Assembly (NCBI RefSeq): GCF_014695385.1
Contig: NZ_JACJOD010000033.1
Coordinates: 62,001-126,000 of the forward strand
Source: Trichocoleus sp. FACHB-46
GTDB taxonomy: Bacteria; Cyanobacteriota; Cyanobacteriia; FACHB-46
Reading direction: 5' to 3'
Length of the DNA stretch: 64,000 nucleotides
Shown here: positions 1 through 64,000 of the stretch, piece after piece
How positions within the stretch are numbered: position 1 is the stretch's first letter
Layout of the letters: each line of letters opens with the position of its first letter
Translations under genes and position numbers: made by a program
Notes under the pieces: generated by a model
The model's database searches: none
Seen by the model: only the letters and a program-made list of their open reading frames with translations
Told to the model about the DNA's origin: nothing

Positions 1-258
1 CTACTTAATAGATATTGCCCTGCCCAACTTCTTCTCAGTGCCCGTGCAGCTCACCCGCTGGGTACGTCCTTCGCCAGACGGTCTATCGGTACCACTTCCC
101 TCCAGCTTCACACCCGATCGCTTGTCGAGCGTAAAAGTTCTTTCCCCAGAACTGAGACCACAACCCGGAACAGTGGTCACCACGCCAACCCCTAGAATCA
201 CACTCAGCAACCCGATCCCCCAACAGCCTAGCCGCCTAATCTTCAAGTTCAAACCCAA
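1..258 (-). CDS. Small putative lipoprotein, 85 aa
   Basis: The N-terminus has a basic stretch, a hydrophobic core (GIGLLSVILGVGVV) and a lipobox-like VPGC near residue 33, so the protein probably carries a type II signal peptide and is lipid-anchored. The remaining 50 residues are polar, with no domain I recognise. The stop codon is complete at the window edge. The ORF overlaps the 5' part of an opposing plus-strand ORF, so at least one of the two starts must be shorter. Function unknown. Confidence 0.4.
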   Translation of the reverse strand: MGLNLKIRRLGCWGIGLLSVILGVGVVTTVPGCGLSSGERTFTLDKRSGVKLEGSGTDRPSGEGRTQRVSCTGTEKKLGRAISIK

Positions 259-712
259 GGCTGCGCACCAGCCAGGGGTTTATCAAATTACTGAGCTACC
301 TTGCATCGTTCTGCGCTTACTCGACGGCACGAACTATCGTCGTATGACCGCTGAAGATTCTATTCGCCTGCCAGATGGTCAATCGCGGCTATGGCAAACA
401 ACTTATCTCTATAATCAGCCTCTTGAAGTGCTGGTAATTGCATCAGAAATGGAAGATGCAAGGGCGATCGCCAACCAACTCATGCAGCGGGTCAGTTCTA
501 TGGGGCACATTGACGCACCTCCTTCAGCCCTAGAAATTCCCCTGCACCTGACTCAAGGCATTCGCTCAGGTGACGTGTTGGAGCAAAATAACTTGATCAC
601 CCTCACTTTACGGGTGGTCCTGCTTAACATGACTGAGGGTGAAACGGTTAGGGACGTGCCAACTTTAATGGAGATTGAAAAGGATTTTAGTCCCAAAACG
701 GAAGTCTTTTAG
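38..712 (+). CDS. Hypothetical protein, start uncertain
   Basis: The reading frame is open from 38 to the TAG at 712. The part after about 265 looks coding (mixed hydrophobic and charged, for example LEVLVIASEMEDARAIANQL), while the first 70 codons are proline- and serine-rich and lie antisense to the small lipoprotein ORF. The true start may be the GTG at 173 or the ATG at 344. No family is recognised. It is on the same strand as the phage structural genes further along, but nothing in the protein proves a phage role. Confidence 0.4.
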   Translation: MPVQLTRWVRPSPDGLSVPLPSSFTPDRLSSVKVLSPELRPQPGTVVTTPTPRITLSNPIPQQPSRLIFKFKPKAAHQPGVYQITELPCIVLRLLDGTNYRRMTAEDSIRLPDGQSRLWQTTYLYNQPLEVLVIASEMEDARAIANQLMQRVSSMGHIDAPPSALEIPLHLTQGIRSGDVLEQNNLITLTLRVVLLNMTEGETVRDVPTLMEIEKDFSPKTEVF

Positions 713-741
713 GAAAAACGATCAAGATTTCCATCAGTAAC

Positions 742-1935
742 CTATCGGTTGCTACCAATCCAACTTCCCTGCTCGTCATAGTTTTGCGATCCACTCCAGC
801 CCCCTGCATTCCAAACCGCATCAAACGCTGGTTTCATAATTGAAAGAAGGTGAACATCAAAACTATCAACTAAGATTTCTGGAATTAAAAGCCTATTCCT
901 ATCAATGGGATGCACACGTCCAGAAGGTCCGTAAGAATTAGAGATGATCTGATAACCTTTCACACCGACAAAACTTAGCATGAGCACTAATGGTGGTTCT
1001 ATACCAAGCTCTTGCTGAATATCAAAAATTCGTTCCAATTTCTTGATGAGCTCTCCTTCGTAGTAAGGACGAATATATAAGCTCTCATCAGGCTGCGGCG
1101 CTACTGTAGAAGCATCAACAATTTCAAAAATCCCGTTTCTAAAAAACTGAAGATAGCCGAAAGCATGTTTCTCTTGTCGATTCCTCAAGGCACTTACAGA
1201 AGTTAGATATCCGTCAAGGTTGTACCTGCCATCCCAGCCGGAACTTCCCAATGGTCCTGGCGTTTTATTTTCTAGCAGCATCACATCAAGCTGGTTTACT
1301 AGGTCAAACGCCTCAAGTGGAATAATGTGAAACACTAATTTTGCTCCAGATATCATGGGTACTGGGCTTTCATCAGACGAAATCAAATCAAGCCGCTCTC
1401 GGCGAAAAGATCTAATACGTTCTACAAGGGACTCTGAGCGGCTGAAAGCAGCCCGAATTTCTCCTACATCCATTTGGTGCTTTCCCCCTGAATTGCGAAC
1501 ATAGAATCTTGCAGCGTTTCCAAAGGTCACCATATGAGGTGCTACCCAGCTTCTAGGTATTTGTAGAACTATAACCACTCGCTGGTTTTGAAGAGTAACA
1601 ACCTCAATATTCAGTCCTGGAATTCTAGGAGAAATCCCATCCCGAATCATGTTCTCCATTCTGAGCTTTTCTGCATCTGGATTGTCGAGCTCTAAGCCGC
1701 AGAGCTGAGTAGGTAGCCCCGCATCTTCACCCATTCCGAAGATTAGATGCCCACCTACTGTATTGGCGAACGAGGAAACATCATAAAGAAATTCTTTCTT
1801 TTTCTCATCGCTGCTAGCTAGGCGATCTCTCTTATAATCAATGATCTTCCCCTCAGGAAAGGCATTGGCGTTGTCTATTAATGCCTGAAGATCAGCCTCA
1901 GTGAGTGAGCTTATGGGTTTACCGTTAAGTAACAT
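742..1935 (-). CDS. AlbA_2 / Schlafen-like domain protein
   Basis: The first 150 or so residues match the AlbA_2 (Schlafen, former AAA_4) pattern: an early acidic-lysine element IIDYKRDR, then SSFANTVGGHLIFGMGE, which is the family's signature around its predicted nucleotide- or nucleic-acid-binding site. Residues 160-397 have no domain I can name. AlbA_2 proteins occur as transcription regulators and as parts of prophage and defence loci, and either would fit here beside a LexA paralogue and a methylase. The start ATG at 1935 precedes a run without other candidates. The exact role is unknown; the domain assignment is fairly safe. Confidence 0.7.
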   Translation of the reverse strand: MLLNGKPISSLTEADLQALIDNANAFPEGKIIDYKRDRLASSDEKKKEFLYDVSSFANTVGGHLIFGMGEDAGLPTQLCGLELDNPDAEKLRMENMIRDGISPRIPGLNIEVVTLQNQRVVIVLQIPRSWVAPHMVTFGNAARFYVRNSGGKHQMDVGEIRAAFSRSESLVERIRSFRRERLDLISSDESPVPMISGAKLVFHIIPLEAFDLVNQLDVMLLENKTPGPLGSSGWDGRYNLDGYLTSVSALRNRQEKHAFGYLQFFRNGIFEIVDASTVAPQPDESLYIRPYYEGELIKKLERIFDIQQELGIEPPLVLMLSFVGVKGYQIISNSYGPSGRVHPIDRNRLLIPEILVDSFDVHLLSIMKPAFDAVWNAGGWSGSQNYDEQGSWIGSNR

Positions 1936-1979
1936 ACTGAGTTTCTTCTTCCAATTCAGCTATTTTTTACTAACCCAGC

Positions 1980-2594
1980 CTAGCTCAAGCAACCTCGCCA
2001 AACCCCAACTAATAGACCTTGCAGCACTACGTCAGAGGCAAGAACTCGGATAGGTTCATAACGTGGGTTGGCAGGCTTGAGAACCACTTGCTTACCGTCT
2101 CGATGAAAGTATTTGAGGGTTGTGCCCTCCCCCTGCACCAAAGCTGCCACGATCGCACCGTTCTTCAAGGCTTGTGGATCGGGTACTGGCATCATAATGA
2201 CGACATCACCATTGTTGATCATGGCCCCGATCATGCTATCTCCTCGCACTTGGAGAGCAAAGCAACCGGGTTGAAGCGCAATTCCAGCCAGGTCTAAGTG
2301 CTCAACTACATCAGCAAAAGGTGTTACCACCTCCCCTGCCGCGATCGCACCCACAATAGGGATACCCTTGGGCTTCAATGGCTTTAAAACCCGCAGCGAT
2401 CGCGCACAGCCTTGCTTCCAAGTCACATACCCTTTATCCCGAAGTTGAGCCAGCCTTTGTTGAACTGGAGCCGCAGACCTTAACCCCATTGCTACTGTCA
2501 TCTCTCGGTAGGATGGACAAGTCTGATGCTCTTGAATGTAGGACTCAAGCCACTCCAGAAGTTCTTGCTGTGGTGGAGTTAGAGGAGGATTCAT
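1980..2594 (-). CDS. lexA: LexA-family repressor, self-cleaving (S24 peptidase)
   Basis: A winged-helix DNA-binding domain (about 1-70, CPSYREMTVAMGL) is joined to an S24 peptidase domain. The residues needed for autoproteolysis are all present: the Ala86-Gly87 scissile pair in GAIAAGEV, Ser120 in RGDSM and Lys161 in TTLKYF. LexA represses genes until RecA* triggers cleavage; some cyanobacterial LexA proteins have lost these residues, so an intact copy is notable. Its place beside a Dam-type methylase, in a region rich in phage genes, suggests a mobile-element paralogue that could link induction to DNA damage. It could equally be the host LexA; the window cannot separate the two. Confidence 0.85.
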   Translation of the reverse strand: MNPPLTPPQQELLEWLESYIQEHQTCPSYREMTVAMGLRSAAPVQQRLAQLRDKGYVTWKQGCARSLRVLKPLKPKGIPIVGAIAAGEVVTPFADVVEHLDLAGIALQPGCFALQVRGDSMIGAMINNGDVVIMMPVPDPQALKNGAIVAALVQGEGTTLKYFHRDGKQVVLKPANPRYEPIRVLASDVVLQGLLVGVWRGCLS

Positions 2595-2671
2595 AAAAAC
2601 GGCACTAATAGATCCCTTGTACTACAGTCTCTCACATGCTTCTAATTTTGAGAGCAGAGCGATCGCTCAAC

Positions 2672-3490
2672 CTATGACACAATCAAAACCTCGTTGACCT
2701 CACCTCGATTGTTAGCCTTCGAATTAATCGCTCTTCTAGCAGGAACAGTGTAGACTCGGAAATCGCTATAAAGCTCACGAATAAAAGGACAATCAGAGTT
2801 TGAAAGCGTTACCTGAACCCCACGCTCAGCTAAGTTCACAAATAGCTCTCTGAGTCTGATTTGGTCATGCTCGGTAAAACCATTACGGCTATAAGAAGTA
2901 AAACTGCTGGTTGGATTGAGCGGATGATAGGGCGGATCGAGGTAGACAAAGTCATTGTCAGCAGCATCTAAGACCGATTCAAAAGGTTGAGCTTTGAGGA
3001 CCACAGGTTGTAGCGCTGCCGATACCGATCGCAGCAATTCTGCATTGCAAATCAGCGGATTCTTGTAACGACCGAAGGAAGTATTAAATTCTCCTTTGGA
3101 GTTTTCGCGCCAGAGACCGTTGAAGCAAACCCGGTTCAAATAGACAAAGCGAGCTGCCCGCTCCAAGTCAGTCGTCCCTGGTTTCGCCCGTACTTGGTGG
3201 AAGTAATCACGGCTATGTTTTTGCTGATGTATAGATAAGTGCTCGATAAGCAGCTCCACTTGCTCACGGACACAGTGATAAACATTGATCAGCTCAGGAT
3301 TGATGTCACTTAACACTGCACGCTTTGGCAGGAGATGAAAGAAGACTGCCCCACCGCCCAGAAATGGCTCATAGTAAGTTTGAAATTTTTGCGGCTGGTA
3401 GGGCAAATATTTTGCAATCAGTTGGCCTTTGCCTCCAGCCCACTTCAAAAACGGACGAGGCGGAGTTGTTTCAAGGATCGGCGATCGCAT
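2672..3490 (-). CDS. dam: Dam-type N6-adenine DNA methyltransferase
   Basis: A D12-class adenine methylase of usual length (272 aa). The SAM-binding motif FLKWAGGK is near the N-terminus, followed by EPFLGGGAVF and the catalytic DPPY at about residues 184-187. Dam homologues methylate adenine in GATC, the core of HIP1 (GCGATCGC), so the many HIP1 sites here would be substrates if specificity is conserved. The ATG overlaps the TAA of the upstream 665-aa gene by one base (TAATG), which implies translational coupling. No restriction partner is adjacent, so it is an orphan methylase. Confidence 0.9.
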   Translation of the reverse strand: MRSPILETTPPRPFLKWAGGKGQLIAKYLPYQPQKFQTYYEPFLGGGAVFFHLLPKRAVLSDINPELINVYHCVREQVELLIEHLSIHQQKHSRDYFHQVRAKPGTTDLERAARFVYLNRVCFNGLWRENSKGEFNTSFGRYKNPLICNAELLRSVSAALQPVVLKAQPFESVLDAADNDFVYLDPPYHPLNPTSSFTSYSRNGFTEHDQIRLRELFVNLAERGVQVTLSNSDCPFIRELYSDFRVYTVPARRAINSKANNRGEVNEVLIVS

Positions 3491-5487
3491 TAGTTACCAT
3501 TTTTCTCTAGCCATTGCTCAGCTCGTGCATGAGCCCGTTCGATTGCAGCAGGTTCGTCTACGGGGATCTCTCCAAAGCGTTTTTGAGATCGGCATTGTAG
3601 CCGCCCGTTCTTGAATACCCACTGGTAAACGATGAAAGCAAAGGTTTTGCTGGGATAGGAACCAGGCGCATAAGTATTGCGAGTATCCCAAATCTCCCAC
3701 TGCCCCTCAACCTTGCCCTCAGCGCTGGGTTTGCGGTGCTGCTTGCCGCGCTCAATATCCGCGATCGCCTGCGAGGCTTGATCTAGCTGAGACTCCAGCG
3801 CTTGGATACGGTCATAGCGATACTTTGCGGCTCTGTAGCGGGCATACTCCACCTTCGTTAAATGGTGACGATTGGTTTTACCGCTGTCATCCTTAGTAGT
3901 GCGTTTAGCCGCAAAAAGCTTGGTTGGTGCGTAAAGTCGGTGATACCAGAACTTGGTATAGAACCCTGTCTTCTGTAGCTTTTTGACAACGGTATAGTCT
4001 TCAATCCCAGCGCTGGCCCATTCCTTTGGCCATACCATGCCGCCCGCCCGTACCGCTACTGCTTGCTCCGCTTTCAGCTCAATCAGATCAGCTTCTACGT
4101 GCCGTCTCTGAATGAGTAGAGCTTGCCGTCGCCGTTCTAATGGAGCACCTTCAATTACCGTGAGTTCAGGCGTTACGGGTTCAACTTTAGGCCAACGACA
4201 GTAAGCTCCATCCGCTGGCTGACTGAGCAAACAAGCCCAACCGATACTAGAGAGCAGATACAGTTGACGCAACTCTCCGTAAGGCAATTCCACTGCCTTG
4301 GACAGTTCTACTTCAATCTCTAACGGCAATCCGTGCTGAGCTGCTCGTTGGGTTACCGTCCAACCATCGTTATACCAACTCATGATGGTTTGGCGCTGCT
4401 GCTCAGTGTTGGTCCAGCCATCACCTGCAATAAAGAGAACCCGCTCAATTGTGAGAGTTCCTTTACTGCTGTCATCTTGCCTGGAAATTTGAATGGCCAT
4501 CTCGCTCGGCATTCGGTGCTCATGCTCTGGCTGCTGAGTTACTGTCCACCCCTGCGCTTCCCAAGCAGCGATCGCTTGCCGCTGTGCTTCTGTCAAAATT
4601 GGTTCTGGGTAATTGAAAATTACAGGCGGTTTTTCAATCTTTTCAATGGCACTGAGTGGCAAACTCGCTTGAATTGCCACCCCGCCTGTTGGGTTATCAA
4701 GTTCAACAGATGCCGTGCGCTTTCGGGATTGCCAATCCTCAACTCGCACCTGTCTCACTGTCCCTACATTCCCAAATACATAGCCTTCAGGAGTTTCACC
4801 AATCACCCGCACGCGATCGCCTACTTTAATGGGTTCAGCCTGGGCAAATTCCTGCGACTCTAGCAAAAATGGCTCAGCCATCTCCGACTTAGCATTCACA
4901 ACCTCTAACTGATTGAGGTCAAAGCGCCGAACACAAGTATCTCCTTGCAAGAGCACCCTGACTTCTCCTTGCAACTCAGGTACAACAGAAGCAGGTTGCA
5001 CCGTTCCTTGGCGATCAAGGTCGTCTTCAAGCCCAATCTCAGCTTTGCAAACTCGCACTAGAGTTCCGGGTGCTGGTTGCTGGGGTGCAGCCGTAATTAG
5101 TTGAAAGTTTTTCCTCGCCCACTCATTAACGACTAACCGTCCCCGAAAAATCCCATCTTTGGGGTAGGCACTGTGATAGGAGAGGTCAATTTGGGCGATC
5201 GCAGGTAGAACAACTTCGTATTCTGCAATCAATCCGTTAGGGCTTTGAAGGTACTGGCCTTTACACTTCCCTTTGCTAGGTCGCTCAGCAAGGTCACAAG
5301 CAGGAACTGAGAAGTAGCTCTGGACTAAAATACCAGTTGCCGTCCTTCGTTCCCCAAAACAATAATCTAAAAACTTTACGCGATCGCCAACCTCAAACTT
5401 TCGTTCGATCGGCGAAGTTGGAAAAACAAACCCTAAATCAGCAGAAACTCTTGTTCCTGTGAAATCTTGCTTTACAATAGAAATCAC
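3490..5487 (-). CDS. Large hypothetical protein with SH3/KOW-like segments and an internal repeat
   Basis: 665 aa, not recognised as a whole. Two segments (around KFEVGDRVKFLDYC and IKVGDRVRVIGET) resemble the beta-barrel entry of KOW or SH3-like modules. A motif is duplicated in the middle: AAWEAQGWTVTQQPEHEH and MSWYNDGWTVTQRAAQHG, each followed by an ExxxxISR/ELSK strand. The C-terminal third is basic and aromatic (YTKFWYHRLYAPTKLF). It starts with GTG beside a GGTTAACC palindrome and ends one base into dam. The barrel-like modules and basic tail hint at nucleic-acid binding, which is inference only. Confidence 0.7.
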   Translation of the reverse strand: MISIVKQDFTGTRVSADLGFVFPTSPIERKFEVGDRVKFLDYCFGERRTATGILVQSYFSVPACDLAERPSKGKCKGQYLQSPNGLIAEYEVVLPAIAQIDLSYHSAYPKDGIFRGRLVVNEWARKNFQLITAAPQQPAPGTLVRVCKAEIGLEDDLDRQGTVQPASVVPELQGEVRVLLQGDTCVRRFDLNQLEVVNAKSEMAEPFLLESQEFAQAEPIKVGDRVRVIGETPEGYVFGNVGTVRQVRVEDWQSRKRTASVELDNPTGGVAIQASLPLSAIEKIEKPPVIFNYPEPILTEAQRQAIAAWEAQGWTVTQQPEHEHRMPSEMAIQISRQDDSSKGTLTIERVLFIAGDGWTNTEQQRQTIMSWYNDGWTVTQRAAQHGLPLEIEVELSKAVELPYGELRQLYLLSSIGWACLLSQPADGAYCRWPKVEPVTPELTVIEGAPLERRRQALLIQRRHVEADLIELKAEQAVAVRAGGMVWPKEWASAGIEDYTVVKKLQKTGFYTKFWYHRLYAPTKLFAAKRTTKDDSGKTNRHHLTKVEYARYRAAKYRYDRIQALESQLDQASQAIADIERGKQHRKPSAEGKVEGQWEIWDTRNTYAPGSYPSKTFAFIVYQWVFKNGRLQCRSQKRFGEIPVDEPAAIERAHARAEQWLEKNGN

Positions 5488-5518
5488 GGTTAACCACCTA
5501 ATATCCCTTTTGGTTAAC
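5488..5518. promoter_or_regulatory. Paired GGTTAAC palindromes at the start of the 665-aa gene
   Basis: GGTTAACC (5488-5495) abuts the GTG start codon and GGTTAAC recurs at 5512-5518, two helical turns away. Paired palindromes flanking a ribosome-binding region suggest an operator. No protein in the window can be assigned to it. Confidence 0.3.
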
Positions 5519-5591
5519 TGAACGGGACGTTGGCGCGTCCCTAATTTTTTGGAATTGCGTTTATCTTATCATGATAATTGAATTGTAGTTT

Positions 5592-5894
5592 CTAATTCTG
5601 GACTTCCCAGAACCAGACTCGCAAGCGCCAAAAAGTCTGACGGAAGAGACATTTCAGGGAGTACCAAGGATGTCGGATCATGAGCTGGTGGATCGCTTGC
5701 TCAAAGTCCTCGGAAAGCAATATATCTGAGTCTGCTCGTGCATCCTCTGGGTGGTGTTCCCGCCACCACAGCAGAAAGTAATCTAAGCCTTGAAATAAAT
5801 CATTTAGATCGTTGTATCGCATCCAGTGGCGCTCCCACCAGGGAGATGGTGAGAAGAATAACGGAAGCGATCGCAAGAATCTCAGCATGTTCAC
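5592..5894 (-). CDS. Tryptophan-rich hypothetical protein, 100 aa
   Basis: Unrecognised small protein with many aromatics (SPWWERHWMRY, FLLWWREHH, FWRLRVWFWEVQN). The GTG start at 5894 overlaps the TGA of the preceding minus-strand gene as GTGA. That gene is now split by an insertion sequence, so this one may have lost its promoter. The 5' coupling supports the GTG over the ATG two codons later. Function unknown. Confidence 0.5.
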   Translation of the reverse strand: MNMLRFLRSLPLFFSPSPWWERHWMRYNDLNDLFQGLDYFLLWWREHHPEDARADSDILLSEDFEQAIHQLMIRHPWYSLKCLFRQTFWRLRVWFWEVQN

Positions 5895-6018
5895 TCGTCC
5901 TGGTCTTGCTTGATTGCAGCAATCAGCAGTGCATTCTCCAAGAAGTGAATCCCACGATTAACGATCTCCGGTGGCGAGACTGCAATTAATTTTAGAATGT
6001 GGTCGGTTAGACAAAGTT

Positions 6019-7477
6019 CAGGACTTGGAAGGTTAGGAGTAGAAGGAGAGGAGGCTAGCAAGGTATCGTGATGGTGAATCGCTAGCGGAGCAGCAAATGA
6101 TTCCCCTCATCGGTGTTCCTGCCACCATTGCCCAAGGGATGAGTGCTTATCGAGACGTGTTCTGTCGGGAAGCCGGATTCGAGCATGTCAGTCGCTATAT
6201 CAGTGGACTGTTGCTGAGCCAGAACAAGACCCTGCAAGGCATTCACGCTCAGCAGGTGTATCCGGAAGGCAAAGCCGTCAGTCGGCGAGCGATGCATGAG
6301 GCGGTGTTTGAGGCTCGATGGGATAGCGAGGTTCTGATGCAGCAGCATCGGCGGCAAGTCGGTCTGCGGCATCAAGGATGTGGGCGAGAAATCATTAGTC
6401 TCGACTGGACCCTATCGCATCATGAAGAGGGCGAGCACATCTATGGGGTCAAGCGCGCCTACGATTATGTCAACCACTGCATGAGCCGCTACCAAAGCGT
6501 GGTGACTGGCGTGATTGCGAATGGCCAGCAGATTGATGGGATTGCGGTCGAGGTGCAGTTGCCAGACTTTAGCGAGGCGGAGAGAGGATACCTGCGCATG
6601 ACGGCTCAACCCAGTTACGAGCAGATGGAACAAGTGAAGCAACGGTTGCTGGAGTTGTTGCACTATCACAAGAACCGATTGGCCTATCGCAAGCGCACCG
6701 AGATGGTCGTGGACATCGTGCGCCAAATTGAGGCAGAGGGGCAGTTTCCCCAAGCTGACTATGCCTTTGACAATGGGGTGTTAACCCTGGAATTGACGCA
6801 GCTGATTGAGGCCTCCGGCAAGCATTGGGTCAGTGAGATTGAATGCTCTCGACTCATTCTGTGGAACGGGCAATGGCGGCGGGTGGATGCGGTTGCCACC
6901 GAACTGCGCCAACAGCACCTAGAGAGTTTTCGTCCCCTTCAGGTGCACGCTCGCAACGGAGAACTCAAATTCTTTTGGGCCTTTACCAAAACCCTTCGGC
7001 TCAAGCGCTATGGACGCAAACGCCTCGTCATTGTGCATCAGCAACCCGATCTCAGCGACCCTCCGCGCTTCTTGCTCAGTGATGCACTGCATTGGGAAAG
7101 TGCCCGAGTGATTCAGACCTGGAGTTACCGCTGGGCCTGCGAGATCTTTCATGAGTTTTGCGCTTCAGGTGACAGGCTTCGAGTCGGCTCAGGTGCGCAA
7201 TCAGGAAGCGGTCAAACGCCACTTTCGTTTAAGTTGCGTAGCGCAGTCGCTCCTCCAGCAAGCCACCTGTCAGGGCAAGAAATCGGAAAGATTTGCGTTT
7301 GCCAAGCATCAGCAAACGGTGGGACAGCGGCTCTACAGTCTGACACGGGAGGCTTACCAGCAATTGCTGCATCTGATTGAGGGGTTGTTTGCCCAAGGGC
7401 GATCGTGTCAGCAAGTCCTGGAGGTACTTATGCCTGCTTAGCACCCGCTCTCTTTGAGCCTAACCTTCCAAGTCCTG
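6019..7477 (+). mobile_element. Insertion sequence with 19-bp inverted repeats and AAAGTT target duplication
   Basis: The ends are perfect 19-bp inverted repeats beginning CAGGACTTGG (6019-6037 and the complement 7459-7477). The flanks carry the direct repeat AAAGTT (6013-6018 and 7478-7483). The element is 1459 bp and holds one transposase gene on the plus strand with a frameshift. It sits in a minus-strand gene whose two halves rejoin in frame. Six-base target duplication together with the DDE-type transposase points to an IS4/IS701-like superfamily; I cannot give a firm family name. Confidence 0.9.
6097..7441 (+). pseudogene. DDE transposase with a frameshift
   Basis: Frame 1 runs from ATG 6097 through VSRYISGLLLS, ISLDWTLSHHEEG (probable first catalytic Asp), YAFDNGVLTLEL and WACEIFHEF. 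The natural continuation, LQVTGFESAQVRNQ to LEVLMPA, is in the next frame and ends at 7441. The shift coincides with a run of four T at 7154-7157; removing one T restores a single 440- to 450-codon frame. A T-tract slip mutation is the simplest reading. Programmed frameshifting cannot be excluded, since some IS elements use it. The frame 1 product alone lacks the C-terminal part. Confidence 0.85.
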
Positions 7478-7554
7478 AAAGTTTATTGCCTTTAAGCGCG
7501 CGAATCCGGTAGATGCAACGCGATCGCACTATGGTGCTGGGGCATTGGGAAGAT

Positions 7555-7950
7555 CTAGGGTTGGTTTTTGCCATGCTTAGGTGTGCAATCAAAGGTTCTG
7601 GCCTGGAACAAGGTGCGCCAATAAGTTAGGCGCTGTTCCAAAAGATCGAGATGACAGTGCTCAAGTACTTCCAAAACAAACTGCTCTGCAACAAGCTCAA
7701 TCCAAGCTTGTTGCAGAGCAGTATCAGGGTGGTTTTGGGTTGAAAGTTGATCTTGAATAATCCTTAAAGCCTCCTCTGGAAAAGGAGTGCCACCAATCAG
7801 GCGATCGCCTGTAACTAAGTTTTTGATGGAGATCACTCCACACTCAGTAGCTGCAGAAAGACCAGAGAGATGCAGTTGTTCTAGAAGCTGCTTAATTTCA
7901 TGCAACGTTTCGCAGCGCTGCATTTGCCTATTGATTTGCTCAGGAGTCAT
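7555..7950 (-). CDS. Hypothetical protein, about 131 aa
   Basis: Helical, glutamine- and leucine-rich protein without a recognised domain. I choose ATG 7950 (MTPEQINRQM), which lies 11 bp inside the end of the upstream gene as in the rest of this compact run; a longer frame reaches 8007. Its own end overlaps the ATG of the gene now split by the insertion sequence. The overlaps on both sides make this one of at least five co-transcribed small genes (8942 down to 5592). Confidence 0.55.
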   Translation of the reverse strand: MTPEQINRQMQRCETLHEIKQLLEQLHLSGLSAATECGVISIKNLVTGDRLIGGTPFPEEALRIIQDQLSTQNHPDTALQQAWIELVAEQFVLEVLEHCHLDLLEQRLTYWRTLFQARTFDCTPKHGKNQP

Positions 7951-8653
7951 GAGCAGCTCCCACAAACGCGGCAATTTCTGCTTCATGAAGAGCATGATCG
8001 TGGTCAAAATCTTCTGTTAAAGCAGCCAAAGGACTGCGCTCTTTAGTGGCTGCATAGCCATGACAGGTATCCTGAATTTCCGCGCTTTTTGCCAAACACT
8101 CGTCACAGATTACCGCGAGCGCTCCGTCGGAGGGCAAATTGCAAACGATGCAGCCCCACCCAGTTCCTGGAACAAGAGCTCGTTTGGTTAAGCTAACAAA
8201 ATTCCGCACGGTTGAACCTTCCTGCCGGCAAGCACAACACGCTCCAAAATCAGGGGGTTCTTCGTCTCCTGCTTCAAACCATTCCAGGGCTTGAAAGCTT
8301 CCCGAGAACCAATCCTCATCAAAATCCATCAATGTAGCAGCGCTCTGAGCACCTCCGCCAACCCCAGCAACCCATTGCTTTCCAATGGGCAACCCCTCTT
8401 GCACAACAGCGATCGCAGCTTCAAGGCTTGGCAACTCAGGATGATCTTTGTACTTCTGGCATAAGTTCTCTGCCAAGGCCTGAACTTGGGCTTCCGTTAA
8501 CCGCTGAGCGTCAATTTCGTAACAGGGCTGCTCATCAACTAGTGCTGTCGGAACAGGGGTAACAACCGGAATGCGGTTGAGTTCAAACAGATGCCGCAGG
8601 TTATCCAAAGGCGTAGGAATATCGTCTCTTAAGGTGCAGTAGCAGTCACTCAT
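7940..8653 (-). CDS. Hypothetical protein with cysteine pairs (possible zinc site)
   Basis: I take ATG 8653 (MSDCYCTLRDD) as the start because it follows the upstream stop at 8661 by a few bases; an in-frame extension reaches 8680. Three cysteine clusters, CCACRQ, CIVCN and CDEC, lie in the second half and have the spacing of a zinc-binding knuckle. The C-terminus is acidic and histidine-containing (DFDHDHALHEAE). No family recognised. It is the second gene of the small-gene operon. Confidence 0.6.
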   Translation of the reverse strand: MSDCYCTLRDDIPTPLDNLRHLFELNRIPVVTPVPTALVDEQPCYEIDAQRLTEAQVQALAENLCQKYKDHPELPSLEAAIAVVQEGLPIGKQWVAGVGGGAQSAATLMDFDEDWFSGSFQALEWFEAGDEEPPDFGACCACRQEGSTVRNFVSLTKRALVPGTGWGCIVCNLPSDGALAVICDECLAKSAEIQDTCHGYAATKERSPLAALTEDFDHDHALHEAEIAAFVGAAHDS

Positions 8654-8660
8654 AGTTCCC

Positions 8661-8942
8661 CTAGTAGGCGATCGCCCCACGAATAATTTGCCAAAGCTCC
8701 TTCTGTTTCCTTCGATCTGTGTTGCCTCTATACAACACCCATCTATTTTCAGAGCCGAGATACTTGAGGAGAAGAAAGTCGTCGTCAGATGACCCCAGAA
8801 AAATTCTCCAAGCAGCTTGGCTAGGAAATTTACGGAATCGATACCCCTTTTGCACCAAAGCCTGGCGGATTGCAGTAGCTTGCCTTGATATCAGAACTGC
8901 CACCGATTCTTTAGCTGGACGAGCGGAGGCTAACATAGGCAC
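8661..8942 (-). CDS. Hypothetical protein, 93 aa, first gene of a small operon
   Basis: Basic small protein (YRFRKFPSQAAWRIFLG) with no known domain. A GAGG ribosome-binding site lies upstream of ATG 8942. The promoter region carries a 20-bp palindrome at 8961-8980 that recurs in front of the radical SAM gene at 13589, so the two transcription units are probably controlled by the same regulator. Confidence 0.6.
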   Translation of the reverse strand: MPMLASARPAKESVAVLISRQATAIRQALVQKGYRFRKFPSQAAWRIFLGSSDDDFLLLKYLGSENRWVLYRGNTDRRKQKELWQIIRGAIAY

Positions 8943-8960
8943 ACCTCAGTTTTATTTAGA

Positions 8961-8980
8961 AACGTTATTTTTATAACGTT
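8961..8980 (-). promoter_or_regulatory. Operator copy 1: AACGTTAT-N4-ATAACGTT
   Basis: A perfect inverted repeat of 8-bp arms around four A/T bases. Read toward the gene at 8942, it and one flanking base on each side (22 bp) are identical to 13551-13572, and the orientation relative to transcription is also the same. A TTATAA within it could serve as the -10. The usual reading is a repressor operator over the promoter core. Confidence 0.6.
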
Positions 8981-8981
8981 A

Positions 8982-9001
8982 TCACAATCAAATAATTGTG
9001 A
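8982..9001. promoter_or_regulatory. Second inverted repeat TCACAAT-N6-ATTGTGA
   Basis: Seven-base arms directly adjacent to operator copy 1 on the upstream side. It may be a second regulator site or the target of an activator. It has no copy at the 13.5-kb promoter. Confidence 0.35.
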
Positions 9002-9039
9002 TTGTACAACAGCTCTCATTGACAACCTCCGAACAGACC

Positions 9040-10845
9040 TTAGTGGGCCAGTTCCGCACATTTTGCGGCTGTAGGCTGCTCGCGTAGGACTTGCAAGAAG
9101 CAACATAAATCTTTATCGCTTAACCGTCCAAGCGATCGCACCCGGAATTTTTTATACAAAAACTCTTTTTGCTGATCACTGCCCCAGCCAATCCGCTGGT
9201 ACTGAGCTTGGATTTGGGAAATAACTTCGCTTAAGTCCAGTGTTTCTGGAGGGATCGGAGAGTTGGCTTGCTCTGCCTCGGCCAAAGAAGCCTGAATTAG
9301 AGCTGACACGTCTTCTTCAGCAGGTAAGTAGCGCAAAGGTGGTACACCCCAATGAGGGTTGGCTTCAAGCATTGAAAGCACTTCATCACACCAACCAGCA
9401 CTCCACCAATTATCCAGGTGCTTCAGCAGCGTCACTTGATCGCCTTCGTCATGCATTGCCCCCAGCACAGCAACTCGGCTAGCAAAGACTTGTTCTGACG
9501 TTCGCGGCAAATAGACATCCAAAGGCATTTGCATAAATTCGCGCTCTGGAATAATGCGATCGCCAATGATGACAACCCGACAATCGCGCTTACCATCCCA
9601 CATCCAGGACACTGAAGCTCCCAATAGCGATCGGGCTTCCTCAAACCGTCCTAAAAATTCTGGTGTGGGCTCTTTGCCTACAGGTTTAGCAACAGCAGGC
9701 TCTGGGCGAGACTCATGACGGTCTTTCCACTCCAGCGCTTGCTTCCAATAGGGCATGGGTCGAGCCCCTAGGTAATTTTCAAACCTGGGAACCCCAATGT
9801 ACTGGCCCCCGTTACGACCAGCTTTAAGTTTCTTGCCCTCAATGTAAGCGTCCATACCACGCCCAACCATGTCATCAACGCTGACGCCTGCTTCAATCTG
9901 CTTATCCCAAACACGAGCTGCAATTTCAGAAAATCCTTCGTCCGCGCCCACTTCATCACAAAATTCGCAATACCTTTCCCACGCCTTCCAAAACTCTTCA
10001 GCAAAATACTGGGGTATGTAGGGCTCAGATTCTAGCAATTCTGTTTTTTTCGAGCTTCTGCACGGGCGGGCGGAAGAATTGTCATTGGCAGTTTGTGTTG
10101 CCTTGGACAAGGGGGGCTTCTTTAAATCTTGAGGTGGAGCTGTTGATGCCAAACTTACTTCCTGTTCCTCTTGAGTTTTCACCCCTACTAAATTTTTTTC
10201 CGTGCGCGCGTCATTAGTCTCCTGTGTAGTCTTTGAGTAGTCTATTGGTTGTATAGATAGCTGTGCCTGATCGGCACTACTTGCTGTTCCTTGAGGGTTC
10301 TTCTTGTTGTGCCGTTTAGTCACTTCCATAAGTGCCGTTTGGTCACTTATGGATTTTTCAATGGTTTTAGCCTCTTCCGGACTCGTTCTGGCCCGTTTTA
10401 GCGCATTGCGGAGGATTGTAATTTTTTCTTTGAGACCTGGATCTGCAATGCCGTGTTTGAGTAGGGCTGCATCTTCAGCTAGGAGCGATCGCAAGTGTTC
10501 TTTAATCCGCATGGCGGGAATCCACATTTCCCAGGCGGTGTCTAAAGCTTCTTGAATTAAGCGATATTCCAGCCGGCGAGGAATGCCGATAAAGCGGTCT
10601 TCAATCAGACCTCGTTCTTTGAGTAGCTTGCGAGCTACCCGTTGTTCTTTGGGTGAAAGTTCCGTTTCTAATTCCCACTCTTCTTGGGTTTTATAGATCC
10701 AACCGTCTGGCTTGCGTTCCTTGCCTGTCCAGTAGCAGAGCTGGCCGAGAAAAGTAGTGGCGTTGTGGCTGCCAGTGATGGGGACTAGATCTGGATAGAA
10801 CTGGATTGAATTCCCAATCCCTTCTAGGAGTTGGCTGATTTTCAT
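9040..10845 (-). CDS. Phage-type replication initiator-like protein
   Basis: 601 aa. Residues about 25-95 (FLGQLCYWTGKE, DGWIYKTQEEWE, ERGLIEDR) have the layout of the winged-helix domain of phage and plasmid replication initiators, where the gene reads 'if the tail clause W-x-y-K...'. A charged low-complexity linker follows at about 150-290, then a helical C-terminal half (YFAEEFWKAWERYCEF). In phages such proteins bind the origin and load the helicase. No helicase or loader is beside it. Assignment rests on the N-terminal pattern; the C-terminal domain is unrecognised. Confidence 0.55.
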   Translation of the reverse strand: MKISQLLEGIGNSIQFYPDLVPITGSHNATTFLGQLCYWTGKERKPDGWIYKTQEEWELETELSPKEQRVARKLLKERGLIEDRFIGIPRRLEYRLIQEALDTAWEMWIPAMRIKEHLRSLLAEDAALLKHGIADPGLKEKITILRNALKRARTSPEEAKTIEKSISDQTALMEVTKRHNKKNPQGTASSADQAQLSIQPIDYSKTTQETNDARTEKNLVGVKTQEEQEVSLASTAPPQDLKKPPLSKATQTANDNSSARPCRSSKKTELLESEPYIPQYFAEEFWKAWERYCEFCDEVGADEGFSEIAARVWDKQIEAGVSVDDMVGRGMDAYIEGKKLKAGRNGGQYIGVPRFENYLGARPMPYWKQALEWKDRHESRPEPAVAKPVGKEPTPEFLGRFEEARSLLGASVSWMWDGKRDCRVVIIGDRIIPEREFMQMPLDVYLPRTSEQVFASRVAVLGAMHDEGDQVTLLKHLDNWWSAGWCDEVLSMLEANPHWGVPPLRYLPAEEDVSALIQASLAEAEQANSPIPPETLDLSEVISQIQAQYQRIGWGSDQQKEFLYKKFRVRSLGRLSDKDLCCFLQVLREQPTAAKCAELAH

Positions 10846-11015
10846 GTCCGTGCTCCAGTGGGGGGAACCCTAAACTGAAGCCACATTTCCCGACCAGTGT
10901 GAGGCCGGGATTTGTAGTTTTCTGTGGTTTGAGGCATAATTTAGATAAGTAATTTTGAATTGCCCTCGCCGATCGCTCGGTGGGGGTATTTTTTTGGAGT
11001 GGCCAACTCCAAAAG

Positions 11016-11315
11016 TTAGATGTGAACCGTAGCATGCTTGGCTTTAGCAAGCTGTCTTTCTGCAATAGCTCGTCTGATTGCTTCGTTAATTTCTTTAGCA
11101 GCTGCAACATCGGCTCGACGGTCATCGATCGCTCGCATGACATCAGCCTCAGGAACCCCTGTAGTCCGACTGAGCCTTTGAATGCTTTGCCGGTTTGGTT
11201 GCCGACTGGTGTTAAACCACATTGAGAGCTGAACACTGTTAAAGCCCGTCAGCTCTGCCAGCAGTGAGATATTTCCCTCCCTTAAGTGTTGGTAGCTTAT
11301 CTGCACATAGTGCAT
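11016..11315 (-). CDS. Small helix-turn-helix protein, 99 aa
   Basis: Residues 17-62 (LLAELTGFNSVQLSMWF, RQPNRQSIQRLSRTTGV) read as a Cro/CI-type helix-turn-helix; a charged helical tail follows. It is upstream of the replication protein on the same strand and diverges from the 220-aa regulator at 11521, the arrangement of a phage immunity or replication-control switch. The 205-bp divergent region holds AT-rich promoter-like sequence. A perfect 9-bp hairpin (10992-11014) lies just past the stop. Confidence 0.6.
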   Translation of the reverse strand: MHYVQISYQHLREGNISLLAELTGFNSVQLSMWFNTSRQPNRQSIQRLSRTTGVPEADVMRAIDDRRADVAAAKEINEAIRRAIAERQLAKAKHATVHI

Positions 11316-11520
11316 AAAACTTTAAACGTTAAGATGATCACATTTATCGAATCATATTATCAGTTTGACTAAATAGGCTAGCATCACACTAAATTTAAAT
11401 AAGTTTGTAGCGTCAAGCACTCATAGAGTGGGAAGCCTTCAATATGCTAAAAGTGTTATGTTGTTAACGAAAGCGGAAAAAAGGTAATACTATTGAGTTA
11501 GTGAGACTACTGGGAAGAGT

Positions 11521-12183
11521 ATGGTTGCTGCTGTGCGTCAAAAATCATTAAATGATCGTCGTTTTGCAAGGCAATCATATGGAAAGCCTAAGTCGGATCT
11601 GACGCTCTTTGGCATAGCTCTGCGACGAACGTTTGACAATTTCCCTGAATTACTGGCAGTTAATATCTCTGCTGCGGTTCGAGCCAGCAAGATCGGTAAA
11701 ATCAGCTCAAGCCAGATATCAGGATTTAAAAACGGTAACCAAAACTTAAGGGCAACTAGCGTCCAAGACATTATTATCGGATTGCGAGAGGAACACCCTG
11801 AGGCGTTTGAGTATTACCTCTCAACCTTGATGACGCTTTTACGGAACTGGGAACCTACTGACAATAGTGACCAAAATGAGGCCATCATGCCAGACTATGA
11901 AAGCCTGGTTGATTTTATTAAAGCTTGGATGGAGCGTGAAGGGGTCTCGCAGGAAGAGCTAGAGAAGCGAACCAAAAAAGAAGGACTCTCAGCTAAAGCT
12001 CTGCGCGAAATTTTGGCAGGCCGTGAAATTAATACTGATAAGGAGCTAGCTCCTTTGTCTAGAGTTCTGAGAGATCCGGACGGCAAAATCTACGACTCAG
12101 ATGTGTGGAATGCTCTTTGTGGAGACTTGCCACCAGATTTCTCAGACGAATCAGAAGAACCCAATGGACATACCGTTGGGTAA
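11521..12183 (+). CDS. Regulator-like protein with two helix-turn-helix-like segments
   Basis: 220 aa. Residues about 30-95 (VRASKIGKISSSQISGFKNG) and 130-180 (MEREGVSQEELEKRTKKEG, ALREILAGREI) both look like helix-turn-helix segments; the second is the more typical XRE form. The C-terminus is acidic. It is divergent from the small regulator at 11016-11315, so the pair could form a two-way switch. That role is inferred from arrangement only. Confidence 0.5.
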   Translation: MVAAVRQKSLNDRRFARQSYGKPKSDLTLFGIALRRTFDNFPELLAVNISAAVRASKIGKISSSQISGFKNGNQNLRATSVQDIIIGLREEHPEAFEYYLSTLMTLLRNWEPTDNSDQNEAIMPDYESLVDFIKAWMEREGVSQEELEKRTKKEGLSAKALREILAGREINTDKELAPLSRVLRDPDGKIYDSDVWNALCGDLPPDFSDESEEPNGHTVG

Positions 12184-12196
12184 AAACCGGAGTTAA

Positions 12197-12856
12197 TTAG
12201 TCGTCGCTAATTTCTATTCCATAGGTCAATCGGCACCAGCGCCCTAGAAACTTTACAACCTCAATAGTCTGGGCACGAAATCTGTGCTCCTCTGTTTGCC
12301 AGGTACCCTCTTTGTTGGCCCAGCTTTTAGCTGTGTAGCAGGCATCGGTCAGTTTGCCTTGCTGCTGCAAATCCCGATTTAAATCGGCCAAAATTTGCTT
12401 GTCCCAAAGATCGTTTAGGTCCTTGCCTTGAATCGAAAAGGCCTTTCGTCCGCTAGTTTTGATAACTTCTTGGCTAGCGCAAAGCAGGATGTTGGTTTTG
12501 AAATCGACAACTCCACAGCTTACGCCGCTATCGAGAATGCGTTTAGCAATGTCACCGTCAGACAATGTTAAATTTGCTACTTGTATCATCTTTCTAGAAG
12601 AGTATCCTGTGACTCGCCACGGTGGGCAAAAAATTTCTCCATTCAGGCACAGTATGACCCACTGAGCTAGCCCAAGCATCAGCACTTTGTCCGAAATTTC
12701 TCTGCGTTTCTCCCACAAATTCTGAACGGTGTCTGGGTGAAAACAAGAAAAGCACAGAGCTGTTTCTCCACGGTAAATGCCTCGGTATGTGAATAGTGGC
12801 TCTTTATACAGAGAGATGAATGATTGGAGGACAAGTTCCTCAATTTGTAAGTGCAT
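12197..12856 (-). CDS. Hypothetical protein, possibly PAS-like
   Basis: 219 aa, convergent with the regulator at 11521. The C-terminal half (NILLCASQEVI, GKDLNDLWDKQ, EEHRFRAQTIEV) has the order of strands and helices of a PAS fold, but no diagnostic residue can be seen, so this is a weak guess. The N-terminal half, with CFSCFHPDTV, is unrecognised. Confidence 0.5.
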   Translation of the reverse strand: MHLQIEELVLQSFISLYKEPLFTYRGIYRGETALCFSCFHPDTVQNLWEKRREISDKVLMLGLAQWVILCLNGEIFCPPWRVTGYSSRKMIQVANLTLSDGDIAKRILDSGVSCGVVDFKTNILLCASQEVIKTSGRKAFSIQGKDLNDLWDKQILADLNRDLQQQGKLTDACYTAKSWANKEGTWQTEEHRFRAQTIEVVKFLGRWCRLTYGIEISDD

Positions 12857-13227
12857 ACCCTTTGTTAAGCAACGAAATACCGCTCAGTATCTGTGGGAAG
12901 AAACCTCTATTGTTGTTAGCTGACACACCTAGAGCCTGAAACCTTCGAGTCTGGGTACAACCGCTGCTCAAAGGTTTTGCTCGGATTATAAGATTAACAA
13001 TAACGTTTTCAAAATGATATTTTTAGAAAAAACGCTTTCTGATTCACAGCCTATTCCTGAAAAGAAGGCTTGGAATTTCCTCGTGAGCAAATTCTGATAG
13101 ATACTTGGCAACGGGGGGTGGACGGCAATCTCAACCCCCGTTGTTGTTGTTTACCAACGCAAAGTGGTCTTGCGATGGCTAGCCCTAGTTTGTCGTAAGC
13201 CAGTTTGCGTAACTGTGCTTACGATTG
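12857..13227 (+). other. Intergenic stretch with a 27-codon ORF and a terminator
   Basis: A possible -10 (TATAAG, 12987-12992) precedes a 27-codon ORF at 13014-13097 (MIFLEKTLSD...) that lacks an obvious ribosome-binding site. A strong hairpin at 13109-13143 follows. The segment could produce a short RNA of about 150 nt or a small peptide. Evidence is weak. Confidence 0.25.
13109..13152 (+). terminator. Rho-independent-like terminator
   Basis: Perfect 9-bp stem CAACGGGGG / CCCCCGTTG (13109-13117 and 13135-13143) followed by TTGTTGTTT. It lies 85 bp before the XRE gene. Confidence 0.6.
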
Positions 13228-13470
13228 ATGAGTCTAGCAAATTCAAATGGTGGGTCTACTCTCCGTCAACTCCGTCTTCGCCAAAAGCTTACGCAAAGGA
13301 AGCTGGGGCAATTGCTTGGCGTTACAGATACGACTGTTCGTAATTGGGAAAAAGGAAGGGAGGAGCCGAAGCTAACATTTCGACAAATAAAAAAATTGTG
13401 TCAAGTGTTGGAATGCACTTTAGATGACTTGCCCGATCAGGTGGACCTTAGGAAAGAAACCGGTTCTTAA
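13228..13470 (+). CDS. XRE-family helix-turn-helix regulator
   Basis: 80 aa, essentially one Cro/CI-type domain: LRQLRLRQKLTQRKLGQLLGV, then TDTTVRNWEKGREEPKLTF as the recognition helix and following loop. I take ATG 13228 over the TTG one codon upstream. It precedes the radical SAM gene by 118 bp on the same strand. That gene's promoter contains the 20-bp palindrome shared with 8961-8980, so this protein is the best local candidate for its repressor (inference). Confidence 0.85.
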   Translation: MSLANSNGGSTLRQLRLRQKLTQRKLGQLLGVTDTTVRNWEKGREEPKLTFRQIKKLCQVLECTLDDLPDQVDLRKETGS

Positions 13471-13531
13471 TCCTGATAGTCACTAAAGCGCTATCGTGAG
13501 TCCCTCCACTCACTTATCAAAACTGTACAAC

Positions 13532-13572
13532 TTGATTTACCTTTTTAGAGTAACGTTATAAAAATAACGTTT
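13532..13572 (+). promoter_or_regulatory. Promoter with operator copy 2 (AACGTTAT-N4-ATAACGTT at 13552-13571)
   Basis: A -35-like TTGATT (13532-13537) and a -10-like TTATAA (13556-13561) are separated by 18 bp. The -10 lies inside the palindrome, so a protein bound there would block RNA polymerase. The 22 bp from 13551 to 13572 are identical to the site at 8960-8981 on the minus strand. Confidence 0.6.
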
Positions 13573-13588
13573 TTAGCTAATTTAGCTT

Positions 13589-14548
13589 ATGGCTGTTCAG
13601 GGAAAGGAGTCTATTATCGATCCGCTCTGTAGAAGCAATCTCAGTAAGAAGGGGCTTTGTGACTACGTCATCAATGTAGCGACCGGATGCATTCATGGTT
13701 GTAAATTTTGCTATGTCACCTCAACCCCAACAATTCGCATGAGGGAAAAAGTACTTCGCGATCGCGGGGTAGCGGACCCACAAATGGATTGGGGACAGTA
13801 CTTATTTGTAAGAGAAGGCATTCCTGAAATTTTGGACCAAAAGCTGAGTCGCAAGCGGAGCTGGGACGAGACGGCGGCAGGCAAAGGTGTAGTGCTACTC
13901 TGCTCAACGACCGACCCTTACCAAAATCGCCAGTGTGCCCAGGTCACACGCGAAGCCGTTAAGGTGCTTTTGAAGTACGACAAGCGCGTACGTATTTTGA
14001 CTCGCTCACCCCTTTGGGTGAATGACCTAGATATCCTAGTCCATCCCAATGTCACAGTTGGCATGTCATTGCCCCATCTCAGTGACGAACTCAGCCGACA
14101 AATCGAACCCGGTGCCCCTTTCCCTAGCGATCGCCTGAAAGCTCTGACAAGGGGGCAGAGAGCTGGCTGTCGATTGTTTATTGCGATGGCCCCCACTCCA
14201 CCCATGATGGAGAGTTCTGACTTCAATGATCATCTAGAGCAGCTCGCGCTACTAAACCCAGAGATCATTTTTTGGGAGCCGATCAATGCTCGTGGGACAA
14301 ATGGGAAACGAATGCTAGCAGCGGGGCTAGAGTGGGCTAAGTCTGTAATGACTCAAAAGTCATGGGCCAGTCGGTTTGTGGAGCAGTGGGACATGCTAGA
14401 AGCTGCCGCCGATGCCACTCAATTGCGCGATCGCCTGCACATTTGGCCTGACCCAGAACTGAAAGGTTATGTAGAACAGTCTCGATTTGATTATTGGTGG
14501 AATCGACCAACGGTGGAAACGTGGCCAGTTTTACAGAAAACAGCTTAA
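13589..14548 (+). CDS. Radical SAM protein, spore photoproduct lyase-like (SplB/COG1533)
   Basis: 319 aa. The iron-sulfur cluster motif CIHGCKFCY (CxxxCxxC) is near residue 34. Around it lie DYVINVATG and, later, VLLCSTTDPYQ, VRILTRSP and NVTVGMSLPH, all characteristic of the SplB-like 'DNA repair photolyase' group. Such proteins use SAM to make a radical; true SplB reverses a thymine photoproduct, but most relatives have unknown substrates. It has its own operator-bearing promoter and follows an XRE regulator. The enzyme class is secure and the substrate unknown. Confidence 0.85.
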   Translation: MAVQGKESIIDPLCRSNLSKKGLCDYVINVATGCIHGCKFCYVTSTPTIRMREKVLRDRGVADPQMDWGQYLFVREGIPEILDQKLSRKRSWDETAAGKGVVLLCSTTDPYQNRQCAQVTREAVKVLLKYDKRVRILTRSPLWVNDLDILVHPNVTVGMSLPHLSDELSRQIEPGAPFPSDRLKALTRGQRAGCRLFIAMAPTPPMMESSDFNDHLEQLALLNPEIIFWEPINARGTNGKRMLAAGLEWAKSVMTQKSWASRFVEQWDMLEAAADATQLRDRLHIWPDPELKGYVEQSRFDYWWNRPTVETWPVLQKTA

Positions 14549-14551
14549 AAC

Positions 14552-15073
14552 CTACCGGAAGGCACGAACCTGGCTCTTGTGAATCCAACCATCGCCACAC
14601 GCACTTGTAGAGTACCAGTCGCCACGAGGTTCAACGTAGACCGGAACGACTTGCATGTTCTTGAGTGTGCACTTGATTGAACCCCCTGGGGAGGAACGCA
14701 CATTAGAAGGTGGAGCGAAGACCAGCATGTAGCCTGTGTCTTCTTTATTTTCGTCAATATGTCTTGCAGAACAAACAACACTGATCATGTTGCGAGTTGC
14801 TTGAGACTGAGGCTTATAAGTTTGACCATCTACTGCCCAAGTGCCTAAGCCACAGTGAGCACCAGTTTTAATCTGTTCGCCCCCAAGATAGTAGGTGAAG
14901 GCTGCTCCCCAACTCATGCCTCGTCCGTTGCGCTGAATTGAGTTGGTGTCGAGCTTGATCGACTGCCCGCCAGAAGCTGTTCCTAAATTGAGCATTTCAG
15001 CTTGAGCGGATTGACCAACTGCGAGCGACAGACAAGTAAGTGCTGCTAGACCAGAGATTTTAAAAGCCTTCAC
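14552..15073 (-). CDS. Secreted protein with C-terminal SH3b-like domain
   Basis: A classic signal peptide (KISGLAALTCLSLAVGQSAQA, cleavage after AQA) leads to a domain of about 90 residues with the surface-exposed-protein look of cyanobacterial periplasmic proteins. The last 50 residues (NVRSSPGGSIKC, GDWYSTSACGDGWIHKSQV) form a bacterial SH3b domain. Cysteine pairs may form disulfides. Convergent with the radical SAM gene, 3 bp apart. Probably cell-envelope associated; the ligand is unknown. Confidence 0.65.
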   Translation of the reverse strand: MKAFKISGLAALTCLSLAVGQSAQAEMLNLGTASGGQSIKLDTNSIQRNGRGMSWGAAFTYYLGGEQIKTGAHCGLGTWAVDGQTYKPQSQATRNMISVVCSARHIDENKEDTGYMLVFAPPSNVRSSPGGSIKCTLKNMQVVPVYVEPRGDWYSTSACGDGWIHKSQVRAFR

Positions 15074-15160
15074 CTATGACCTCCAAGAGTGGTGATTTAT
15101 AAGACTTATAATTCCCTGTGAAAACTTTAAATCGCGACTGCATTAACGGTTAACCGCGAT

Positions 15161-15898
15161 TTAGTTGGTGGAATTGTTGCGATCGCCTGATCCGGGAACT
15201 GTTTTCTGCTCAACCCACTTAGCTAAGCTTCCCAGAGCACCAGCTAAGGTTTCGCACATTGCGGTGCAGTTAGAGGTATTGGGGGTGTCACGATTGAGGG
15301 TTGCATACCAAAGTCTAGATTCCTCAAGGTAAAAAACCTTCAGCTCTAAGCGACCTGACTTTTCAGCCTCCTGCCACTCTTCCTGGGTCCAGCCGTCCAA
15401 TCCTTCGATAATAATTTTAGAAGTTTGCCTCTCTAGCTCAAAATTTATAAAGTTCCATCGAGGCTCTTCTTGAGGATCGGGGCTGAATTCGGTTGGAATA
15501 CCGAAGATTGTAAGAGGTAGACGTTGCTCCTCAAGCAATTGTCTGTATGGTTCCACTAACGATTCATACCGTCGAGAAACCACGATTTTGGTGACGTGCT
15601 TTGGGTTTTTGGTAAGGGCGTGAAGGCCACCATTAAACTTGCCGTAACTTAAAGCCTCACCAATTTCATATTCCAACGTGTCGAACCGTCTATGGCACCG
15701 ATACCATTGGTCTTCCAACCGTCGCCAGCACTTCCTGGTGTCTGCAAACTCCAGTTCTTGATTGTCTGGCTTAGCATCGAATTGGCCATGTAAATGGCAC
15801 ACGTAGCTTTCAGTCAGAACTAATCCTGACATTGGTCTATTGCAAAGGGGGCAGGTGATTTCTGGGCCAAAGAAGGGATAACTGGCTGTGGTGACCAT
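15161..15898 (-). CDS. TIGR02652-like cyanobacterial protein with extra C-terminal domain
   Basis: The start YPFFGPEITCPLCNRPM, the CHLHG pair and the following W-rich core (WRRLEDQWYRCHRRFD) match what I recall of the conserved cyanobacterial family TIGR02652, whose function is unknown. Two Cys/His pairs suggest a zinc ribbon. GIPTEFSPDPQEEPRWNFINF is also family-typical. From residue 165 there is an added region (DGWTQEEWQEAEKSGRLEL) absent from the family as I know it. The family call comes from memory of motif order, not a search. Confidence 0.65.
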   Translation of the reverse strand: MVTTASYPFFGPEITCPLCNRPMSGLVLTESYVCHLHGQFDAKPDNQELEFADTRKCWRRLEDQWYRCHRRFDTLEYEIGEALSYGKFNGGLHALTKNPKHVTKIVVSRRYESLVEPYRQLLEEQRLPLTIFGIPTEFSPDPQEEPRWNFINFELERQTSKIIIEGLDGWTQEEWQEAEKSGRLELKVFYLEESRLWYATLNRDTPNTSNCTAMCETLAGALGSLAKWVEQKTVPGSGDRNNSTN

Positions 15899-15990
15899 TA
15901 ATCTTGCTGATTTAGCTTATAACGATAATATAATTACGAAAATGCAAAAAGAATAACGTTTCTATTGACGAACTGGTTAAATCGAAAGAG

Positions 15991-16022
15991 AGACCGGGGC
16001 TGAGTTTGCCTTGGTCTTTTTT
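15991..16022 (+). terminator. Hairpin with T-tract upstream of the 16-kb phage gene
   Basis: AGACC (15991-15995) pairs with GGTCT (16013-16017), with inner GGC/GCC pairing, followed by six T. The ATG of the next gene lies 24 bp further on. The same arrangement precedes other plus-strand genes at 42053, 49299, 49713 and 63015. Confidence 0.6.
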
Positions 16023-16046
16023 GCTTTCTACTCTTTGTAGGTAAAC

Positions 16047-17039
16047 ATGGCAGCAAAAAATTCAGGTGGTTTTGGGTCTTCAGCGATCGCTCCTGCGGAC
16101 GACAGTACTTCTACACTCAATGCAATTCCCCTAACGGATTTGAATATTGAGGAGATTGAACTACACGACTTGGGCAATACTTTGCCCGTTGGTATCATCT
16201 GTGGAGATGAGTGCCTCAAAGACTTCACCCTCAATCCGTACAGTGCTGATTACGAAATTGCCTTGGGTCGGTTGGTTGAGTCAAATACGGATCGTGAAGG
16301 CAATCTTAAAGATCCAGTTAAAGTCATTAAGGAGTTTCTACCCTACGTCATCAATACGATCGGCGGGCAGCCAATCAAAGATTTAGCGAAGAACTTGTCT
16401 ACATCAACTTCTCGGTTGATTGAAGGCATGTACTGGGGGGACGTGACCACGTTGTTTCTCGCCTTGCGCCTACAAGCTCAAGGTTTTGAAATTGCGATGG
16501 CTGCTAAGTGTCCCAAGTGCGGAACGCTAGCGGAGGATAACCCTAAAAAAGGACGGAGTTATCACGACCTAAGCTCAGTGACAATCAAAGTCATTCGGGA
16601 TTTGACCCAAAAACCTTTGATTGAACTGACCTTACCTGAGGGCTTTAAGGTTTTTGATGATACTGTAACCCGCCTCTGGCTGGAGCCACTCAAACTTTAC
16701 CAGTTCGATCGCCTGCTCAAATCGACGAGTGGTAATCCTAAGGATTTAGACCAAATTTATCAAATGGTTGTAGGGATTCCAGACTCTGAAGCCTACCGGA
16801 ATGTTCGGGGACAAGTTTTTGACGAGAGTATTTATCGAGCCCTTTGTACCAGCCCCAGTGGGCGGGTTAGCCCCAACAAAAATGCTTTGTACAAAGCAGT
16901 TAACAAAATTCAGCCTGGGCCAGCGATGTGGATAGAAATGGATTGCGTGAATCCAATGTGCAAAAACGCATGGGAGCAGCCCTTACCTTGGTTATCCTTT
17001 CGCGAATTTTTGTATTTCTCTGCTGATTCCGACGACTGA
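16047..17039 (+). CDS. Phage tail/baseplate-assembly-like protein with zinc-ribbon cysteines
   Basis: 330 aa. An early segment (IPLTDLNIEEIELHDLG) and two cysteine pairs, CPKCG near residue 155 and CVNPMC near 309, are of the kind seen in T4-type baseplate and tail assembly proteins. The order here (this protein, a short charged ORF, an unknown gene, then a small terminase) resembles a phage morphogenesis block. A hairpin/T-tract lies 24 bp before the ATG. I am fairly sure it is a phage gene but not of its exact role; a tail assembly chaperone or a baseplate hub assembly protein are the alternatives. Confidence 0.45.
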   Translation: MAAKNSGGFGSSAIAPADDSTSTLNAIPLTDLNIEEIELHDLGNTLPVGIICGDECLKDFTLNPYSADYEIALGRLVESNTDREGNLKDPVKVIKEFLPYVINTIGGQPIKDLAKNLSTSTSRLIEGMYWGDVTTLFLALRLQAQGFEIAMAAKCPKCGTLAEDNPKKGRSYHDLSSVTIKVIRDLTQKPLIELTLPEGFKVFDDTVTRLWLEPLKLYQFDRLLKSTSGNPKDLDQIYQMVVGIPDSEAYRNVRGQVFDESIYRALCTSPSGRVSPNKNALYKAVNKIQPGPAMWIEMDCVNPMCKNAWEQPLPWLSFREFLYFSADSDD

Positions 17040-17067
17040 AGCTGAACGGCGGCAGAACGAGGAACGG

Positions 17068-17244
17068 TTGCGGGATGAAGCGTTTTTCCTCACTGTTGGC
17101 GAGCAAGCGCCGTTTAAAAGTGTCAGTGAGGTTTATGCGCTTACACCAAAAGAACGCGAAGCCTGGGTCACCAAACTCAGTGATCTGTACAAAACTCAGA
17201 AGGAAGAAATGGAGAAGATGAATCGAAAGTCTAAACGTAAGTAG
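17068..17244 (+). CDS. Short charged phage ORF, TTG start or frameshift product
   Basis: The +1 frame relative to the preceding gene is open through its end and encodes FFLTVGEQAPFKSV, TPKEREAWVTKLSDL and a lysine-rich tail to TAG 17244. It has no ATG or GTG. TTG 17068 has an AGGA 4-5 bp upstream and would give 58 aa. Alternatively the ORF is reached by a +1 shift from the upstream gene, which tail assembly chaperones sometimes use; no clear slippery site is visible. The coding character of the ORF is convincing. Confidence 0.5.
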   Translation: MRDEAFFLTVGEQAPFKSVSEVYALTPKEREAWVTKLSDLYKTQKEEMEKMNRKSKRK

Positions 17245-17280
17245 TCTGACCAACCCATTCAGTTCTGATTGCCCAACCCT

Positions 17281-17718
17281 ATGACACAACAATTGGTAAA
17301 GGTTGTACCTCGAAGGAACTGGCTGTTGGAGGCGATCGCCCCCTATGCCAGGGATGCCGTAGTGCAAACTCAAGAGCCTCGCGAGATTGAGCTAGTTTTG
17401 ACTTTCGAAAAGCCCAGACACGTACGGGTTAGAACTATCGTTTCCAATGAAAATGGCCACGTTGTTTTTGATGGCAATGACTTAAAGAGCATAGAGCCAG
17501 AAGAGTTTAAACTGCCCCCTTCCGATCTGGAGATTCGCATCAATACGGCGCTAGAAGAAATTCAACGTTGGTATGACAATCTGGCTCCAGTCATTGCTAT
17601 GAACACCTATACAACGCTCAAATTTGTCTTTTCTCGAGCCCGATTGACTGGGCTCCGTGCGGAGTTGCATGCAGCCGCTGCAAAGCCCAAAGGCCAAGCG
17701 TCAGGTAGTCGTTGGTGA
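17281..17718 (+). CDS. Hypothetical protein in the phage block
   Basis: 145 aa from ATG 17281 (MTQQLVKVVPRRNW); a TTG 12 bp upstream is less likely. A beta-rich first half (EIELVLTFEKPRHVRVRTIV) is followed by a helical segment and an Ala/Lys tail. It lies between the short charged ORF and the small terminase, so probably is part of the same phage module. No family recognised. Confidence 0.55.
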   Translation: MTQQLVKVVPRRNWLLEAIAPYARDAVVQTQEPREIELVLTFEKPRHVRVRTIVSNENGHVVFDGNDLKSIEPEEFKLPPSDLEIRINTALEEIQRWYDNLAPVIAMNTYTTLKFVFSRARLTGLRAELHAAAAKPKGQASGSRW

Positions 17719-17778
17719 TTCAGTTCTGGGAAGTTATAAATTACAAGCGGCTAATTCAAAAAGCTGCCCCTGAGTAAC

Positions 17779-18564
17779 GTGTCTGAGTCTCCTCCTAAGC
17801 TCACCGATAAACAGAAGCGATTTTGCCAGGAGTATCTCGTTGATTTTGATTCGACAGAGGCATACAAGCGTGCTGGCTATGTCATCAAGAGCGATCGCGA
17901 GGCTGCGTCGGATGCGGAAAATCTTCTAAGAAATCCTAAGATCCAAGCGTATCTCTCTCTTTTAAAGGCGGAAACCTTAGGTCTGACTGAGCGTCAAAGG
18001 AGTTTTTGCAATGCTTATTTAACTCATTTCAATGCCACGCGAGCTTACAAGGAAGCTGGATATACTGCCAAAAATGACAATGTTGCAGCTGCTAGTGCTA
18101 GTGCTCTACTTAAGAGACCTCAAGTTATAGAGTATTTACGCACTAAATCTGTGGAAGCAGCGGAGCGAGTTGAATTGACATTAGATTATGTACTTCGCAA
18201 AGTAAAGGATCGACTTGAGGTAAGAATTACTGATGTCGCAGACATAGGGCGACATGGAGATCTCACAATCAAAGATCTCAACAAGGTTCCGAAAGAAGCT
18301 GTGGCGGCGATCGCTGAGATCTCCTCAACTTTTACTGAGGAAGGTCCGAAGCTTAAGCTAAAGATGAAAGACGATGGTCTCGCCCTACGCTTAGCAGCTA
18401 AATATACTGGGCTGACAGATGACTGGAATTCTTTCCTCAGAATTGCTGGCAAATATGGCTATACAGTCCGAAAAACCGATTCGGGCTACGAATTGCTGGA
18501 CACTTACACTGCGCCTCAAATCACAGATGATGCGGCTGAATTAGGTGCTGCAAAGGAAGATTGA
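17779..18564 (+). CDS. terS: Phage terminase small subunit with duplicated DNA-binding domain
   Basis: GTG start at 17779. The Terminase_2 N-terminal signature occurs twice: LTDKQKRFCQEYLVDFDSTE followed by AYKRAGY (residues 8-35), and LTERQRSFCNAYLTHFNATR followed by AYKEAGY (about 73-99). The central part (LDYVLRKVKDRLEVRITDVAD) matches the family's oligomerisation region. Small terminases recognise phage DNA and regulate the packaging motor. One N-terminal domain is usual, so the tandem copy is unusual. No large terminase lies next to it in the window. Confidence 0.85.
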   Translation: MSESPPKLTDKQKRFCQEYLVDFDSTEAYKRAGYVIKSDREAASDAENLLRNPKIQAYLSLLKAETLGLTERQRSFCNAYLTHFNATRAYKEAGYTAKNDNVAAASASALLKRPQVIEYLRTKSVEAAERVELTLDYVLRKVKDRLEVRITDVADIGRHGDLTIKDLNKVPKEAVAAIAEISSTFTEEGPKLKLKMKDDGLALRLAAKYTGLTDDWNSFLRIAGKYGYTVRKTDSGYELLDTYTAPQITDDAAELGAAKED

Positions 18565-18635
18565 TGCGCGATCGCAGTAGTTGCTCAAAAAATCTTAACT
18601 TCTATGGAGAAATGAGAAGTTTGTTAATACAGTGC

Positions 18636-18683
18636 TACTTAACGAGCATTAAGTATAAAAATATACTTAATGCTCGTTAAGTA
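18636..18683. repeat. Perfect 22-bp inverted repeat with 4-base loop
   Basis: TACTTAACGAGCATTAAGTATA (18636-18657) is followed by AAAA and its exact complement to 18683. Each arm is itself a near-palindrome of form ACTTAA-N6-TTAAGT, so the site can be read as two inverted operators. No T-run follows. It lies 10 bp before a small ORF. An operator pair or a recombination/hairpin site are both possible. Confidence 0.6.
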
Positions 18684-18693
18684 GGAAATAGCT

Positions 18694-18918
18694 GTGTTAG
18701 CAGGTGAATGTTTACTCTCGCAAGCTGGGCATTTGTATCGAGTCATAGAGGCTGCCGATGACGTGGTCTCGATGACGAGGGCCAACGGTTTTACAGTTCT
18801 TGCCTTTAAGAGTTCTTCTGTTCAAACTCTTTTCCGTCCTTGTGCTTGTTCTGAAGCTGAGGACTCATTGAATGAATACCTACCTATCGGGGTTAATCAG
18901 CCTTGTACTACCTTCTAA
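18694..18918 (+). CDS. Possible small protein, 74 aa
   Basis: GTG start with GGAAA 6-10 bp upstream. The product (MLAGECLLSQAGHLYRVIEA) has no known domain. It lies immediately downstream of the perfect inverted repeat at 18636-18683, which would then sit at its promoter. Evidence is limited to start context and mildly coding-like composition. Confidence 0.35.
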   Translation: MLAGECLLSQAGHLYRVIEAADDVVSMTRANGFTVLAFKSSSVQTLFRPCACSEAEDSLNEYLPIGVNQPCTTF

Positions 18919-18961
18919 CTCCAGCAAATTTGCTTCAGTACTTGGGTAGGAGCGATCGCTC

Positions 18962-19120
18962 CTACCGAATATCCAAACTTTGAACAAGTAGCCCTGAAGA
19001 CACTCGCGACCCGCCCGGAGTCCGTCCACCTGGACCGTCTTTGACTGGAGGTGTGACTCCTGCAACAGCGGGTAGAGCAACTAGGGTAATGAGCATCACC
19101 AGAAAAACAGAACGTAGCAT
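18962..19120 (-). CDS. Small secreted peptide
   Basis: ATG 19120 starts a clear signal peptide (MLRSVFLVMLITLVALPAVAG), leaving a mature tail of about 30 residues containing PPVKDGPGGRTPGGSR. That Gly/Pro motif resembles the N-terminal linker of DUF928 cyanobacterial secreted proteins, so this may be a remnant or a short relative. A longer frame begins at TTG 19147. Confidence 0.4.
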   Translation of the reverse strand: MLRSVFLVMLITLVALPAVAGVTPPVKDGPGGRTPGGSRVSSGLLVQSLDIR

Positions 19121-19320
19121 AAAGCACCCTAAAACCTGATGCTTCAAGATTAAGAATTCTGGGCATTCAATGCCTCAGATGCAGTACGGAATCGTGACTT
19201 TGTGTTTTGGCTGAGCCTCAGCAATCACGCTATTAGGGGAAATGTGGAGTGATGATGCTGGCTCTTTGCCTTGCCTTTGTCTTTAGAATCGGTATTTCTG
19301 TCAACACCCCCAATCAGTTA

Positions 19321-19386
19321 GCCCAAAATCCGAAAGGTTCGCAGTATCAACGCTCGTCAGTTTTGTGTCACGGAGCGATCGCTAGC
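19321..19386. repeat. Dispersed repeat, copy A (module 3)
   Basis: Contains the order CCCAAAATC ... CTCGTCAGTTTTGTGTCAC ... GAGCGATCGC shared with copies near 23.0, 24.5, 29.6, 33.8 and 40.3 kb. The surrounding 19121-19524 holds no gene I would support. Confidence 0.5.
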
Positions 19387-19524
19387 TTGCTGCTGCAAAG
19401 GGTAGGTAATGGGAACAGATGGGCACTTTAGAGCAAGGCGATCGCTCTTCGGTTGTTTAACCCTTGAGTATGTGTATGAATTTATACCCAACTGGGTAGT
19501 CTAAAGAAAAACCGTAATTGCTCT

Positions 19525-19722
19525 ATGAACCTTGATGAGTTTGAGGTCCAGGTAAAAGATGCGCTTGAAGTTGGACTCAACCGACTCCAAACGGTCACGC
19601 TTTTAGTTGTAAACCTAGAGCAACAGCTCGAATCAACCCGACAAAGCCTGCAAGAGCTAACTCAAGTTATTGATAACTTCATTACTGCCGAAAAGCATAA
19701 ACGAGACCAAGACCAGAACTGA
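19525..19722 (+). CDS. Small coiled-coil protein, 65 aa
   Basis: Starts with ATG and is highly helical with heptad-like leucines (LEVGLNRLQTVTLLVVNLEQ), then a charged tail. Probably an oligomerising small protein. It is convergent with the response regulator gene and has no recognised family. Confidence 0.5.
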   Translation: MNLDEFEVQVKDALEVGLNRLQTVTLLVVNLEQQLESTRQSLQELTQVIDNFITAEKHKRDQDQN

Positions 19723-19744
19723 GCCTCTCTTGATAGCGAGAAGA

Positions 19745-20143
19745 CTATCCAGCACAAACTTTTTCAATCGCCGCGATTAGCTCTTTTGGGTGGCTCGGCT
19801 TGACAAAATAACCTTGTACTCCCAATTGCAGTACTTGTTGACGCTCGGTTCGAAAGGCGGATGCCGTAAGCACGATGACAGGCAAATGCTGAAACTCTAT
19901 ATTCTGTCGCAGTCCTTCTAGTAATTGGTAGCCACTGATGTTGGGTAACTTCAAGTCTAGTAAAACCACATGCGGCTGAAACTGAGCCAGAGTTGAGAAA
20001 AAGCTGCTGCCCTCTGCCAAACTCAGCACTTGGTAGCCTTGATGAGTGAGGTAGTCATCCATTAGCAATCGATTAGAGTCATCATCCTCAACTACCAAGA
20101 CTCTTATTGCTGGGCTCGGTTCAGAAATCGGAGCATCTGTCAT
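19745..20143 (-). CDS. Single-domain response regulator
   Basis: 132 aa made only of a receiver domain. The acidic pocket (EDDDS at 19-23), the phosphoacceptor Asp63 in VVLLDLKLP, Thr93 in VLTAS and Lys115 in GYFVKP are all in place, so it should be phosphorylated by a histidine kinase. There is no output domain and no kinase nearby; it may act by protein contact, as CheY- or Rcp-type regulators do. Confidence 0.9.
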   Translation of the reverse strand: MTDAPISEPSPAIRVLVVEDDDSNRLLMDDYLTHQGYQVLSLAEGSSFFSTLAQFQPHVVLLDLKLPNISGYQLLEGLRQNIEFQHLPVIVLTASAFRTERQQVLQLGVQGYFVKPSHPKELIAAIEKVCAG

Positions 20144-20261
20144 GTCAATGCTTATAGGTGCGGGGTAGAGCTAAGCTCTGGAGTCAGAATCACAGCGTTT
20201 GAGCTTTCACATGTCGCATACTTTACATGTGATCTTTACATAGCTCAGTGATCAGAACCCC

Positions 20262-20462
20262 AAAGTGCGATCGCCCTTCCAACTTTTCCCCATTGGGGAA
20301 CGCAACCTCATCAATGAACCGCTGCTCATCCCTGCTAGTGGTCTAGAATTTGTACATCGCCTGAAACGCAATGCTTGCCGCAATGAGGACGAGTGGGAGC
20401 TTTGGGGTTTCTTGACTGCTGCTTTCGCGATCGCGCGATTGAGGCAGATGTTGGCTTCATGA
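20262..20462. repeat. Dispersed repeat, copy B (modules 4 and 5)
   Basis: Module 4 (CCAACTTTTCCCCATTGGGG then AACGCA) and module 5 (GAGGACGAGTGGGAGCTTTG) lie in the order seen near 22.0 kb. Module 5 translates to a peptide of the form EDEWExWGFLxAA in each copy, suggesting decay from an old coding sequence. No gene is supported in 20144-20574. Confidence 0.5.
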
Positions 20463-20574
20463 GGAGGCTGAGTAACAGTTCGGGGCAACTGTTGCCAAAA
20501 ACTTTTTTTTGGACACCCAAGTGGCTTTGATCAATCTGCTACACCCAAATTGTTATACAGCGTGAATAAAAGAG

Positions 20575-20694
20575 TGCGGGGTGGGGGAATCGAACCCCCA
20601 AGCATCGATCCTGGTAAGGAACCTCTTCCATAACTCACGTTGCTCTCAGCGCATTTGGGTAGTCACCAGACCTCCGCAGCAATGCTACCCCGCA
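20575..20694 (-). other. 120-nt tRNA-like element
   Basis: The 3' end has a textbook T-arm, GGGGG-TTCGATT-CCCCC, followed by ACCCCGCA. The complementary TGCGGGGT is at the 5' end (20687-20694). Between them there is no D-arm or anticodon arm; instead short hairpins such as GGAA-GAGG-TTCC. At 120 nt it is too long for a tRNA. It may be a tRNA remnant left by integration, or a structured RNA. It overlaps a 31-codon ORF. Confidence 0.4.
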
Positions 20695-20730
20695 TGAACC
20701 GACAATCGTATAGATAACAGGTGCAATCAT
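20635..20730 (-). CDS. 31-aa peptide with strong ribosome-binding site
   Basis: AAGGAG lies 6 bp before ATG 20730 and the frame ends at TGA 20635. The peptide starts MIAPVIYTIVGSCGVALL (hydrophobic) and ends DYPNALRAT. The coding region overlaps the first half of the tRNA-like element. The quality of the ribosome-binding site is the main support; a leader peptide or a small membrane peptide are possible. Confidence 0.35.
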   Translation of the reverse strand: MIAPVIYTIVGSCGVALLRRSGDYPNALRAT

Positions 20731-20978
20731 AAGTTTCTCCTTGATATTTATCAGGAACGGAGACAATTCATGCACTGTTGAGCAACCCTTGAGTACTTCT
20801 AGAAGCACCCGTATCACCAAGGTTTTGGGAGGGCTTGAGCACCAGCCCCCACCTAATTTGGTAATTATACCAGGCAAGAACCTGAGCGATCGCTGTGCTC
20901 AAGCGCAAGCAGCGATCGCCTATTAAAGTAGAAAATAACTTTCCGATCTGAGAGATTCAAGTCCTAGGGAGTGAATGG

Positions 20979-21833
20979 ATGGCAGAGGAGCAACAGCTAG
21001 CTTTATTGAAGCGGGAAGTAGAGGCTTGGAATAGGTGGAGGGATGAACATCCCTCTCTAAGACCAGATCTAAATAGAGCCGACTTGAGCACTCTAGACTT
21101 AAGCGAAGCGAACTTAAGTGGAGTCGATCTGATCGGAGCAACCCTAGGTAGGGCTAAATTTCGGCAAGGTACATGTATTAGCAACACAAGTCTTGTCGGA
21201 GCAAACCTGATTGGTGCTGACTTGAGTGGGGCGGATCTAGCATGGGTAGATCTCACTGGAGCTAAGCTCACCGGAGCAAACCTCAAGGTAACAGCCATTC
21301 TCAAGGCCAATTTCAGTGGAGCAGATTTGCGAGGAACAAACCTCAGAGATGCAGATTTAAGTCGAAATCGTCATGAGGTAGTCAATTTGGCAGGAGCGAA
21401 TCTCAGTGGGTTGGATCTCAGTGGCACAGAGATCCTGAGTCGAGCACAGCTGACAAACGTCAACCTTAGTGGAGCCAATTTAGCTAGAGCAGACGTTAGC
21501 GAGAAATCAATTGACTACGCAATTCTGATAGGTGCTAACTTGCAAGGGGCCAATCTAAGTAGAGCTAGCTTGAAAGGTGCTGACCTCAGGGGTGCCAACC
21601 TTAAGGGGGCAAGTCTTGTCGAGGTAGATCTTAGCGGTGCTGACCTCAGGGGTGCTGACTTCTCTGGAGCAGATCTTAGGACGCGGTACCACGACAACTT
21701 TTTAAGCGGTGCCAATCTCAATGGCACAAATCTGAGTGGAGCAGATCTTAGGGGATTAAGGTTGGAAGGCATAAATTTTCAAGGGGCAATTCTTACAGGA
21801 ACCAAGATGCCCGATGGTAGCACTCATGATTAG
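20979..21833 (+). CDS. Pentapeptide-repeat protein
   Basis: 284 aa. After about 30 residues of charged helix (EVEAWNRWRDEHP) the protein is almost all A(D/N)LxG repeats, from about 33 to 275, predicted to fold as a right-handed quadrilateral beta-helix. Such proteins are abundant in cyanobacteria; some mimic DNA and bind gyrase, most have no known role. The same repeat type forms part of the NACHT protein at 29689. Stand-alone, no operon partner. Confidence 0.85.
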   Translation: MAEEQQLALLKREVEAWNRWRDEHPSLRPDLNRADLSTLDLSEANLSGVDLIGATLGRAKFRQGTCISNTSLVGANLIGADLSGADLAWVDLTGAKLTGANLKVTAILKANFSGADLRGTNLRDADLSRNRHEVVNLAGANLSGLDLSGTEILSRAQLTNVNLSGANLARADVSEKSIDYAILIGANLQGANLSRASLKGADLRGANLKGASLVEVDLSGADLRGADFSGADLRTRYHDNFLSGANLNGTNLSGADLRGLRLEGINFQGAILTGTKMPDGSTHD

Positions 21834-21859
21834 CAAGGCTCAGAAAAAGCGATCGCGCC

Positions 21860-22140
21860 AGTTGTTCAGAATCCAGACATCTTCTGGTATGGTTCTAAGG
21901 TTAGGGCGTGATTGGGCACCTTACAGATAAGGCGATCGCACGACTAAGGGGGCAAAGACTTGGTAGCGCGATCGCCCCTCCAACTTTTCCCCAATTGGGG
22001 AACGCAGCCAAGTGAGTGACCTGCTGAGCGATCGCCACACGTCCCAAGTTACACATCCCAAATTAGGACAACTGACCGACGAAGATGAGTGGGAGGCTTG
22101 GGGCTTTTTGTCTGCTGCTGAGCGATCGCGTGGTTGCGAC
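21860..22140. repeat. Dispersed repeat, copy C (modules 6, 2, 4, 5)
   Basis: Contains module 6 (CAGAATCCAGACATCTTCTG), module 2 (AAGGCGATCGCACGACTAAG...GGCAAAGACTTGGT), module 4 (CCAACTTTTCCCCAATTGGG) and module 5 (GACGAAGATGAGTGGGAGGC). It fills the gap between the pentapeptide gene and 22188. Confidence 0.6.
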
Positions 22141-22187
22141 AGCTACTAGTAAGCTATTAAGCAAGTAGACGTCATCCGTCTCATGCA

Positions 22188-22904
22188 TCACTCCATCGAA
22201 TCAGCCTCTACAGTAACTTGCCAGTCAGCCTCCACTTTTTGAACCTGGAGACTAGGAATCACCTTAAGTAGCTCAATCAGCTTTAAGTCCGGGCAAACGC
22301 TTCGCATCGCAACTCGGATGGGTTGCATATAATAGTCGCAAAACTTTTGGCTCAATTGCCCAATCGATACAGAATTTTGCGGATTATTTGCTACTAAACT
22401 TTTAGCTATTGCTATCAAAGCGACCTCCAAGTCATTGACTGATTGAATGGGAGGGAATGAGCTTGCTTGGTGTTCTGAGATCTTTTGATCTCGATCGAGT
22501 TGATTTTCTCTAGTACCCCCAACTTGCAACGGCTCAGATAAACGCCTTTCGGCTTCCGAGCGTTGCTTGATTCTGCAATGAAGCGGAATGCTCTGAGATT
22601 GCTGCAACGCAGGAGCTACTACCTGAAAAAGAGCGACATAAAACTCTTGAGGGATTGGAGTGCCATAGATGGAAAAGCGTTTGCTACTTTTGATCAAACT
22701 CCGTAAACCGTCGCGACAACCTTGAGCGTTTGCCACAGTTTCCGGTAGCACGCCATACTTCTCACAAAATAGCTCGCTGAGTCTAGTCACTTTAATCCAA
22801 GGGTTGCCGTTCTTTTGACATTCAAAGACTGTGAAGTTTTCCAGCTCTTCGATCAGCTGTTGTAACGATAAAGACGAGGACGGATCTTGATGAGACTCAT
22901 CCAT
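22188..22904 (-). CDS. Protein with two possible OST-HTH/LOTUS-like domains
   Basis: 238 aa. Two segments have the pattern of LOTUS RNA-binding winged helices, a small domain beginning with a strand and ending in a 'phenylalanine/isoleucine ... V' strand: about 30-95 (WIKVTRLSELFCEKYG...RSLIKSSKRFSIYG) and 165-232 (SIGQLSQKFCDYYM...ELLKVIPSLQVQKV). The linker is charged. LOTUS domains bind RNA, often G-quadruplex-like. Its neighbour is a mini-RNase III, which would suit an RNA role. The domain call is tentative. Confidence 0.5.
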   Translation of the reverse strand: MDESHQDPSSSLSLQQLIEELENFTVFECQKNGNPWIKVTRLSELFCEKYGVLPETVANAQGCRDGLRSLIKSSKRFSIYGTPIPQEFYVALFQVVAPALQQSQSIPLHCRIKQRSEAERRLSEPLQVGGTRENQLDRDQKISEHQASSFPPIQSVNDLEVALIAIAKSLVANNPQNSVSIGQLSQKFCDYYMQPIRVAMRSVCPDLKLIELLKVIPSLQVQKVEADWQVTVEADSME

Positions 22905-23004
22905 GCTGTTGAATTACACCAAATCGCAAGGTTAGTGATCCATAGCTACAGAGGCATGGTTGAGCATTTCCAGATGCTTTCAGTGCGGTTTCCTCCCATC
23001 ACCA

Positions 23005-23218
23005 AACCCGATCGCCCTATCGAGCACTCAGCTCAAAATCAGAAATTTTCTGACTCTCAAAGCTTGGTCTGGGTCTTGTGTCACCAGAGCGATCGCCCCT
23101 TCAGCTTTTCCCCAATTTGGGAACGCAGCCAAGTGAGTAAACTGCTGAGCGCCCCTACCAGCTGTCCAGAATCGGACATTTGCTTAGGTGGTTTTGGTTT
23201 TGAGGAGCGATCGCCCTT
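23005..23218. repeat. Dispersed repeat, copy D (modules 3, 4, 6)
   Basis: Module 3 (CACTCAGCTCAAAATCAGAA), module 4 (TTTTCCCCAATTTGGGAACG) and module 6 (CAGCTGTCCAGAATCGGACA) in that order. It occupies the gap between 22904 and 23284. Confidence 0.6.
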
Positions 23219-23283
23219 CAGCTCTGGCTTGATCAACTTGAAACAACTCGTTAGTCTCTAGACAATGTTTGGCAGCAGTAACG

Positions 23284-23739
23284 ATGAATCCAGAAGACAT
23301 CGAAGCAATTGAAAGGCGGTTAGGCTATATCTTCAAAGACAAAAGCCTACTCCTTCGAGCACTCACTCGCAAGGCTGCGGCTAAAGAGCAAAGTGAGCAA
23401 GGGCAATCATGTGAGGACCAAGAAGTCTTTCGTACTCTTGGAGATGCAATCCTCAAGGCGATTCTGACCGACCTTCTGATTGAGAACGGTTGTACAACTC
23501 GTGGAAGCATTACTCAAAAAAAGCAGACATTAGAAGATGAAAAAACTTTAGGCGAAATGCTTCGCACAATGGGTATTGCTCCAATCGTAGGAATTGGTGA
23601 GCGAATCATTGGAGTTCATGAGACTACCTATGCTCTGGCAGAGACCTTTGAAGCTTTAGTTGCTGCTGTTTACAAAGATGGGGGCTATGACGTAATTACA
23701 GCTTTAGTCACTAAGTGGTTTAGTAACCTCATTAATTAA
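23284..23739 (+). CDS. Mini-RNase III-like protein (no dsRNA-binding domain)
   Basis: I start at ATG 23284 (MNPEDIEAIERRLGYIFKDK), giving 151 aa; a TTG extension begins at 23269. It is an RNase III catalytic domain alone. The signature helix reads DQEVFRTLGDAIL, keeping the Gly-Asp but with changes where ERLEFLGD is usual. The second metal site reads AETFEALVAAVYKDGG, with Glu instead of Asp but with the Glu of FEA kept. Mini-III enzymes trim 23S rRNA in several bacteria and cyanobacteria carry several copies. Activity may be altered by the substitutions. Confidence 0.8.
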   Translation: MNPEDIEAIERRLGYIFKDKSLLLRALTRKAAAKEQSEQGQSCEDQEVFRTLGDAILKAILTDLLIENGCTTRGSITQKKQTLEDEKTLGEMLRTMGIAPIVGIGERIIGVHETTYALAETFEALVAAVYKDGGYDVITALVTKWFSNLIN

Positions 23740-23752
23740 AGCCAACTAGTTC

Positions 23753-24139
23753 TCACCTCCAGTATTCGTCCTTGTCATCGTCATCATCTTCATCCTCGTC
23801 ATTTACCCAACTCCACTGTCTAGCACTGTAACCATAGCCATAAACTCGGTTTGCGATTTCATCGGCTTCATCACTCCGCTCTCGTTCGACCTTTGGATAG
23901 TCCAAGGGATTAGCCGAGCGCACCAAGACAGAAACGATTTCAGGTCGAAACTGTAGTGCTTGGAGATAGGCTTTCTCAGCAGTTGTCTCATCTAGCGGTA
24001 GTTCAGACGAGAGTGTGGTGGTATGACTACCAAAGCGTTTTGTACTGACAACCGCCACAATTTCCTGGTCCTTTAGCTCCAAAGAAACACTATCCGGATC
24101 AATTCCAACCTCAGGGTAGGCAAGGAAGGAGCGGAGCAT
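23753..24139 (-). CDS. Hypothetical protein with acidic C-terminal tail
   Basis: 128 aa. A beta-rich first half (SVSLELKDQEIVAVVSTKRFG) is followed by a helix and a run of Asp/Glu near the end (NDEDEDDDDD). Convergent with the mini-RNase III gene, 13 bp apart. Unknown function; acidic tails sometimes mimic DNA, which is only a suggestion here. Confidence 0.5.
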   Translation of the reverse strand: MLRSFLAYPEVGIDPDSVSLELKDQEIVAVVSTKRFGSHTTTLSSELPLDETTAEKAYLQALQFRPEIVSVLVRSANPLDYPKVERERSDEADEIANRVYGYGYSARQWSWVNDEDEDDDDDKDEYWR

Positions 24140-24203
24140 AAAAATAACGCTGAATTAGAACTGCCTCGGTTCTAACAGCTCTGCACAGCATCTGACCACA
24201 GGG

Positions 24204-24690
24204 GATCGCCTGCTCAACTTTTGAATTGGCTTTTTTTAACCCAAACCCCACTTACACGGGATCAAAGCCTAAAAAGCCCAATTCAAACCAATTCAAAAAT
24301 CCGACCGCCCGCTCTACTAAGCATCCCAGCACCTAACTCACTCACGAAAACCACCCCACCCAGCACTAAGATCGGCAATTCAAGGGATCTTCATGGGGCC
24401 ATAAGGGCACCTTAGGAGTAAGGCGATCGTACGGCTAAGGAGGCAAAGACTTGGTGGCGCGATCGCCCCCTCTTGCCCCTCCACCTCTACCACCAAAACC
24501 AACCGCCCTACCCAACCAAGCACTCAGCCCAAAATCAGAAGTTTTCTGAATCTCAAATCTTGGCCTGGGATTTGTGTCAGTAGCGCGATCGCCACACACC
24601 ATACATTGGAACAACTGACCAACGAAGATGAGTGGGAGTCTTGGGGTTTCTTGGCTGCGGCTGAGCGGTCGCACGGCTCAGGCAGATGTC
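24204..24690. repeat. Dispersed repeat, copy E (modules 1, 2, 3, 5)
   Basis: The most complete copy: module 1 (TTTTGAATTGGC ... AATTCAAACCAATTCAAAAA), module 2 (AAGGGCACCTTAGGAGTAAG ... GGCAAAGACTTGGTGGCGCG), module 3 (CACTCAGCCCAAAATCAGAA) and module 5 (GACGAAGATGA-GTGGGAG split over the same order). The 24140-24736 gap contains no other gene I would support. Confidence 0.65.
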
Positions 24691-24736
24691 AGGTCTACAA
24701 TTGAGCTAGCTAACGATCCCAATTACCTGTCGCAAG

Positions 24737-25759
24737 TTAGAGGGAATCAAGCTGTCGTTTCAGCTCCTCCAGTTCCTCATCTACCGCTGCATCCCGAGGG
24801 GGGTTGTTCGTAGAACTGGGAGAAGCGGGAAGAAACCGAGGCTGGGATGGTTGCAATAACGCCTCTTTCATTGCCGCCAACTCATCATCAACATCGCTGC
24901 CTGACTCCAGTCTGTCAAGCAGGTCTTCCAGATCGGCTCCAGCAAGTTCTGCTGCTGCTTGCGATCGCGCCTCCATTTGTAGCACTTCCTCTTCTCTGCG
25001 CGTAAAGGAACCCATTGGCATTCCGGCACTCATCTGACTTGCTGTGCTTGGTAGTTGCCCATTGACCTTAGCGATCGCAATCCGTGCCTTCAGGCTGGTT
25101 CTCATCATTTTTGCTTCAGCGATTTTGCCATCTAAAAGGATTAGATTTCGCTTGAGATTTTTTATTGAAGCTGGTTCTTGATTGGCTTCCGCCTGCGCCT
25201 GTCCGTACTGCTGCTGAAGTCGCTTTTGGCTAGCGACTACCTGGATGACGGCTTGACGCGCCTTCTGCGAGTCTGCTTCCATCTGCTCGATGGCGTTATC
25301 TAAAAGCTTCTCTGGATCGATGCCTTGCTGAAGTAAGCGATTTAAGCCCACTAGCCCCAGCCCGACGACGGCTCCACCTGCTGCCATTGAAGCCATCCCA
25401 ACTCCAATCGCACTGCCACCAACCGCTACACCAACTCCTCCGATCGTCGCTGAAGTGGCTGCACCTGCTACTGCTCCGATCGCCGCAGCACCTGTAGAGG
25501 AAGCATCGTTTTCCAGAAGCGATCGCAAGGCTTCGTAAAGAGCGGCACCTGACAACGCACCAAGGGCAGCAAGTGGAACCGCACCCAGGCTATAACCTGT
25601 CCCGCCTGCTAAGATTCCAGCCTTGCCAATCGAAGCACCTGCAACTGCTCCACCAGCAACTAAAGCCCTTCCTTCATTCAGATAGTTTTGCCCGTAAGCA
25701 CCTTTACTAGAGTTCAGCTCGGCTCGAACTACACGGCTAATGCGATCGAATAATCCCAC
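24737..25759 (-). CDS. PspA/Vipp1-like protein with a glycine-rich membrane-type insert
   Basis: 340 aa. The first 17 residues (MGLFDRISRVVRAELNS) are the amphipathic N-terminal helix typical of PspA/Vipp1 (IM30), and residues 148-260 (DPEKLLDNAIEQMEADSQKA...) are its coiled-coil hairpin. Between them, where ordinary family members have a short linker, there are about 130 residues rich in Gly and Ala with hydrophobic stretches (GAAAIGAVAGAATSATIGGV), like glycine-zipper membrane segments. PspA/Vipp1 proteins form ESCRT-III-like filaments that remodel membranes. The insert suggests permanent membrane embedding. Confidence 0.7.
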   Translation of the reverse strand: MGLFDRISRVVRAELNSSKGAYGQNYLNEGRALVAGGAVAGASIGKAGILAGGTGYSLGAVPLAALGALSGAALYEALRSLLENDASSTGAAAIGAVAGAATSATIGGVGVAVGGSAIGVGMASMAAGGAVVGLGLVGLNRLLQQGIDPEKLLDNAIEQMEADSQKARQAVIQVVASQKRLQQQYGQAQAEANQEPASIKNLKRNLILLDGKIAEAKMMRTSLKARIAIAKVNGQLPSTASQMSAGMPMGSFTRREEEVLQMEARSQAAAELAGADLEDLLDRLESGSDVDDELAAMKEALLQPSQPRFLPASPSSTNNPPRDAAVDEELEELKRQLDSL

Positions 25760-25999
25760 AGCGCTCTACTCCTGATCACGTTTTTGCTAGCAGCATCCAA
25801 CGCTCCAAGCTTAAGCGCAACCACTTTGAATGGTTAGTGGAGATGGCGCAAATTTATCTAATCTCCAAGAAGCTCTTTTTAATTTGAAGCCCTGTACAGC
25901 GCGAAGAAGCGATCGCCTCTTGCTCCTTACTGTTAATTAAAGGTTGTCGCCTTCACTCTTCAAAATATTCAGGTTGGAGGATTGATAAGACGATAAGAC

Positions 26000-26791
26000 C
26001 TAGGAGGGGCTAGTGTTGCTTCTAGGGGAAGTAGTTAAAAGCTTGGCTGCTCCACAAAAATCGTTACCTACTTTAACTAGCTCGTAGAAGGTGATTCTTA
26101 GCTGAGATTTGGCTTGAAACTCTTTGCTTCTAGCTGATTCATCAATCAAGGAAATTCCTTTGCCCGTCAACCCCAAAAGTGCAAGGTCTGAAGGTCGTAC
26201 TATGCCATTAGCATGTTGAAAAATATTTCGAACAACAATGTGTTTCTTGATATCTTTTTTGAAATCAGGAGCAACTTTTGTGCCAAGCATCTTTTCAACT
26301 GTTTCAAGTTGCTTTTCGGACTGAAAAAAGCGAAACCCTTCTACAGCACGTTCTTGAAGATTATCTATCAAGTTTGCGCTCGTGTCTGTAGAAAAATCTA
26401 AGTCTACCTCAAACTTGATTGATCTTGTGGATGGGCAAGGTTTTGTTCCTAGAAAGTGAGACTTAAATAAGTGCTCAAAAATTTGGCTAAGAAAGTCGTA
26501 CCACCGCTGAACTAAACGCGCATGTACTAACTCTTGAACAGCACCTGGATTGCTTAAGTAAGTGCTCAAAATGTCTTTATTGCTGGCATGGCTAACAATG
26601 GCAGCGCCTACTTCAGTGGTTCCTTGAACGGGCACAACGAATTGATACCCTGCTTCTGGATACTGCTCTATTTGCTTCAAGATCCCTTCTTGTCCATAAG
26701 ATCCCATAGCTATCAGACTATGAGCTAATAATATTGAACTTTTTACATCATCCCGAAAGGATTGATATATGTCTTCCATTTCCATTTCCAT
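26000..26791 (-). CDS. HEPN-motif hypothetical protein next to a toxin-antitoxin pair
   Basis: About 263 aa from ATG 26791; a TTG extension reaches 26830. The segment HIVVRNIFQHANG carries RN-x3-H, the active-site signature of HEPN RNases, at about residue 200. The rest is helical (ARLVQRWYDFLSQIFEHLF). HEPN proteins are common toxins and abortive-infection effectors. The start region has a hexanucleotide repeat (GGAAAT units, with three in-frame ATG codons), so the exact start is uncertain. The motif is short, so this is a suggestion. Confidence 0.5.
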   Translation of the reverse strand: MEMEMEDIYQSFRDDVKSSILLAHSLIAMGSYGQEGILKQIEQYPEAGYQFVVPVQGTTEVGAAIVSHASNKDILSTYLSNPGAVQELVHARLVQRWYDFLSQIFEHLFKSHFLGTKPCPSTRSIKFEVDLDFSTDTSANLIDNLQERAVEGFRFFQSEKQLETVEKMLGTKVAPDFKKDIKKHIVVRNIFQHANGIVRPSDLALLGLTGKGISLIDESARSKEFQAKSQLRITFYELVKVGNDFCGAAKLLTTSPRSNTSPS

Positions 26792-26927
26792 TTCCTTGAA
26801 ATTCAAAACTCGAGATTTTGTTACCCTCAAAGACTTTCCATGTTCAGGGCCACGATTATAGCTGTCTTTGGACAGAGAGTATCAAGAGCGATCGCTCCTC
26901 AGATGAGTGCTAGCTCACGACTGCTTT

Positions 26928-27335
26928 CTAATGTGGAAAGAAGGCAGCAGGGGAAACATGAAAGAATTCTGCCAGTTCTTGAATGTGGCGGACCGTCAAA
27001 TTCCGCTGGCCGCTAAGGACGGCAGACACAATAGATTCTGTCTTGAAGATAGGGACTAAGTCCTTCTGGCGAAGGTCTTGCTCTTCTATCAATACCTTGA
27101 GCAGTTCGACTCCATAGATATCAGGAATTGGTTCTTGGGTTTGCTCGTATTCATAAACCAGCGTGCCCAAGACATTGAGATAGTCTTGTTCGTCAGGTGT
27201 TAGCTCTCCACAATCGATGAGTGAGTCAATCACCAATTGGGCAGCTAACATTTCCTCTTCAGACTTAATCGGTCGAGGAGGAAATGATTGTAATAGTTCC
27301 ATGTAGGAAGCAGGGTTACGTGAACCACGGGTCAT
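26928..27335 (-). CDS. higA: HigA-type antitoxin
   Basis: I start at ATG 27335 (MTRGSRNPASYMELLQSFP), 20 bp inside the end of higB; a longer frame reaches 27365. The N-terminal 75 residues have the antitoxin arm (IPDIYGVELLKVLIEEQ), and the C-terminal part is a helix-turn-helix (LRQKDLVPIFKTESIVSAVLSGQ). HigA neutralises HigB and represses the operon. The order toxin-then-antitoxin is typical of higBA. Confidence 0.85.
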   Translation of the reverse strand: MTRGSRNPASYMELLQSFPPRPIKSEEEMLAAQLVIDSLIDCGELTPDEQDYLNVLGTLVYEYEQTQEPIPDIYGVELLKVLIEEQDLRQKDLVPIFKTESIVSAVLSGQRNLTVRHIQELAEFFHVSPAAFFPH

Positions 27336-27618
27336 CTTTCCAATGCCCCTTGTCATAATCGGCATGAGTTAGGACGTGCCGGATAAAAATTTTCTTAGTT
27401 TCGTAATCAATGTAAGTAATCAGTCGATAGTTGTTTCCACCAATGTTGAAGACGGTCAAACTGCCAACTTGATCAGCGGAAGCAAAGGTTTGACGCAGCT
27501 CAACAAAGTTACCCCATTGTGTTTTAGAGGCAATTTTGTACCAAGCTCGTAAGCTTGGCTCAGCATTGGGATGCTCTTTGTAGAACTGCTTGAACCTCGA
27601 AAGAGTGATGATATGCAT
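27316..27618 (-). CDS. higB: HigB-type toxin (RelE-like RNA endonuclease)
   Basis: 100 aa. Family features include MHIITLSRFKQFYKEHP, the strand GSLTVFNIGGNNYRLITYID and the C-terminal IRHVLTHADYDKGHW, as in the HigB_toxin family. HigB cleaves translated mRNA on the ribosome. The end overlaps higA by 20 bp, allowing coupled translation. The pair could stabilise the element that carries it. Confidence 0.88.
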   Translation of the reverse strand: MHIITLSRFKQFYKEHPNAEPSLRAWYKIASKTQWGNFVELRQTFASADQVGSLTVFNIGGNNYRLITYIDYETKKIFIRHVLTHADYDKGHWKDDPWFT

Positions 27619-27799
27619 GCCAAGGAGGAGGGTATTTCTTTAGACGTTGGCTTAGGGAAATATTCATTGGATTTGCCGGTACCACACTGCACATCTCAAA
27701 GATATCTTAGCAGATTGCGAAGTTTTAGACAGCCTACATAGAAGCGCTTTCATCTTTTCCTAAAAATGGGAAAACGCTCAAGGCATTAATTGCTGAGAG

Positions 27800-27971
27800 C
27801 TCGCCTGCTCAATTTTTGAATTGGCCCCTTTTGCCCCGAACTCCGCCTGTACAGGGTTAAAGCCCAATTCAAACCAATTCAAAAGTCCGATCGCCCGCTC
27901 TACCAAAAATCCCAGCAGCTCGCTCACAAAAACCACCCCAATCAGCAGCAACGACGGTACTTCAAGGGATC
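27800..27971. repeat. Dispersed repeat, copy F left half (module 1)
   Basis: Module 1 (GCTCAATTTTTGAATTGGCC ... CAATTCAAACCAATTCAAAA) reaching GGTACTTCAAGGGATCTTC, where the insertion sequence enters. The right half resumes at 29463. Copy E has the same sequence uninterrupted. Confidence 0.6.
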
Positions 27972-27977
27972 TTCTTA

Positions 27978-29456
27978 CTGGACTTTAGACTAATCGGTGA
28001 AGAAAAGCGGCCAGACCAAATGATCTGACCGCTTAATAGTCAAGGACATATCAAATCCTGACTATGAGTAAGTTTGACAAGCTTCAGGCATTTCGGCACA
28101 AAGCCTACGCGTTAATAGGCAATGGTCGCGATGCACTCTTTGACCTCATGGATGCTGTTCTCGTTAGTCGTAGCGTTTACTCGTTTGCTGAGCTCTCCTT
28201 ATCCCCCGTCTTTCGCAGACAGTGGCCGAGTTTGTATGAGTCGCTGCAAGATAGTGAACCACCTCGGCTGAAACTGATGGAACTCTACCTGGAGAAGCTT
28301 AATCAGAGTAACCAACTGGTTTTAGCAGGAGACCATACGGCTTGGTCACGCTTACAAGCTCGGACCTTACGAGAGCGAACCTATGAACATCAAGCCAACC
28401 CCATGAGTGGAGCCAAGCCGATCACCCTAGGACAGGGCTATAGCACGATTGCCTGGATTCCAGAAGCGCAAGGGAGTTGGGCCTTACCGTTACTGCATGA
28501 ACGCATCACCAGTGCTGAGACTGCGATTGAAAAGGCTGCGGCTCAATTGCGTCAGGTCTGTCAGCAAGTAACGACTCGGCCCTTATCACTATGGGATGCG
28601 GAGTATGGATGCGTCCCGTTCCTCCAGAAGACGGCGGACATTGCTTGTGACAAGTTGATCCGCTGGCGCTCCAATCGTGTCCTTTATGGCCCTCCTCCCA
28701 CCTACTCTGGCAAAGGACGACCCCGCAAGCATGGTGAACCATTCAAGCTCAACGATCCAACTACCTGGTGGCAAGCTGATGAGGAAATGGAAGTTGAGGA
28801 CGGAAACTGGGGAGCATTGCGCTTACAAATGTGGTGCTCACTTCATCTCAGACAAGCAGCAACTCAGGTGCTGTCTCTCATTCGAGTCGAACGGCTCGCT
28901 GGGGCTTCTACAACTTCCCTTAAACCGTTGTGGCTCCTCTGGGTTGGGCTGGAACACCCCTCCATTGGAAGTCTTTGGAAACAATATTTGCGCCGATTTG
29001 CCATTGACCACTGGTATCGCTTTGCAAAACAGCGTTTACATTGGACCTTGCCTCAGCTAGCAACCCCCGAAGCTTCTCAGCGCTGGAGCGACCTCATGCC
29101 CTTGTTAACCTGGCAACTTTGGCTAGCTCGAAGCGAAGTGCAAGACTCTCCACTGCCTTGGCAAAAGTCTTCGTCCACTCTCTCTCCCGGTCGAACCGCT
29201 AATGCTTTTGCAGCCGTTTTAGCAGTGATTGGTTCTCCTGCACCTGCTCCCAAACCTCGCGGAAAGTCACCCGGTTGGACACCGGGGCAACCCCGGTCTC
29301 GTCGCATTCGCTATCCAACGGTGAGAAAACACTTCCGCAAACCCAAAGCAGGGGCTGAAAAGTCTGCTTAAACTCTAACTTGTTTGATTTTTCCGACATC
29401 GCTCAACTTCTGCAAGGAGTTGAGCTACTTTCGTTTGCCGTTAGTCTAAACTTCAG
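27978..29456 (+). mobile_element. Insertion sequence copy 1 (intact), TTCTTA target duplication
   Basis: The ends are near-perfect inverted repeats: CTGGACTTTAGACTAA at 27978 and the complement of CTGAAGTTTAGACTAA at 29456. Direct repeats TTCTTA flank it (27972-27977, 29457-29462). It is 1479 bp with one transposase gene, and it sits inside a dispersed repeat, so it interrupts no gene. A related copy is at 45445-46946. The IS family name is not certain. Confidence 0.88.
28064..29371 (+). CDS. Transposase, DDE type, cyanobacterial family
   Basis: 435 aa, full length. AGDHTAWSRLQ and SLWDAEYGCVPFL hold two likely catalytic Asp residues, and IDHWYRFAKQRLHW holds basic residues near the third. 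The C-terminus is basic (RSRRIRYPTVRKHFRKP). I recognise this as a putative transposase family common in cyanobacterial genomes (NF041680-like), from memory. Copy 2 differs at scattered positions and has a 24-bp insertion. Confidence 0.88.
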   Translation: MSKFDKLQAFRHKAYALIGNGRDALFDLMDAVLVSRSVYSFAELSLSPVFRRQWPSLYESLQDSEPPRLKLMELYLEKLNQSNQLVLAGDHTAWSRLQARTLRERTYEHQANPMSGAKPITLGQGYSTIAWIPEAQGSWALPLLHERITSAETAIEKAAAQLRQVCQQVTTRPLSLWDAEYGCVPFLQKTADIACDKLIRWRSNRVLYGPPPTYSGKGRPRKHGEPFKLNDPTTWWQADEEMEVEDGNWGALRLQMWCSLHLRQAATQVLSLIRVERLAGASTTSLKPLWLLWVGLEHPSIGSLWKQYLRRFAIDHWYRFAKQRLHWTLPQLATPEASQRWSDLMPLLTWQLWLARSEVQDSPLPWQKSSSTLSPGRTANAFAAVLAVIGSPAPAPKPRGKSPGWTPGQPRSRRIRYPTVRKHFRKPKAGAEKSA

Positions 29457-29462
29457 TTCTTA

Positions 29463-29612
29463 GGGACAGAAGGGCACCTTAGAGGTAAAGCGATCGCACT
29501 GCTGAGAGGGCAAAAACTTGGTGGTGCGATCGCTCCATTGAGCATCTAACTCAAATCCAAGATTTTCGGAATATTAAAGCTCGTCAGTTTTGTGTCACCA
29601 GAGCGATCGCCT
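29463..29612. repeat. Dispersed repeat, copy F right half (modules 2, 3)
   Basis: Module 2 (AGAAGGGCACCTTAGAGGTA) and module 3 (CTCGTCAGTTTTGTGTCACC), continuing copy F after the insertion sequence. Confidence 0.6.
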
Positions 29613-29688
29613 TACTCATACAAGTGATGAACTTATAGCAGGCTTAATAATTTCTCTTGAGTGCCGCCTGCATCCTACAACAACACCT

Positions 29689-32600
29689 CTACTCCCTGAA
29701 CTGTAGACCGTCATATTGATCGTGCAGAAGCTCAAGCTCTTCAGGAGTGAAAGGATTTCCACCTGCCCTTAAGGTTCTAATCCAATGTTGACGCTGTACT
29801 TGTAGAGATTCGCTCGAAAGTCCAAGATCTACAGCCGCCTGCAAACTTTCAATGGCACCCTGAATGTCCCCACTCCGAGCCCTAGCTAATCCAAGGCTAT
29901 CTCTATACTCTCCGTCTTCAGGAACAAGTGTCACAGCAGCCTCACCCGCAAAAATGACCTTCTCTGGATGATTAGAGAGACTGCCGAACCAACAAAGAGT
30001 ATGCCAAAACTCAGCAGCAATTTCTAACTGAGGATCGAGCTGCTGTGCTTCCTCGTAAAGCGCGATCGCTTTTTCTATTTGACCCATCGTTGCTGAACTG
30101 AGTCCCCTACTTAGGGTGGCCGCTGAGGAAAACTCTCGCTGTTGCCCTAGGGCATCGGGTACATCAGTAACTCTGTGCAATCCTCTTGCATGGGCCCATT
30201 TTGTGTACTTATCCCAAAGAATTTCTCGAAATGAAACGTTATCAAAGATGGCCCCTCGGAAATTTGCACTCCTAAAGTCTGCATTACTAAGATCTATATC
30301 GCGTGGGCTAAGAGCATCAAAGCTGGCATAGCACAAATTGCTATCTCTAAAATTCGCATTACTTAGGTTTGCACCGTGCAGACAAATACCAACTAGAGTA
30401 CTACCAGCACAATCAGCTTCACTCAAGTCACTTCCTACGAATGTAGCGTCAGTTAAGTCTGCTCCACTCAGGTTGGCATTTCTGAAGTTTGCATCAATTG
30501 CTTCCAAAGCCGTCAGTTTTGCATTAGAAAGATCGACCCCTACACACTTAGCATTATCTAAGGAGGCATTAGATAAGTCTACTCGGCTAAGATCTGCGTG
30601 GCTGAGATTTGCATCAGCGAGGTAGGCCTCGTCGAGAGATGCGCCTCTGAGGTAAGCATTAGTGAGATTTGCAGAGCTAAGGTCCGCACCACTGAGATCT
30701 GCATTAGCTAGATATGCACCACTAAGGTTGGCGCGGCTAAGGTTAGCACCCCCAAGTATTACACTCATGAGAGTTACATTACTAAGCTGTGCATCAGCTA
30801 AAAACGGTCCTACTGTTTGACTGAAAGCAGATGGATTCAGACAGTTGCTATAGCTGATAATGTGCAATAGCCGAGGTTGATCGAAATCTTCAGTGCCAGC
30901 CTGACCACAGGGATAAAAAATAATTTTTCCCTTTAAATCTTCTCTAAGCTGAGCAAAACTATTGAGCTTTAGTAGCAAAATCAGTATGTTTAGCCCTGTA
31001 AAAATGTCTACTTGTCTTTGTCCTAAGTTGATGCCATACTTCTGCAACTTACTGGATTTATCTTGAGGCAAGGTGTACTTGGAATCATCGATAAAGTCTC
31101 CACTACACCAAAGCAGGTAAAAGTCATGTAGTCGTTCAAATAGAATGATGAAGTCAATTTGCCTCCTATCCAGCAAAGCCATCAAGTATTCCACGATCTC
31201 TTCTGTTAGGTTTCCGTAACCCAAAAGGTCATAAATCTGCCCATTCATAATCTCCTGGGTGATGTTGTAGCCCTTTCCTCGTGGACCTTTATCTGTCCAG
31301 GCTTCTAAGCTTTCCAGCAAGCGCTCTGCACATAAAAATTCACCAAAGCTTTTATGAAGAAACTCAACTGAGTTTTCTGCTCCAGGCACAGAGTTGAGGT
31401 AAAAAGTAGCTAATGCATTCTTTAAGCCACCCTCTGGCTGATCACGGGCTGCCTTAAGTAGTGCTGTAGCACCTTCATCTCCCTTTTGCTTCAGCCGCTC
31501 CTCAATCATAGATATTGGAGCTAACTCACGCCTGGTTTGAACCACACAAAGTCCTGCTTCTGCCAGAACACTACGTAGGTCTTCTATGTCTAACTTTGTA
31601 AGTTCTAAATTGAGATTATGGCCTTGGTCAGTTCGTTGTTTGGTTAGCACCCAATTTAGAGCTTCTTCGTAAATTTGAATTTTTGCTCCAGCGCTGCTTG
31701 CTCCTTCAAACATTTCTAGGTTCAAGCGATTATCGCGATGCATAGCTGCGAGTAAATAGAGCAGTAGAGGTTCCTGAGCTAACTGCTGTACTTGACTTGG
31801 ACACGATGGAGCCTTTAGAAATTGCTGAAATGTCAAGGCTGTATCCGTACCTGCTAATTGCGCCCACTTAGCAAACCACCTTCCCTGGAGCTCTCGATCC
31901 ATTGGGATGATCTCTACCCGTTCTAAATTAGGTGGCATTAAACGCTCAATGCCGTGCAAAGCAAAAGGTCTACCTGTGATTAAGATTCGGTGTCCTCGCT
32001 CACTGCTATTCTCTTTACAACGTGACTGGAATGATCCGACTTGATGCAAGAATGCTTTTAGCTCATCGCTGATTCCTCTCTCTAGCAATAACTCATCAAA
32101 ACCATCAAGTAGGAATAGGAATCGTGTGTTTGGGTTGGTCAACCAACCATTATCACTAGTTGCAAAGTCCCAACCTACAGCAGCTTGTAACGTCTTTTCA
32201 AAATTTAGCTCAAAGGTTCTAACGTCTCGCAATCGAATTAGGATCGGAATCCAGATTGGATACAGTTTTCTCCGAACCAGGTCTGCAAACATACGACAAA
32301 ACACGCTTTTACCGCGTCCTGGCCCACCTTCGATAAATAGCACTTGTCCTTGCTTTTTTGGGTCTTGAAGCAGAGATTCAGCCCAGCTCTCAATATTCAA
32401 CGACTCAGTATGGTTGTCTGTTCGGCCATCTGGCTTTATAGGCCTCACTTTTAGAGGTACATAGACATCTTTAAAGGTGAAACTTTCATCAAAAACCTGT
32501 TGTAATGGTTTTTGAGATATCACAGCTTCTAAGTACCTATCAATGCTGTCGTAGGTTTTTAACTCCTGCGTCCATTCAGAGCCATATAAAGCTGCAAGTT

Positions 32601-33282
32601 GCTTCACTGAATCTCTAAGGCCAGCAAAAGCTCGCTTCATATAGCGATGAGTGCTACAGGATATTCGCTCTGTAGCAATGTGAGCTTCAGCCCCATCAAG
32701 GCCTGCTTCTTGTAGGCGATCGCTCAGGATGGGATTAAAAACTTCAGCTAGCTTGGATTCATGAAAGCAAATTAACGTTTTTTCTGCTTCCCTAGTATCA
32801 AATTCAAATTCCTGACCATTGATCTCTAACTTTTCACCTAACTTGTTAAGTTCCTTGGTAAATGCTTTAGATGCAGGGGCTTCTAACAGCTGCTCCCGTC
32901 TAGTTTGATTGTCTGGTGAATTGAGAAACACTTGAAAGCTTTCTAAGTAAGCTGCTTGACTCACTAGCATTACGCATTCTTCTAAAGAAGGCTCTTGTTG
33001 CGCGTGCTCCAAATAAAGCTTTAAAGTTCCAGTTGCAAGTGAAACAAACGGTAGTGTAGCGCCTGCCACCTGTACTAAAGGCAAGTTTAATACATCTAAA
33101 AGTGAAGATATGTTTCCAACCAAAGGAACCAGCTCTGGAAGAGCCTTGTGTTCATCTAACGCTTTTGCCAGATCTAAAACTGCTTTGCCAGTTTCAGCGC
33201 CACTAGCTACAGTTTCGGTTGAGAACAATTGAATATCTGTATTAAGGAATTTCCAGATACCCTTCCAGAGCTGTCTTGCCAT
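29689..33282 (-). CDS. NACHT-type NTPase with pentapeptide repeats and TPR tail
   Basis: 1197 aa. A helical N-terminal region (1-290) precedes a NACHT ATPase: Walker A GGPGRGKS at 319-326 and Walker B FLFLLDGFDELL at 388-399. Pentapeptide repeats (ANLSGAYLANADLSGADL) span about 830-1020, and TPR-like helices (EKAIALYEEAQQLDPQLE) fill the C-terminus. NACHT/STAND proteins oligomerise on sensing a ligand and include bacterial antiphage NLR-like proteins. Here the repeat regions would be the sensor and the N-terminal domain the effector. Neighbouring nuclease genes support defence (inference). Confidence 0.85.
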   Translation of the reverse strand: MARQLWKGIWKFLNTDIQLFSTETVASGAETGKAVLDLAKALDEHKALPELVPLVGNISSLLDVLNLPLVQVAGATLPFVSLATGTLKLYLEHAQQEPSLEECVMLVSQAAYLESFQVFLNSPDNQTRREQLLEAPASKAFTKELNKLGEKLEINGQEFEFDTREAEKTLICFHESKLAEVFNPILSDRLQEAGLDGAEAHIATERISCSTHRYMKRAFAGLRDSVKQLAALYGSEWTQELKTYDSIDRYLEAVISQKPLQQVFDESFTFKDVYVPLKVRPIKPDGRTDNHTESLNIESWAESLLQDPKKQGQVLFIEGGPGRGKSVFCRMFADLVRRKLYPIWIPILIRLRDVRTFELNFEKTLQAAVGWDFATSDNGWLTNPNTRFLFLLDGFDELLLERGISDELKAFLHQVGSFQSRCKENSSERGHRILITGRPFALHGIERLMPPNLERVEIIPMDRELQGRWFAKWAQLAGTDTALTFQQFLKAPSCPSQVQQLAQEPLLLYLLAAMHRDNRLNLEMFEGASSAGAKIQIYEEALNWVLTKQRTDQGHNLNLELTKLDIEDLRSVLAEAGLCVVQTRRELAPISMIEERLKQKGDEGATALLKAARDQPEGGLKNALATFYLNSVPGAENSVEFLHKSFGEFLCAERLLESLEAWTDKGPRGKGYNITQEIMNGQIYDLLGYGNLTEEIVEYLMALLDRRQIDFIILFERLHDFYLLWCSGDFIDDSKYTLPQDKSSKLQKYGINLGQRQVDIFTGLNILILLLKLNSFAQLREDLKGKIIFYPCGQAGTEDFDQPRLLHIISYSNCLNPSAFSQTVGPFLADAQLSNVTLMSVILGGANLSRANLSGAYLANADLSGADLSSANLTNAYLRGASLDEAYLADANLSHADLSRVDLSNASLDNAKCVGVDLSNAKLTALEAIDANFRNANLSGADLTDATFVGSDLSEADCAGSTLVGICLHGANLSNANFRDSNLCYASFDALSPRDIDLSNADFRSANFRGAIFDNVSFREILWDKYTKWAHARGLHRVTDVPDALGQQREFSSAATLSRGLSSATMGQIEKAIALYEEAQQLDPQLEIAAEFWHTLCWFGSLSNHPEKVIFAGEAAVTLVPEDGEYRDSLGLARARSGDIQGAIESLQAAVDLGLSSESLQVQRQHWIRTLRAGGNPFTPEELELLHDQYDGLQFRE

Positions 33283-33574
33283 CCCCTATTAATCCTTGAA
33301 AAGTTAATGGTGATAGGGTAACTGCTTTCTCAGTTTGTTGCCAAACAGCGATCGCAACAATCAACTCAAATTTGCATTAAACTGCATCATAATTTCTGCA
33401 ATACACGTGCCGTCTCCCTCGTCTGCGTTCATGTCGTAGTCTAGATTGTCATTCTTGAAATCCAGCAGCCGGGTAAGCGAGCCATAAGGGGTGGCGCGTC
33501 AGAGACGCTGTTATAAGTTCCAGGAGAACCCTGAAACAATGTGAGAAAAATGATTCTCGCGTTGCGTTTATAAG

Positions 33575-33905
33575 CTGGGTCAACGCCGCGATCGCCCGCT
33601 CCACCCACGATTCCAGCAACTTCCTTACTCACGAAAAAACACCCTAACCAGCAAGCAACAACGTACTTCAAGAAATTTTCGTGGGAACAGGAGGGCATTT
33701 TAGAGATAAGGCGATCGCACGGCTAAGGAGGCAAAGACTTGGTGGCGCGACCGCCCCTCGGCCTCTCTTCCCTTCACCGGAGCGATCGCCCTACCCAACC
33801 AAGCACTCAGCCCAAAATCAGAAGTTTTCTGGATCTCAAATCTTGGCCTGAGATTTGTGTCAGTAGCGCGATCGCTGCCAGTTTTCCAGAATTCAGACAT
33901 CTTCT
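33575..33905. repeat. Dispersed repeat, copy G (modules 1-3, 6)
   Basis: CGATCGCCCGCTCCACCCA (end of module 1), AGAGATAAGGCGATCGCACG (module 2), CACTCAGCCCAAAATCAGAA (module 3) and CAGAATTCAGACATCTTCTT (module 6). The 290 bp before it (33283-33574) holds nothing I can identify. Confidence 0.6.
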
Positions 33906-33951
33906 TGGCCTAGGTTGGACTGAAGTAACATCTCTGAATGGGGTAGCAGAT

Positions 33952-36900
33952 TTAAGGCTGTTCAGCATTGATAAAAAAATCTTCTATCCCAGATATGTCC
34001 AATCTTAAAAACTCATCTTGCAAATTAATAACTCGATGAATTAGCTCTGGATCGCTAGCTTCATCAGCTTCGCGTAGAATTTCGTTCAACGCAGTAATCA
34101 GAGCTTTTGTATTCCAAATCTTATGAGAATTATTTGCTTCCTGTAGTTTTTTAAGTAATATCTCCAGGTATTCTAGTGCAGACAACGGGTTTCGGTAGGC
34201 TTTATAGCTTAACCATTCAAGAAAACCATGAATATTGCGTCTCTCTATAAGGACTGGTAACGCATTCAGGAATGCAAGCGCTAACTCGTGCTGAATAACT
34301 TCCCTACTACTCTCCTTGCCAAAGCATTCTTCAATCTCCTGTAGAACCAAGTCCGATATATTATCTTGTTGTAAAATATTAATTAGTCCGGAGTGACAGG
34401 ATGTTGTATGCCCCCGCTCATCCAAATTAGCTTTGAAAACCTGGGCAACTCCCTTCCAAGCTTCAGTATTAGTTGTTCTCAAAATACTAAAGAGCTGTTC
34501 TTGGCTAATGTATCCTGCCAAGCTAACTAATGCTGAAAGACGACCCCATGTATTGCCAGCCTCTTCAATACCTTCATGTAAAAGACGCTCCAAATATGGT
34601 TCAACTAGATTGAAATGTTCTCGATATTGGTAGTAGAGACAAAGTTCTGCCTCCTCCCACAGACGAGGTTGTGGCTCTTGGAAGACATCGGCTAACAATC
34701 TCCATCCAAGACTGGGATATTTATACATAAGAAAAGGAAGTCGTTCGAGAACAGGAACACGCGCATGGATTGCTGGATCGCGAGCAAAATGGTGTAGAAG
34801 AGATGGTAGTAACTCAGGTAGTTCCTGTTCTTGCTCTAAAAGCTTGTTACAAAGAATCATTGCACTCTCAGCTGCAATACCACAAGGTGAGTTGATAGCC
34901 GTGGAGTGAAGATTTCGACTATTATTACTGGTCTGCCTATCGCTAGGAAGCTTAGCGCGAAGCCAAAAGAGCAATAATGTTAGGCGCTCAGCTGAGATCG
35001 AATCTTCTAGAACGACACAGCAGGCTTCTAGGGCTGAACTAACTACTTTAAGATCTTCCCAAATAATGGAATACCGCTCTAGTAAGCAAAGCAAAGCAGA
35101 TGCAAGCATACTTCCTTCGGGTAATGGCTCTATAGGTTCCCACGGCTTACTCGGCCTAAGCTTGCTGAATCGGTAGCGCAGATGAAATGAAATACCTTCA
35201 ATAAGAGCATGTATGTACTGCTGACACAGATTTTTCTCTATAAACCAAGGAAATAAGCCTAAAAAGCGCATAGGTTCAAGTGAACAGGCTTCACTTACAA
35301 CACCTCTTATTTCACTAAACCCACCCACTAAGTCTCGATCAAACGGCTCTCGACTTGGGTATTGCTCATAGTAGTGCAATAAACGCAAAAGAGCTTGATC
35401 CGAAAGCCTAAGCAAGTCTTGAGAAGAGAATGGCGGCATCACTAAGCCGCCAGAGCTTTTAATTGTTGGTGAAGGATGGCTATAGCCCAAATGATTTTCC
35501 CAAGTGTCGATAAAAGCTTGGGTTGTCGATGTTCGAAATATTGACGGAATCCAGGAGAAAAGATTATATGCCTTGCGAGAAGCCCAAGCTACCACGTCAA
35601 CTCTCTCCGTTGGAAATTGAGAAGAATATATGGCAATAGTTTCAGTGCATGATTCTGAAATTATCTCTTGGTTAATTGTCTGTACCGGCTCAGAGATGGA
35701 GGGGTAAGCCATCTGCATTAACTCCCCTAATTCGTAACTAAGATCGCTCTCGTTAAGGAGCGCTTTATCTTGCAGTTGAGCCTCTATCCCAGATATATTT
35801 TCTTCAGAATTTTCCTTATAAGCTTGAATCAAGAGGTAACGAATGCTGGTTTCTTGACTGTCGCGTAAGTTTGGCTCGTTTGCCTTCCACCAAGCATCAT
35901 TCTGCTGAGCTCTCTGCTTTAATGCCTTCTCTAAAGCACTGAACAGAACCTTGAGATTGTCTCCAAAGTGGATATCTTGCCTGCTGTGCTTATATATCCA
36001 TGATGTATCACACAAAAATTTATTTTGCAGACTATCCTCATTGCATTTCATAGAGCGGTTAGTACTCCAATCCTCTAAGCTAACTAGAGCCAACGTTAGA
36101 AGCTCATCGGATACGACCAAGCGCTCTGCCAAGAAATTTTCCTTACAAAAGATGTGAGGCGTGCAACGCAATTTATTACGCAGGTCTAAGTGTTCTTCAT
36201 ATTCAGAGGAAATATCTTTAGTAATATATCTCCATAGCAAATCATCTCCAGAGTTCGTAGCTTCCACCCATTGACTCAGGGACTGGCCGAGCAAAGAGCC
36301 GCGATCGCTGTTGGAGTGTTGAATTAAGCTTTCTAGTAGTGCTCGGACACCCTGGACACTCCAAGCATCAAATCTGTCTAAGCCGTGACAAATGATTTCA
36401 ACAATGTATTGGTTGTCTACCCATTGAGATAGGATTGCTTCCTGCCATAGCTTAATTACCTCAGTTGGGTATCGATTTGCCCAAACACCTAGCTGCCAGC
36501 AAAACTGCCGCAACCAGCCTTCTCGTTCCTGCAAGGCTTTGACTTCTGGCAACCAGTATTGTTGAAGAATTTGGAACCAAGCATTTCCACAAACACTTGA
36601 AAGCAGCCGGCGGAACAGATCGGGATAGTTTCGAAAGATTCGGCGTAATAGTCGCCAATCTTCTGCCCCTGGTTCAATTTCAGTAAGAGACTGACAAACT
36701 AAACGTTTAATGTGATATGCAATTTCTTTGTGTGATAGCACTTCCCATACTTGCTGCCTAAAAATACCTGCTTCATAAGTACGTAGGAAGAAGAAGAATG
36801 CTCGAACTATTGGTCGAATAAAGGGAAGTTGAGTATATCCAAGAATGAATTGTGCTAGAGTTTTCCTCTGCACTGAGGTTGCTCGAACAATGAGACAATC

Positions 36901-38541
36901 TGTTAAAGTTTGATGACTAAAAGACAGAGCACCAGGAATAGGATTCCACAGAACTTCTTGACTGATTAGCTGCCTAATTACATCCTCACCACACCGAAAA
37001 ACTTCCTTCCGACAGGATTGGCTTCTATGCTCCACAAGGTGTCCTGCCATATCCTGCAATGCAGTCATAACACCATCACCTAGATTAGAATTTTGGACTA
37101 CTACCTCCTCAAGAAAGCTGTCATAGAGTTCATAAATTGACGAGGGATATAATGCTCTGCCAAGCTTTGCTAATTTTTCATACATTCTTAAGTTTTGAGG
37201 TAATTCCAATAACTGTTGAAGCTCAGGGCTAACACTAACAGGATCAATCCCCCAATCAATCAGAAATGCTTTTACCACATTGTTGAAATCAAGCGGCCGC
37301 AAATGAATTGTGTGTTGCCATGAACGTCCTCTAAGCAAAGGATCATATTGCAAATCGAAGCTGCGGCAACCAGCAACTACTGTTAGTCCATCAACTTTTT
37401 CTAAGCGATCAATTAGCCCCAAAAAAACCTTAAGAGCACTATGCTGTCGATTTAGAGACAAAACATCAAGCGAATCAATGATGACAACAACTCGGCGAAA
37501 GCTTGCTAAGCGAGCACACTGGCCTACAATATCAGCTGGCAAACCTCTTGCATTAAGCTCCTGCTCATTATCCACCTCAGTAAACTGATCACCCTTGATA
37601 AACAACAAGCTCCAGGAACAAGACGGTTGTTCAATGTAATCTGCTAGATCTAGCAACAGACAGGTTTTACCGCTACCAGGGCGATCAGCTAGTAAGATTG
37701 CTCGACTTCCTCGTTCAATTAATTCAATAACTTGAGATAACTCAGCCCGAGCAATGGATTTGTTGTCAATTGTACGCGGCCAATATCGACCAATTGTTGA
37801 AGCTAACTCAAAAGTTTTACGAATTTCTGCTTCACCTAGCTTGGGCGTTGGGCTCAAGCCGTGTCTACCCAACTCAGCTAATATATCTTGACGGGTGATT
37901 AAGTGCCTCGAATCCCTGAGATTAGTTTCGTGGCTTACTAGATAACGTTCTAATAAACGCATGGCAAGCTCAGATCGTGGCACAAGTCGATCCAGAGCCG
38001 TCTGGTTTTGCTGATCCCAGTCTTCAAAATCATTAGTTGGACCAAAGCCTATTCTTTGAACTAAATTAAAAGCTACTTCCTCCGAACGCTCAAAGATTTT
38101 CGATAAGCGCTTTAAGGCTTCGAATTGCTTTTTTGGTGCACTTTGCAGAAAAGATGAGTAGTTAGGGAAGTTTTTACAGACTTCTACTAAAGATTTAAAT
38201 TCTCCAAATGGAGACCGAGAATAAAACTTAACTTCTGAATTCTGGCTGGACTCCAATTGTGTACAAGCTTTTTGCAACTCTTTATATAGAGCTTGGTCTG
38301 AAAGGGACCAGCTTTCGTGATCAGTCTGATTCTTTTTTGCTTGAATAAAGCATACTCGCTCTTCTTCGAATAAAATAACTATGTCATCAACAGTAACCGG
38401 AAAATCCATCCCCGGTATTCCTGTTGAGTTGACTTGAATGCTCTGAATAGAATTATCTTCTAAAAGGCGAATGAGCCAATGCAGAGCAATTCTTAGTTGA
38501 TATTCGTCACCCTGGCTAGAACGTTTTCCTGCAAGACTCAT
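33952..38541 (-). CDS. Avs-like STAND ATPase with N-terminal Cap4-type nuclease
   Basis: 1529 aa. The first 75 residues (GDEYQLRIALHWLIRLLED, then DDIVILFEEERVCFIQAKKN) have the pattern of the Cap4/DUF4297 dsDNA nuclease: helix, strand, acidic residue and Q-x-K. A STAND-type P-loop follows at about 284 (ADRPGSGKT) with Walker B at about 350 (RVVVIIDSLDVLS). The remaining 1000 residues are helical repeats. This domain order is that of Avs proteins, which detect phage terminase or portal and then degrade DNA. It could also be a related uncharacterised STAND nuclease. Start ATG 38541. Confidence 0.75.
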   Translation of the reverse strand: MSLAGKRSSQGDEYQLRIALHWLIRLLEDNSIQSIQVNSTGIPGMDFPVTVDDIVILFEEERVCFIQAKKNQTDHESWSLSDQALYKELQKACTQLESSQNSEVKFYSRSPFGEFKSLVEVCKNFPNYSSFLQSAPKKQFEALKRLSKIFERSEEVAFNLVQRIGFGPTNDFEDWDQQNQTALDRLVPRSELAMRLLERYLVSHETNLRDSRHLITRQDILAELGRHGLSPTPKLGEAEIRKTFELASTIGRYWPRTIDNKSIARAELSQVIELIERGSRAILLADRPGSGKTCLLLDLADYIEQPSCSWSLLFIKGDQFTEVDNEQELNARGLPADIVGQCARLASFRRVVVIIDSLDVLSLNRQHSALKVFLGLIDRLEKVDGLTVVAGCRSFDLQYDPLLRGRSWQHTIHLRPLDFNNVVKAFLIDWGIDPVSVSPELQQLLELPQNLRMYEKLAKLGRALYPSSIYELYDSFLEEVVVQNSNLGDGVMTALQDMAGHLVEHRSQSCRKEVFRCGEDVIRQLISQEVLWNPIPGALSFSHQTLTDCLIVRATSVQRKTLAQFILGYTQLPFIRPIVRAFFFFLRTYEAGIFRQQVWEVLSHKEIAYHIKRLVCQSLTEIEPGAEDWRLLRRIFRNYPDLFRRLLSSVCGNAWFQILQQYWLPEVKALQEREGWLRQFCWQLGVWANRYPTEVIKLWQEAILSQWVDNQYIVEIICHGLDRFDAWSVQGVRALLESLIQHSNSDRGSLLGQSLSQWVEATNSGDDLLWRYITKDISSEYEEHLDLRNKLRCTPHIFCKENFLAERLVVSDELLTLALVSLEDWSTNRSMKCNEDSLQNKFLCDTSWIYKHSRQDIHFGDNLKVLFSALEKALKQRAQQNDAWWKANEPNLRDSQETSIRYLLIQAYKENSEENISGIEAQLQDKALLNESDLSYELGELMQMAYPSISEPVQTINQEIISESCTETIAIYSSQFPTERVDVVAWASRKAYNLFSWIPSIFRTSTTQAFIDTWENHLGYSHPSPTIKSSGGLVMPPFSSQDLLRLSDQALLRLLHYYEQYPSREPFDRDLVGGFSEIRGVVSEACSLEPMRFLGLFPWFIEKNLCQQYIHALIEGISFHLRYRFSKLRPSKPWEPIEPLPEGSMLASALLCLLERYSIIWEDLKVVSSALEACCVVLEDSISAERLTLLLFWLRAKLPSDRQTSNNSRNLHSTAINSPCGIAAESAMILCNKLLEQEQELPELLPSLLHHFARDPAIHARVPVLERLPFLMYKYPSLGWRLLADVFQEPQPRLWEEAELCLYYQYREHFNLVEPYLERLLHEGIEEAGNTWGRLSALVSLAGYISQEQLFSILRTTNTEAWKGVAQVFKANLDERGHTTSCHSGLINILQQDNISDLVLQEIEECFGKESSREVIQHELALAFLNALPVLIERRNIHGFLEWLSYKAYRNPLSALEYLEILLKKLQEANNSHKIWNTKALITALNEILREADEASDPELIHRVINLQDEFLRLDISGIEDFFINAEQP

Positions 38542-38806
38542 ACATCTAGTAGTTTGACTTCATTAAAACTTCGGAAAATTAATCTTAGCTATTAATTAGT
38601 TAAAGAGCCATAAACATTTATTCTTCAGAAAAATATGAAATAACTTCATATGCTGTCAAGCAGTACTTTTTAGGGCAATAGTTTTTTGACCAAGCTAATC
38701 TGCAACTCATTATGAAATTGTACCCGTTCTACTTGAGGATGTATTGCGCTCGCTGCCTGCTGCTTTAAGCTGATATTAGGCATCCTAGATTAAATAAATC
38801 TAACCC

Positions 38807-39112
38807 TTGAGTAGGCGGCTCAAGCTTTTTGGCAAAACCGTGTTGGTTGAGCCCTTAGAACTGCCATCAGCTCAACTATCCGAACTGAGGAAACTTCCTG
38901 GGTGCACGGCCATCTATTTCGTGATCGATTCCAATCACCGAATTTTGTTTGTAGGCCAGGCAGTCAATCTTCTAACCCGGTGGAAGAATCATCACCGCAT
39001 TTACCAGCTAGGTGAGATTAACAAAGATTATCCCGTAAGAATTGCTTGGCAAACATGGAATCAAGACAGCCTAGAAGAAGCAGAAATTTCTGAATGGCAA
39101 GGCTTGACCTAG
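38807..39112 (+). CDS. GIY-YIG-like protein, short
   Basis: 101 aa. TAIYFVID ... RILFVGQAVNLLTRWKNHH corresponds to GIY...YIG and the catalytic Arg of the GIY-YIG fold, with degenerate first motifs (AIY, FVG). The C-terminus ends soon after EEAEISEW, where the family's glutamate usually lies. The start (TTG 38807) is uncertain; a GTG at the VLVEPLEL segment is an alternative. It is convergent with the Mrr gene and divergent from the Avs-like gene, so may be an added nuclease of the defence island, or may be a truncated paralogue. Confidence 0.6.
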   Translation: MSRRLKLFGKTVLVEPLELPSAQLSELRKLPGCTAIYFVIDSNHRILFVGQAVNLLTRWKNHHRIYQLGEINKDYPVRIAWQTWNQDSLEEAEISEWQGLT

Positions 39113-39119
39113 GTTTTGC

Positions 39120-40088
39120 TTATTCCGTGCCATCAAACAATACATCAGTGAGCTTACTGGGAGGCGACCAAATTCCAGAGCGCAGCTTGTAATATGTTTT
39201 ACACAGGCTAACTATTTTTTCCTCATCGCCAAATCGCAGTGTTCGCCGCTCTATTTCTGAAAGCGATTCAAATGCAGTATTGGTATAGCCATACGTTGAT
39301 AGATAGAGCCCACCGTTATGCCCCTCGTGCACAATTACATTTAGAAAGTCTCTCGTCGCATCTTTTCCTACACGTGAACCTGAACGCCAGTGCTTTACTT
39401 CAACGATGTATGTGCAGTGATTCCCATCAACCTCACATTGCAGAATCAAGTCTTTACCACCATCTTTTGAGCCTGGTGTGAGTTCTACAGAAAACCCGAT
39501 TGCATCAAATACCTCAGACAACAATCTTTCAAGATCGCGCCATTCGAGTTCATCAAGACAACGTGGATTTTTTGCAACAAGTTCGGCGAATCGACGGCTG
39601 ACAAAGCTTAGGATCTGTTGAATTTCACGAGTGTCATTTTGGTCATCAACATCGATACGATCTACCCAAGCTTTGAGTTCTTCGAAACCGAATAGTTCTA
39701 GATCCAGTGGAAGATCGCGAGTTGCCAGTTCAAGAGCATCTTTTGTGAAACGACTAGAAGTAATTAGTATCACCCGATTGATACGTTGGGTGATTGCAGC
39801 ACCAATGGCAGCATTGACAACGTCGAGTCCAACAGGTTTTTTGTAGTGCTTGTACTCAACAGCAAGGGTGTAGGGTAACAGGTCATCAGTTTCTTCACGA
39901 ATTGCAGATATATCGAAGCCGCTGTCTCCAACCTTGCGCTGCTTATAACTCACCTGATAGCCACCATCAGACAATAGTGGCTCTACGATGTCAAAGATTC
40001 TTTGTTCTGCTTCTTTCCACTTGACTTCCCAGGCATCTTGAAGCTGCTCTATTCGGCTAAGAAGACTCGTCTTTAATTGATCATCCAT
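39120..40088 (-). CDS. Restriction endonuclease-like protein with two Mrr-type nuclease domains
   Basis: ATG 40088 (MDDQLKTSLL) is preferred over TTG 40097. Two PD-(D/E)xK domains of Mrr type lie in tandem: first, GDSGFDISA with AVEYKHYKK (about 55-90); second, SKDGGKDLILQ with YIVEVKHWRSG (about 205-240). Both keep the Asp, the Glu/Asp-x-Lys pair and the downstream segment (ILITSSRFTKDA, LYLSTYGYTNTA). Mrr enzymes cut methylated DNA, which is interesting given the Dam-type methylase, although host self-DNA must then be tolerated. No modification subunit is linked. Confidence 0.8.
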   Translation of the reverse strand: MDDQLKTSLLSRIEQLQDAWEVKWKEAEQRIFDIVEPLLSDGGYQVSYKQRKVGDSGFDISAIREETDDLLPYTLAVEYKHYKKPVGLDVVNAAIGAAITQRINRVILITSSRFTKDALELATRDLPLDLELFGFEELKAWVDRIDVDDQNDTREIQQILSFVSRRFAELVAKNPRCLDELEWRDLERLLSEVFDAIGFSVELTPGSKDGGKDLILQCEVDGNHCTYIVEVKHWRSGSRVGKDATRDFLNVIVHEGHNGGLYLSTYGYTNTAFESLSEIERRTLRFGDEEKIVSLCKTYYKLRSGIWSPPSKLTDVLFDGTE

Positions 40089-40288
40089 AGCCTGCAATTC
40101 CTGCCTTGGTCACTATTACCATCTAAGTACTTATAAAGTGAAAAGTTCTTGCTTACTGTTCTGAGTTAAATGAGTAGCAAAACTCTTAATATTACTTAAA
40201 TCTCCCTTAAGGGGGCTTTGTCCTTAGTTTCTGAGCTACCACGTTAACTCGAAAAAATAAGACAGCTAGCTGAGGCAGGATTAAGCGG

Positions 40289-40395
40289 TGATCGCTCTCA
40301 TTGCATCACACCTTACCGAGCACCTAACTTAAAATCGAAAATTCTTTAAATCTCAAAGTTTGCAGGTTGTGTGCCACCAAGCGATCGCCCTCCCA
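40289..40395. repeat. Dispersed repeat, copy H (module 3)
   Basis: GAGCACCTAACTTAAAATCG, ATCTCAAAGTTTGCAGG and CACCAAGCGATCGCC follow the module 3 order with many substitutions, so this is an old copy. 40098-40517 holds no other feature. Confidence 0.45.
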
Positions 40396-40517
40396 ACACT
40401 CCGACTGTAAATCCTATTGTCCCAGAACCAAAAGATATCTGAGGGACTCAGGGAAAGAGGATATCATCAGCATTAGCTCTGCATTCCCATGCCACCCGTA
40501 GAGAACTAGGAGATACG

Positions 40518-42004
40518 ATGGCGCGAGACCCCATCAAGCCGACTGAGCCCACTCCTCCACAGCCCGCCTCAACGGCTCAGCCTTCTACCGCCCCAGCAAC
40601 ACCCGCTAGCACCGCTAAACCTGCGGCCAAACCAACACTAGGCTCCAAAATCCCTCAGATTAATCAAAAGCCCTCACCCCTGAAAGAGCAGCATCGCGAT
40701 ACCAGGGGGCAGCCGGACTATACTCCGGTTCAAATCATCATTCTCAACGGTGCCTATAAAGGTAAATCCCTGGATCTAGGATTGGCAATTAACGAGGTGA
40801 TGCACTCGGAGACGGCAGAGTGGGAAAGTCAAGATGGAGATGGCATTAGGGTTGGCATTAACTTCAAGCGTCTGAGTCCCCGTGATATCTCACTCACCTT
40901 GACTTATTGCAGTGTGGTTGAGGATGTCTCACATCTAGTGGAAAATTTAAAGCACCTCAAGGAGATTACCGAGGGTGAGAGCAGACCCCCACTTTTATTG
41001 TTTACCCAGGGCAGCATCCAGGCCACTGAATGTGTTTGTACCTCGATCCAGGATAAGTATTCAGAGCCTCACCCCAAACGCAAAGGCTTGCGGCGGGCAG
41101 ATGTAGACATCAAACTGCTAGTAGGCGGTGGCAAGAGCAGCTCCTATGCGCTTGGCGGCCCCTTAACTAGCACTCCCTTGGGCGATGAACGGGCTCGTGC
41201 CACTGAAGCGGAGCGGCAAAAAAAGGGATTGCAGAATGTCGTCAAAACCCTCTTTGCTCCCTGTGTCGGTTCAGAAGGCAGCGCAGATCTGGAGAAGCTA
41301 ATCGAACAAAACAAGCTGAGCGACCCCGCAGAGATTGCCAAGCTGAATGCACCTACTTTTGTACAAGCCGCGATCGCCGGGATGTTTTCCCCCTCTCTAT
41401 TGCAAGACCCAAAGTTGCAGACGAAGCTAGCAGGAGACCTCGCGGTAGAAATGGCAGTGAATCAAGACGGAGTAGGCCGTACTACCTTAGCTCGCAAGTT
41501 TGCTGAGGGGCTGCTCACAGGTATCCTGCCTGGGTCCAATCAACAGCCCACTTTGCAACAGCAACTAGACCTGACGAAGCCAGACTATGACTTGCTCTTG
41601 CAGGCAATTCAAACCCAATCCCTGGATGAGCAGAGTCCCCTGTTCGATCGCACCAAGTACCCCACTGCCTCGGAACGGCTAACTCAATTCGGCGCTTGTG
41701 GACTCAACCTGAGGCGAGTAGGAGCACCTGAAGCCAATATTAAAAATGAGCCTGAAGTTCTTCTACGAGTCAACAAGTTTTGGGTGACGAAAAGCCATCG
41801 GATGAAGAGATCAGGAAGCGGTTTGGACTGCAAACGGATGCCCAGGTAAAAACTCTCAAAAACGGGGCTCCATACCAATCCAAAGAGCAGTTCATCGCTC
41901 ACAATTCTCAGCTCAGTGCTGGTATAGTAGGGCATAAGCTTTGGGGTAGTTTCGTCAAGACGACACCAGAGCCGCAGCCGCCCGCTTCACCTGCCAAGCC
42001 GTAG
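40518..42004 (+). pseudogene. Phage baseplate/tube-like protein (Afp7/gp53-like), frameshifted
   Basis: The open frame from ATG 40518 covers a Pro/Ala-rich N-terminus, then YTPVQIIILNGAYKGKSL, LPLLLFTQGS-like strand and a segment (CVCTSIQDKYSEPHPKRKG) that resemble tube-spanning LysM adaptor proteins of contractile tails (Afp7, gp53). At 41778-41781 (TTTT) the natural frame shifts: GDEKPSDEEIRKRFGLQTD up to 42004 continues in the -1 frame. Adding one T restores a frame of about 495 codons. Either a deletion in the T-run or a sequencing error. As it stands the frame 0 product ends at 41849. Preceded by phage genes upstream and the hub gene next. Confidence 0.55.
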
Positions 42005-42052
42005 GCGGAGAGCAAGAACACAGAGAATATCATGTAGGTCGTTCCGAAGGGG

Positions 42053-42082
42053 AAACCAGGGCTAATCGCTCTGGTTTTTTTT
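42053..42082 (+). terminator. Hairpin with T-tract upstream of the hub gene
   Basis: AAACCAG (42053-42059) pairs with CTGGTTT (42071-42077) and is followed by a T-run; the ATG of the hub gene lies 10 bp further. Confidence 0.65.
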
Positions 42083-42091
42083 GTCTTAAAT

Positions 42092-43636
42092 ATGCCCAGC
42101 CCAACCACTCCCATCCAGGTATTGCCGTCTCTCAAGGTTGATCCAAAAGCTCAGTCAAAGGCTCAACCTGCTCAAGCCAAGTCTCCTGAGGGAGGCAAAG
42201 ATAAGCACAGTCCTCCTCAAAAAGAGGATGGCGATCGCTATAAGGTTTGGTTTCGCGTCAAGATTGGCAAGCTTGAGTTTTTGAATTTGAAAGGTGACTT
42301 TCTGGGACAGCCTTATATCCGCCTTTCAACCTATCAGCACTCTCAGCTCAAAGTGGTGATTAACGACCTGGATGACAAGTTACGTCCTGAAATCGCCAAG
42401 CAGCAAGATGTGGAAGTGGAGCTGGGATTTGTGGATGGCGATCGCAAAAATGTGTTTGTCGGCAAGCTCTATAGCATTGGCCGTCGTCCACCTGATGGCA
42501 CCGAAATCCTAGCAGTTGATCCTTCATTTCAGATGCAACAACAAACGGGATCGTCGGTGCAATTTGCGGCTGAGCAACCCGTGGAGAAACCTGGAGAGAA
42601 GAAAACGCCCGATGTTAAAGCGGCGAGTACTACTACAAATTCTGGGACAGCTAACCCAAATCAGTCAGCAACACAAACGACTCAGCAAACGGCTCAAGGT
42701 GACACCGTTCCTAAGTTAGATCCATCCCAGAACCAGAGCAATGTCCTTAACACCAAAGACCCTAAAGCTCTCCAGGCTCAGGTGAGTAAGGCTGCAACGG
42801 CGGGCCAGAAAACAACTACAGCGGCTGAGCAGTTCGCCTCTAAACATCTAGGCTTAAAGTTTGCCAAGAGTACGCCATCCGCTACAGGTGCTGCTGGCTC
42901 AGTGCGAGTGCAGCAAACAGAGATGCAGGCTGCGGCTCAGCAGGCAACTTTGCAGGGAGATACGGTGGTGACGAGAGGCAATACTGTCCGTCAAGTTGCT
43001 CCCGGTGCCGGAGATCCTTCCAGTGTGGTGTTGGATTACAACAGCAATCGCTCTGCCTTCATTGGCAAGCCCATTATTTTTAAGCGCACTGGCTTGCAAT
43101 TGCAGAGTGGTCTGGGCTCACTCACTGTTAAAGGGTGGGATGTGAATGGTAAGCAAACTGTTGGCGCTACGGTTGTGACGCAGGGGGCAGCACCAGAGCA
43201 TCCCACCGGGATCATTGCGGTGCCTGACTGGGGGCAGATTAAGCTAGATAGTCCCATCTTTCCAGGTTGTCCTTACACTTGGGCAGACGCAACCAAGAAT
43301 GGTGCCCGTGTACCAACAAAAGAAATTATGGGGCGAATTGCGGCGATCGCTCAAGCCATTACGCCCCTCATCGAGAAATCGGTCGGCAAGGGCAACAAAT
43401 GGAATATCACCAGTTGGTATCGAGATCCGGTTTCCAATGCAGATGCCCAAGGCAGGCCGAACAGCCGTCATCTCTACGGAGATGCCGTTGATTTCTGGTA
43501 TGACATCAACGGCTCTGAAAGAGCTTTATTTCGCCAAATAGAACCCACTTGGCAGGGCGGAGTTGCGATGAAGCATGGCGATCGCGGCTTCATGCATCTC
43601 GATTTAGGCCCTCCCGGAAGACGTTGGAACTATTGA
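42092..43636 (+). CDS. Phage tail hub-like protein fused to a murein peptidase
   Basis: 514 aa. Residues about 50-150 (VWFRVKIGKLEFLNLKGDFL) resemble the first barrel of VgrG/gpD-type tail hub proteins. A long Thr/Gln/Ala-rich linker follows. The C-terminal 90 residues are an M15-type (D-Ala-D-Ala-like) peptidase: SRHLYGDAVDFWYD holds the His and Asp, and FMHLDLGP holds the last His. A hub that carries a peptidase can cut the cell wall during DNA injection. Both parts are reasonably clear. Confidence 0.65.
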   Translation: MPSPTTPIQVLPSLKVDPKAQSKAQPAQAKSPEGGKDKHSPPQKEDGDRYKVWFRVKIGKLEFLNLKGDFLGQPYIRLSTYQHSQLKVVINDLDDKLRPEIAKQQDVEVELGFVDGDRKNVFVGKLYSIGRRPPDGTEILAVDPSFQMQQQTGSSVQFAAEQPVEKPGEKKTPDVKAASTTTNSGTANPNQSATQTTQQTAQGDTVPKLDPSQNQSNVLNTKDPKALQAQVSKAATAGQKTTTAAEQFASKHLGLKFAKSTPSATGAAGSVRVQQTEMQAAAQQATLQGDTVVTRGNTVRQVAPGAGDPSSVVLDYNSNRSAFIGKPIIFKRTGLQLQSGLGSLTVKGWDVNGKQTVGATVVTQGAAPEHPTGIIAVPDWGQIKLDSPIFPGCPYTWADATKNGARVPTKEIMGRIAAIAQAITPLIEKSVGKGNKWNITSWYRDPVSNADAQGRPNSRHLYGDAVDFWYDINGSERALFRQIEPTWQGGVAMKHGDRGFMHLDLGPPGRRWNY

Positions 43637-43665
43637 TGATCCAACAGTAAGAGGCGATCGCCATT

Positions 43666-45126
43666 ATGAATAGTGCTCAAACTCCATCACCAGTCAACAA
43701 TCCAGCTCAGCCCAAGGGAGCTATTCAGCCTCAAACTCAACCCGGTCAAGTCACTGCACCTAAGCCTCCAGACCCTTCTCCAACAGTTGCTGAGGTGATG
43801 AAAGTTTGCCCTGATGCAGACATCAGCAACGTCAGGAACTATCTGCCCCTAATCCTTAAGGCGATGGCAACGGATGGGCTGATTAGCAAGAATCAGCTCG
43901 TGGCGATTATTGCCACGATCCACGTGGAAACCACTCCCTTTGCCCCGATCCCTGAGTACGGCAGAGGTGCTGGGCTAGGCTACGCTCCTTATTATGGACG
44001 CGGATTTATTCAACTGACGCATTTAACAAATTACCAAGCAGCCAGTAAAAAGTTTGGGATTGATTTAGTTGGCAAGCCAGACCTCGCACTCAAGCCAGAT
44101 CTCGCTGCTAAGATTCTCACCTGGTTCTGGAAAGGCAACACTGGTAACAATCCCTCAATTCCGGCTGAAAAAGGAGATTGGCGGGGAGTGCGCCTCCATG
44201 TGAATGGAGGCTACCGCCACCTGGATAAATTCCTAGGAGCAGTTGAACGCGGCCTGCAAGTCTTTAAGTCAGGCATTGACCCTAAGGCAATTGGATCGAT
44301 TCCGCTAGATGGCAGTTATGGCTTGGGCTGTGCTGATCCGGGTATTGCTAGCAGTCGCACCTTAACGGGAGTGCATAACCCGACCACCCAAGCTGATGCC
44401 TTGTCCTATGCTTTGGGTCTGCATCTAAGGGAGCGCGATCGCTCTCACAAGTTTGATGCCACTCTCAACCTTGCGAGTGTGCCAGAAGTATTGGAGCTAG
44501 ATGCCCAGAAAACGTTTGAGGTGAAAGGTTTTGGAACTGATTTAGATGGCACTTTCACAACGGATGAAATCGTTTTCTATCCTCTGGACGAACGGGGGCT
44601 GATTGCAGAACTGCACGCCTTCAAGCCTGACCCCAACGCTCCACCCGTACAAGCATTTCTGCATGACTCTCAGGCTGGGCTGAATCCTGCTCAGTCAAAC
44701 ATCATAAGCAATGTTCCAGCAGGGGAGATTCCCCAGAAGATTTACCAGGCGGCACTATCAAATAAGGGTAGAAGTTCAGCAGCGGGGCCGGGGGGCGGGA
44801 ATGTGGCCTGTGCATGGTGTGTGAATAAGTACGCGATCGCGCCTGCGGGTCTGAAGCCAATTGGTAGCAATACCGACTATGTGCCCTCAATGGTAGAAGC
44901 ACTTGACGGCGGACGTGGCAAAAAAGTAGACCCCTCTCAGGCGGTCCCCGGTGATATTTGGATCTCTTACGATATGGCTCACGTTGGCATCTGCACAACA
45001 CAGGGATGTACTAGGGTACTTTCAAACTCCTCCTCTAGAGCCGCTTTTGCTTGGGAAGATGCTCGTAGTGAAGTGGACTCTTATTATGGTGGTTCAACCC
45101 AAGCAATTTACCGAGTTGTCAATTAA
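43666..45126 (+). CDS. Two-domain endolysin-like protein (GH19-type plus NlpC/P60-like)
   Basis: 486 aa with a Pro/Thr-rich N-terminus. Residues about 40-195 form a GH19/lysozyme-like domain: the likely catalytic Glu is in TIHVETTPFAPIPEYG, then GRGFIQLTHLTNYQAASKKF. The C-terminal 120 residues (GGGNVACAWCVNKYA, PGDIWISYDMAHVGI) have the Cys and His of an NlpC/P60 or CHAP-type amidase. It follows the hub gene by 30 bp, so the block 40518-45126 is a tail plus lysis module. It could be tail-associated rather than the free endolysin. Confidence 0.75.
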   Translation: MNSAQTPSPVNNPAQPKGAIQPQTQPGQVTAPKPPDPSPTVAEVMKVCPDADISNVRNYLPLILKAMATDGLISKNQLVAIIATIHVETTPFAPIPEYGRGAGLGYAPYYGRGFIQLTHLTNYQAASKKFGIDLVGKPDLALKPDLAAKILTWFWKGNTGNNPSIPAEKGDWRGVRLHVNGGYRHLDKFLGAVERGLQVFKSGIDPKAIGSIPLDGSYGLGCADPGIASSRTLTGVHNPTTQADALSYALGLHLRERDRSHKFDATLNLASVPEVLELDAQKTFEVKGFGTDLDGTFTTDEIVFYPLDERGLIAELHAFKPDPNAPPVQAFLHDSQAGLNPAQSNIISNVPAGEIPQKIYQAALSNKGRSSAAGPGGGNVACAWCVNKYAIAPAGLKPIGSNTDYVPSMVEALDGGRGKKVDPSQAVPGDIWISYDMAHVGICTTQGCTRVLSNSSSRAAFAWEDARSEVDSYYGGSTQAIYRVVN

Positions 45127-45529
45127 GAGAAGCCAAAAGTGCTCATTGCTGCTGATCGTAGAATGCTAATAAATCTCTACTTAATTCGTACTCATTAGAT
45201 AACTTTAGAGCTAAACCTTCAGGCCAATTCTCATCTTTGATAAGCCAGTTTTGTAATATCAAAGAGTCGAGGTCAGCGTTTTCTTTATGTGCAGCAGTAA
45301 CAAATCTATGCCAACGCTGTCGATCCAAGGGATGTGAGGCTGCTGCTGACTTGTTGGCAGCTAAAGAGAAAGTAAGTAATAAAGTAAAAGTTGTTGACGT
45401 CAATGTGTCTCTGATGTTAATAGATTTTTCGTTTACCTCAACACCTGGGGTTTAGACTAATCGGTGAAGAAAAGGGGACAGACCGGACGATCTGCCGCTT
45501 AATAGTCAAGGACATATCAAATCTTGACT

Positions 45530-46861
45530 ATGAGTAATTTTGACAAGCTTCGAGCGTTTCGGCACGAAGCTTATGCCTTGTTCAGAAATGGGCGAGATGC
45601 TTTATTCGACCTGATGGATGCTGTGTTGGTAAGTCGGAGCATTTACTCGTTCGCAGAGCTTTCCTTGTTGCCAGTTTTTCGCCGGCAGTGGCCGAGTTTG
45701 TATGAGGCACTACAAGATAGCGAACCCCCTCGCCTGGAACTCCTGGAACTCTATATCGAGCAGATCGCCCCAGAAAAGCGAATGGTTTTAGCAGGAGACC
45801 ATACGGCCTGGTCACGCTTACAGGCAGCGACCCTGCGAGAGCGCACCTATGAACACCAAGCCCATCCAATGAGTGGAGCCAAGCCCATCACGCTAGGACA
45901 AGGCTATAGCACGATTGCCTGGATTCCCGAAGAGCAAGGAAGTTGGGCCTTACCCCTCCGGCATGAACGAATTACCAGTGCTGAAACTCCGATGGAGAAG
46001 GCTGCGACTCAATTGCGTCACGTGTGTCAGAAATTGACGACTCGTCCGTTGTCCTTATGGGATGCAGAATATGGGTGTGCTCCCTTCCTCCAGAAAACAG
46101 CTGACATCACCTGTGACAAGCTGATTCGATTGCGCTCCAATCGCGTCCTCTACGGTCCTCCTCCTGCCTACTCTGGCAAAGGACGACCTCGAAGGCATGG
46201 CAACCCGTTCAAACTCAACGATGCGACCACTTGGTGGCACCCGGATGAGGAGATGTCAGTCGAGGACGTGAAGTGGGGAACCCTGCGCTTACAGATGTGG
46301 CATTCGCTCCATCTGAGGCAGGCTGCCAGTCAGGTGTTGTCTCTAATTCGAGTGGAACGGCTCCCTGACTCTTCTACGACCTCCCTCAAACCTTTATGGC
46401 TCCTTTGGGTTGGGTTGGAACGCCCTCCCCTGGAAACTCTCTGGAAACAATACTTGCGTCGATTTGCCATTGATCATTGGTATCGCTTTGCATTTCTTGA
46501 ATGCCCGTTAGGGCTATAGCAGCGCTTGCACTGGACATTGCCCCAGTTAGCCACCCCTGAATCCTCCGAGCGGTGGAGCGACTTAATGCCCCTTTTAACC
46601 TGGCAGCTTTGGTTAGCCCGAAGCGAGGTCCAAGACTCCCCACTCCCTTGGCAAAGGTCCTCTGCCAATCTCTCTCCGGGTCGAACAGCCAATGCCTTTG
46701 CCGCAGTTTTAGCAGTGATTGGTTCCCCGGCTCCGCCTCCTAAACCCCGAGGAAAGTCGCCGGGGTGGATACCCGGACAACCCCGGTCTCGTCGGATTCG
46801 CTATCCAACGGTGAGAAAACACTTCAAGAAACCCAAAGTGGGAGCTAAAGAGTCCGCTTAA
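45530..46861 (+). pseudogene. Transposase interrupted by an in-frame stop from a 24-bp insertion
   Basis: The frame from ATG 45530 matches copy 1 to RFAIDHWYRFA, then reads FLECPLGL and TAG (46517-46519), then resumes in the same frame at QRLHWTLPQLATPE and continues to 46861. The stop therefore comes from the inserted segment, not from a shift. The insertion is absent from copy 1. A TTG 6 bp upstream of the ATG is an alternative start. Confidence 0.85.
46493..46520. repeat. 24-bp insertion with hairpin core (small dispersed repeat candidate)
   Basis: Where copy 1 reads TTTGCA-AAACAGCG, copy 2 reads TTTGCA, then a 28-base stretch with the palindrome GCCC-GTTA-GGGC, then AGCG; net gain 24 bp. 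This size and hairpin form resemble the very small dispersed repeats reported from Nostoc genomes. I see no second copy in the window. Confidence 0.55.
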
Positions 46862-47468
46862 TCTCTGAGTTCTTCGGTCTTTTCTACCTCGCTCAACTCT
46901 TACAAGGAATTGGGCTACTTCTGCCTGCCGTTAGTCTAAACTTCAGTCAACACTCATGCTGACAATTTCTGCTGCGGGTACAATGCAATGTTGGTAAAAC
47001 TCCTCTGCAATACAGTTACATTCGTCGCTCGATAGCTTTGTATCCATTTCTGCAAAAATATCGGACATGAACAATTTGCCTCCACCAGTTTCATAAAGCC
47101 AGAGGGTAGCGGCTTGTCGTGGGCCAAATTCAGTGCATGAGAAACAATACATTGATAAAATTCCAGGTCTATAGTGGCTTATGAATTCATCACCGTATTT
47201 TTCCTTTTCTTTATTTCTATACCAACCATTAGTCAGTCTACTTTCAATTGCTGCGATCGCTACTGGAGCACCTAGGCTGACATTAAGCGTGTAGTCACGT
47301 AGAGTTTTCATGGATTTACCTAAGCTTGAGAGAGTTTGAGTGTGTAACGTACTCAGTTGAGAAATATGACATGACTCTAGACTCTACTTCAGATCTAGAA
47401 TTCAGGATCATCACTGAACTAGTACAGACTTATTATCGTTATCTTCTTAACGTTTCGGTAGAACTACT

Positions 47469-47834
47469 GTGCTAGATCCCTTTTTCTTCCAAATGCCCAA
47501 TCCTGAACGTCTCAAGCCTGGTTTAATTTACCGAATAACAGGTTATGCCCAAGTTGAAGAGTACACGTTGGTAACTTGGCGCTTTGGTAAGGAAGATGAA
47601 TATGCAACGGGTGAGACTCTTTACCGCGATCGCACCCTCATTGCCACCGGCGGTGGAACATTACCGCTCTACACCCCTAAAGTTCCAGAACCAGTTAGTC
47701 GCACACCTAGACCAGAAGCGCAAACAGTAATGAGTCGTGTCGATGACTCAATTGGTCGGTTTGGAGTCCCTCCAGCCGTAGCGACTGCCCTGAGAGACCC
47801 ACTCAACTATGTGTCCTTTGAAATTGAAGAATAG
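47469..47834 (+). CDS. Hypothetical protein, 121 aa
   Basis: GTG 47469 (MLDPFFFQMPNPERLKPGL); ATG 47493 is the alternative. A beta-rich first half (YRITGYAQVEEYTLVTWRF) and Pro-rich linker are followed by a helix (RVDDSIGRFGVPP). It is the only plus-strand gene in this part; convergent with 47841. An inverted CGTTA/TAACG lies in its promoter region, echoing the operator half-site near 8.9 and 13.5 kb, but weaker. No family recognised. Confidence 0.5.
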   Translation: MLDPFFFQMPNPERLKPGLIYRITGYAQVEEYTLVTWRFGKEDEYATGETLYRDRTLIATGGGTLPLYTPKVPEPVSRTPRPEAQTVMSRVDDSIGRFGVPPAVATALRDPLNYVSFEIEE

Positions 47835-47840
47835 AGAGGG

Positions 47841-48452
47841 TTAAGAAGAAAATCCAAAAAGAGGGGCTGATTCTTCCTCACGCATACTAGGCGCTAGATA
47901 GCCGCTCAAAATACTAGATTGAGCTGATTGAGTGATGTAGTGAAACTCAATTTGGCATGCTTCTAAGCTTTGTTTTGAGTCGTTTTGATAAGCCTGGTCA
48001 AGAAACACCTGGATAACTCTGTTGTTGCAACTAAGGTAGTAACCTTGAGCAAGATTATCGCGCTCGATTGAGAACGTACATTGCCACTTAGCCGATCTCT
48101 CAAAAGTATTGGTCGGTTGACCTTCTCGAAGAGGTGGGTAATTACCAAGCTCAATTTTCTCGAACCTGCCATCGCAGAACATCTCATAGGGCCTACCCCA
48201 ACGGCCAGCAGCAGCTTTTGAGGACTTCCCTCCGATCGCTTGATAGATAACCCGTTTGGGTGAATCAGGGGCACCAACAAAAACTGCGTTCTCCCCTACT
48301 CCATACACCTGGAAAATCTCCTCGGTTTCGGAGTGCATCACAGAATACGAGGGGAGGTCTGGGAGTGTTTCGACAGGGCTAGCGATCGCCAACACCCAAT
48401 AACTACCACCTGTTTTGATGTGTCTGTACGGTTCGTCAATTATTAATTGCAT
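47841..48452 (-). CDS. Hypothetical protein, about 203 aa
   Basis: ATG 48452 (MQLIIDEPYRHIKTGGS) overlaps the stop of the upstream gene (TGATG), so I prefer it over the in-frame extension to 48494. Mixed composition with many short strands (YSVMHSETEEIFQVYGVGE). No domain recognised. Second gene of a coupled pair. Confidence 0.6.
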   Translation of the reverse strand: MQLIIDEPYRHIKTGGSYWVLAIASPVETLPDLPSYSVMHSETEEIFQVYGVGENAVFVGAPDSPKRVIYQAIGGKSSKAAAGRWGRPYEMFCDGRFEKIELGNYPPLREGQPTNTFERSAKWQCTFSIERDNLAQGYYLSCNNRVIQVFLDQAYQNDSKQSLEACQIEFHYITQSAQSSILSGYLAPSMREEESAPLFGFSS

Positions 48453-48772
48453 CAGCGACCACCTCGCATTCGCCACTTCCATGACACCTGCCACAGCAAA
48501 ATCCGGAGCTCTGGACGCTTCACTTGTACCCAGAACAATACGATCCAGCGGTTAAGTTGTCCTAGTGGGGTTTGCCAGTAGTCATTCAAGCTGCGATCGC
48601 TCTTAAAGTGATTGAGCAGCCAATACTCAGGTGCTTCTTGGATGGAGACTGAGCGGTTTTGGAGCTGAAACTTGAAATCGGGATTGTCTCGCAGGAATGC
48701 ATGTTTCCATGCCTGGAAGCTGGTCCAATCGTCGGGGGCACAAAGCATTGCCAAAAAATCAGTAAAAGGCAT
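48452..48772 (-). CDS. Hypothetical protein, about 106 aa
   Basis: ATG 48772 (MPFTDFLAMLCAPDDWTSF); an extension of four codons exists. Helical and Trp-rich (WIVLFWVQVKRPELRILLWQ). The TGA overlaps the next ATG, implying translational coupling with the 203-aa gene. Unknown. Confidence 0.55.
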   Translation of the reverse strand: MPFTDFLAMLCAPDDWTSFQAWKHAFLRDNPDFKFQLQNRSVSIQEAPEYWLLNHFKSDRSLNDYWQTPLGQLNRWIVLFWVQVKRPELRILLWQVSWKWRMRGGR

Positions 48773-48811
48773 GATGTTTCTCAATCCAAAAACTGAATTT
48801 GAAAAAGCAAA

Positions 48812-49168
48812 CTATGACCTTTCTAGAAGCAGCCGCGATCGCAACGCTTCCAATTGCACCTGCAAGATTTGTACCTGGGTCGCAGCAGCGGACATCGAAG
48901 CCTTTTTGCTAGAAGACTTGCTCGGAGCTTTAAGTGGTTCGATTTCGGTTAAGGTTGATAGCCTATGCGCAACTAAAAGGTTGCTAGGCTCCCAGCCGTC
49001 ACCACTCTGCTTGTAAATCTCAACCTGAGCAGCTGGATTAGCGTTGGTCCCTGTGATTTTGATAGCAATGTTGGGAACTTCATCATTGGTCACGATTTGC
49101 TTGATTCGACCGCGTGCCACCCCGCCTGAAGCTTTCCAGCTCACGTAGGAACCAACCTTGAGAGCCAT
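48812..49168 (-). CDS. Hypervirulence-associated TUDOR-like protein (DUF2945 type)
   Basis: 118 aa. The first 70 residues (KVGSYVSWKASGGVARGRIK, IVTNDEVPNIAIKITGT, NPAAQVEIY) match the HVA1/DUF2945 small beta-barrel. A Ser/Lys-rich linker and a coiled-coil (QVQILQVQLEALRSRLLLE) follow. The barrel family is widespread and of unknown function. Monocistronic or first in the 47.8-49.2-kb minus-strand set. Confidence 0.7.
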   Translation of the reverse strand: MALKVGSYVSWKASGGVARGRIKQIVTNDEVPNIAIKITGTNANPAAQVEIYKQSGDGWEPSNLLVAHRLSTLTEIEPLKAPSKSSSKKASMSAAATQVQILQVQLEALRSRLLLERS

Positions 49169-49224
49169 AAGTGCCAGTTGCTGTAATTATTCAATAATTT
49201 TATTACTATAAGATAATCAATCTT

Positions 49225-49270
49225 CGAGCGGGGCAGAAGGTATCTGCTGGGTTCGATTCCCACCCGCTTG
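49225..49270 (+). other. 46-nt tRNA-like element (acceptor + hairpin + T-arm)
   Basis: CGAGCGGG (49225-49232) pairs with CCCGCTTG (49263-49270) over 8 bp with one G·U. Inside are a 5-bp hairpin GCAGA-AGGTA-TCTGC (49233-49247) and a perfect T-arm TGGG-TTCGATT-CCCA (49248-49262). There is no anticodon or D-arm. It precedes a terminator hairpin. Could be a tRNA fragment or a dedicated small tRNA-like RNA. Confidence 0.5.
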
Positions 49271-49298
49271 TTTGGCTAGCATCACACCCAAAATTGCT

Positions 49299-49347
49299 TA
49301 AGCTCTCTCCTCATGGATTTAGCATCTCAAGGAGAGGGCTTATTTTT
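49299..49347 (+). terminator. Rho-independent terminator, 13-bp stem
   Basis: TAAGCTCTCTCCT (49299-49311) pairs with AGGAGAGGGCTTA (49330-49342) with one G·U, followed by five T. It is 30 bp before the small gene at 49377. Confidence 0.7.
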
Positions 49348-49376
49348 GAGCAAGGCGATCGCGATTTTCTACAAAG

Positions 49377-49646
49377 ATGGAGGCGTTAGAAAGTATGTTG
49401 ATCGGACGTAGATTGATCAAGAACTGGGGTGATGGGGTTGTAGTTGTGCTGGAAAAGCTTAAACCTGAGAGCGTCTTAGAAGAGGGACTATACGACGTCT
49501 TTCAATTTGACGGTGAAATTGTCTATCGCCCTGTAGGTCTTCCACACAACAGCCTTTACGGCAGGAGTATAGAGGAAGTATTTACTACTAAGGAAGCGTG
49601 GCTGACTTCGGAAGAGGTAGAGAATGACGGGAGATCGCAGTCCTAG
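49377..49646 (+). CDS. Hypothetical small protein, 89 aa
   Basis: ATG 49377; ATG 49395 with GGAGG upstream is the alternative and may be the true start. Beta-rich and acidic (LIKNWGDGVVVVLEKLKPES). It lies between two terminator-like hairpins and before the portal gene, so would form its own transcription unit. No family recognised. Confidence 0.5.
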   Translation: MEALESMLIGRRLIKNWGDGVVVVLEKLKPESVLEEGLYDVFQFDGEIVYRPVGLPHNSLYGRSIEEVFTTKEAWLTSEEVENDGRSQS

Positions 49647-49712
49647 TAAGAATTTTCCCGCTCGTATGCCACAATGATTTCAAGCAAATATTGGAAGGGT
49701 CACCTCTAACCC

Positions 49713-49755
49713 AGAGACCAAGGCACCGTCGCACGGCCTTGGTCTCTATTTTTTT
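49713..49755 (+). terminator. Perfect 12-bp hairpin with T-tract upstream of the portal gene
   Basis: AGAGACCAAGGC (49713-49724) and GCCTTGGTCTCT (49736-49747) are fully complementary and followed by a run of seven T. The portal start is 18 bp on. Confidence 0.75.
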
Positions 49756-49772
49756 AACTTAAAGTAAAAACC

Positions 49773-51122
49773 TTGGCTCTTGTCCACCCATCTCGGCAAA
49801 CTCGTTCCTTCTCGGCCCGTCCCGGCGGCGGGCTGAAGACTTCTTATACTCGCATTGAAGTTCACGGGCATTTGCAGCGATCGCTCTCCAACCTAGAGCG
49901 AGTTCCCCTCGACAAGTTGCGTGCTTTCAGTCGCACAGTTCCTGTACGCAAAGCGATTCGACGCATTGCCAACGGGGTACTGGCAATGCCTTGGGTGATT
50001 CAACCTCCCAAGGAACTGGCAAAAGATGACGATGCGCTGCACTATGCTGAAGAGCTCAAGAAGGCTCTGCTCAAGCCAAATCGAGCTGAGCATAATACTT
50101 ACTCAAAGCTGGTTAGAGCCATCATCACTGAGATGTTGGTACTAGGATTTGCGGCGGTGGAACGGCAACCAGGCAGAGAAGGTACTCAACCATTCTGGTT
50201 GTGGATTGCCAACGGAGCTGGCATTAAGGCAAATAGTGATTGGCGGCCAGAGATTGAAGGAATTATGCCGCGGTTCTATGATTGTTCCTCCAGTCGTTCC
50301 GGCAAAGACTGTGTGCCGCTGATGAGCAAGGACTTGTTCATCATTCAAAGTGAGACCAACAGTTACGAATATGTGCCTCCCAGTCCCTTAGAAGTTGCCT
50401 ATCGTTTGATTGAAGCTTGGTTAGGGGTCGGAGACTACCAGTCGAACACAACTAGTCGGGCGGTGCGAAGCTACATGATTAGCATTGAGGGTGATGATGT
50501 TTCACCAGAAGATGTAGAGTCTTTCCGCCAGTATTGGGAAACTGACGTTGAGCAAAAAGGCAAGGTGCCCATCATTGGTGGTGTTGTAAAGAAGACGGAA
50601 CTAGGAGCCAAGAACGATGAAGAGCTTTATCCCAAATTCACGGAATACTTGCTACGGATGATTGCGCTATCTTTCGATTTGACGACGCGCGACTATAACA
50701 TCACCGAACCGGACAATAGGGCTACTGCGGGTATTGCCGCAGACTTCACCTTTGGTGATGCCATTTTACCGATGGCAACCACCATTGAGGAGCATTTAGA
50801 TATAGAAGTGATTGACTTCTTTGCACCTGGCTTCCACCTAGCTCTTGCTGATACTGAACCACGAACTGAGAAGGAAGAAGCCGAGGTAGCAGGTAATCTG
50901 TTTGAGCGGAAGATCATCACCCGCAATGAGAGCCGTATCCGGACAGGTCATGATCCAGTACTCAACGGTGATGTCTTTAGTGATGGAACTCCCCTAGAAA
51001 CGGAAGAAGATACAAAAGACGGTTCTGAGGTGAAGCTAGTTACGGACGTTAAACCTGCACCTGCCAGCAAGATAAAGCGCAATAGAAAAGCAAATACATC
51101 ACAGTTATCCTTGTTCGGTTAG
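49773..51122 (+). CDS. Phage portal protein (HK97-like)
   Basis: 449 aa from TTG 49773. Family features: PVRKAIRRIANGVLAMPWVI near residue 55 (clip/stem entry), LVLGFAAVER, PPSPLEVAYRLIEAW and the long helix region with DYNITEPDNRATAGIAAD, which is the place of the portal's stem helix and membrane-facing turn. Portals are dodecamers at the capsid vertex through which DNA is packed and ejected. Packaging partners (large terminase) and the major capsid are not in the window. It is the sort of protein some Avs sensors recognise. Confidence 0.75.
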   Translation: MALVHPSRQTRSFSARPGGGLKTSYTRIEVHGHLQRSLSNLERVPLDKLRAFSRTVPVRKAIRRIANGVLAMPWVIQPPKELAKDDDALHYAEELKKALLKPNRAEHNTYSKLVRAIITEMLVLGFAAVERQPGREGTQPFWLWIANGAGIKANSDWRPEIEGIMPRFYDCSSSRSGKDCVPLMSKDLFIIQSETNSYEYVPPSPLEVAYRLIEAWLGVGDYQSNTTSRAVRSYMISIEGDDVSPEDVESFRQYWETDVEQKGKVPIIGGVVKKTELGAKNDEELYPKFTEYLLRMIALSFDLTTRDYNITEPDNRATAGIAADFTFGDAILPMATTIEEHLDIEVIDFFAPGFHLALADTEPRTEKEEAEVAGNLFERKIITRNESRIRTGHDPVLNGDVFSDGTPLETEEDTKDGSEVKLVTDVKPAPASKIKRNRKANTSQLSLFG

Positions 51123-51182
51123 CAGTAATTTAGCGATTGCGATCGCTTCTCTGACCTCGTCTAAAAAATCATTCCTGCCAAT

Positions 51183-51250
51183 TCTAGGGTTAATGAGGGC
51201 GAGTGAGAGCTATGAGGTTTTAGTCGGATTGCACGGCTCAGACAAAAGCT
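51183..51250. repeat. Dispersed repeat, weak copy I (module 5)
   Basis: GAGGGCGAGTGAGAGCTATGAGG, then TTGCACGGCTCAGACAAAAG resemble module 5 and its 3' flank (GCACGGCTCAGGCAGATG in copy E). Marginal. Confidence 0.3.
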
Positions 51251-51338
51251 AGGCCCTGAGATTAGCCCAGAATCCACAATAGAGAGATTAAATTTTAGCG
51301 ATCGCATCCTTACCGCCCCAATGGTTAAGTCGATGCCA

Positions 51339-54300
51339 TGTTCAACTCGGCCCCTCGCAACGGAAGGATTTCAACCACTTTGTATTGACTGGTACTTGAA
51401 CCTCCTTCTCGTTTCAATTCAGTCCCTCACAATGGAAGGATTTTAGCAAACCTTGATATGAGTTACCCAAGTTATGAATTGGGTGTTTCAATTCGGTCCC
51501 CCGCAACGGAAGGATTTCAGCCCAAGGCTCTATGCCCCTTAAAGGATACACAACACTCAGGTTTCAATTCGGTCCCTCCCATCGGAAGGATTTCAGCCTG
51601 AGTATCACCAAAAGTTACGAGAAGGATTCTTACAGAAGTTTCAATTCGGTCCCTCCCATCGGAAGGATTTCAGCACCCTAATATTTGGCACCGCAGCAGT
51701 GGTAAAAGCGTTTCAATTCGGTCCCTCCCATCGGAAGGATTTCAGCTCTCTCAAGCCTTGTAACTACAACAAACCTGACGGGTTTCAATTCGGTCCCTCC
51801 CAACGGAAGGATTTTAGCAATTCTAATCATGATTGACAGGGGGGCAATGCTGGTTGTTTCAATTCGGTCCCTCCCAACGGAAGGATTTCAGCGACTTCCT
51901 CCAGATTGACCGGGTGTTGAGTGTCCTGTTTCAATTCGGTCCCTCCCATCGGAAGGATTTCAGCCGGTGAACCCGGTGATCGCGGTTCTCGCTTTCAGCA
52001 CCCCGTTGTTTCAATTCGGTCCCTCCCATCGGAAGGATTTCAGCTCAACCGCTGGTACTCAAATGCCTTCGCAATCATTGTTTCAATTCGGTCCCTCCCA
52101 TCGGAAGGATTTCAGCGTCGGAGGGTTTAACGGGATCTCCCTTACCTCGATTGTTTCAATTCGGTCCCTCCCAACGGAAGGATTTCAGCGGTTTAACCTA
52201 GAAGCCCCCGAGTGGTACTGGGAATATGTTTCAATTCGGTCCCTCCCATCGGAAGGATTTCAGCTGGCTGGCGTAAGAAGCAAAGGCTCGCTGAACTGTG
52301 TTTCAATTCGGTCCCTCCCAACGGAAGGATTTCAGCTCATTCTGATCGGCATGGCTTGAAATTATTTGCTGCGTTTCAATTCGGTCCCTCCCAACGGAAG
52401 GATTTCAGCGGCAAAGCGGGGCTGTACCAATTCAACGCGAGGATGACGTTTCAATTCGGTCCCTCCCAACGGAAGGATTTCAGCGGCTTACTGATTCCTT
52501 CTACAGATTGGCAATTCTCCGGTTTCAATTCGGTCCCTCCCAACGGAAGGATTTCAGCCGCCCAATGCTTCATGGATAGAGCCTCGATACTCATCGTTTC
52601 AATTCGGTCCCTCCCAACGGAAGGATTTCAGCATTACACCGATACCGTGGGCTATAAGGAGATGAACATGTTTCAATTCGGTCCCTCCCAACGGAAGGAT
52701 TTCAGCGAGCTAGAAGCTAAGCGAGTGATTGAGCAGCTTTTAGTTTCAATTCGGTCCCTCCCATCGGAAGGATTTCAGCTCGCGGAAGTGGGCGGTATGA
52801 CACAGAAGCTTAACCTTGTTTCAATTCGGTCCCTCCCAACGGAAGGATTTCAGCAGGTGCTACTTTATCGAGGGTTGCTACCATATCGTCTGTTTCAATT
52901 CGGTCCCTCCCAACGGAAGGATTTCAGCGAAAGTTAGAGTGAAGCTCAGTGATGGAACTCTAAAGTTTCAATTCGGTCCCTCCCAACGGAAGGATTTCAG
53001 CGCCTCCCATTGAGGTAAAAAAAAACCTGTCAATGAGTTTCAATTCGGTCCCTCCCAACGGAAGGATTTCAGCAACCTGTCTTCCTCGCCCAGCTCCAGC
53101 GACTCTTTGTTTCAATTCGGTCCCTCCCAACGGAAGGATTTCAGCTACACAAGGTATTTATCTCTAGGATCTAACTCGATGTTTCAATTCGGTCCCTCCC
53201 AACGGAAGGATTTCAGCGATTGCGTTTCCTCCAGTCGGTGAATGATCCGCTCCGTTTCAATTCGGTCCCTCCCAACGGAAGGATTTCAGCTGCCGCGTCT
53301 TGCCTCTATCCTGTTCAACGTCCCGGGTTTCAATTCGGTCCCTCCCAACGGAAGGATTTCAGCGGATTGAGTGCTCCCTACACTGTCACAGGAGATAAGT
53401 TTCAATTCGGTCCCTCCCAACGGAAGGATTTCAGCCTGTACCGCCCGCCCAGCACCAATTCAAAGTTCGAGCTAAATCGTTTCAATTCGGTCCCTCCCAA
53501 CGGAAGGATTTCAGCCTAAGATTGCAGCCAACAAAGTAATCTCTACCGTGTTTCAATTCGGTCCCTCCCAACGGAAGGATTTCAGCGAATCCCTCCAGGG
53601 GGTGACGCATGGATAGTCAAGTTTCAATTCGGTCCCTCCCAACGGAAGGATTTCAGCCTTCTGATTGCTGGCTATGCGATCGCCTTCAACTACGTTTCAA
53701 TTCGGTCCCTCCCAACGGAAGGATTTCAGCCTCAAATAGACTGCTTTGGGCCTGTTCGTTAAAAGTGTTTCAATTCGGTCCCTCCCAACGGAAGGATTTC
53801 AGCGTATTTGAAGACCCACTGGGTTATTCAGACGGTGTTGTGTTTCAATTCGGTCCCTCCCAACGGAAGGATTTCAGCGCGCCAAGAAGCCAGCTTGGAC
53901 GACCAACGAAAAGCTGTTTCAATTCGGTCCCTCCCAACGGAAGGATTTCAGCCGATCGCTCAACCAATCTAGAAGGCCACCATACCAGTTTCAATTCGGT
54001 CCCTCCCAACGGAAGGATTTCAGCTCAGATCCCGCCGCACATAGAGCAGGTGATTATCAACGTTTCAATTCGGTCCCTCCCAACGGAAGGATTTCAGCCT
54101 CCAAGTCCGTTCTTCCAGAAATGCTTCAATACTGTTTCAATTCGGTCCCTCCCAACGGAAGGATTTCAGCCCCTGTTTCAATATCCTCTGTAGGCGTAAT
54201 ACAAAAGTTTCAATTCGGTCCCTCCCAACGGAAGGATTTCAGCTTACTAAGGCGTTTTTGCCCCCTTCCCCTAACAAGTTTCAATTCGGTCCCTCCCAAC

Positions 54301-54755
54301 GGAAGGATTTCAGCAACGTTAAGGTGTAGAACTCTGAGGCGATGCCTAAGTTTCAATTCGGTCCCTCCCAACGGAAGGATTTCAGCCTGGCATCAGTGAG
54401 GATGGTGCTTGCGCTTTTAGAGTTTCAATTCGGTCCCTCCCAACGGAAGGATTTCAGCCTGCGATCGCCCCATCCATCTCTACACCCCAAGCCGTTTCAA
54501 TTCGGTCCCTCCCAACGGAAGGATTTCAGCTCTCTACTGCTTCGCCCACAAAAACCAGCACTTCGCTATCAGTTTCAATTCGGTCCCTCCCAACGGAAGG
54601 ATTTCAGCCGCGAAGAGTAGTTGGCAGGGGTGCCGTTGTTGTTGGTTTCAATTCGGTCCCTCCCAACGGAAGGATTTCAGCATGGCGGCCTTGAGTTACA
54701 GTTGGTAGCCTATTATGAGTTTCAATTCGGTCCCTCCCAACGGAAGGATTTCAGC
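51339..54755 (-). CRISPR. CRISPR array, 47 repeats of 37 bp, 46 spacers of 34-43 nt
   Basis: In the plus direction the repeat begins GTTTCAATTCGGTCCC and ends GGAAGGATTTCAGC. The first three copies from the left (51339, 51411, 51485) are degenerate, marking the distal end. The array is therefore read on the minus strand, starting near 54755 beside the cas operon, and each crRNA would carry a 5' handle ATTGAAAC. The repeat can fold a 7-bp stem with a three-base loop. Eight copies have a loop base change (GTT to GAT on the minus strand): repeats 4-6, 9-11, 13 and 20; all others have the majority form. Repeat type and neighbours fit type I-G. Confidence 0.97.
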
Positions 54756-54894
54756 TGCGGGGTGCTTTATCCCTTGCCATATAAAGTTTTCTAGGTTCAG
54801 GTGCGCGGATTTGCATAAATTCTTGTACTTATTTACAAGCTGTCCAAACCATAGGGGTTTTAGACTCACTCTCAGCTCTCATCCTGTAAGTATT
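54756..54894 (-). promoter_or_regulatory. CRISPR leader
   Basis: AT-rich 139-bp region between the youngest repeat and csb2. On the minus strand it contains GCGCACCTGAACC and AACTTTATATGGC just before the first repeat, which look like leader elements of other cyanobacterial arrays as I remember them. It should hold the array promoter. Confidence 0.6.
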
Positions 54895-56409
54895 TCAGTG
54901 AACGCGCGGATTTCCTGTGCTTAGAGTTGTTGCAGTCACTGATATAACCTTATTCTGAGCGCTCGGCTGTTTAACACCTAACCACTCGCGCATAGGGGCC
55001 ATCGCACCCAAGCCGTAGTGGGCAGCATAGCCCAAGATAATCGGACCAGTCACTGGGGTTGAAAACCTCAAGGTGACTCGATAGCCTACTCGTCCTACCT
55101 TCTTCCCTTGACGACAGTCGGACTCCCATTCCCAAAACTTTGGAAATGGTTCGCAAGATGCTATCACAGCTATTGCATTATCCATAATGAGTGCTAACCC
55201 TTCTTCGTGCTCCTGGTAAATTGGATGACCTTGCAAGTTTAGCCAAGGTAAATGTTGTAGATACTGAAGCACCTGATGTTCTGGGCTGTCTTTTTGATAA
55301 TGCTCTGTTAGCATGCGTGGTTTACCACGACGAACTGTAGGAAATCGTGAGAGAAAGAAGGGAGTACAAGATATCCACTGGTTAAATTTTTCTTCTTTCT
55401 GTCCCAAATCAGCCAACGCCAAAGAAATGACATAGCCACGAGCAACATTGAACAAATTAGTGCAGTTCGCGATCGCAGCAAGAGCTTCTGGGCCATACCC
55501 CATCCGGCTATAAAGCTTCACTTGTTCAATATAGCGGCCTGTACGGTCTGGTACACATTGAAAAATGGTATGGTCATGATTCTTGCTGGGCTCGCCCATC
55601 TCCTGACCCGTAAAAACAGGAGCAGGACATCGACTGACTAAAACCTCATGTAATCGGTGGGTAAGCTTCAGGGCTAACTTGAAAGGCAGTCGAGGCGACG
55701 CTGAGACAGCCAGAGTAATTGTGTTTTGCTTTTGCCAGATTTCCTGCTGTATTTGAGGTTTTAGTGTATCGATCTGATAAGTGGCTTGGCGAATACCAGG
55801 AAAAACAGCCGAGCGATTAACTCCATAATTCTCATGAGCAGATAAGTTCAAGGCATTCCAGAGCGTGTCTGGATCTAGTTCTGGATCTGGAATCGATACA
55901 ATGCGCGTCCCTTGAGGATCAGGTTGAGCGCTGGATTCAGGAGCTTCTTCAACTAGGGAAAGTGTTGCAACCGATTCTTTCCGACCAAAATAGGTTACTC
56001 CTGATAAGCACAAACTTAATACCAGCTCTTCAGCTTCGGATAGGGTTGCTGACCAGTGAACGTGTAGCACATTCTGAGCGCTGGACATGAGCAGTCCTGC
56101 TGAGTAAAGAGTTTTTCCTGGTCCTGTTTGGGCTGTCTTCAGATCCACTTGAGGACGCGGGCTCCGGTGCTGAATGTAAGTTACAGATGGGAGGGTATAA
56201 CTGGGAAGCACTGAAGCTAACTTATGCAGTATTCCCTTCAAAGTCAGTTGATGTTTGTCCGCGAGTTTGACGTTATAAGCTCCCGCTACAATCGCTCGAA
56301 GAATGCGCCACGGAGCAGGAGGCCAGTCAATCACACCTTCAGAGTGGTGATTTCCCCAAGCACAGGCTTGGTATTGATTCGTGTGAAATTGAATTTCGAT
56401 GTGTATCAT
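54895..56409 (-). CDS. csb2: Csb2, type I-G Cas5-Cas6 fusion
   Basis: 504 aa. The start MIHIEIQFHTNQYQACAWGNHHSEG, with IDWPPAPWRILRAIVAG, is the hallmark of GSU0054/Csb2. The N-terminal part is Cas5-like RAMP and the C-terminal part (APMREWLGVKQ) the Cas6-like RNA-processing half. It would cut the repeat transcript and cap the crRNA 5' handle. It is the last gene of the operon, directly upstream of the array leader. Confidence 0.9.
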   Translation of the reverse strand: MIHIEIQFHTNQYQACAWGNHHSEGVIDWPPAPWRILRAIVAGAYNVKLADKHQLTLKGILHKLASVLPSYTLPSVTYIQHRSPRPQVDLKTAQTGPGKTLYSAGLLMSSAQNVLHVHWSATLSEAEELVLSLCLSGVTYFGRKESVATLSLVEEAPESSAQPDPQGTRIVSIPDPELDPDTLWNALNLSAHENYGVNRSAVFPGIRQATYQIDTLKPQIQQEIWQKQNTITLAVSASPRLPFKLALKLTHRLHEVLVSRCPAPVFTGQEMGEPSKNHDHTIFQCVPDRTGRYIEQVKLYSRMGYGPEALAAIANCTNLFNVARGYVISLALADLGQKEEKFNQWISCTPFFLSRFPTVRRGKPRMLTEHYQKDSPEHQVLQYLQHLPWLNLQGHPIYQEHEEGLALIMDNAIAVIASCEPFPKFWEWESDCRQGKKVGRVGYRVTLRFSTPVTGPIILGYAAHYGLGAMAPMREWLGVKQPSAQNKVISVTATTLSTGNPRVH

Positions 56410-56455
56410 GAATCTTATCCCTATAGCTTCTAGCCGTTCAGCAGGATTTCACCGA

Positions 56456-57460
56456 TCATTCAGTAGCAGAAGTTCCGTCCTCCTCTTCAGCAAACTGCAC
56501 CTGGTCATTCGGGACAACCACTCTTACCTTGCTAAACAAATCTGAACACTCGCCAATGGCTTCTTTAACTTGTTGCTCCAAAGTGTTGAGCTCTGCCAGT
56601 GGCTTCAAGAGCTTCTCAGCTTTAGGGATCAAGTAGCACTCTGTACGAAGCGTCACGGCATCAGATAGTAAGCGGCGCACTAGATACTCGCTGAGTATCT
56701 GAATCAAGTGCTTAGCCTTTGCATCCAAATTAGATTTATCAACCAAGCGAGTATCAATCACAAACCGCCCTATGTACCGCTCAGCCTTGAAGCTTTCACG
56801 CACGTAGACGATGTTGCCTAAGCCTGCCTCACTCGGCTTCTGTATGGCTTTGTCCTTTTCACCCCCTTTCTTTTTGTCCTTTTCAATAGCAAACATATGC
56901 TCTGTTTTGACCCCTCGACCGCGAGCTGATACTGGATCATGGACTGCACCTCCAGTCGGCATAGAGACGGCATTTTCTGCAACAAACTCACCTGAGAGAA
57001 CACGAGGAATTCGATAAATTCCCGCAATATGTGTATAGAAACTGCCCAGCACAATGCTCATCGGACACAGCGTAAAAACAGCTTTATAAATGCCTTGATC
57101 CCGTATTCGCTGGCGTAAAGCTTCTCGAAACCGTTGGTCATCAAGTCGCGCATGTTTATTCTTCAGCAGATATCCAGTGCCCAATCGATGCGGTAGGTCT
57201 ATTGTGCTAGCAACGTACTGCCCAGATTCTGTATAGATTTCAACGAAAGGTAATCCTTCAAGTTCAGGAATTAATGTGTGATTTACTGCGTCCCAAATGC
57301 TTTCTTCAATCAGATTTGCTGTTGCTTGAGGAGTATGCAGCAAAACATCAAGCCGTTGCTCCCAAGGTAAGTATGCTTGAGACACCCCTACATCTAGAAA
57401 AGTAGGCGGCTTGACCGTTGGTAAGGCAGAGTCAAATTCAACCGTGATGACATTAAGCAT
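56456..57460 (-). CDS. csb1: Csb1, type I-G Cas7 backbone subunit
   Basis: 334 aa from ATG 57460 (MLNVITVEFDSALPTV), 8 bp inside the end of csx17; a longer frame to 57532 is an artefact. LPHRLGTGYLLKN and HDPVSARGRGVKTEHM are typical of GSU0053/Csb1. It polymerises along the crRNA to form the Cascade backbone, whose thumb contacts flip out every sixth spacer base in type I systems. Confidence 0.88.
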   Translation of the reverse strand: MLNVITVEFDSALPTVKPPTFLDVGVSQAYLPWEQRLDVLLHTPQATANLIEESIWDAVNHTLIPELEGLPFVEIYTESGQYVASTIDLPHRLGTGYLLKNKHARLDDQRFREALRQRIRDQGIYKAVFTLCPMSIVLGSFYTHIAGIYRIPRVLSGEFVAENAVSMPTGGAVHDPVSARGRGVKTEHMFAIEKDKKKGGEKDKAIQKPSEAGLGNIVYVRESFKAERYIGRFVIDTRLVDKSNLDAKAKHLIQILSEYLVRRLLSDAVTLRTECYLIPKAEKLLKPLAELNTLEQQVKEAIGECSDLFSKVRVVVPNDQVQFAEEEDGTSATE

Positions 57461-59492
57461 TGACTTCTCCAAATTGATAAAAAGGTTGACAAGGAAACAC
57501 CAACGCCAGAGCACACCTCTTTCCGATCGCAATATGCTCGGGAAGTACTACTGGCTTTTGCACAGCTGCTAGTTGCCGACTCAAAGGCACTGTTGATCCA
57601 GTCAACAAGCCGTTCACTGTCTGAGCTGTTAGAGCCACGTCACGGCACCACTGAAGAGAGGCAGCATATTTATAGAGCTCTGGCAAAGGTTGAGTACTAG
57701 AATGTCGAGCTAACTTCGTAGGGCTTTTGCACAAAGCAAACCCAAGCGCCAAATCCAAGATGAGCTGGTCATTCGTGCGTCCTGCAATAAAGGCAGCGAT
57801 CGCATCAGGGCTTGCCCAATGGGTCCAGCCAAAAGAAGGGTGATACTCTTTGTCCGTGCTCCAAAGCTGCAACAGCGACAGGCATAAAGCTTCTAGCGAG
57901 GCAGTCTTAAGCCTGTATTTGTGATCATGAGACCAGAATCGAGTGCCACTCTTCGGAACATACCGTGCGGATGACAGTAATTCTCGGAAGGGACGAAAGG
58001 AGCGCCCAGTACCTTTGTGGGTTAGTGAGGTGCTGGCTAGAGCAGCTGCCAATTCAACCTCCGCGATTGGGTATTCCTTGTAGACTGCCTCAACCCATTT
58101 CTCGCTCAGTTGGGGTGAGGGGGGTATCTTAGCCTGGATTCGGCTGTGCAAAATTTCTATCTGCCCTAATAGTTTGATTGCCGTCGCTGTCTCTGCATTA
58201 CCCTGTTGTAGTTGATATAGCGTTTTGTGGAGCGCTGTTAGCAGATTGTATTGAGACTGGGACTGTTCTTTAGTGGGCCGAGCTCGAAACCGCCATTCCC
58301 CTAATTCAGCTCCGTAATCTGACTTAAGCGGTGTTGCCAAGCCAATATAAACTAAATAATTGCCCTGCCCTTTACGCTTCCAGAGGCCAAAACGAGTAAA
58401 CCGAGAGAATCCTAATGACTCACTTCTTTTAGTAAGCTCATTAAGCATATCGGTAGTGTCAACTACCTGGTTTTTGAGGCGAAATGAGAGGTAAGTTGTT
58501 ACTCTTTTCTGAAAAACTTTCCAGTCCCGAGGCTTGCTCCACAGAGGTAACCAGATTTCATAAGCACGTCCAGTGCGATCGCTAGTATCAGCAGTACCTG
58601 AATTGACCTCTAGTAGGAGTGGATAGGATGCCAGAGTATGTTCTTGATCTCCTTCATTTTGAATTTCATTACGAGGAATGCTACTGCCTGTGAAAGTTGT
58701 AGCTCCCTCCAAGTAAAGAATTAAGTCGATAGGGTTGGCAAGCTGCGAGGATCGTCCTTGATTGTTTATGTAATCCTCTAAAGACTTGTCAGAGGGAGCT
58801 AAATCATCAAAATAATCAGCTGCAGGGTATATGTGTCCCAATAGCCCTTTGAGTACCAAAGTCTCTGGCAACACTTTACCTAGTACAGCAGCCCTGATGA
58901 ATGCTTTTGCCTCGATTGATGGTTCTCCAGTTTCTAAATCCCATAGTTTGCTACAAGCCTGGAAGTAAACCGTACAAAAGTCAGTAGTTCCGACATTTCC
59001 GCCGGTTCCCAACAAGTCGTTTTTATGAAACTCAGCTTCTTGTTTTGTTTGAGTTAAAAGCCCTACTGCATCAATCCACTCCAGCAAATAAGAATTACTG
59101 ACCTTGCTAGTTATTAAGGGCATCATGAGTAGCTTCTTCTTATCTGAAGATAGACCTTTCGTGTCAAGGGGTTGTAAAACTCCTTGCAGTTCTTGATACC
59201 CTTCGCGCATCAATGCATAACGCTGAGCCTTGGACGCTAATACAATTTCTAGTTCCTTTGTGTTGCTAAAAATACTCTTTCCATTCCAAGGACTTGCAAA
59301 AGGTTTCGGTTGATACTGAAGGAGTTTTTCAACCAGTGACTCAGTAGAATCAATTTCTAAATGAAAGCAATCATTTGCCCAATACCCTACTGCACCAGAT
59401 AAACGCAAGAGACCAACGGCTTTCAACCAGCCAATCGCGTTCGTGGGCGTGAGGTGGGGAAAAGCAACTGCATTAGCTATTGCTGCGGTCAT
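57453..59492 (-). CDS. csx17: Csx17, type I-G Cas8-like large subunit
   Basis: 679 aa, in the size range of Csx17/Cas8u2. Motifs LTPTNAIGWLKAVGLLRLSG at the start, TDRTGRAYEIWLPLW and FSRFTRFGLWKRKGQGN fit the family. It should recognise the PAM and hold target DNA. The start overlaps the end of cas3 by 20 bp and its stop overlaps csb1, so the operon is translationally coupled. Confidence 0.88.
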   Translation of the reverse strand: MTAAIANAVAFPHLTPTNAIGWLKAVGLLRLSGAVGYWANDCFHLEIDSTESLVEKLLQYQPKPFASPWNGKSIFSNTKELEIVLASKAQRYALMREGYQELQGVLQPLDTKGLSSDKKKLLMMPLITSKVSNSYLLEWIDAVGLLTQTKQEAEFHKNDLLGTGGNVGTTDFCTVYFQACSKLWDLETGEPSIEAKAFIRAAVLGKVLPETLVLKGLLGHIYPAADYFDDLAPSDKSLEDYINNQGRSSQLANPIDLILYLEGATTFTGSSIPRNEIQNEGDQEHTLASYPLLLEVNSGTADTSDRTGRAYEIWLPLWSKPRDWKVFQKRVTTYLSFRLKNQVVDTTDMLNELTKRSESLGFSRFTRFGLWKRKGQGNYLVYIGLATPLKSDYGAELGEWRFRARPTKEQSQSQYNLLTALHKTLYQLQQGNAETATAIKLLGQIEILHSRIQAKIPPSPQLSEKWVEAVYKEYPIAEVELAAALASTSLTHKGTGRSFRPFRELLSSARYVPKSGTRFWSHDHKYRLKTASLEALCLSLLQLWSTDKEYHPSFGWTHWASPDAIAAFIAGRTNDQLILDLALGFALCKSPTKLARHSSTQPLPELYKYAASLQWCRDVALTAQTVNGLLTGSTVPLSRQLAAVQKPVVLPEHIAIGKRCALALVFPCQPFYQFGEVNA

Positions 59493-61680
59493 TTTTCACT
59501 TCCTCTTCTCGATATTTAGATGCTTTTACATCAGCGTTACGAACCAGAGCTTCGAGATAGACTAATTTGAAGAAGCCATACTTTTCGAGCAATTCTTCAA
59601 TTTGTAAATCCCAATCCTCAAAATCTCCTGCTAGAGATAGTTCAACAGAAGGCAGTATTTCACTATTTTCAATTTCGACTTCACATAGTTGACTGCCTAT
59701 CTCAACTCCCCTCACAATCCTTAGGCTGCAATCTTCTTGGGGATTATTGGGCATTAGGCTATCACGGACTTTACCATGATGAGCAGCAATTAGATATTGT
59801 GCTAGGAAGGGAGCTCCCTGCGCAGCGGCAGCAAGTGCACTTGCCATCTCATGCCGATATCCATTCAGTTCGCTTGCATGACCATAATTTTTTGATTTTG
59901 CTAAGAGGTTTCCTTTTGCTCTGGCGTAAGCTTGCCAAAGTTGATGCGCCTTGCCCCAATCATGCCAGCGGGCACAACGGCATAATTCCTCCGTTAGAGG
60001 CTGAGACAAACCGAGATGCTGGAGAAAAGGAATTATCTTTTGCAAGCAGTCTTCAGTATCTTTCAGATGAACTCCTAGCTTTAAGCTGTAGGAGAAACGT
60101 CGATCGCTGAATTCAGGCTCTAACTGCAACTTGTATCGATTAGGATCAGGTTTGTCTTTAGGGTTTGCTGTCCAACCTCGCTCATGGGAATACCCACCCT
60201 GGTCCAATGGCAGCCACACAACATCCCCACTAGTCGGCCTGGCTTTCTCCCACCTGTCCTCACCCCAAATGCAAGGGGTGACATTATAGGATTGACAGAA
60301 ATCTAATAATTGTTTAATAGGCACAGGGCAAAGATATCTCTGCATTGGTAGTTGATTAGGTTGCTCAGTTGACCAGAATACTAAGACCGTAAAGTTTGTA
60401 GTTTCTCGAATGAAATCCGAAACCGTTGATGAGCCACGAAGGTTTCGTTTCAGATAATGAGTACAAAAAAATGTTTCTAAATGTTGCTTAGTTAACAGTC
60501 GGTGGGATATGTCCAGCTGAGGTAATGCGACTTTGGAAAGATGGTGAAGACTAGCATCAGTCAACTCTAGTAAACGGTTCCGAGTATCTTGGCACTCTAA
60601 ATCGCTGTATGGAATAGCCTTCCAGTTCTGCTGATAGTCCAGCCAGCGAATTTCTACGTGATTGCTTGTTCGCTTGCGTCCACAACGCCCGCACCGCTGC
60701 ACGAACGAAGACCAAGGGCACAGTTCAGTAATTAGCAAATCTGCATCTAAATCTACCCCTGCTTCAACAACCTGAGTGGCGACAATGATTCCCTTGTAAT
60801 CTTTGAGCTTCTTCTGTAACACTTCACGATCGATACCCAAAAAACGGCTGTGAATGACTAGCGGCTCCAAGTCGGCCAGTAACTCGCCAATTTCTCTCGC
60901 CCGATCAACTGTATTCACAACCATTAGGGATAAAGTGTCTGGCGTATGCTTTGCCCTTAGTAAAACAGCAACATCCTTAACCCCTTCCACACTTGCTCTG
61001 TACACAGGCTTTGGTCGAGTTACCTTAGCATTTAACTCTTCATGTGCAAAATCTATTTTATTGAGGTCAAAACGCTCTATTTTTAACTCCTTAAGTGGGC
61101 GCTCATCAAAGGTTGCTGACATTAAGCACAATTGAACGTTTCCGAAGGTGCCTAAGTCCTGCCAATGTTTGTAAAGCTGGACTAGAGTACTGTACGCAAC
61201 GCCTGTCAACTGAATTTCATCGAGTACCCATCGACAGTCATTAGTTAGGGCTGCACAGTGTAAAGGTCTCTGCGCCCAGGACACCCCAAACCCACGATTG
61301 AGAGCCCGAGATAACAGTTGATCTTGGGTACCTATCAAAATGGCAGGCTGAGTTAGATCTTGTTCAAAGCCATGCTCTACCTTACCTCCTTTAAGGCAGT
61401 AAACCTGAATCGGCAAACCTGATGCTTTTACTACTCGTTGAGTATTTTCATAAACCTGATCAACGAGTGACCGAGTGGGCAATGCATAAATTAGTCGCGT
61501 TGTTGATGGCTCACCAATCTTGTGGGAGTAAAGCCAAGGAACAACTGTCCCTGACTCCTTTCCTGCCCCTGTAGGTGCACGAATAACAGAGACGAGCTTA
61601 CCGTCCCAACCGGAAAATCGTTCTTGCCAGGGGTAGGGAGTAAACCCTGTAACCTGCTTAAAAAAGTCTTTGTAGTTCAC
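59473..61680 (-). CDS. cas3: Cas3 helicase-nuclease with C-terminal HD domain
   Basis: 735 aa, GTG start at 61680. The helicase motifs are first: APTGAGKES (Walker A, about 36-42), WVLDEIQLT (DExH-like), MSATF and QRCGRCGRKR (motif VI). The HD nuclease is at the C-terminus (CARWHDWGKAHQLWQ, about residue 570, with AAHHGKVRD later), the arrangement known for type I-G. It unwinds and degrades DNA after Cascade binding. First gene of the operon, with its own promoter at 61749-61777. Confidence 0.92.
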   Translation of the reverse strand: MNYKDFFKQVTGFTPYPWQERFSGWDGKLVSVIRAPTGAGKESGTVVPWLYSHKIGEPSTTRLIYALPTRSLVDQVYENTQRVVKASGLPIQVYCLKGGKVEHGFEQDLTQPAILIGTQDQLLSRALNRGFGVSWAQRPLHCAALTNDCRWVLDEIQLTGVAYSTLVQLYKHWQDLGTFGNVQLCLMSATFDERPLKELKIERFDLNKIDFAHEELNAKVTRPKPVYRASVEGVKDVAVLLRAKHTPDTLSLMVVNTVDRAREIGELLADLEPLVIHSRFLGIDREVLQKKLKDYKGIIVATQVVEAGVDLDADLLITELCPWSSFVQRCGRCGRKRTSNHVEIRWLDYQQNWKAIPYSDLECQDTRNRLLELTDASLHHLSKVALPQLDISHRLLTKQHLETFFCTHYLKRNLRGSSTVSDFIRETTNFTVLVFWSTEQPNQLPMQRYLCPVPIKQLLDFCQSYNVTPCIWGEDRWEKARPTSGDVVWLPLDQGGYSHERGWTANPKDKPDPNRYKLQLEPEFSDRRFSYSLKLGVHLKDTEDCLQKIIPFLQHLGLSQPLTEELCRCARWHDWGKAHQLWQAYARAKGNLLAKSKNYGHASELNGYRHEMASALAAAAQGAPFLAQYLIAAHHGKVRDSLMPNNPQEDCSLRIVRGVEIGSQLCEVEIENSEILPSVELSLAGDFEDWDLQIEELLEKYGFFKLVYLEALVRNADVKASKYREEEVKNDRSNS

Positions 61681-61706
61681 GGTGTAGTTAAAGACCCTTC
61701 ATGAGG

Positions 61707-61727
61707 TTGTTTAAGTCTTTCTATCAT
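61707..61727 (-). promoter_or_regulatory. Putative target of the CRISPR-like regulatory RNA in the cas3 leader
   Basis: On the minus strand this segment reads ATGATAGAAAGACTTAAACA and matches the pseudo-spacer at 61851-61834 in 16 of its first 18 bases; mismatches at positions 6 and 12 only. It is preceded by GTC (possible PAM). It lies about 20-45 bp downstream of the -10 and ends 27 bp before the cas3 start codon. Confidence 0.6.
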
Positions 61728-61748
61728 GACGGTAATTTAGTTTTTACC

Positions 61749-61777
61749 AATATATTCCCCCAAACCTCTACTGTCTA
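61749..61777 (-). promoter_or_regulatory. Probable cas operon promoter
   Basis: On the minus strand TAGACA (61777-61772) and TATATT (61754-61749), each five of six matches to consensus, are 17 bp apart. It lies between the CRISPR-like mini-array and its predicted target. Confidence 0.65.
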
Positions 61778-61783
61778 GGGGAA

Positions 61784-61888
61784 CCATAAATTCAGTCCCA
61801 CTCTGTGTGGGATTTTTCTTAGCCTACTTCTGTTTTAAGGCTTTCAATCATGTTTCAACTTAGTCCCAGCGCTGCAATTAAACAGGGG
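61784..61888 (-). ncRNA. CRISPR-like mini-array (two degenerate repeats, one 31-nt pseudo-spacer)
   Basis: Pseudo-repeat 1 (61852-61888) matches the first 16 plus-strand bases of the array repeat in 13 positions, and its minus-strand 3' end GTTGAAAC differs from the handle ATTGAAAC by one base. Pseudo-repeat 2 (61784-61820) keeps AATTC-GTCCC (10 of 11) and replaces the stem by TCCCAC/GTGGGA. The pseudo-spacer is 61821-61851. A TTATAA at 61921-61926 could serve as the -10 of its promoter. The spacer's 5' half matches the cas3 leader. This is the form of CRISPR-resembling repressor RNAs (creR/CreA class). Confidence 0.6.
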
Positions 61889-62129
61889 AGTAGTCGATTT
61901 ATGGTATCACTCTGAGCCACTTATAATTAAGGTTGTTCTCGGAAAAGAACTTAAAACTCTGATACTTAAGAGGGTTCTAACTCATTGAACAATTGAATGA
62001 ATGTCCTTCCAGAGGTCCTGTTGGGATTGAAGACTTGGAATAATGACTGGGTCTGAGTTGGGTTCATCAGTCCAATCCTATTTTGCATAATTTTTATATT
62101 CATACTTCACATTTTGATATAGCAGGATG
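61889..62129. other. Stretch between mini-array and lysozyme gene
   Basis: Contains the probable promoter of the mini-array (TTATAA, 61921-61926) and AT-rich sequence downstream of the lysozyme gene. No ORF or structure that I would support. Confidence 0.3.
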
Positions 62130-62921
62130 TCAAAGTCCTATATCAGCGATCGCCCGCTCAATGAAGCCCATAAACTCATCAATACCGTTGTCTCCCCCGT
62201 TCACTAGTAACCTAACTCGTCGCCAGTTGTGGTTGCGAGCTGCCAGAAACACACCGCGATCGCTGAAGTAGAGGGCTAGTATTTTGGCTCCAACGACTGG
62301 ATCTAAGGCGAGATCTGGCTTCTCCTCCAAAGGCAGGTGTAAGCGTAAGCCGTAATCTCGGTAGTTGGCACGTCCGGTGATCTGAATAAAACCACGGCCA
62401 TGATACCTACATCCATCACCCGCGCAGACATTGCCCAAGTCATCGCGCCATTCATAGTTTTGGGTGAAGTACTCGTCATCTCCATATTCCTTGATTGGGC
62501 GAAATCCACCTGTTTCAACACCAATGGTGGCGATCGCCGCAACGAGAGTGGGCTTGTCTAAGATATTGTGTTCTGCCAAGGCAGTGAGTACTGCGGGTAA
62601 ATGACTTTGAACTTCGTCTAGAGGACAGTTCAGAATAGAAGCCACAGTCCTAGGCTCAACCATACCCAGTCCTGGCAACTGCTTACACTCGATCAACTGC
62701 TCAGCGATCGCTGGTGTGATTTCTTCATCGGCAAAATCGAAAGCATTACAGAACTGCTTCCAAGCCGCTTCTGTGATTGGCCCGTACAACCCATCTGCTT
62801 TTCCACCTAGCAGGCCCAGAGCTTTGAGGCGAACTTGGATTTGTTGAGCTAGTTGGCTATCATCCAACAGATGCTCAATCGGGATCGGAACGCCTGACTG
62901 GCAAATGTCTTGTAATTTCAC
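62130..62921 (-). CDS. Lysozyme-like protein with N-terminal peptidoglycan-binding domain
   Basis: 263 aa. Residues about 22-65 (QIQVRLKALGLLGGKADGLYG) form a peptidoglycan-binding helical domain. From about 100 there is the GH19/lysozyme-like domain found also in the 43666 gene: ATIGVETGGFRPIKEYGDDE with the likely catalytic Glu, and GRGFIQITGRANYRDYG. Probably an endolysin or spanin-side lysis enzyme. It is on the minus strand, unlike other phage genes, and may instead be a host-type hydrolase. Confidence 0.75.
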   Translation of the reverse strand: MKLQDICQSGVPIPIEHLLDDSQLAQQIQVRLKALGLLGGKADGLYGPITEAAWKQFCNAFDFADEEITPAIAEQLIECKQLPGLGMVEPRTVASILNCPLDEVQSHLPAVLTALAEHNILDKPTLVAAIATIGVETGGFRPIKEYGDDEYFTQNYEWRDDLGNVCAGDGCRYHGRGFIQITGRANYRDYGLRLHLPLEEKPDLALDPVVGAKILALYFSDRGVFLAARNHNWRRVRLLVNGGDNGIDEFMGFIERAIADIGL

Positions 62922-63014
62922 AATTATCTTTTAATATAAACATGAGCAAATTAACATAATTAGGTTATTATCGCACTAATACTCATCTATAACTTTTTCC
63001 AAGAAGGTTAAACC

Positions 63015-63058
63015 AAGCGGGGGACCAGACTTTATGACTGGCTCTCGCTTTTAATTTT
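63015..63058 (+). terminator. Hairpin with T-tract upstream of the prohead-protease-like gene
   Basis: AAGCG (63015-63019) pairs with CGCTT (63046-63050), with inner CCAG/CTGG, followed by TTTTAATTTTT. The ATG is 10 bp on. Confidence 0.6.
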
Positions 63059-63067
63059 TGAGGCATC

Positions 63068-64000
63068 ATGGGCGCTAAGACTTCAGATTCAACTGTTCAA
63101 GCGGCAGGGCGACAAATCTCCAGCAAAAATGCAACTCGTCTTAGTAAAGCCTTTGCCGAAATTGGCAAGCTGCTCATTGATGCAGGGGTGGTTGATAAGC
63201 AGTCGCTAGAATCCTTGTTTGGCGAAGAGAATACTACTGCTAAAAATGAGCCCGAAGTGAGTGTTGAGGCAGATGCTCAAGCACCGATCGCCGCAGCAGC
63301 GGGAGAGGAAAGTTTTACAACCCAGGTAAAACGAGTCACCTGGCATGATCGCTTACGTACGACCTTGCGGTTCTTTGGCAATCGTTATGAGATGTTGCAT
63401 AACTGCCCAGAAAATGACTTCGCTCGACGAGTGGGTGTAGACACTGATCGAGAGACTGCGATCGCCCAACTGCGCGATGATCTCATTGCCATTCTCGTGG
63501 AACTCACCAAGGATCATCCAGGCCCTTCGGATTCAGATAGCGGCTACTACTATAGTCCCTACATGGAACTTGCTAGTAGTTCTGGGGAGAAGGTAATTAC
63601 AGTCGCTTTCGATTGCCCCACTCAAGCGATCGCTGCCGCTGCTAGTCGAACCACAAACCGCCGCCCTGTTGAAGGGGTGCTTTTCCGCATTGACGAACCG
63701 AGTGAAAGTGCTCCTTCTGTCGGCCCTGGATTGCCTCTTTATGTGCCCAAGGCCGTTGCTGAGGAAGCCCTTAGTACAGTTAGCGGCTTGCCTCTTGATG
63801 CCCACGACAATCTAAGTCAGCATTCAAATCCAGACATTGCTGGAGTGATGCTGAGCGCTGCAATTCAGGGCAATGACTTCACGGTCAGCGGCTATCTCTA
63901 CGATTGGAGTCAAAGCGATAAGGTCGCCAAAATTGCTGCCAATAAAGAGCAGCTTGGCATGAGTATGAATGCCAATGCGATCGGACACGAGGCCGAGGTA
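63068..64000 (+). CDS. Phage prohead-protease/scaffold-like protein, partial
   Basis: ATG 63068; the frame is open to the window end (311 codons so far). An Ala-rich helical N-terminus is followed by VEGVLFRIDEPSES, GLPLDAHDNLSQHSNPDIAG and EQLGMSMNANAIGHEAEV. The His in DAH, the strand between, and the Ser in LGMS have the order of capsid maturation proteases, which cleave scaffold and capsid. The major capsid gene would be expected next, outside the window. The class is a suggestion from motif order. Confidence 0.5.
   Translation, partial: MGAKTSDSTVQAAGRQISSKNATRLSKAFAEIGKLLIDAGVVDKQSLESLFGEENTTAKNEPEVSVEADAQAPIAAAAGEESFTTQVKRVTWHDRLRTTLRFFGNRYEMLHNCPENDFARRVGVDTDRETAIAQLRDDLIAILVELTKDHPGPSDSDSGYYYSPYMELASSSGEKVITVAFDCPTQAIAAAASRTTNRRPVEGVLFRIDEPSESAPSVGPGLPLYVPKAVAEEALSTVSGLPLDAHDNLSQHSNPDIAGVMLSAAIQGNDFTVSGYLYDWSQSDKVAKIAANKEQLGMSMNANAIGHEAEV

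Follow-up and report, generated by a model that had tools for sequence, protein, structure and literature searches.

An IS701-like insertion sequence separates two minus-strand open reading frames (ORFs) of a prophage-like module in Trichocoleus sp. FACHB-46. This placement is well supported, and the element probably arrived by a single transposition into a short lineage-specific ORF, or into the leader or coding 3' remainder of one, with an uncertain start. The target would have been a 195-nt stretch between two ORFs of a prophage-like replication module, holding a short lineage-specific coding sequence, or its coding 3' remainder, that ended at a 100-aa ORF. The stretch of DNA analysed (the window, 64,000 nucleotides) lies on contig C33 of a 6.56 Mb genome in 92 contigs. 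The element and its parts are as follows.

6019 to 7477, plus strand: IS701-like insertion sequence of 1,459 bp, with perfect inverted ends of 19 bp and AAAGTT on either side
6013 to 6018, no strand: left copy of the AAAGTT target-site repeat, read from the sequence
7478 to 7483, no strand: right copy of the AAAGTT target-site repeat, read from the sequence
6097 to 7380, plus strand: transposase frame, N-terminal and catalytic part (Pfam DDE_5), leaving the frame of its relatives near 7150-7180 (comparison with L002, L069 and L070)
7151 to 7441, plus strand: shifted-frame C-terminal portion of the transposase (ORF list and relatives; weak IS701 matches far below cut-off)

The element is a transposon beyond chance: its terminal inverted repeats are identical at 19 of 19 bp, it is flanked by a direct repeat, and contig C67 carries another full-length copy with 88% identity. 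Two short fragments also occur, on contigs C32 and C5. The direct repeats of the two full-length copies differ in length, 6 bp in the window vs 7 bp on C67 (the latter by eye), because the C67 copy is bordered on either side by TTCTACA (also by eye) when the ends of the element are set at CAGG. The window repeat can equally well be read as a 4-bp AAGT with one extra base pair at each end of the element, and the C67 repeat is 7 or 5 bp long depending on where the ends are placed. IS701 elements duplicate 4 bp of their target. The 6-bp and 4-bp readings of the window copy yield an identical joined site. A search of the same genome for a second, uninterrupted copy of this 21-base site returned a sole match, with three mismatches and on another contig; the reversed control pattern likewise matched once, and the candidate was rejected.

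The likeness to the IS701-family/DDE_5 insertion sequences of cyanobacteria lies in the DDE_5 domain (E 3.6e-6; 27.2 bits, just above the cut-off of 27), in the two IS701 models that make up the NCBIfam matches listed for the transposase, and in four plasmid relatives, three from Acaryochloris and one from Kovacikia. The element differs from that family in its NCBIfam scores, which are far under the curated cut-offs (15.9 against 250 and 16 against 170), and possibly in its direct repeats, if these are read as 6 and 7 bp. The transposase changes frame at about 7140-7180, right after an EIFHEF motif, and does so in both genomic copies (88% identical). Its relatives L069 and L070, from Acaryochloris, keep a single frame across this point, where the alignment shows L069 to be one base shorter. 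The shift may represent either an inherited inactivation or programmed frameshifting.

The ORFs around the element, all on the minus strand, are listed below, with the two halves of the frame that it interrupts.

5592 to 5894, minus strand: 100-aa ORF, downstream (ORF list), with an ATG at 5888 preceded by AGGA 9 nt before
5891 to 6018, minus strand: about 42 codons, stop included, forming the 3' part of the interrupted frame; coding-like in composition
7484 to 7574, minus strand: about 30 codons forming the 5' part of the interrupted frame; in-frame composition not coding-like
7555 to 8007, minus strand: 150-aa ORF, upstream, with an alternative start at ATG 7950 and a weak resemblance to GIY-YIG nucleases (sequence searches)
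7940 to 8680, minus strand: 246-aa ORF of an unnamed family with a conserved Cys-rich motif (sequences of relatives)
9040 to 10845, minus strand: replication initiator O-like protein (PHROG 9773, E 1.3e-25), with N-terminal matches in 60 phage records

The surroundings encode a LexA-like repressor, a Dam-type methylase, the small subunit of a terminase (at 17779), a portal protein (at 49773) and endolysin-like proteins (at 42092 and 43666), with tail-type proteins on L054. They look like a prophage or the remains of one, the candidate genes perhaps belonging to more than one prophage. The disruption of prophage genes by insertion sequences is a common event, and the simple insertion with a direct repeat into an ORF of a prophage-like region conforms to it; the difference here is that the victim is an orphan frame with no known family. 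The window also contains GCGATCGC octamers, which are linked to cyanobacteria and, together with the plasmid relatives of the element, point to a cyanobacterial host. At 54895-61680, a Cas3-like helicase (Cas3-like_C_2 and Cas3_HD) adjoins a Cas_GSU0053 protein, with a weak Cas_GSU0054 match below cut-off; this is probably a CRISPR-Cas operon.

Deleting the element together with one copy of AAAGTT leaves an open minus-strand frame. This confirms the geometry proposed in an earlier, sequence-only reading of the window: the frame starts inside the upstream gene, at an ATG (7574) located 20 nt within the 150-aa ORF, and its TGA (5893-5891) overlaps the GTG (5894) of the 100-aa ORF. Two joins were tried, and the one that retains both AAAGTT copies places an in-frame stop at the junction. 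The frame is open throughout, as claimed, but the count of 73 intact codons included the stop: the 219 nt comprise 72 codons and a stop. No ribosome-binding sequence is seen by eye ahead of ATG 7574. Ahead of the 3' part there is just one further in-frame start, a GTG at codon 16, which likewise has none visible.

The openness of the joined frame is weak evidence for a gene, because a spanning coupled frame (beginning near the upstream stop and finishing at the downstream start) also appears in 458 of 5,000 trials in which the 195-nt gap was dinucleotide-shuffled with its flanks fixed. This frequency, together with the searches that gave no credible homologue and an ambiguous score for the frame as a whole, would suit an untranslated spacer, open in one frame by chance, into which the element inserted harmlessly. 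Such a spacer is unlikely, given the coding-like composition of the last 40 codons, which forward off-frame pieces rarely match.

Composition was scored with a codon model built on 45 ORFs of 200 aa or more from the window and two 12-kb flanks, the gene status of each being unchecked, and with a second model of the prophage region (12 ORFs of 742-15898). Coding-like composition does not extend along the entire joined frame: the 3' part has it, the 5' part lacks it, and the whole is ambiguous. Over all 72 codons the score is -0.022 bits per codon; 6% of in-frame pieces score no higher, and the value is reached by 16% and 12% of the pieces in the two forward off-frames and by 31% of antisense pieces. 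One antisense frame over the same stretch scores slightly higher (-0.012). The last 40 codons score 0.146 bits per codon, which 0.9% of 449 pieces match in each forward off-frame; with the prophage-region model the score is 0.121, and 1 of 168 forward off-frame pieces is as high. The first 32 codons score -0.231 (in-frame pieces of 32 codons average 0.114 under the 45-ORF model), a value as low as which is found in none of 567 in-frame pieces and none of 45 gene starts; under the prophage-region model they score -0.171, with 2 of 105 pieces as low. The G+C content by codon position agrees with this division, which was drawn at the insertion point post hoc: the 3' part has 0.60/0.28/0.53 and the 5' part 0.41/0.56/0.53, against 0.53-0.62/0.36-0.47/0.42-0.59 in the six neighbours measured.

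The true start of the interrupted frame is uncertain, as a coding-like signal is confined to its last 40 codons. The switch of the coding signal at about the insertion point could also mean that a frameshift preceded the insertion, the joined 72 codons being a shifted 5' end followed by a true 3' end. This is quite improbable: the better-scoring other forward frame over the 5' part carries 1-3 stops per 25 codons, and antisense frames there reach about 0.07 with one stop, and 0.10 free of stops only further upstream.

The low score of the 5' part is mainly a matter of amino-acid make-up, because synonymous codon use alone does not set it apart: values as low occur in 58 of 567 pieces and in 7 of 45 gene starts, which is not unusual. 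The 100-aa ORF likewise scores low over its first 32 codons (-0.167). Both points leave room for a full 72-codon gene, which is possible and, on composition, less probable than either a leader or a shorter coding 3' part. An intact, translationally coupled prophage gene of 72 codons before the insertion would account for the open frame, for its start in the upstream ORF and stop over the next GTG, for the coding-like 3' part and for the ordinary synonymous codon use of the 5' part. Nevertheless, this version is rather unlikely, its odds overlapping with those of the preferred explanation, in which the start is uncertain: the searches gave no credible homologue, the first 32 codons are unlike coding sequence overall, ATG 7574 lacks a visible ribosome-binding sequence, and about 9% of shuffles do as well. 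Of the earlier claim that a 72-codon gene had been broken by an insertion sequence, the insertion and the in-frame rejoining hold; that the rejoined frame was such a gene is only a possibility, for want of a credible relative in the searches made and in view of the shuffles and the 5' composition.

The intact homologue that the earlier reading had suggested looking for did not emerge as a credible match from searches of the class, plasmids, phages or viral contigs, which an orphan gene would fail as well. Searches with the joined frame gave no credible homologue in the 387 other genomes of the class (388 with its own), in the 3 genomes of the family, among the plasmids and phages or in NCBIfam; in viral contigs, 16 stretches matched one of its exact 8-residue patterns, with no relative among them. 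The sole class match beyond its own two halves, in G174, covers 44 residues at 30% identity with two internal stops (E 0.0096) and was judged to be chance, as were the weak, stop-containing matches of the family search (two further places in its own genome and one in G001). That the element broke a lineage-specific, translationally coupled prophage protein of 57-72 aa with no known relatives, and so cut the 100-aa protein off from its transcript, is a doubtful, if possible, fuller version of events.

The 100-aa ORF has one weak match outside its own genome (E 0.0039, 388 genomes) and no relative in viral contigs. Since it is nearly an orphan, the apparent 'operon' may be less real than it seems. 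The 150-aa ORF has matches in 4 other genomes of the 388, the best at E 1.9e-5 and the others at 0.005-0.01, and none in viral contigs. It weakly resembles GIY-YIG nucleases at the sequence level: the best genome match, a G181 protein, is a GIY-YIG protein by Pfam, and a GIY-YIG gene on a plasmid matches at E 0.08. Both tyrosines of the GIY-YIG motif are apparently replaced in the 150-aa ORF. Pfam returns no GIY-YIG match for it, BLASTP does not align it with the G181 protein, and comparison with solved structures yields only molinate hydrolase (E 0.04).

The 246-aa family follows the pattern CC.C ... GTGWG..VC.LP..GA.A..C..CL and, judging from it, is probably metal-binding. Its members are found in phage, Nostoc and other cyanobacterial, Anaerolineae, Ardenticatenaceae, Acidobacteria and Singulisphaera contigs; the three members scanned have no Pfam match, and the best PHROG match is at E 0.01. 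Relatives define 21 loci (5 in other genomes of the 388, 1 viral locus, 5 more and 10 genome contigs), several of the searched stretches being short or reaching contig ends, and the trio of 150-aa, joined and 100-aa ORFs occurs in none of the 21. Twenty of these loci were searched at E<=0.5 and the remaining one, the 3.2-kb L016, at E<=0.01; the only match, 16 residues in L075 (E 0.29), was judged to be chance. Six cyanobacterial contigs were read, and in five of them (L076, L077, L078, L080 and L083; not L081) an ORF of 372-398 aa directly follows the 246-aa relative; the one from L080, the sole one scanned, is a phage integrase by Pfam. A scan of the genome contigs with the 601-aa initiator yielded no relative, and the 31 viral-contig loci with relatives of it contain no match to the 150-aa, joined or 100-aa ORF at E<=0.01.

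The transposase is oriented against the operon. Under the preferred explanation, the element would separate the 100-aa ORF from the operon transcript, leaving that ORF silent, or reliant on read-through or on an unrecognised promoter. It is plausible, judged by position, that the gene at 5592 was cut off from its operon, as the sequence-only reading had supposed. A consensus scan of 5500-9100, which misses other promoter types, found one promoter-like site, on the plus strand (shuffles average 2.6), and so gives no hint that the 100-aa ORF gained a promoter. The same interval contains a predicted structure that may bear on expression before the insertion.

7680 to 7722, minus strand: terminator-like hairpin inside the 150-aa ORF (terminator scan and folding)

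This very stable 43-nt hairpin has 19 pairs in the predicted fold, a U-rich tail and a z of -7.0 against shuffles. Terminator-like sites as a class are not enriched overall, since the 5500-9100 scan returned 6 against a shuffle average of 4.0. If the hairpin is a terminator, the 100-aa ORF was weakly read even before the insertion; the predicted structure may thus already have limited read-through to it. A 20-base pattern from the stem has one exact occurrence in the genome, and three more places, which include the opposite arm of the hairpin, match with 3 mismatches.

The event is an ordinary insertion, and the victim frame is only a candidate gene; little else hinges on its interruption. Joining flanks has its limit, in that an open frame over a 200-nt gap falls short of proving a gene. 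Even so, annotation can miss short genes that are split by insertion sequences, and for these the joining of flanks is a cheap test.

Follow-up and report, generated by a model that had tools for sequence, protein, structure and literature searches.

A candidate CreR element upstream of cas3 in a cyanobacterial type I-G CRISPR-Cas locus

Known crRNA-like regulators and the type I-G effector

CreR, a cas-regulating crRNA-like RNA, is partly complementary to a promoter of the cas genes; autorepression by this route is established in types I-B, I-E and V-A (PMC13131331). CreR is also covered in a review (PMC12737573). Type I-G is mentioned in neither PMC13131331 nor PMC12737573, and an earlier mention is possible in the primary CreR paper or in the 2023 mini-array survey. 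Type I-B guides with lengths of 20-24 nt bring about repression but no interference, and the CreA guide of CreTA modules works through an 11-bp seed (PMC10989794). The type I-G effector has no Cas5 at the 5' end of its crRNA and has Cas3 bound before the target is met; each Cas7 accommodates six bases, of which the sixth is flipped out (PMC9638904). Processing by its nuclease Csb2, with the cut placed 4 nt beyond the hairpin, leaves a handle of 8 nt; the crRNA is 72 nt long, and TTN is the PAM reported in vivo (PMC9638904).

The element considered here lies upstream of cas3 in the window, a 64,000-nucleotide stretch of DNA from the cyanobacterium Trichocoleus sp. FACHB-46. Judged from its sequence, it is very probably a type I-G CreR that would autorepress the cas operon. 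Mini-arrays were reportedly described by Shmakov et al. in 2023, with I-F1 the type tested. As in CreR, a single spacer stands between two degenerate, ectopic repeats inside the cas locus, and the spacer is partly complementary to the cas promoter region, next to a PAM, with no toxin gene from target to cas operon. It differs from known CreRs in its type I-G effector, in pairing that is held to three Cas7 segments and in the cyanobacterial PAM GTY. With the CreTA/CreA modules of haloarchaeal type I-B it shares a degenerate repeat pair, a crRNA-like guide and Cascade as the presumed repressor; in contrast to them, its target leads into cas3 rather than a toxin RNA. Its pairing spans 17 nt, shorter than the 20-24-nt repressing guides of type I-B. 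It also recalls the Racr elements, phage RNA anti-CRISPRs made of solitary repeat units (PMC10651486), in being repeat-like RNA outside an array, here in a prophage region; unlike Racr, it has two repeats and a spacer matching the cas leader instead of a lone repeat. The initial annotation had proposed a crRNA-like RNA sitting on the cas3 leader and knew of no such case for I-G in a cyanobacterium. The literature consulted likewise yielded no I-G CreR, but the arrangement is not peculiar to this locus: it is widespread in I-G and files as CreR, having each of the defining CreR traits that sequence can reveal.

The mini-array and its target in the cas3 leader

The locus is assigned to type I-G by four genes, each above its NCBIfam cut-off, in the order cas3g-csx17-csb1-csb2 on the minus strand, followed by a 47-repeat array.

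59473-61680, minus strand: cas3g (TIGR02621, 505 bits against a cut-off of 400)
57453-59492, minus strand: csx17 / cas8g (TIGR04113)
56456-57532, minus strand: csb1 / cas7g (TIGR02570)
54895-56409, minus strand: csb2, a Cas5-Cas6 fusion and pre-crRNA nuclease (TIGR02165)
51339-54755, minus strand: CRISPR array, 47 repeats of GCTGAAATCCTTCCGTTGGGAGGGACCGAATTGAAAC, spacers of 34-43 nt

Adaptation genes (a cas4-cas1 fusion, cas2), which are common at I-G loci and not required for I-G effector identity, were not found from the array to cas3. The sole Cas1 match in the genome (G000:C43:5751-6317) lies on a different contig, inside a 1002-aa ORF. The I-G locus and an endolysin gene (62130-62921) are flanked on one side by a phage portal gene (49773-51122) and on the other by a 557-aa ORF, beside which stand capsid-like and connector genes (window 49773-64000 and beyond; L054, L101). 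In three related genomes (L113, L114, L115) the portal, 557-aa-type ORF and capsid genes are so closely spaced that a CRISPR locus would not fit among them. The CRISPR-Cas locus of the window therefore seems to have been inserted into a prophage head-gene cluster or to be carried by one. No such phage genes occur near the related I-G loci L003, L094 and L096.

The mini-array, the cas3 promoter region and the target follow one another toward cas3.

61852-61888, minus strand: pseudo-repeat 1, with the 8-nt handle GTTGAAAC at 61859-61852; 13/16 match to the 3' part of the repeat; equivalents in L002, L003, L094 and L096
61821-61851, minus strand: pseudo-spacer, its first 17 nt (61851-61835) being the pairing segment
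61784-61820, minus strand: pseudo-repeat 2, a hairpin TCCCAC-ACAGA-GTGGGA (61812-61796), 4 nt (CTGA) and a degraded handle
61792-61859, minus strand: predicted mature CreR RNA of 68 nt, from applying the I-G crRNA geometry of PMC9638904 (8-nt handle, 3' end 4 nt past the hairpin) to the sequence
61749-61777, minus strand: predicted cas3 promoter, TAGACA (61777-61772)-N17-TATATT (61754-61749)
61728-61730, minus strand: presumed PAM, GTC
61710-61727, minus strand: target in the cas3 leader, its first 17 nt forming three 5-nt segments

All coordinates in the initial annotation were confirmed when the minus strand was read again; the pseudo-spacer and pseudo-repeat 2 are as it described them. Pseudo-repeat 1 ends in GTTGAAAC, the array repeat in ATTGAAAC. 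Its last 16 nt, GGGACTAAGTTGAAAC, are the sole match outside the array with at most 3 mismatches to GGGACCGAATTGAAAC in the 64-kb window, where 0.43 such sites are expected; its hairpin is weak. Pseudo-repeat 2 reads in full TCCCAC-ACAGA-GTGGGA-CTGA-ATTTATGG and has the folding geometry of the array repeat (stem, 4 nt, position of the 8-nt handle). It has no intact handle, which would not enter the mature RNA. The hairpin and 4 nt recur at the equivalent site in 12 other cyanobacterial loci; in L096 the hairpin (TCCCAC-CTAGT-GTGGGA-CTAA) was identified by eye, the automatic choice of stem being wrong there. With L096 left out for that reason, the predicted units measure 66-77 nt among loci, compared with the 72-nt I-G crRNA of PMC9638904. 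Rfam gave no match over 61500-62200. A terminator role for pseudo-repeat 2 was considered and rejected: the one call that resembles a terminator concerns the opposite strand, and the T-run is absent in L002 and L003.

The leader segment 61727-61710 matches the pseudo-spacer at 16 of 18 bases, with mismatches only at bases 6 and 12, as first reported. Perfect matches to ATGATNGAAAGNCTTAA occur at just two sites in the 6.56-Mb genome, the pseudo-spacer and the cas3 leader, and the pairing score of the window was reached by 0/200 dinucleotide shuffles. The target is preceded by GTC and lies just downstream of the predicted promoter, beginning about 13-15 nt past the likely transcription start as placed from the -10 element, so a bound complex would block early elongation. 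The promoter, once called good, is present, but its match alone is at chance level (1.1 expected in the region); its support is spacing conserved in four relatives. An imperfect palindrome, TTCCCCTAGAC...GTTTGGGGGAA (61783-61755), overlaps the -35 region, and its core TGGAC...GTTCA is kept in L002, L003, L094 and L096, which suggests a second regulator, either a protein or an RNA structure.

When both segments are read from ATG (MIESLK and MIERLK), the third base of a codon falls at position 6 and again at position 12. Because of this, and of the chance-level promoter call, the window alone could not decide between explanations and relatives were needed. The initial annotation overlooked the codon coincidence in setting aside a plain duplication; that rival is indeed rejected, by way of the relatives.

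Recurrence and coupled change in related loci

Other type I-G loci were scanned for a repeat-like handle followed downstream by a 5+1 match (five bases paired, the sixth passed over). Cyanobacterial loci were tested only where their own repeat is known, except that L002 was tested with the repeat of L003. The architecture is present in 12 more cyanobacterial loci (13 with the window), in two deep cas3 clades, and each of the 13 scores above 200/200 dinucleotide shuffles.

Clade A comprises the window, L002 (an uncultured cyanobacterium), L003 (Halomicronema sp. CCY15110), L094 and L096. For L002 and L003, with cas3 about 65% identical, the layout is the same. L003 has GGGACTGAATTGAAAA, ATAATCAAAAGCCTTAA, a hairpin repeat and a promoter, then GTC ATTATTAAAAGACTTAA; L002 has ATTGAAAG and GTAATAGAAAGCCTTAT, then GTC GTAATTGAAAGACTTAA. 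L094 and L096 are two further instances. In this clade cas3 follows directly after the target; read by eye, 17-18 nt separate the -35 and -10 elements in 5/5 loci, and in all of them the PAM begins 16-18 nt beyond the -10 element. Spacer and leader change jointly at positions 1, 3, 7 and 18, with 6 and 12 always mismatched. L094 and L096 have close kin in L092 and L095, from which the element is absent, as it is from another close relative, L093.

Clade B, with cas3 about 32% identical to that of the window, contributes 8 loci with wholly different spacers (L042, L044, L045, L046, L050, L085, L086, L088). Over all 13 loci, matches at positions 1-5 number 13, 13, 10, 13 and 13, with 0 at position 6; at positions 7-11 they number 13, 12, 10, 12 and 13, with 1 at position 12; and at positions 13-17 they number 11, 11, 9, 12 and 9, falling near background past 17. 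When rescored without bias (17 positions of equal weight, PAM ignored), 11 loci pass. In that set 21/34 mismatches fall at positions 6 and 12, a concentration at sixth positions that bears out what was expected of relatives; the binomial value is 6e-12 if loci are independent, which is illustrative only because related loci are not. Mismatch at 6 and 12 in the cyanobacterial loci (25/26) exceeds the 75% expected from drift, an excess that may reflect shared ancestry. A phase test with other skipped positions does not discriminate between phases by locus count, the signal being strong whichever phase is assumed; the informative statistic on phase is the position-wise count.

The PAM is GTC in 11 and GTT in 2 of the 13 cyanobacterial pairs, and one or the other precedes 11/11 targets where the PAM played no part in selection. 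Array spacers searched against phages gave no protospacers from which a PAM could be derived independently, the two newest spacers found no protospacer in IMG/VR, and a search of IMG/VR for relatives by cas3 found none. By the shuffle test the element is absent from L041, L043, L051, L083, L087, L090, L092, L093, L095 and L097, and the cas3 tree calls for about seven gains or losses.

Several loci show variant arrangements. In L086 the target is doubled in tandem (-573 and -602 of cas3), each copy with GTC, for one mini-array spacer. L047 has a mini-array upstream of cas3 (L047:2655-2790) in which the spacer is preceded by a tandem pair of repeat ends and followed by a hairpin repeat; no target was located nearby. 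Short ORFs stand between target and cas3 in clade B at L044:9258-9569 (103 aa) and L050:10785-11123 (112 aa); they have no Pfam match, and their C-terminal halves are alike by eye.

Spacer and target change together. Within clade A, own pairs match better than cross-locus pairs, with 4/120 permutations equally good; in the other loci own pairs match at 13.1/15 and cross pairs at 4.0/15, with 0/20000 permutations. Pairing thus appears to be maintained by selection, as comparison of own with swapped pairs indicates, and independent change of pseudo-repeats and leader, which would have spoken against the initial reading, was not seen. Outside clade A, spacer and target are unlike those of any other locus yet matched within each, and a conserved operator or reading frame therefore cannot explain the matches.

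Outside the cyanobacteria, a similar element occurs in 3 of 18 loci having some upstream sequence: L010 (Puniceicoccaceae, PAM TTC), L014 (Gemmata, TTG) and L015 (bacterium RI_54, TTA). The test for these three, which used a generic repeat end and 60 shuffles per locus, was less stringent than that applied to the cyanobacteria. Their PAMs agree with the TTN of PMC9638904. Two of them match at 6, and in L010 bases 6 and 12 are both matched, which makes mismatch at these positions tolerated rather than obligatory; among all 16 loci, base 6 is matched in 2 and base 12 in 2. The sixth-position rule first drawn from the window thus holds as a concentration in cyanobacteria but is not obligatory everywhere. 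L015 is mismatched at 6, 12 and 14, with spacer and target on opposite strands. Its target, in the region L015:4107-4613, is upstream of a sigma-70 region 4 gene that itself precedes cas3, and the guide may act through the sigma factor. In the region L010:3917-4844, the mini-array sits close to where a DUF3368/PIN-like gene meets a UPF0175 gene, and its spacer has a 16-nt match, with a TTC PAM, to the start of the former. This looks like a CRISPR-repressed toxin and resembles CrePA (CRISPR-repressed protein toxin), which the window does not; with its target in a PIN/DUF3368 gene rather than the cas operon, it shows that not every I-G mini-array is a CreR. Nothing comparable was found in the 1.2 kb upstream of the plasmid I-G loci of Thermus and Cereibacter.

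Alternative explanations and the proposed mechanism

Four other explanations were weighed against a type I-G CreR. A CreTA-like module, in which repression by the guide is aimed at a toxic mini-gene whose start coincides with the target, and not at the cas operon itself, is very unlikely. The L010 case lends it some color, and in the window a 16-codon ATG frame with ATA and AGA codons begins exactly at the target. This frame, the sole candidate for a toxic RNA or mini-gene there, is not conserved, the leader start codon having been lost in 3/5 clade A loci (GTA in L002, ATT in L003, ATA in L094), and cas3 comes directly after the target.

It is highly improbable that the two segments are a plain duplication or paired sites for a regulatory protein. 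They are near-identical direct repeats 124 nt apart, and the palindrome over the -35 region would suit an operator. An operator would, however, be conserved among orthologous loci, and the 5+1 register persists outside clade A though the sequences differ wholly between loci; moreover, copy 1 always follows a crRNA handle and copy 2 always follows GTY or TTN.

If the segments were short ORFs or encoded a leader peptide (ATG ATT GAA AGC CTT AAA and ATG ATA GAA AGA CTT AAA), the mismatches would fall at third positions of codons. Both are in frame in the window, and the second ends with TGA over the cas3 GTG. The loss of the leader ATG just described removes this explanation, clade B has no common frame, and so faint a prospect hardly counts. 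Scarcely credible, too, is a decayed second array with a spacer self-acquired from the cas3 leader and now functionless, for although the repeats are degenerate and such a spacer would match the leader, spacer and leader changed jointly over deep divergence, the match covers just 17 nt and skips bases 6 and 12, and pseudo-repeat 2 kept its hairpin and cut site while losing an unneeded handle.

The relatives, the 5+1 register and the coupled change thus support a CreR reading. Under it, the one-spacer array with degenerate repeats would be transcribed toward cas3 and cut by Csb2 at both pseudo-repeats, releasing a roughly 68-nt RNA that carries an 8-nt handle and, at its 3' side, a hairpin. This RNA would load on Csb1 (Cas7) and Csx17 (Cas8), and the complex would recognise GTC and 17 nt (three 5+1 Cas7 segments) just downstream of the cas3 transcription start. 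Once bound, it would block transcription of the cas3-csx17-csb1-csb2 operon. The complementarity is confined to three segments, which would fall short of a full R-loop and leave the DNA bound and uncut. A feedback role is envisaged in which repression would be relieved when the effector is occupied by array crRNAs or inhibitors.

A broader proposal is offered tentatively, as a possibility on the doubtful side. Pairing that is capped at 17 nt and left unmatched at 6 and 12 may constitute a selected I-G safety code of exactly three Cas7 segments, with which the Cas3-carrying complex could sit on its own operon without firing Cas3; CreR might then be general in I-G, with lineage-specific PAMs readable from leaders.

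For type I-G gene-repression tools, such elements would offer natural, presumably non-cleaving guides. They also yield a usable PAM prediction, GTY, for cyanobacterial I-G, for which we know of no PAM. The 5+1 pairing rule of the I-G cryo-EM structure is visible in which bases evolution keeps paired. RNA-guided autorepression of cas genes would now take in type I-G, whose effector was the last within type I to be characterised. A question that follows is how a Cas3-carrying effector keeps from cutting the operon that encodes it.
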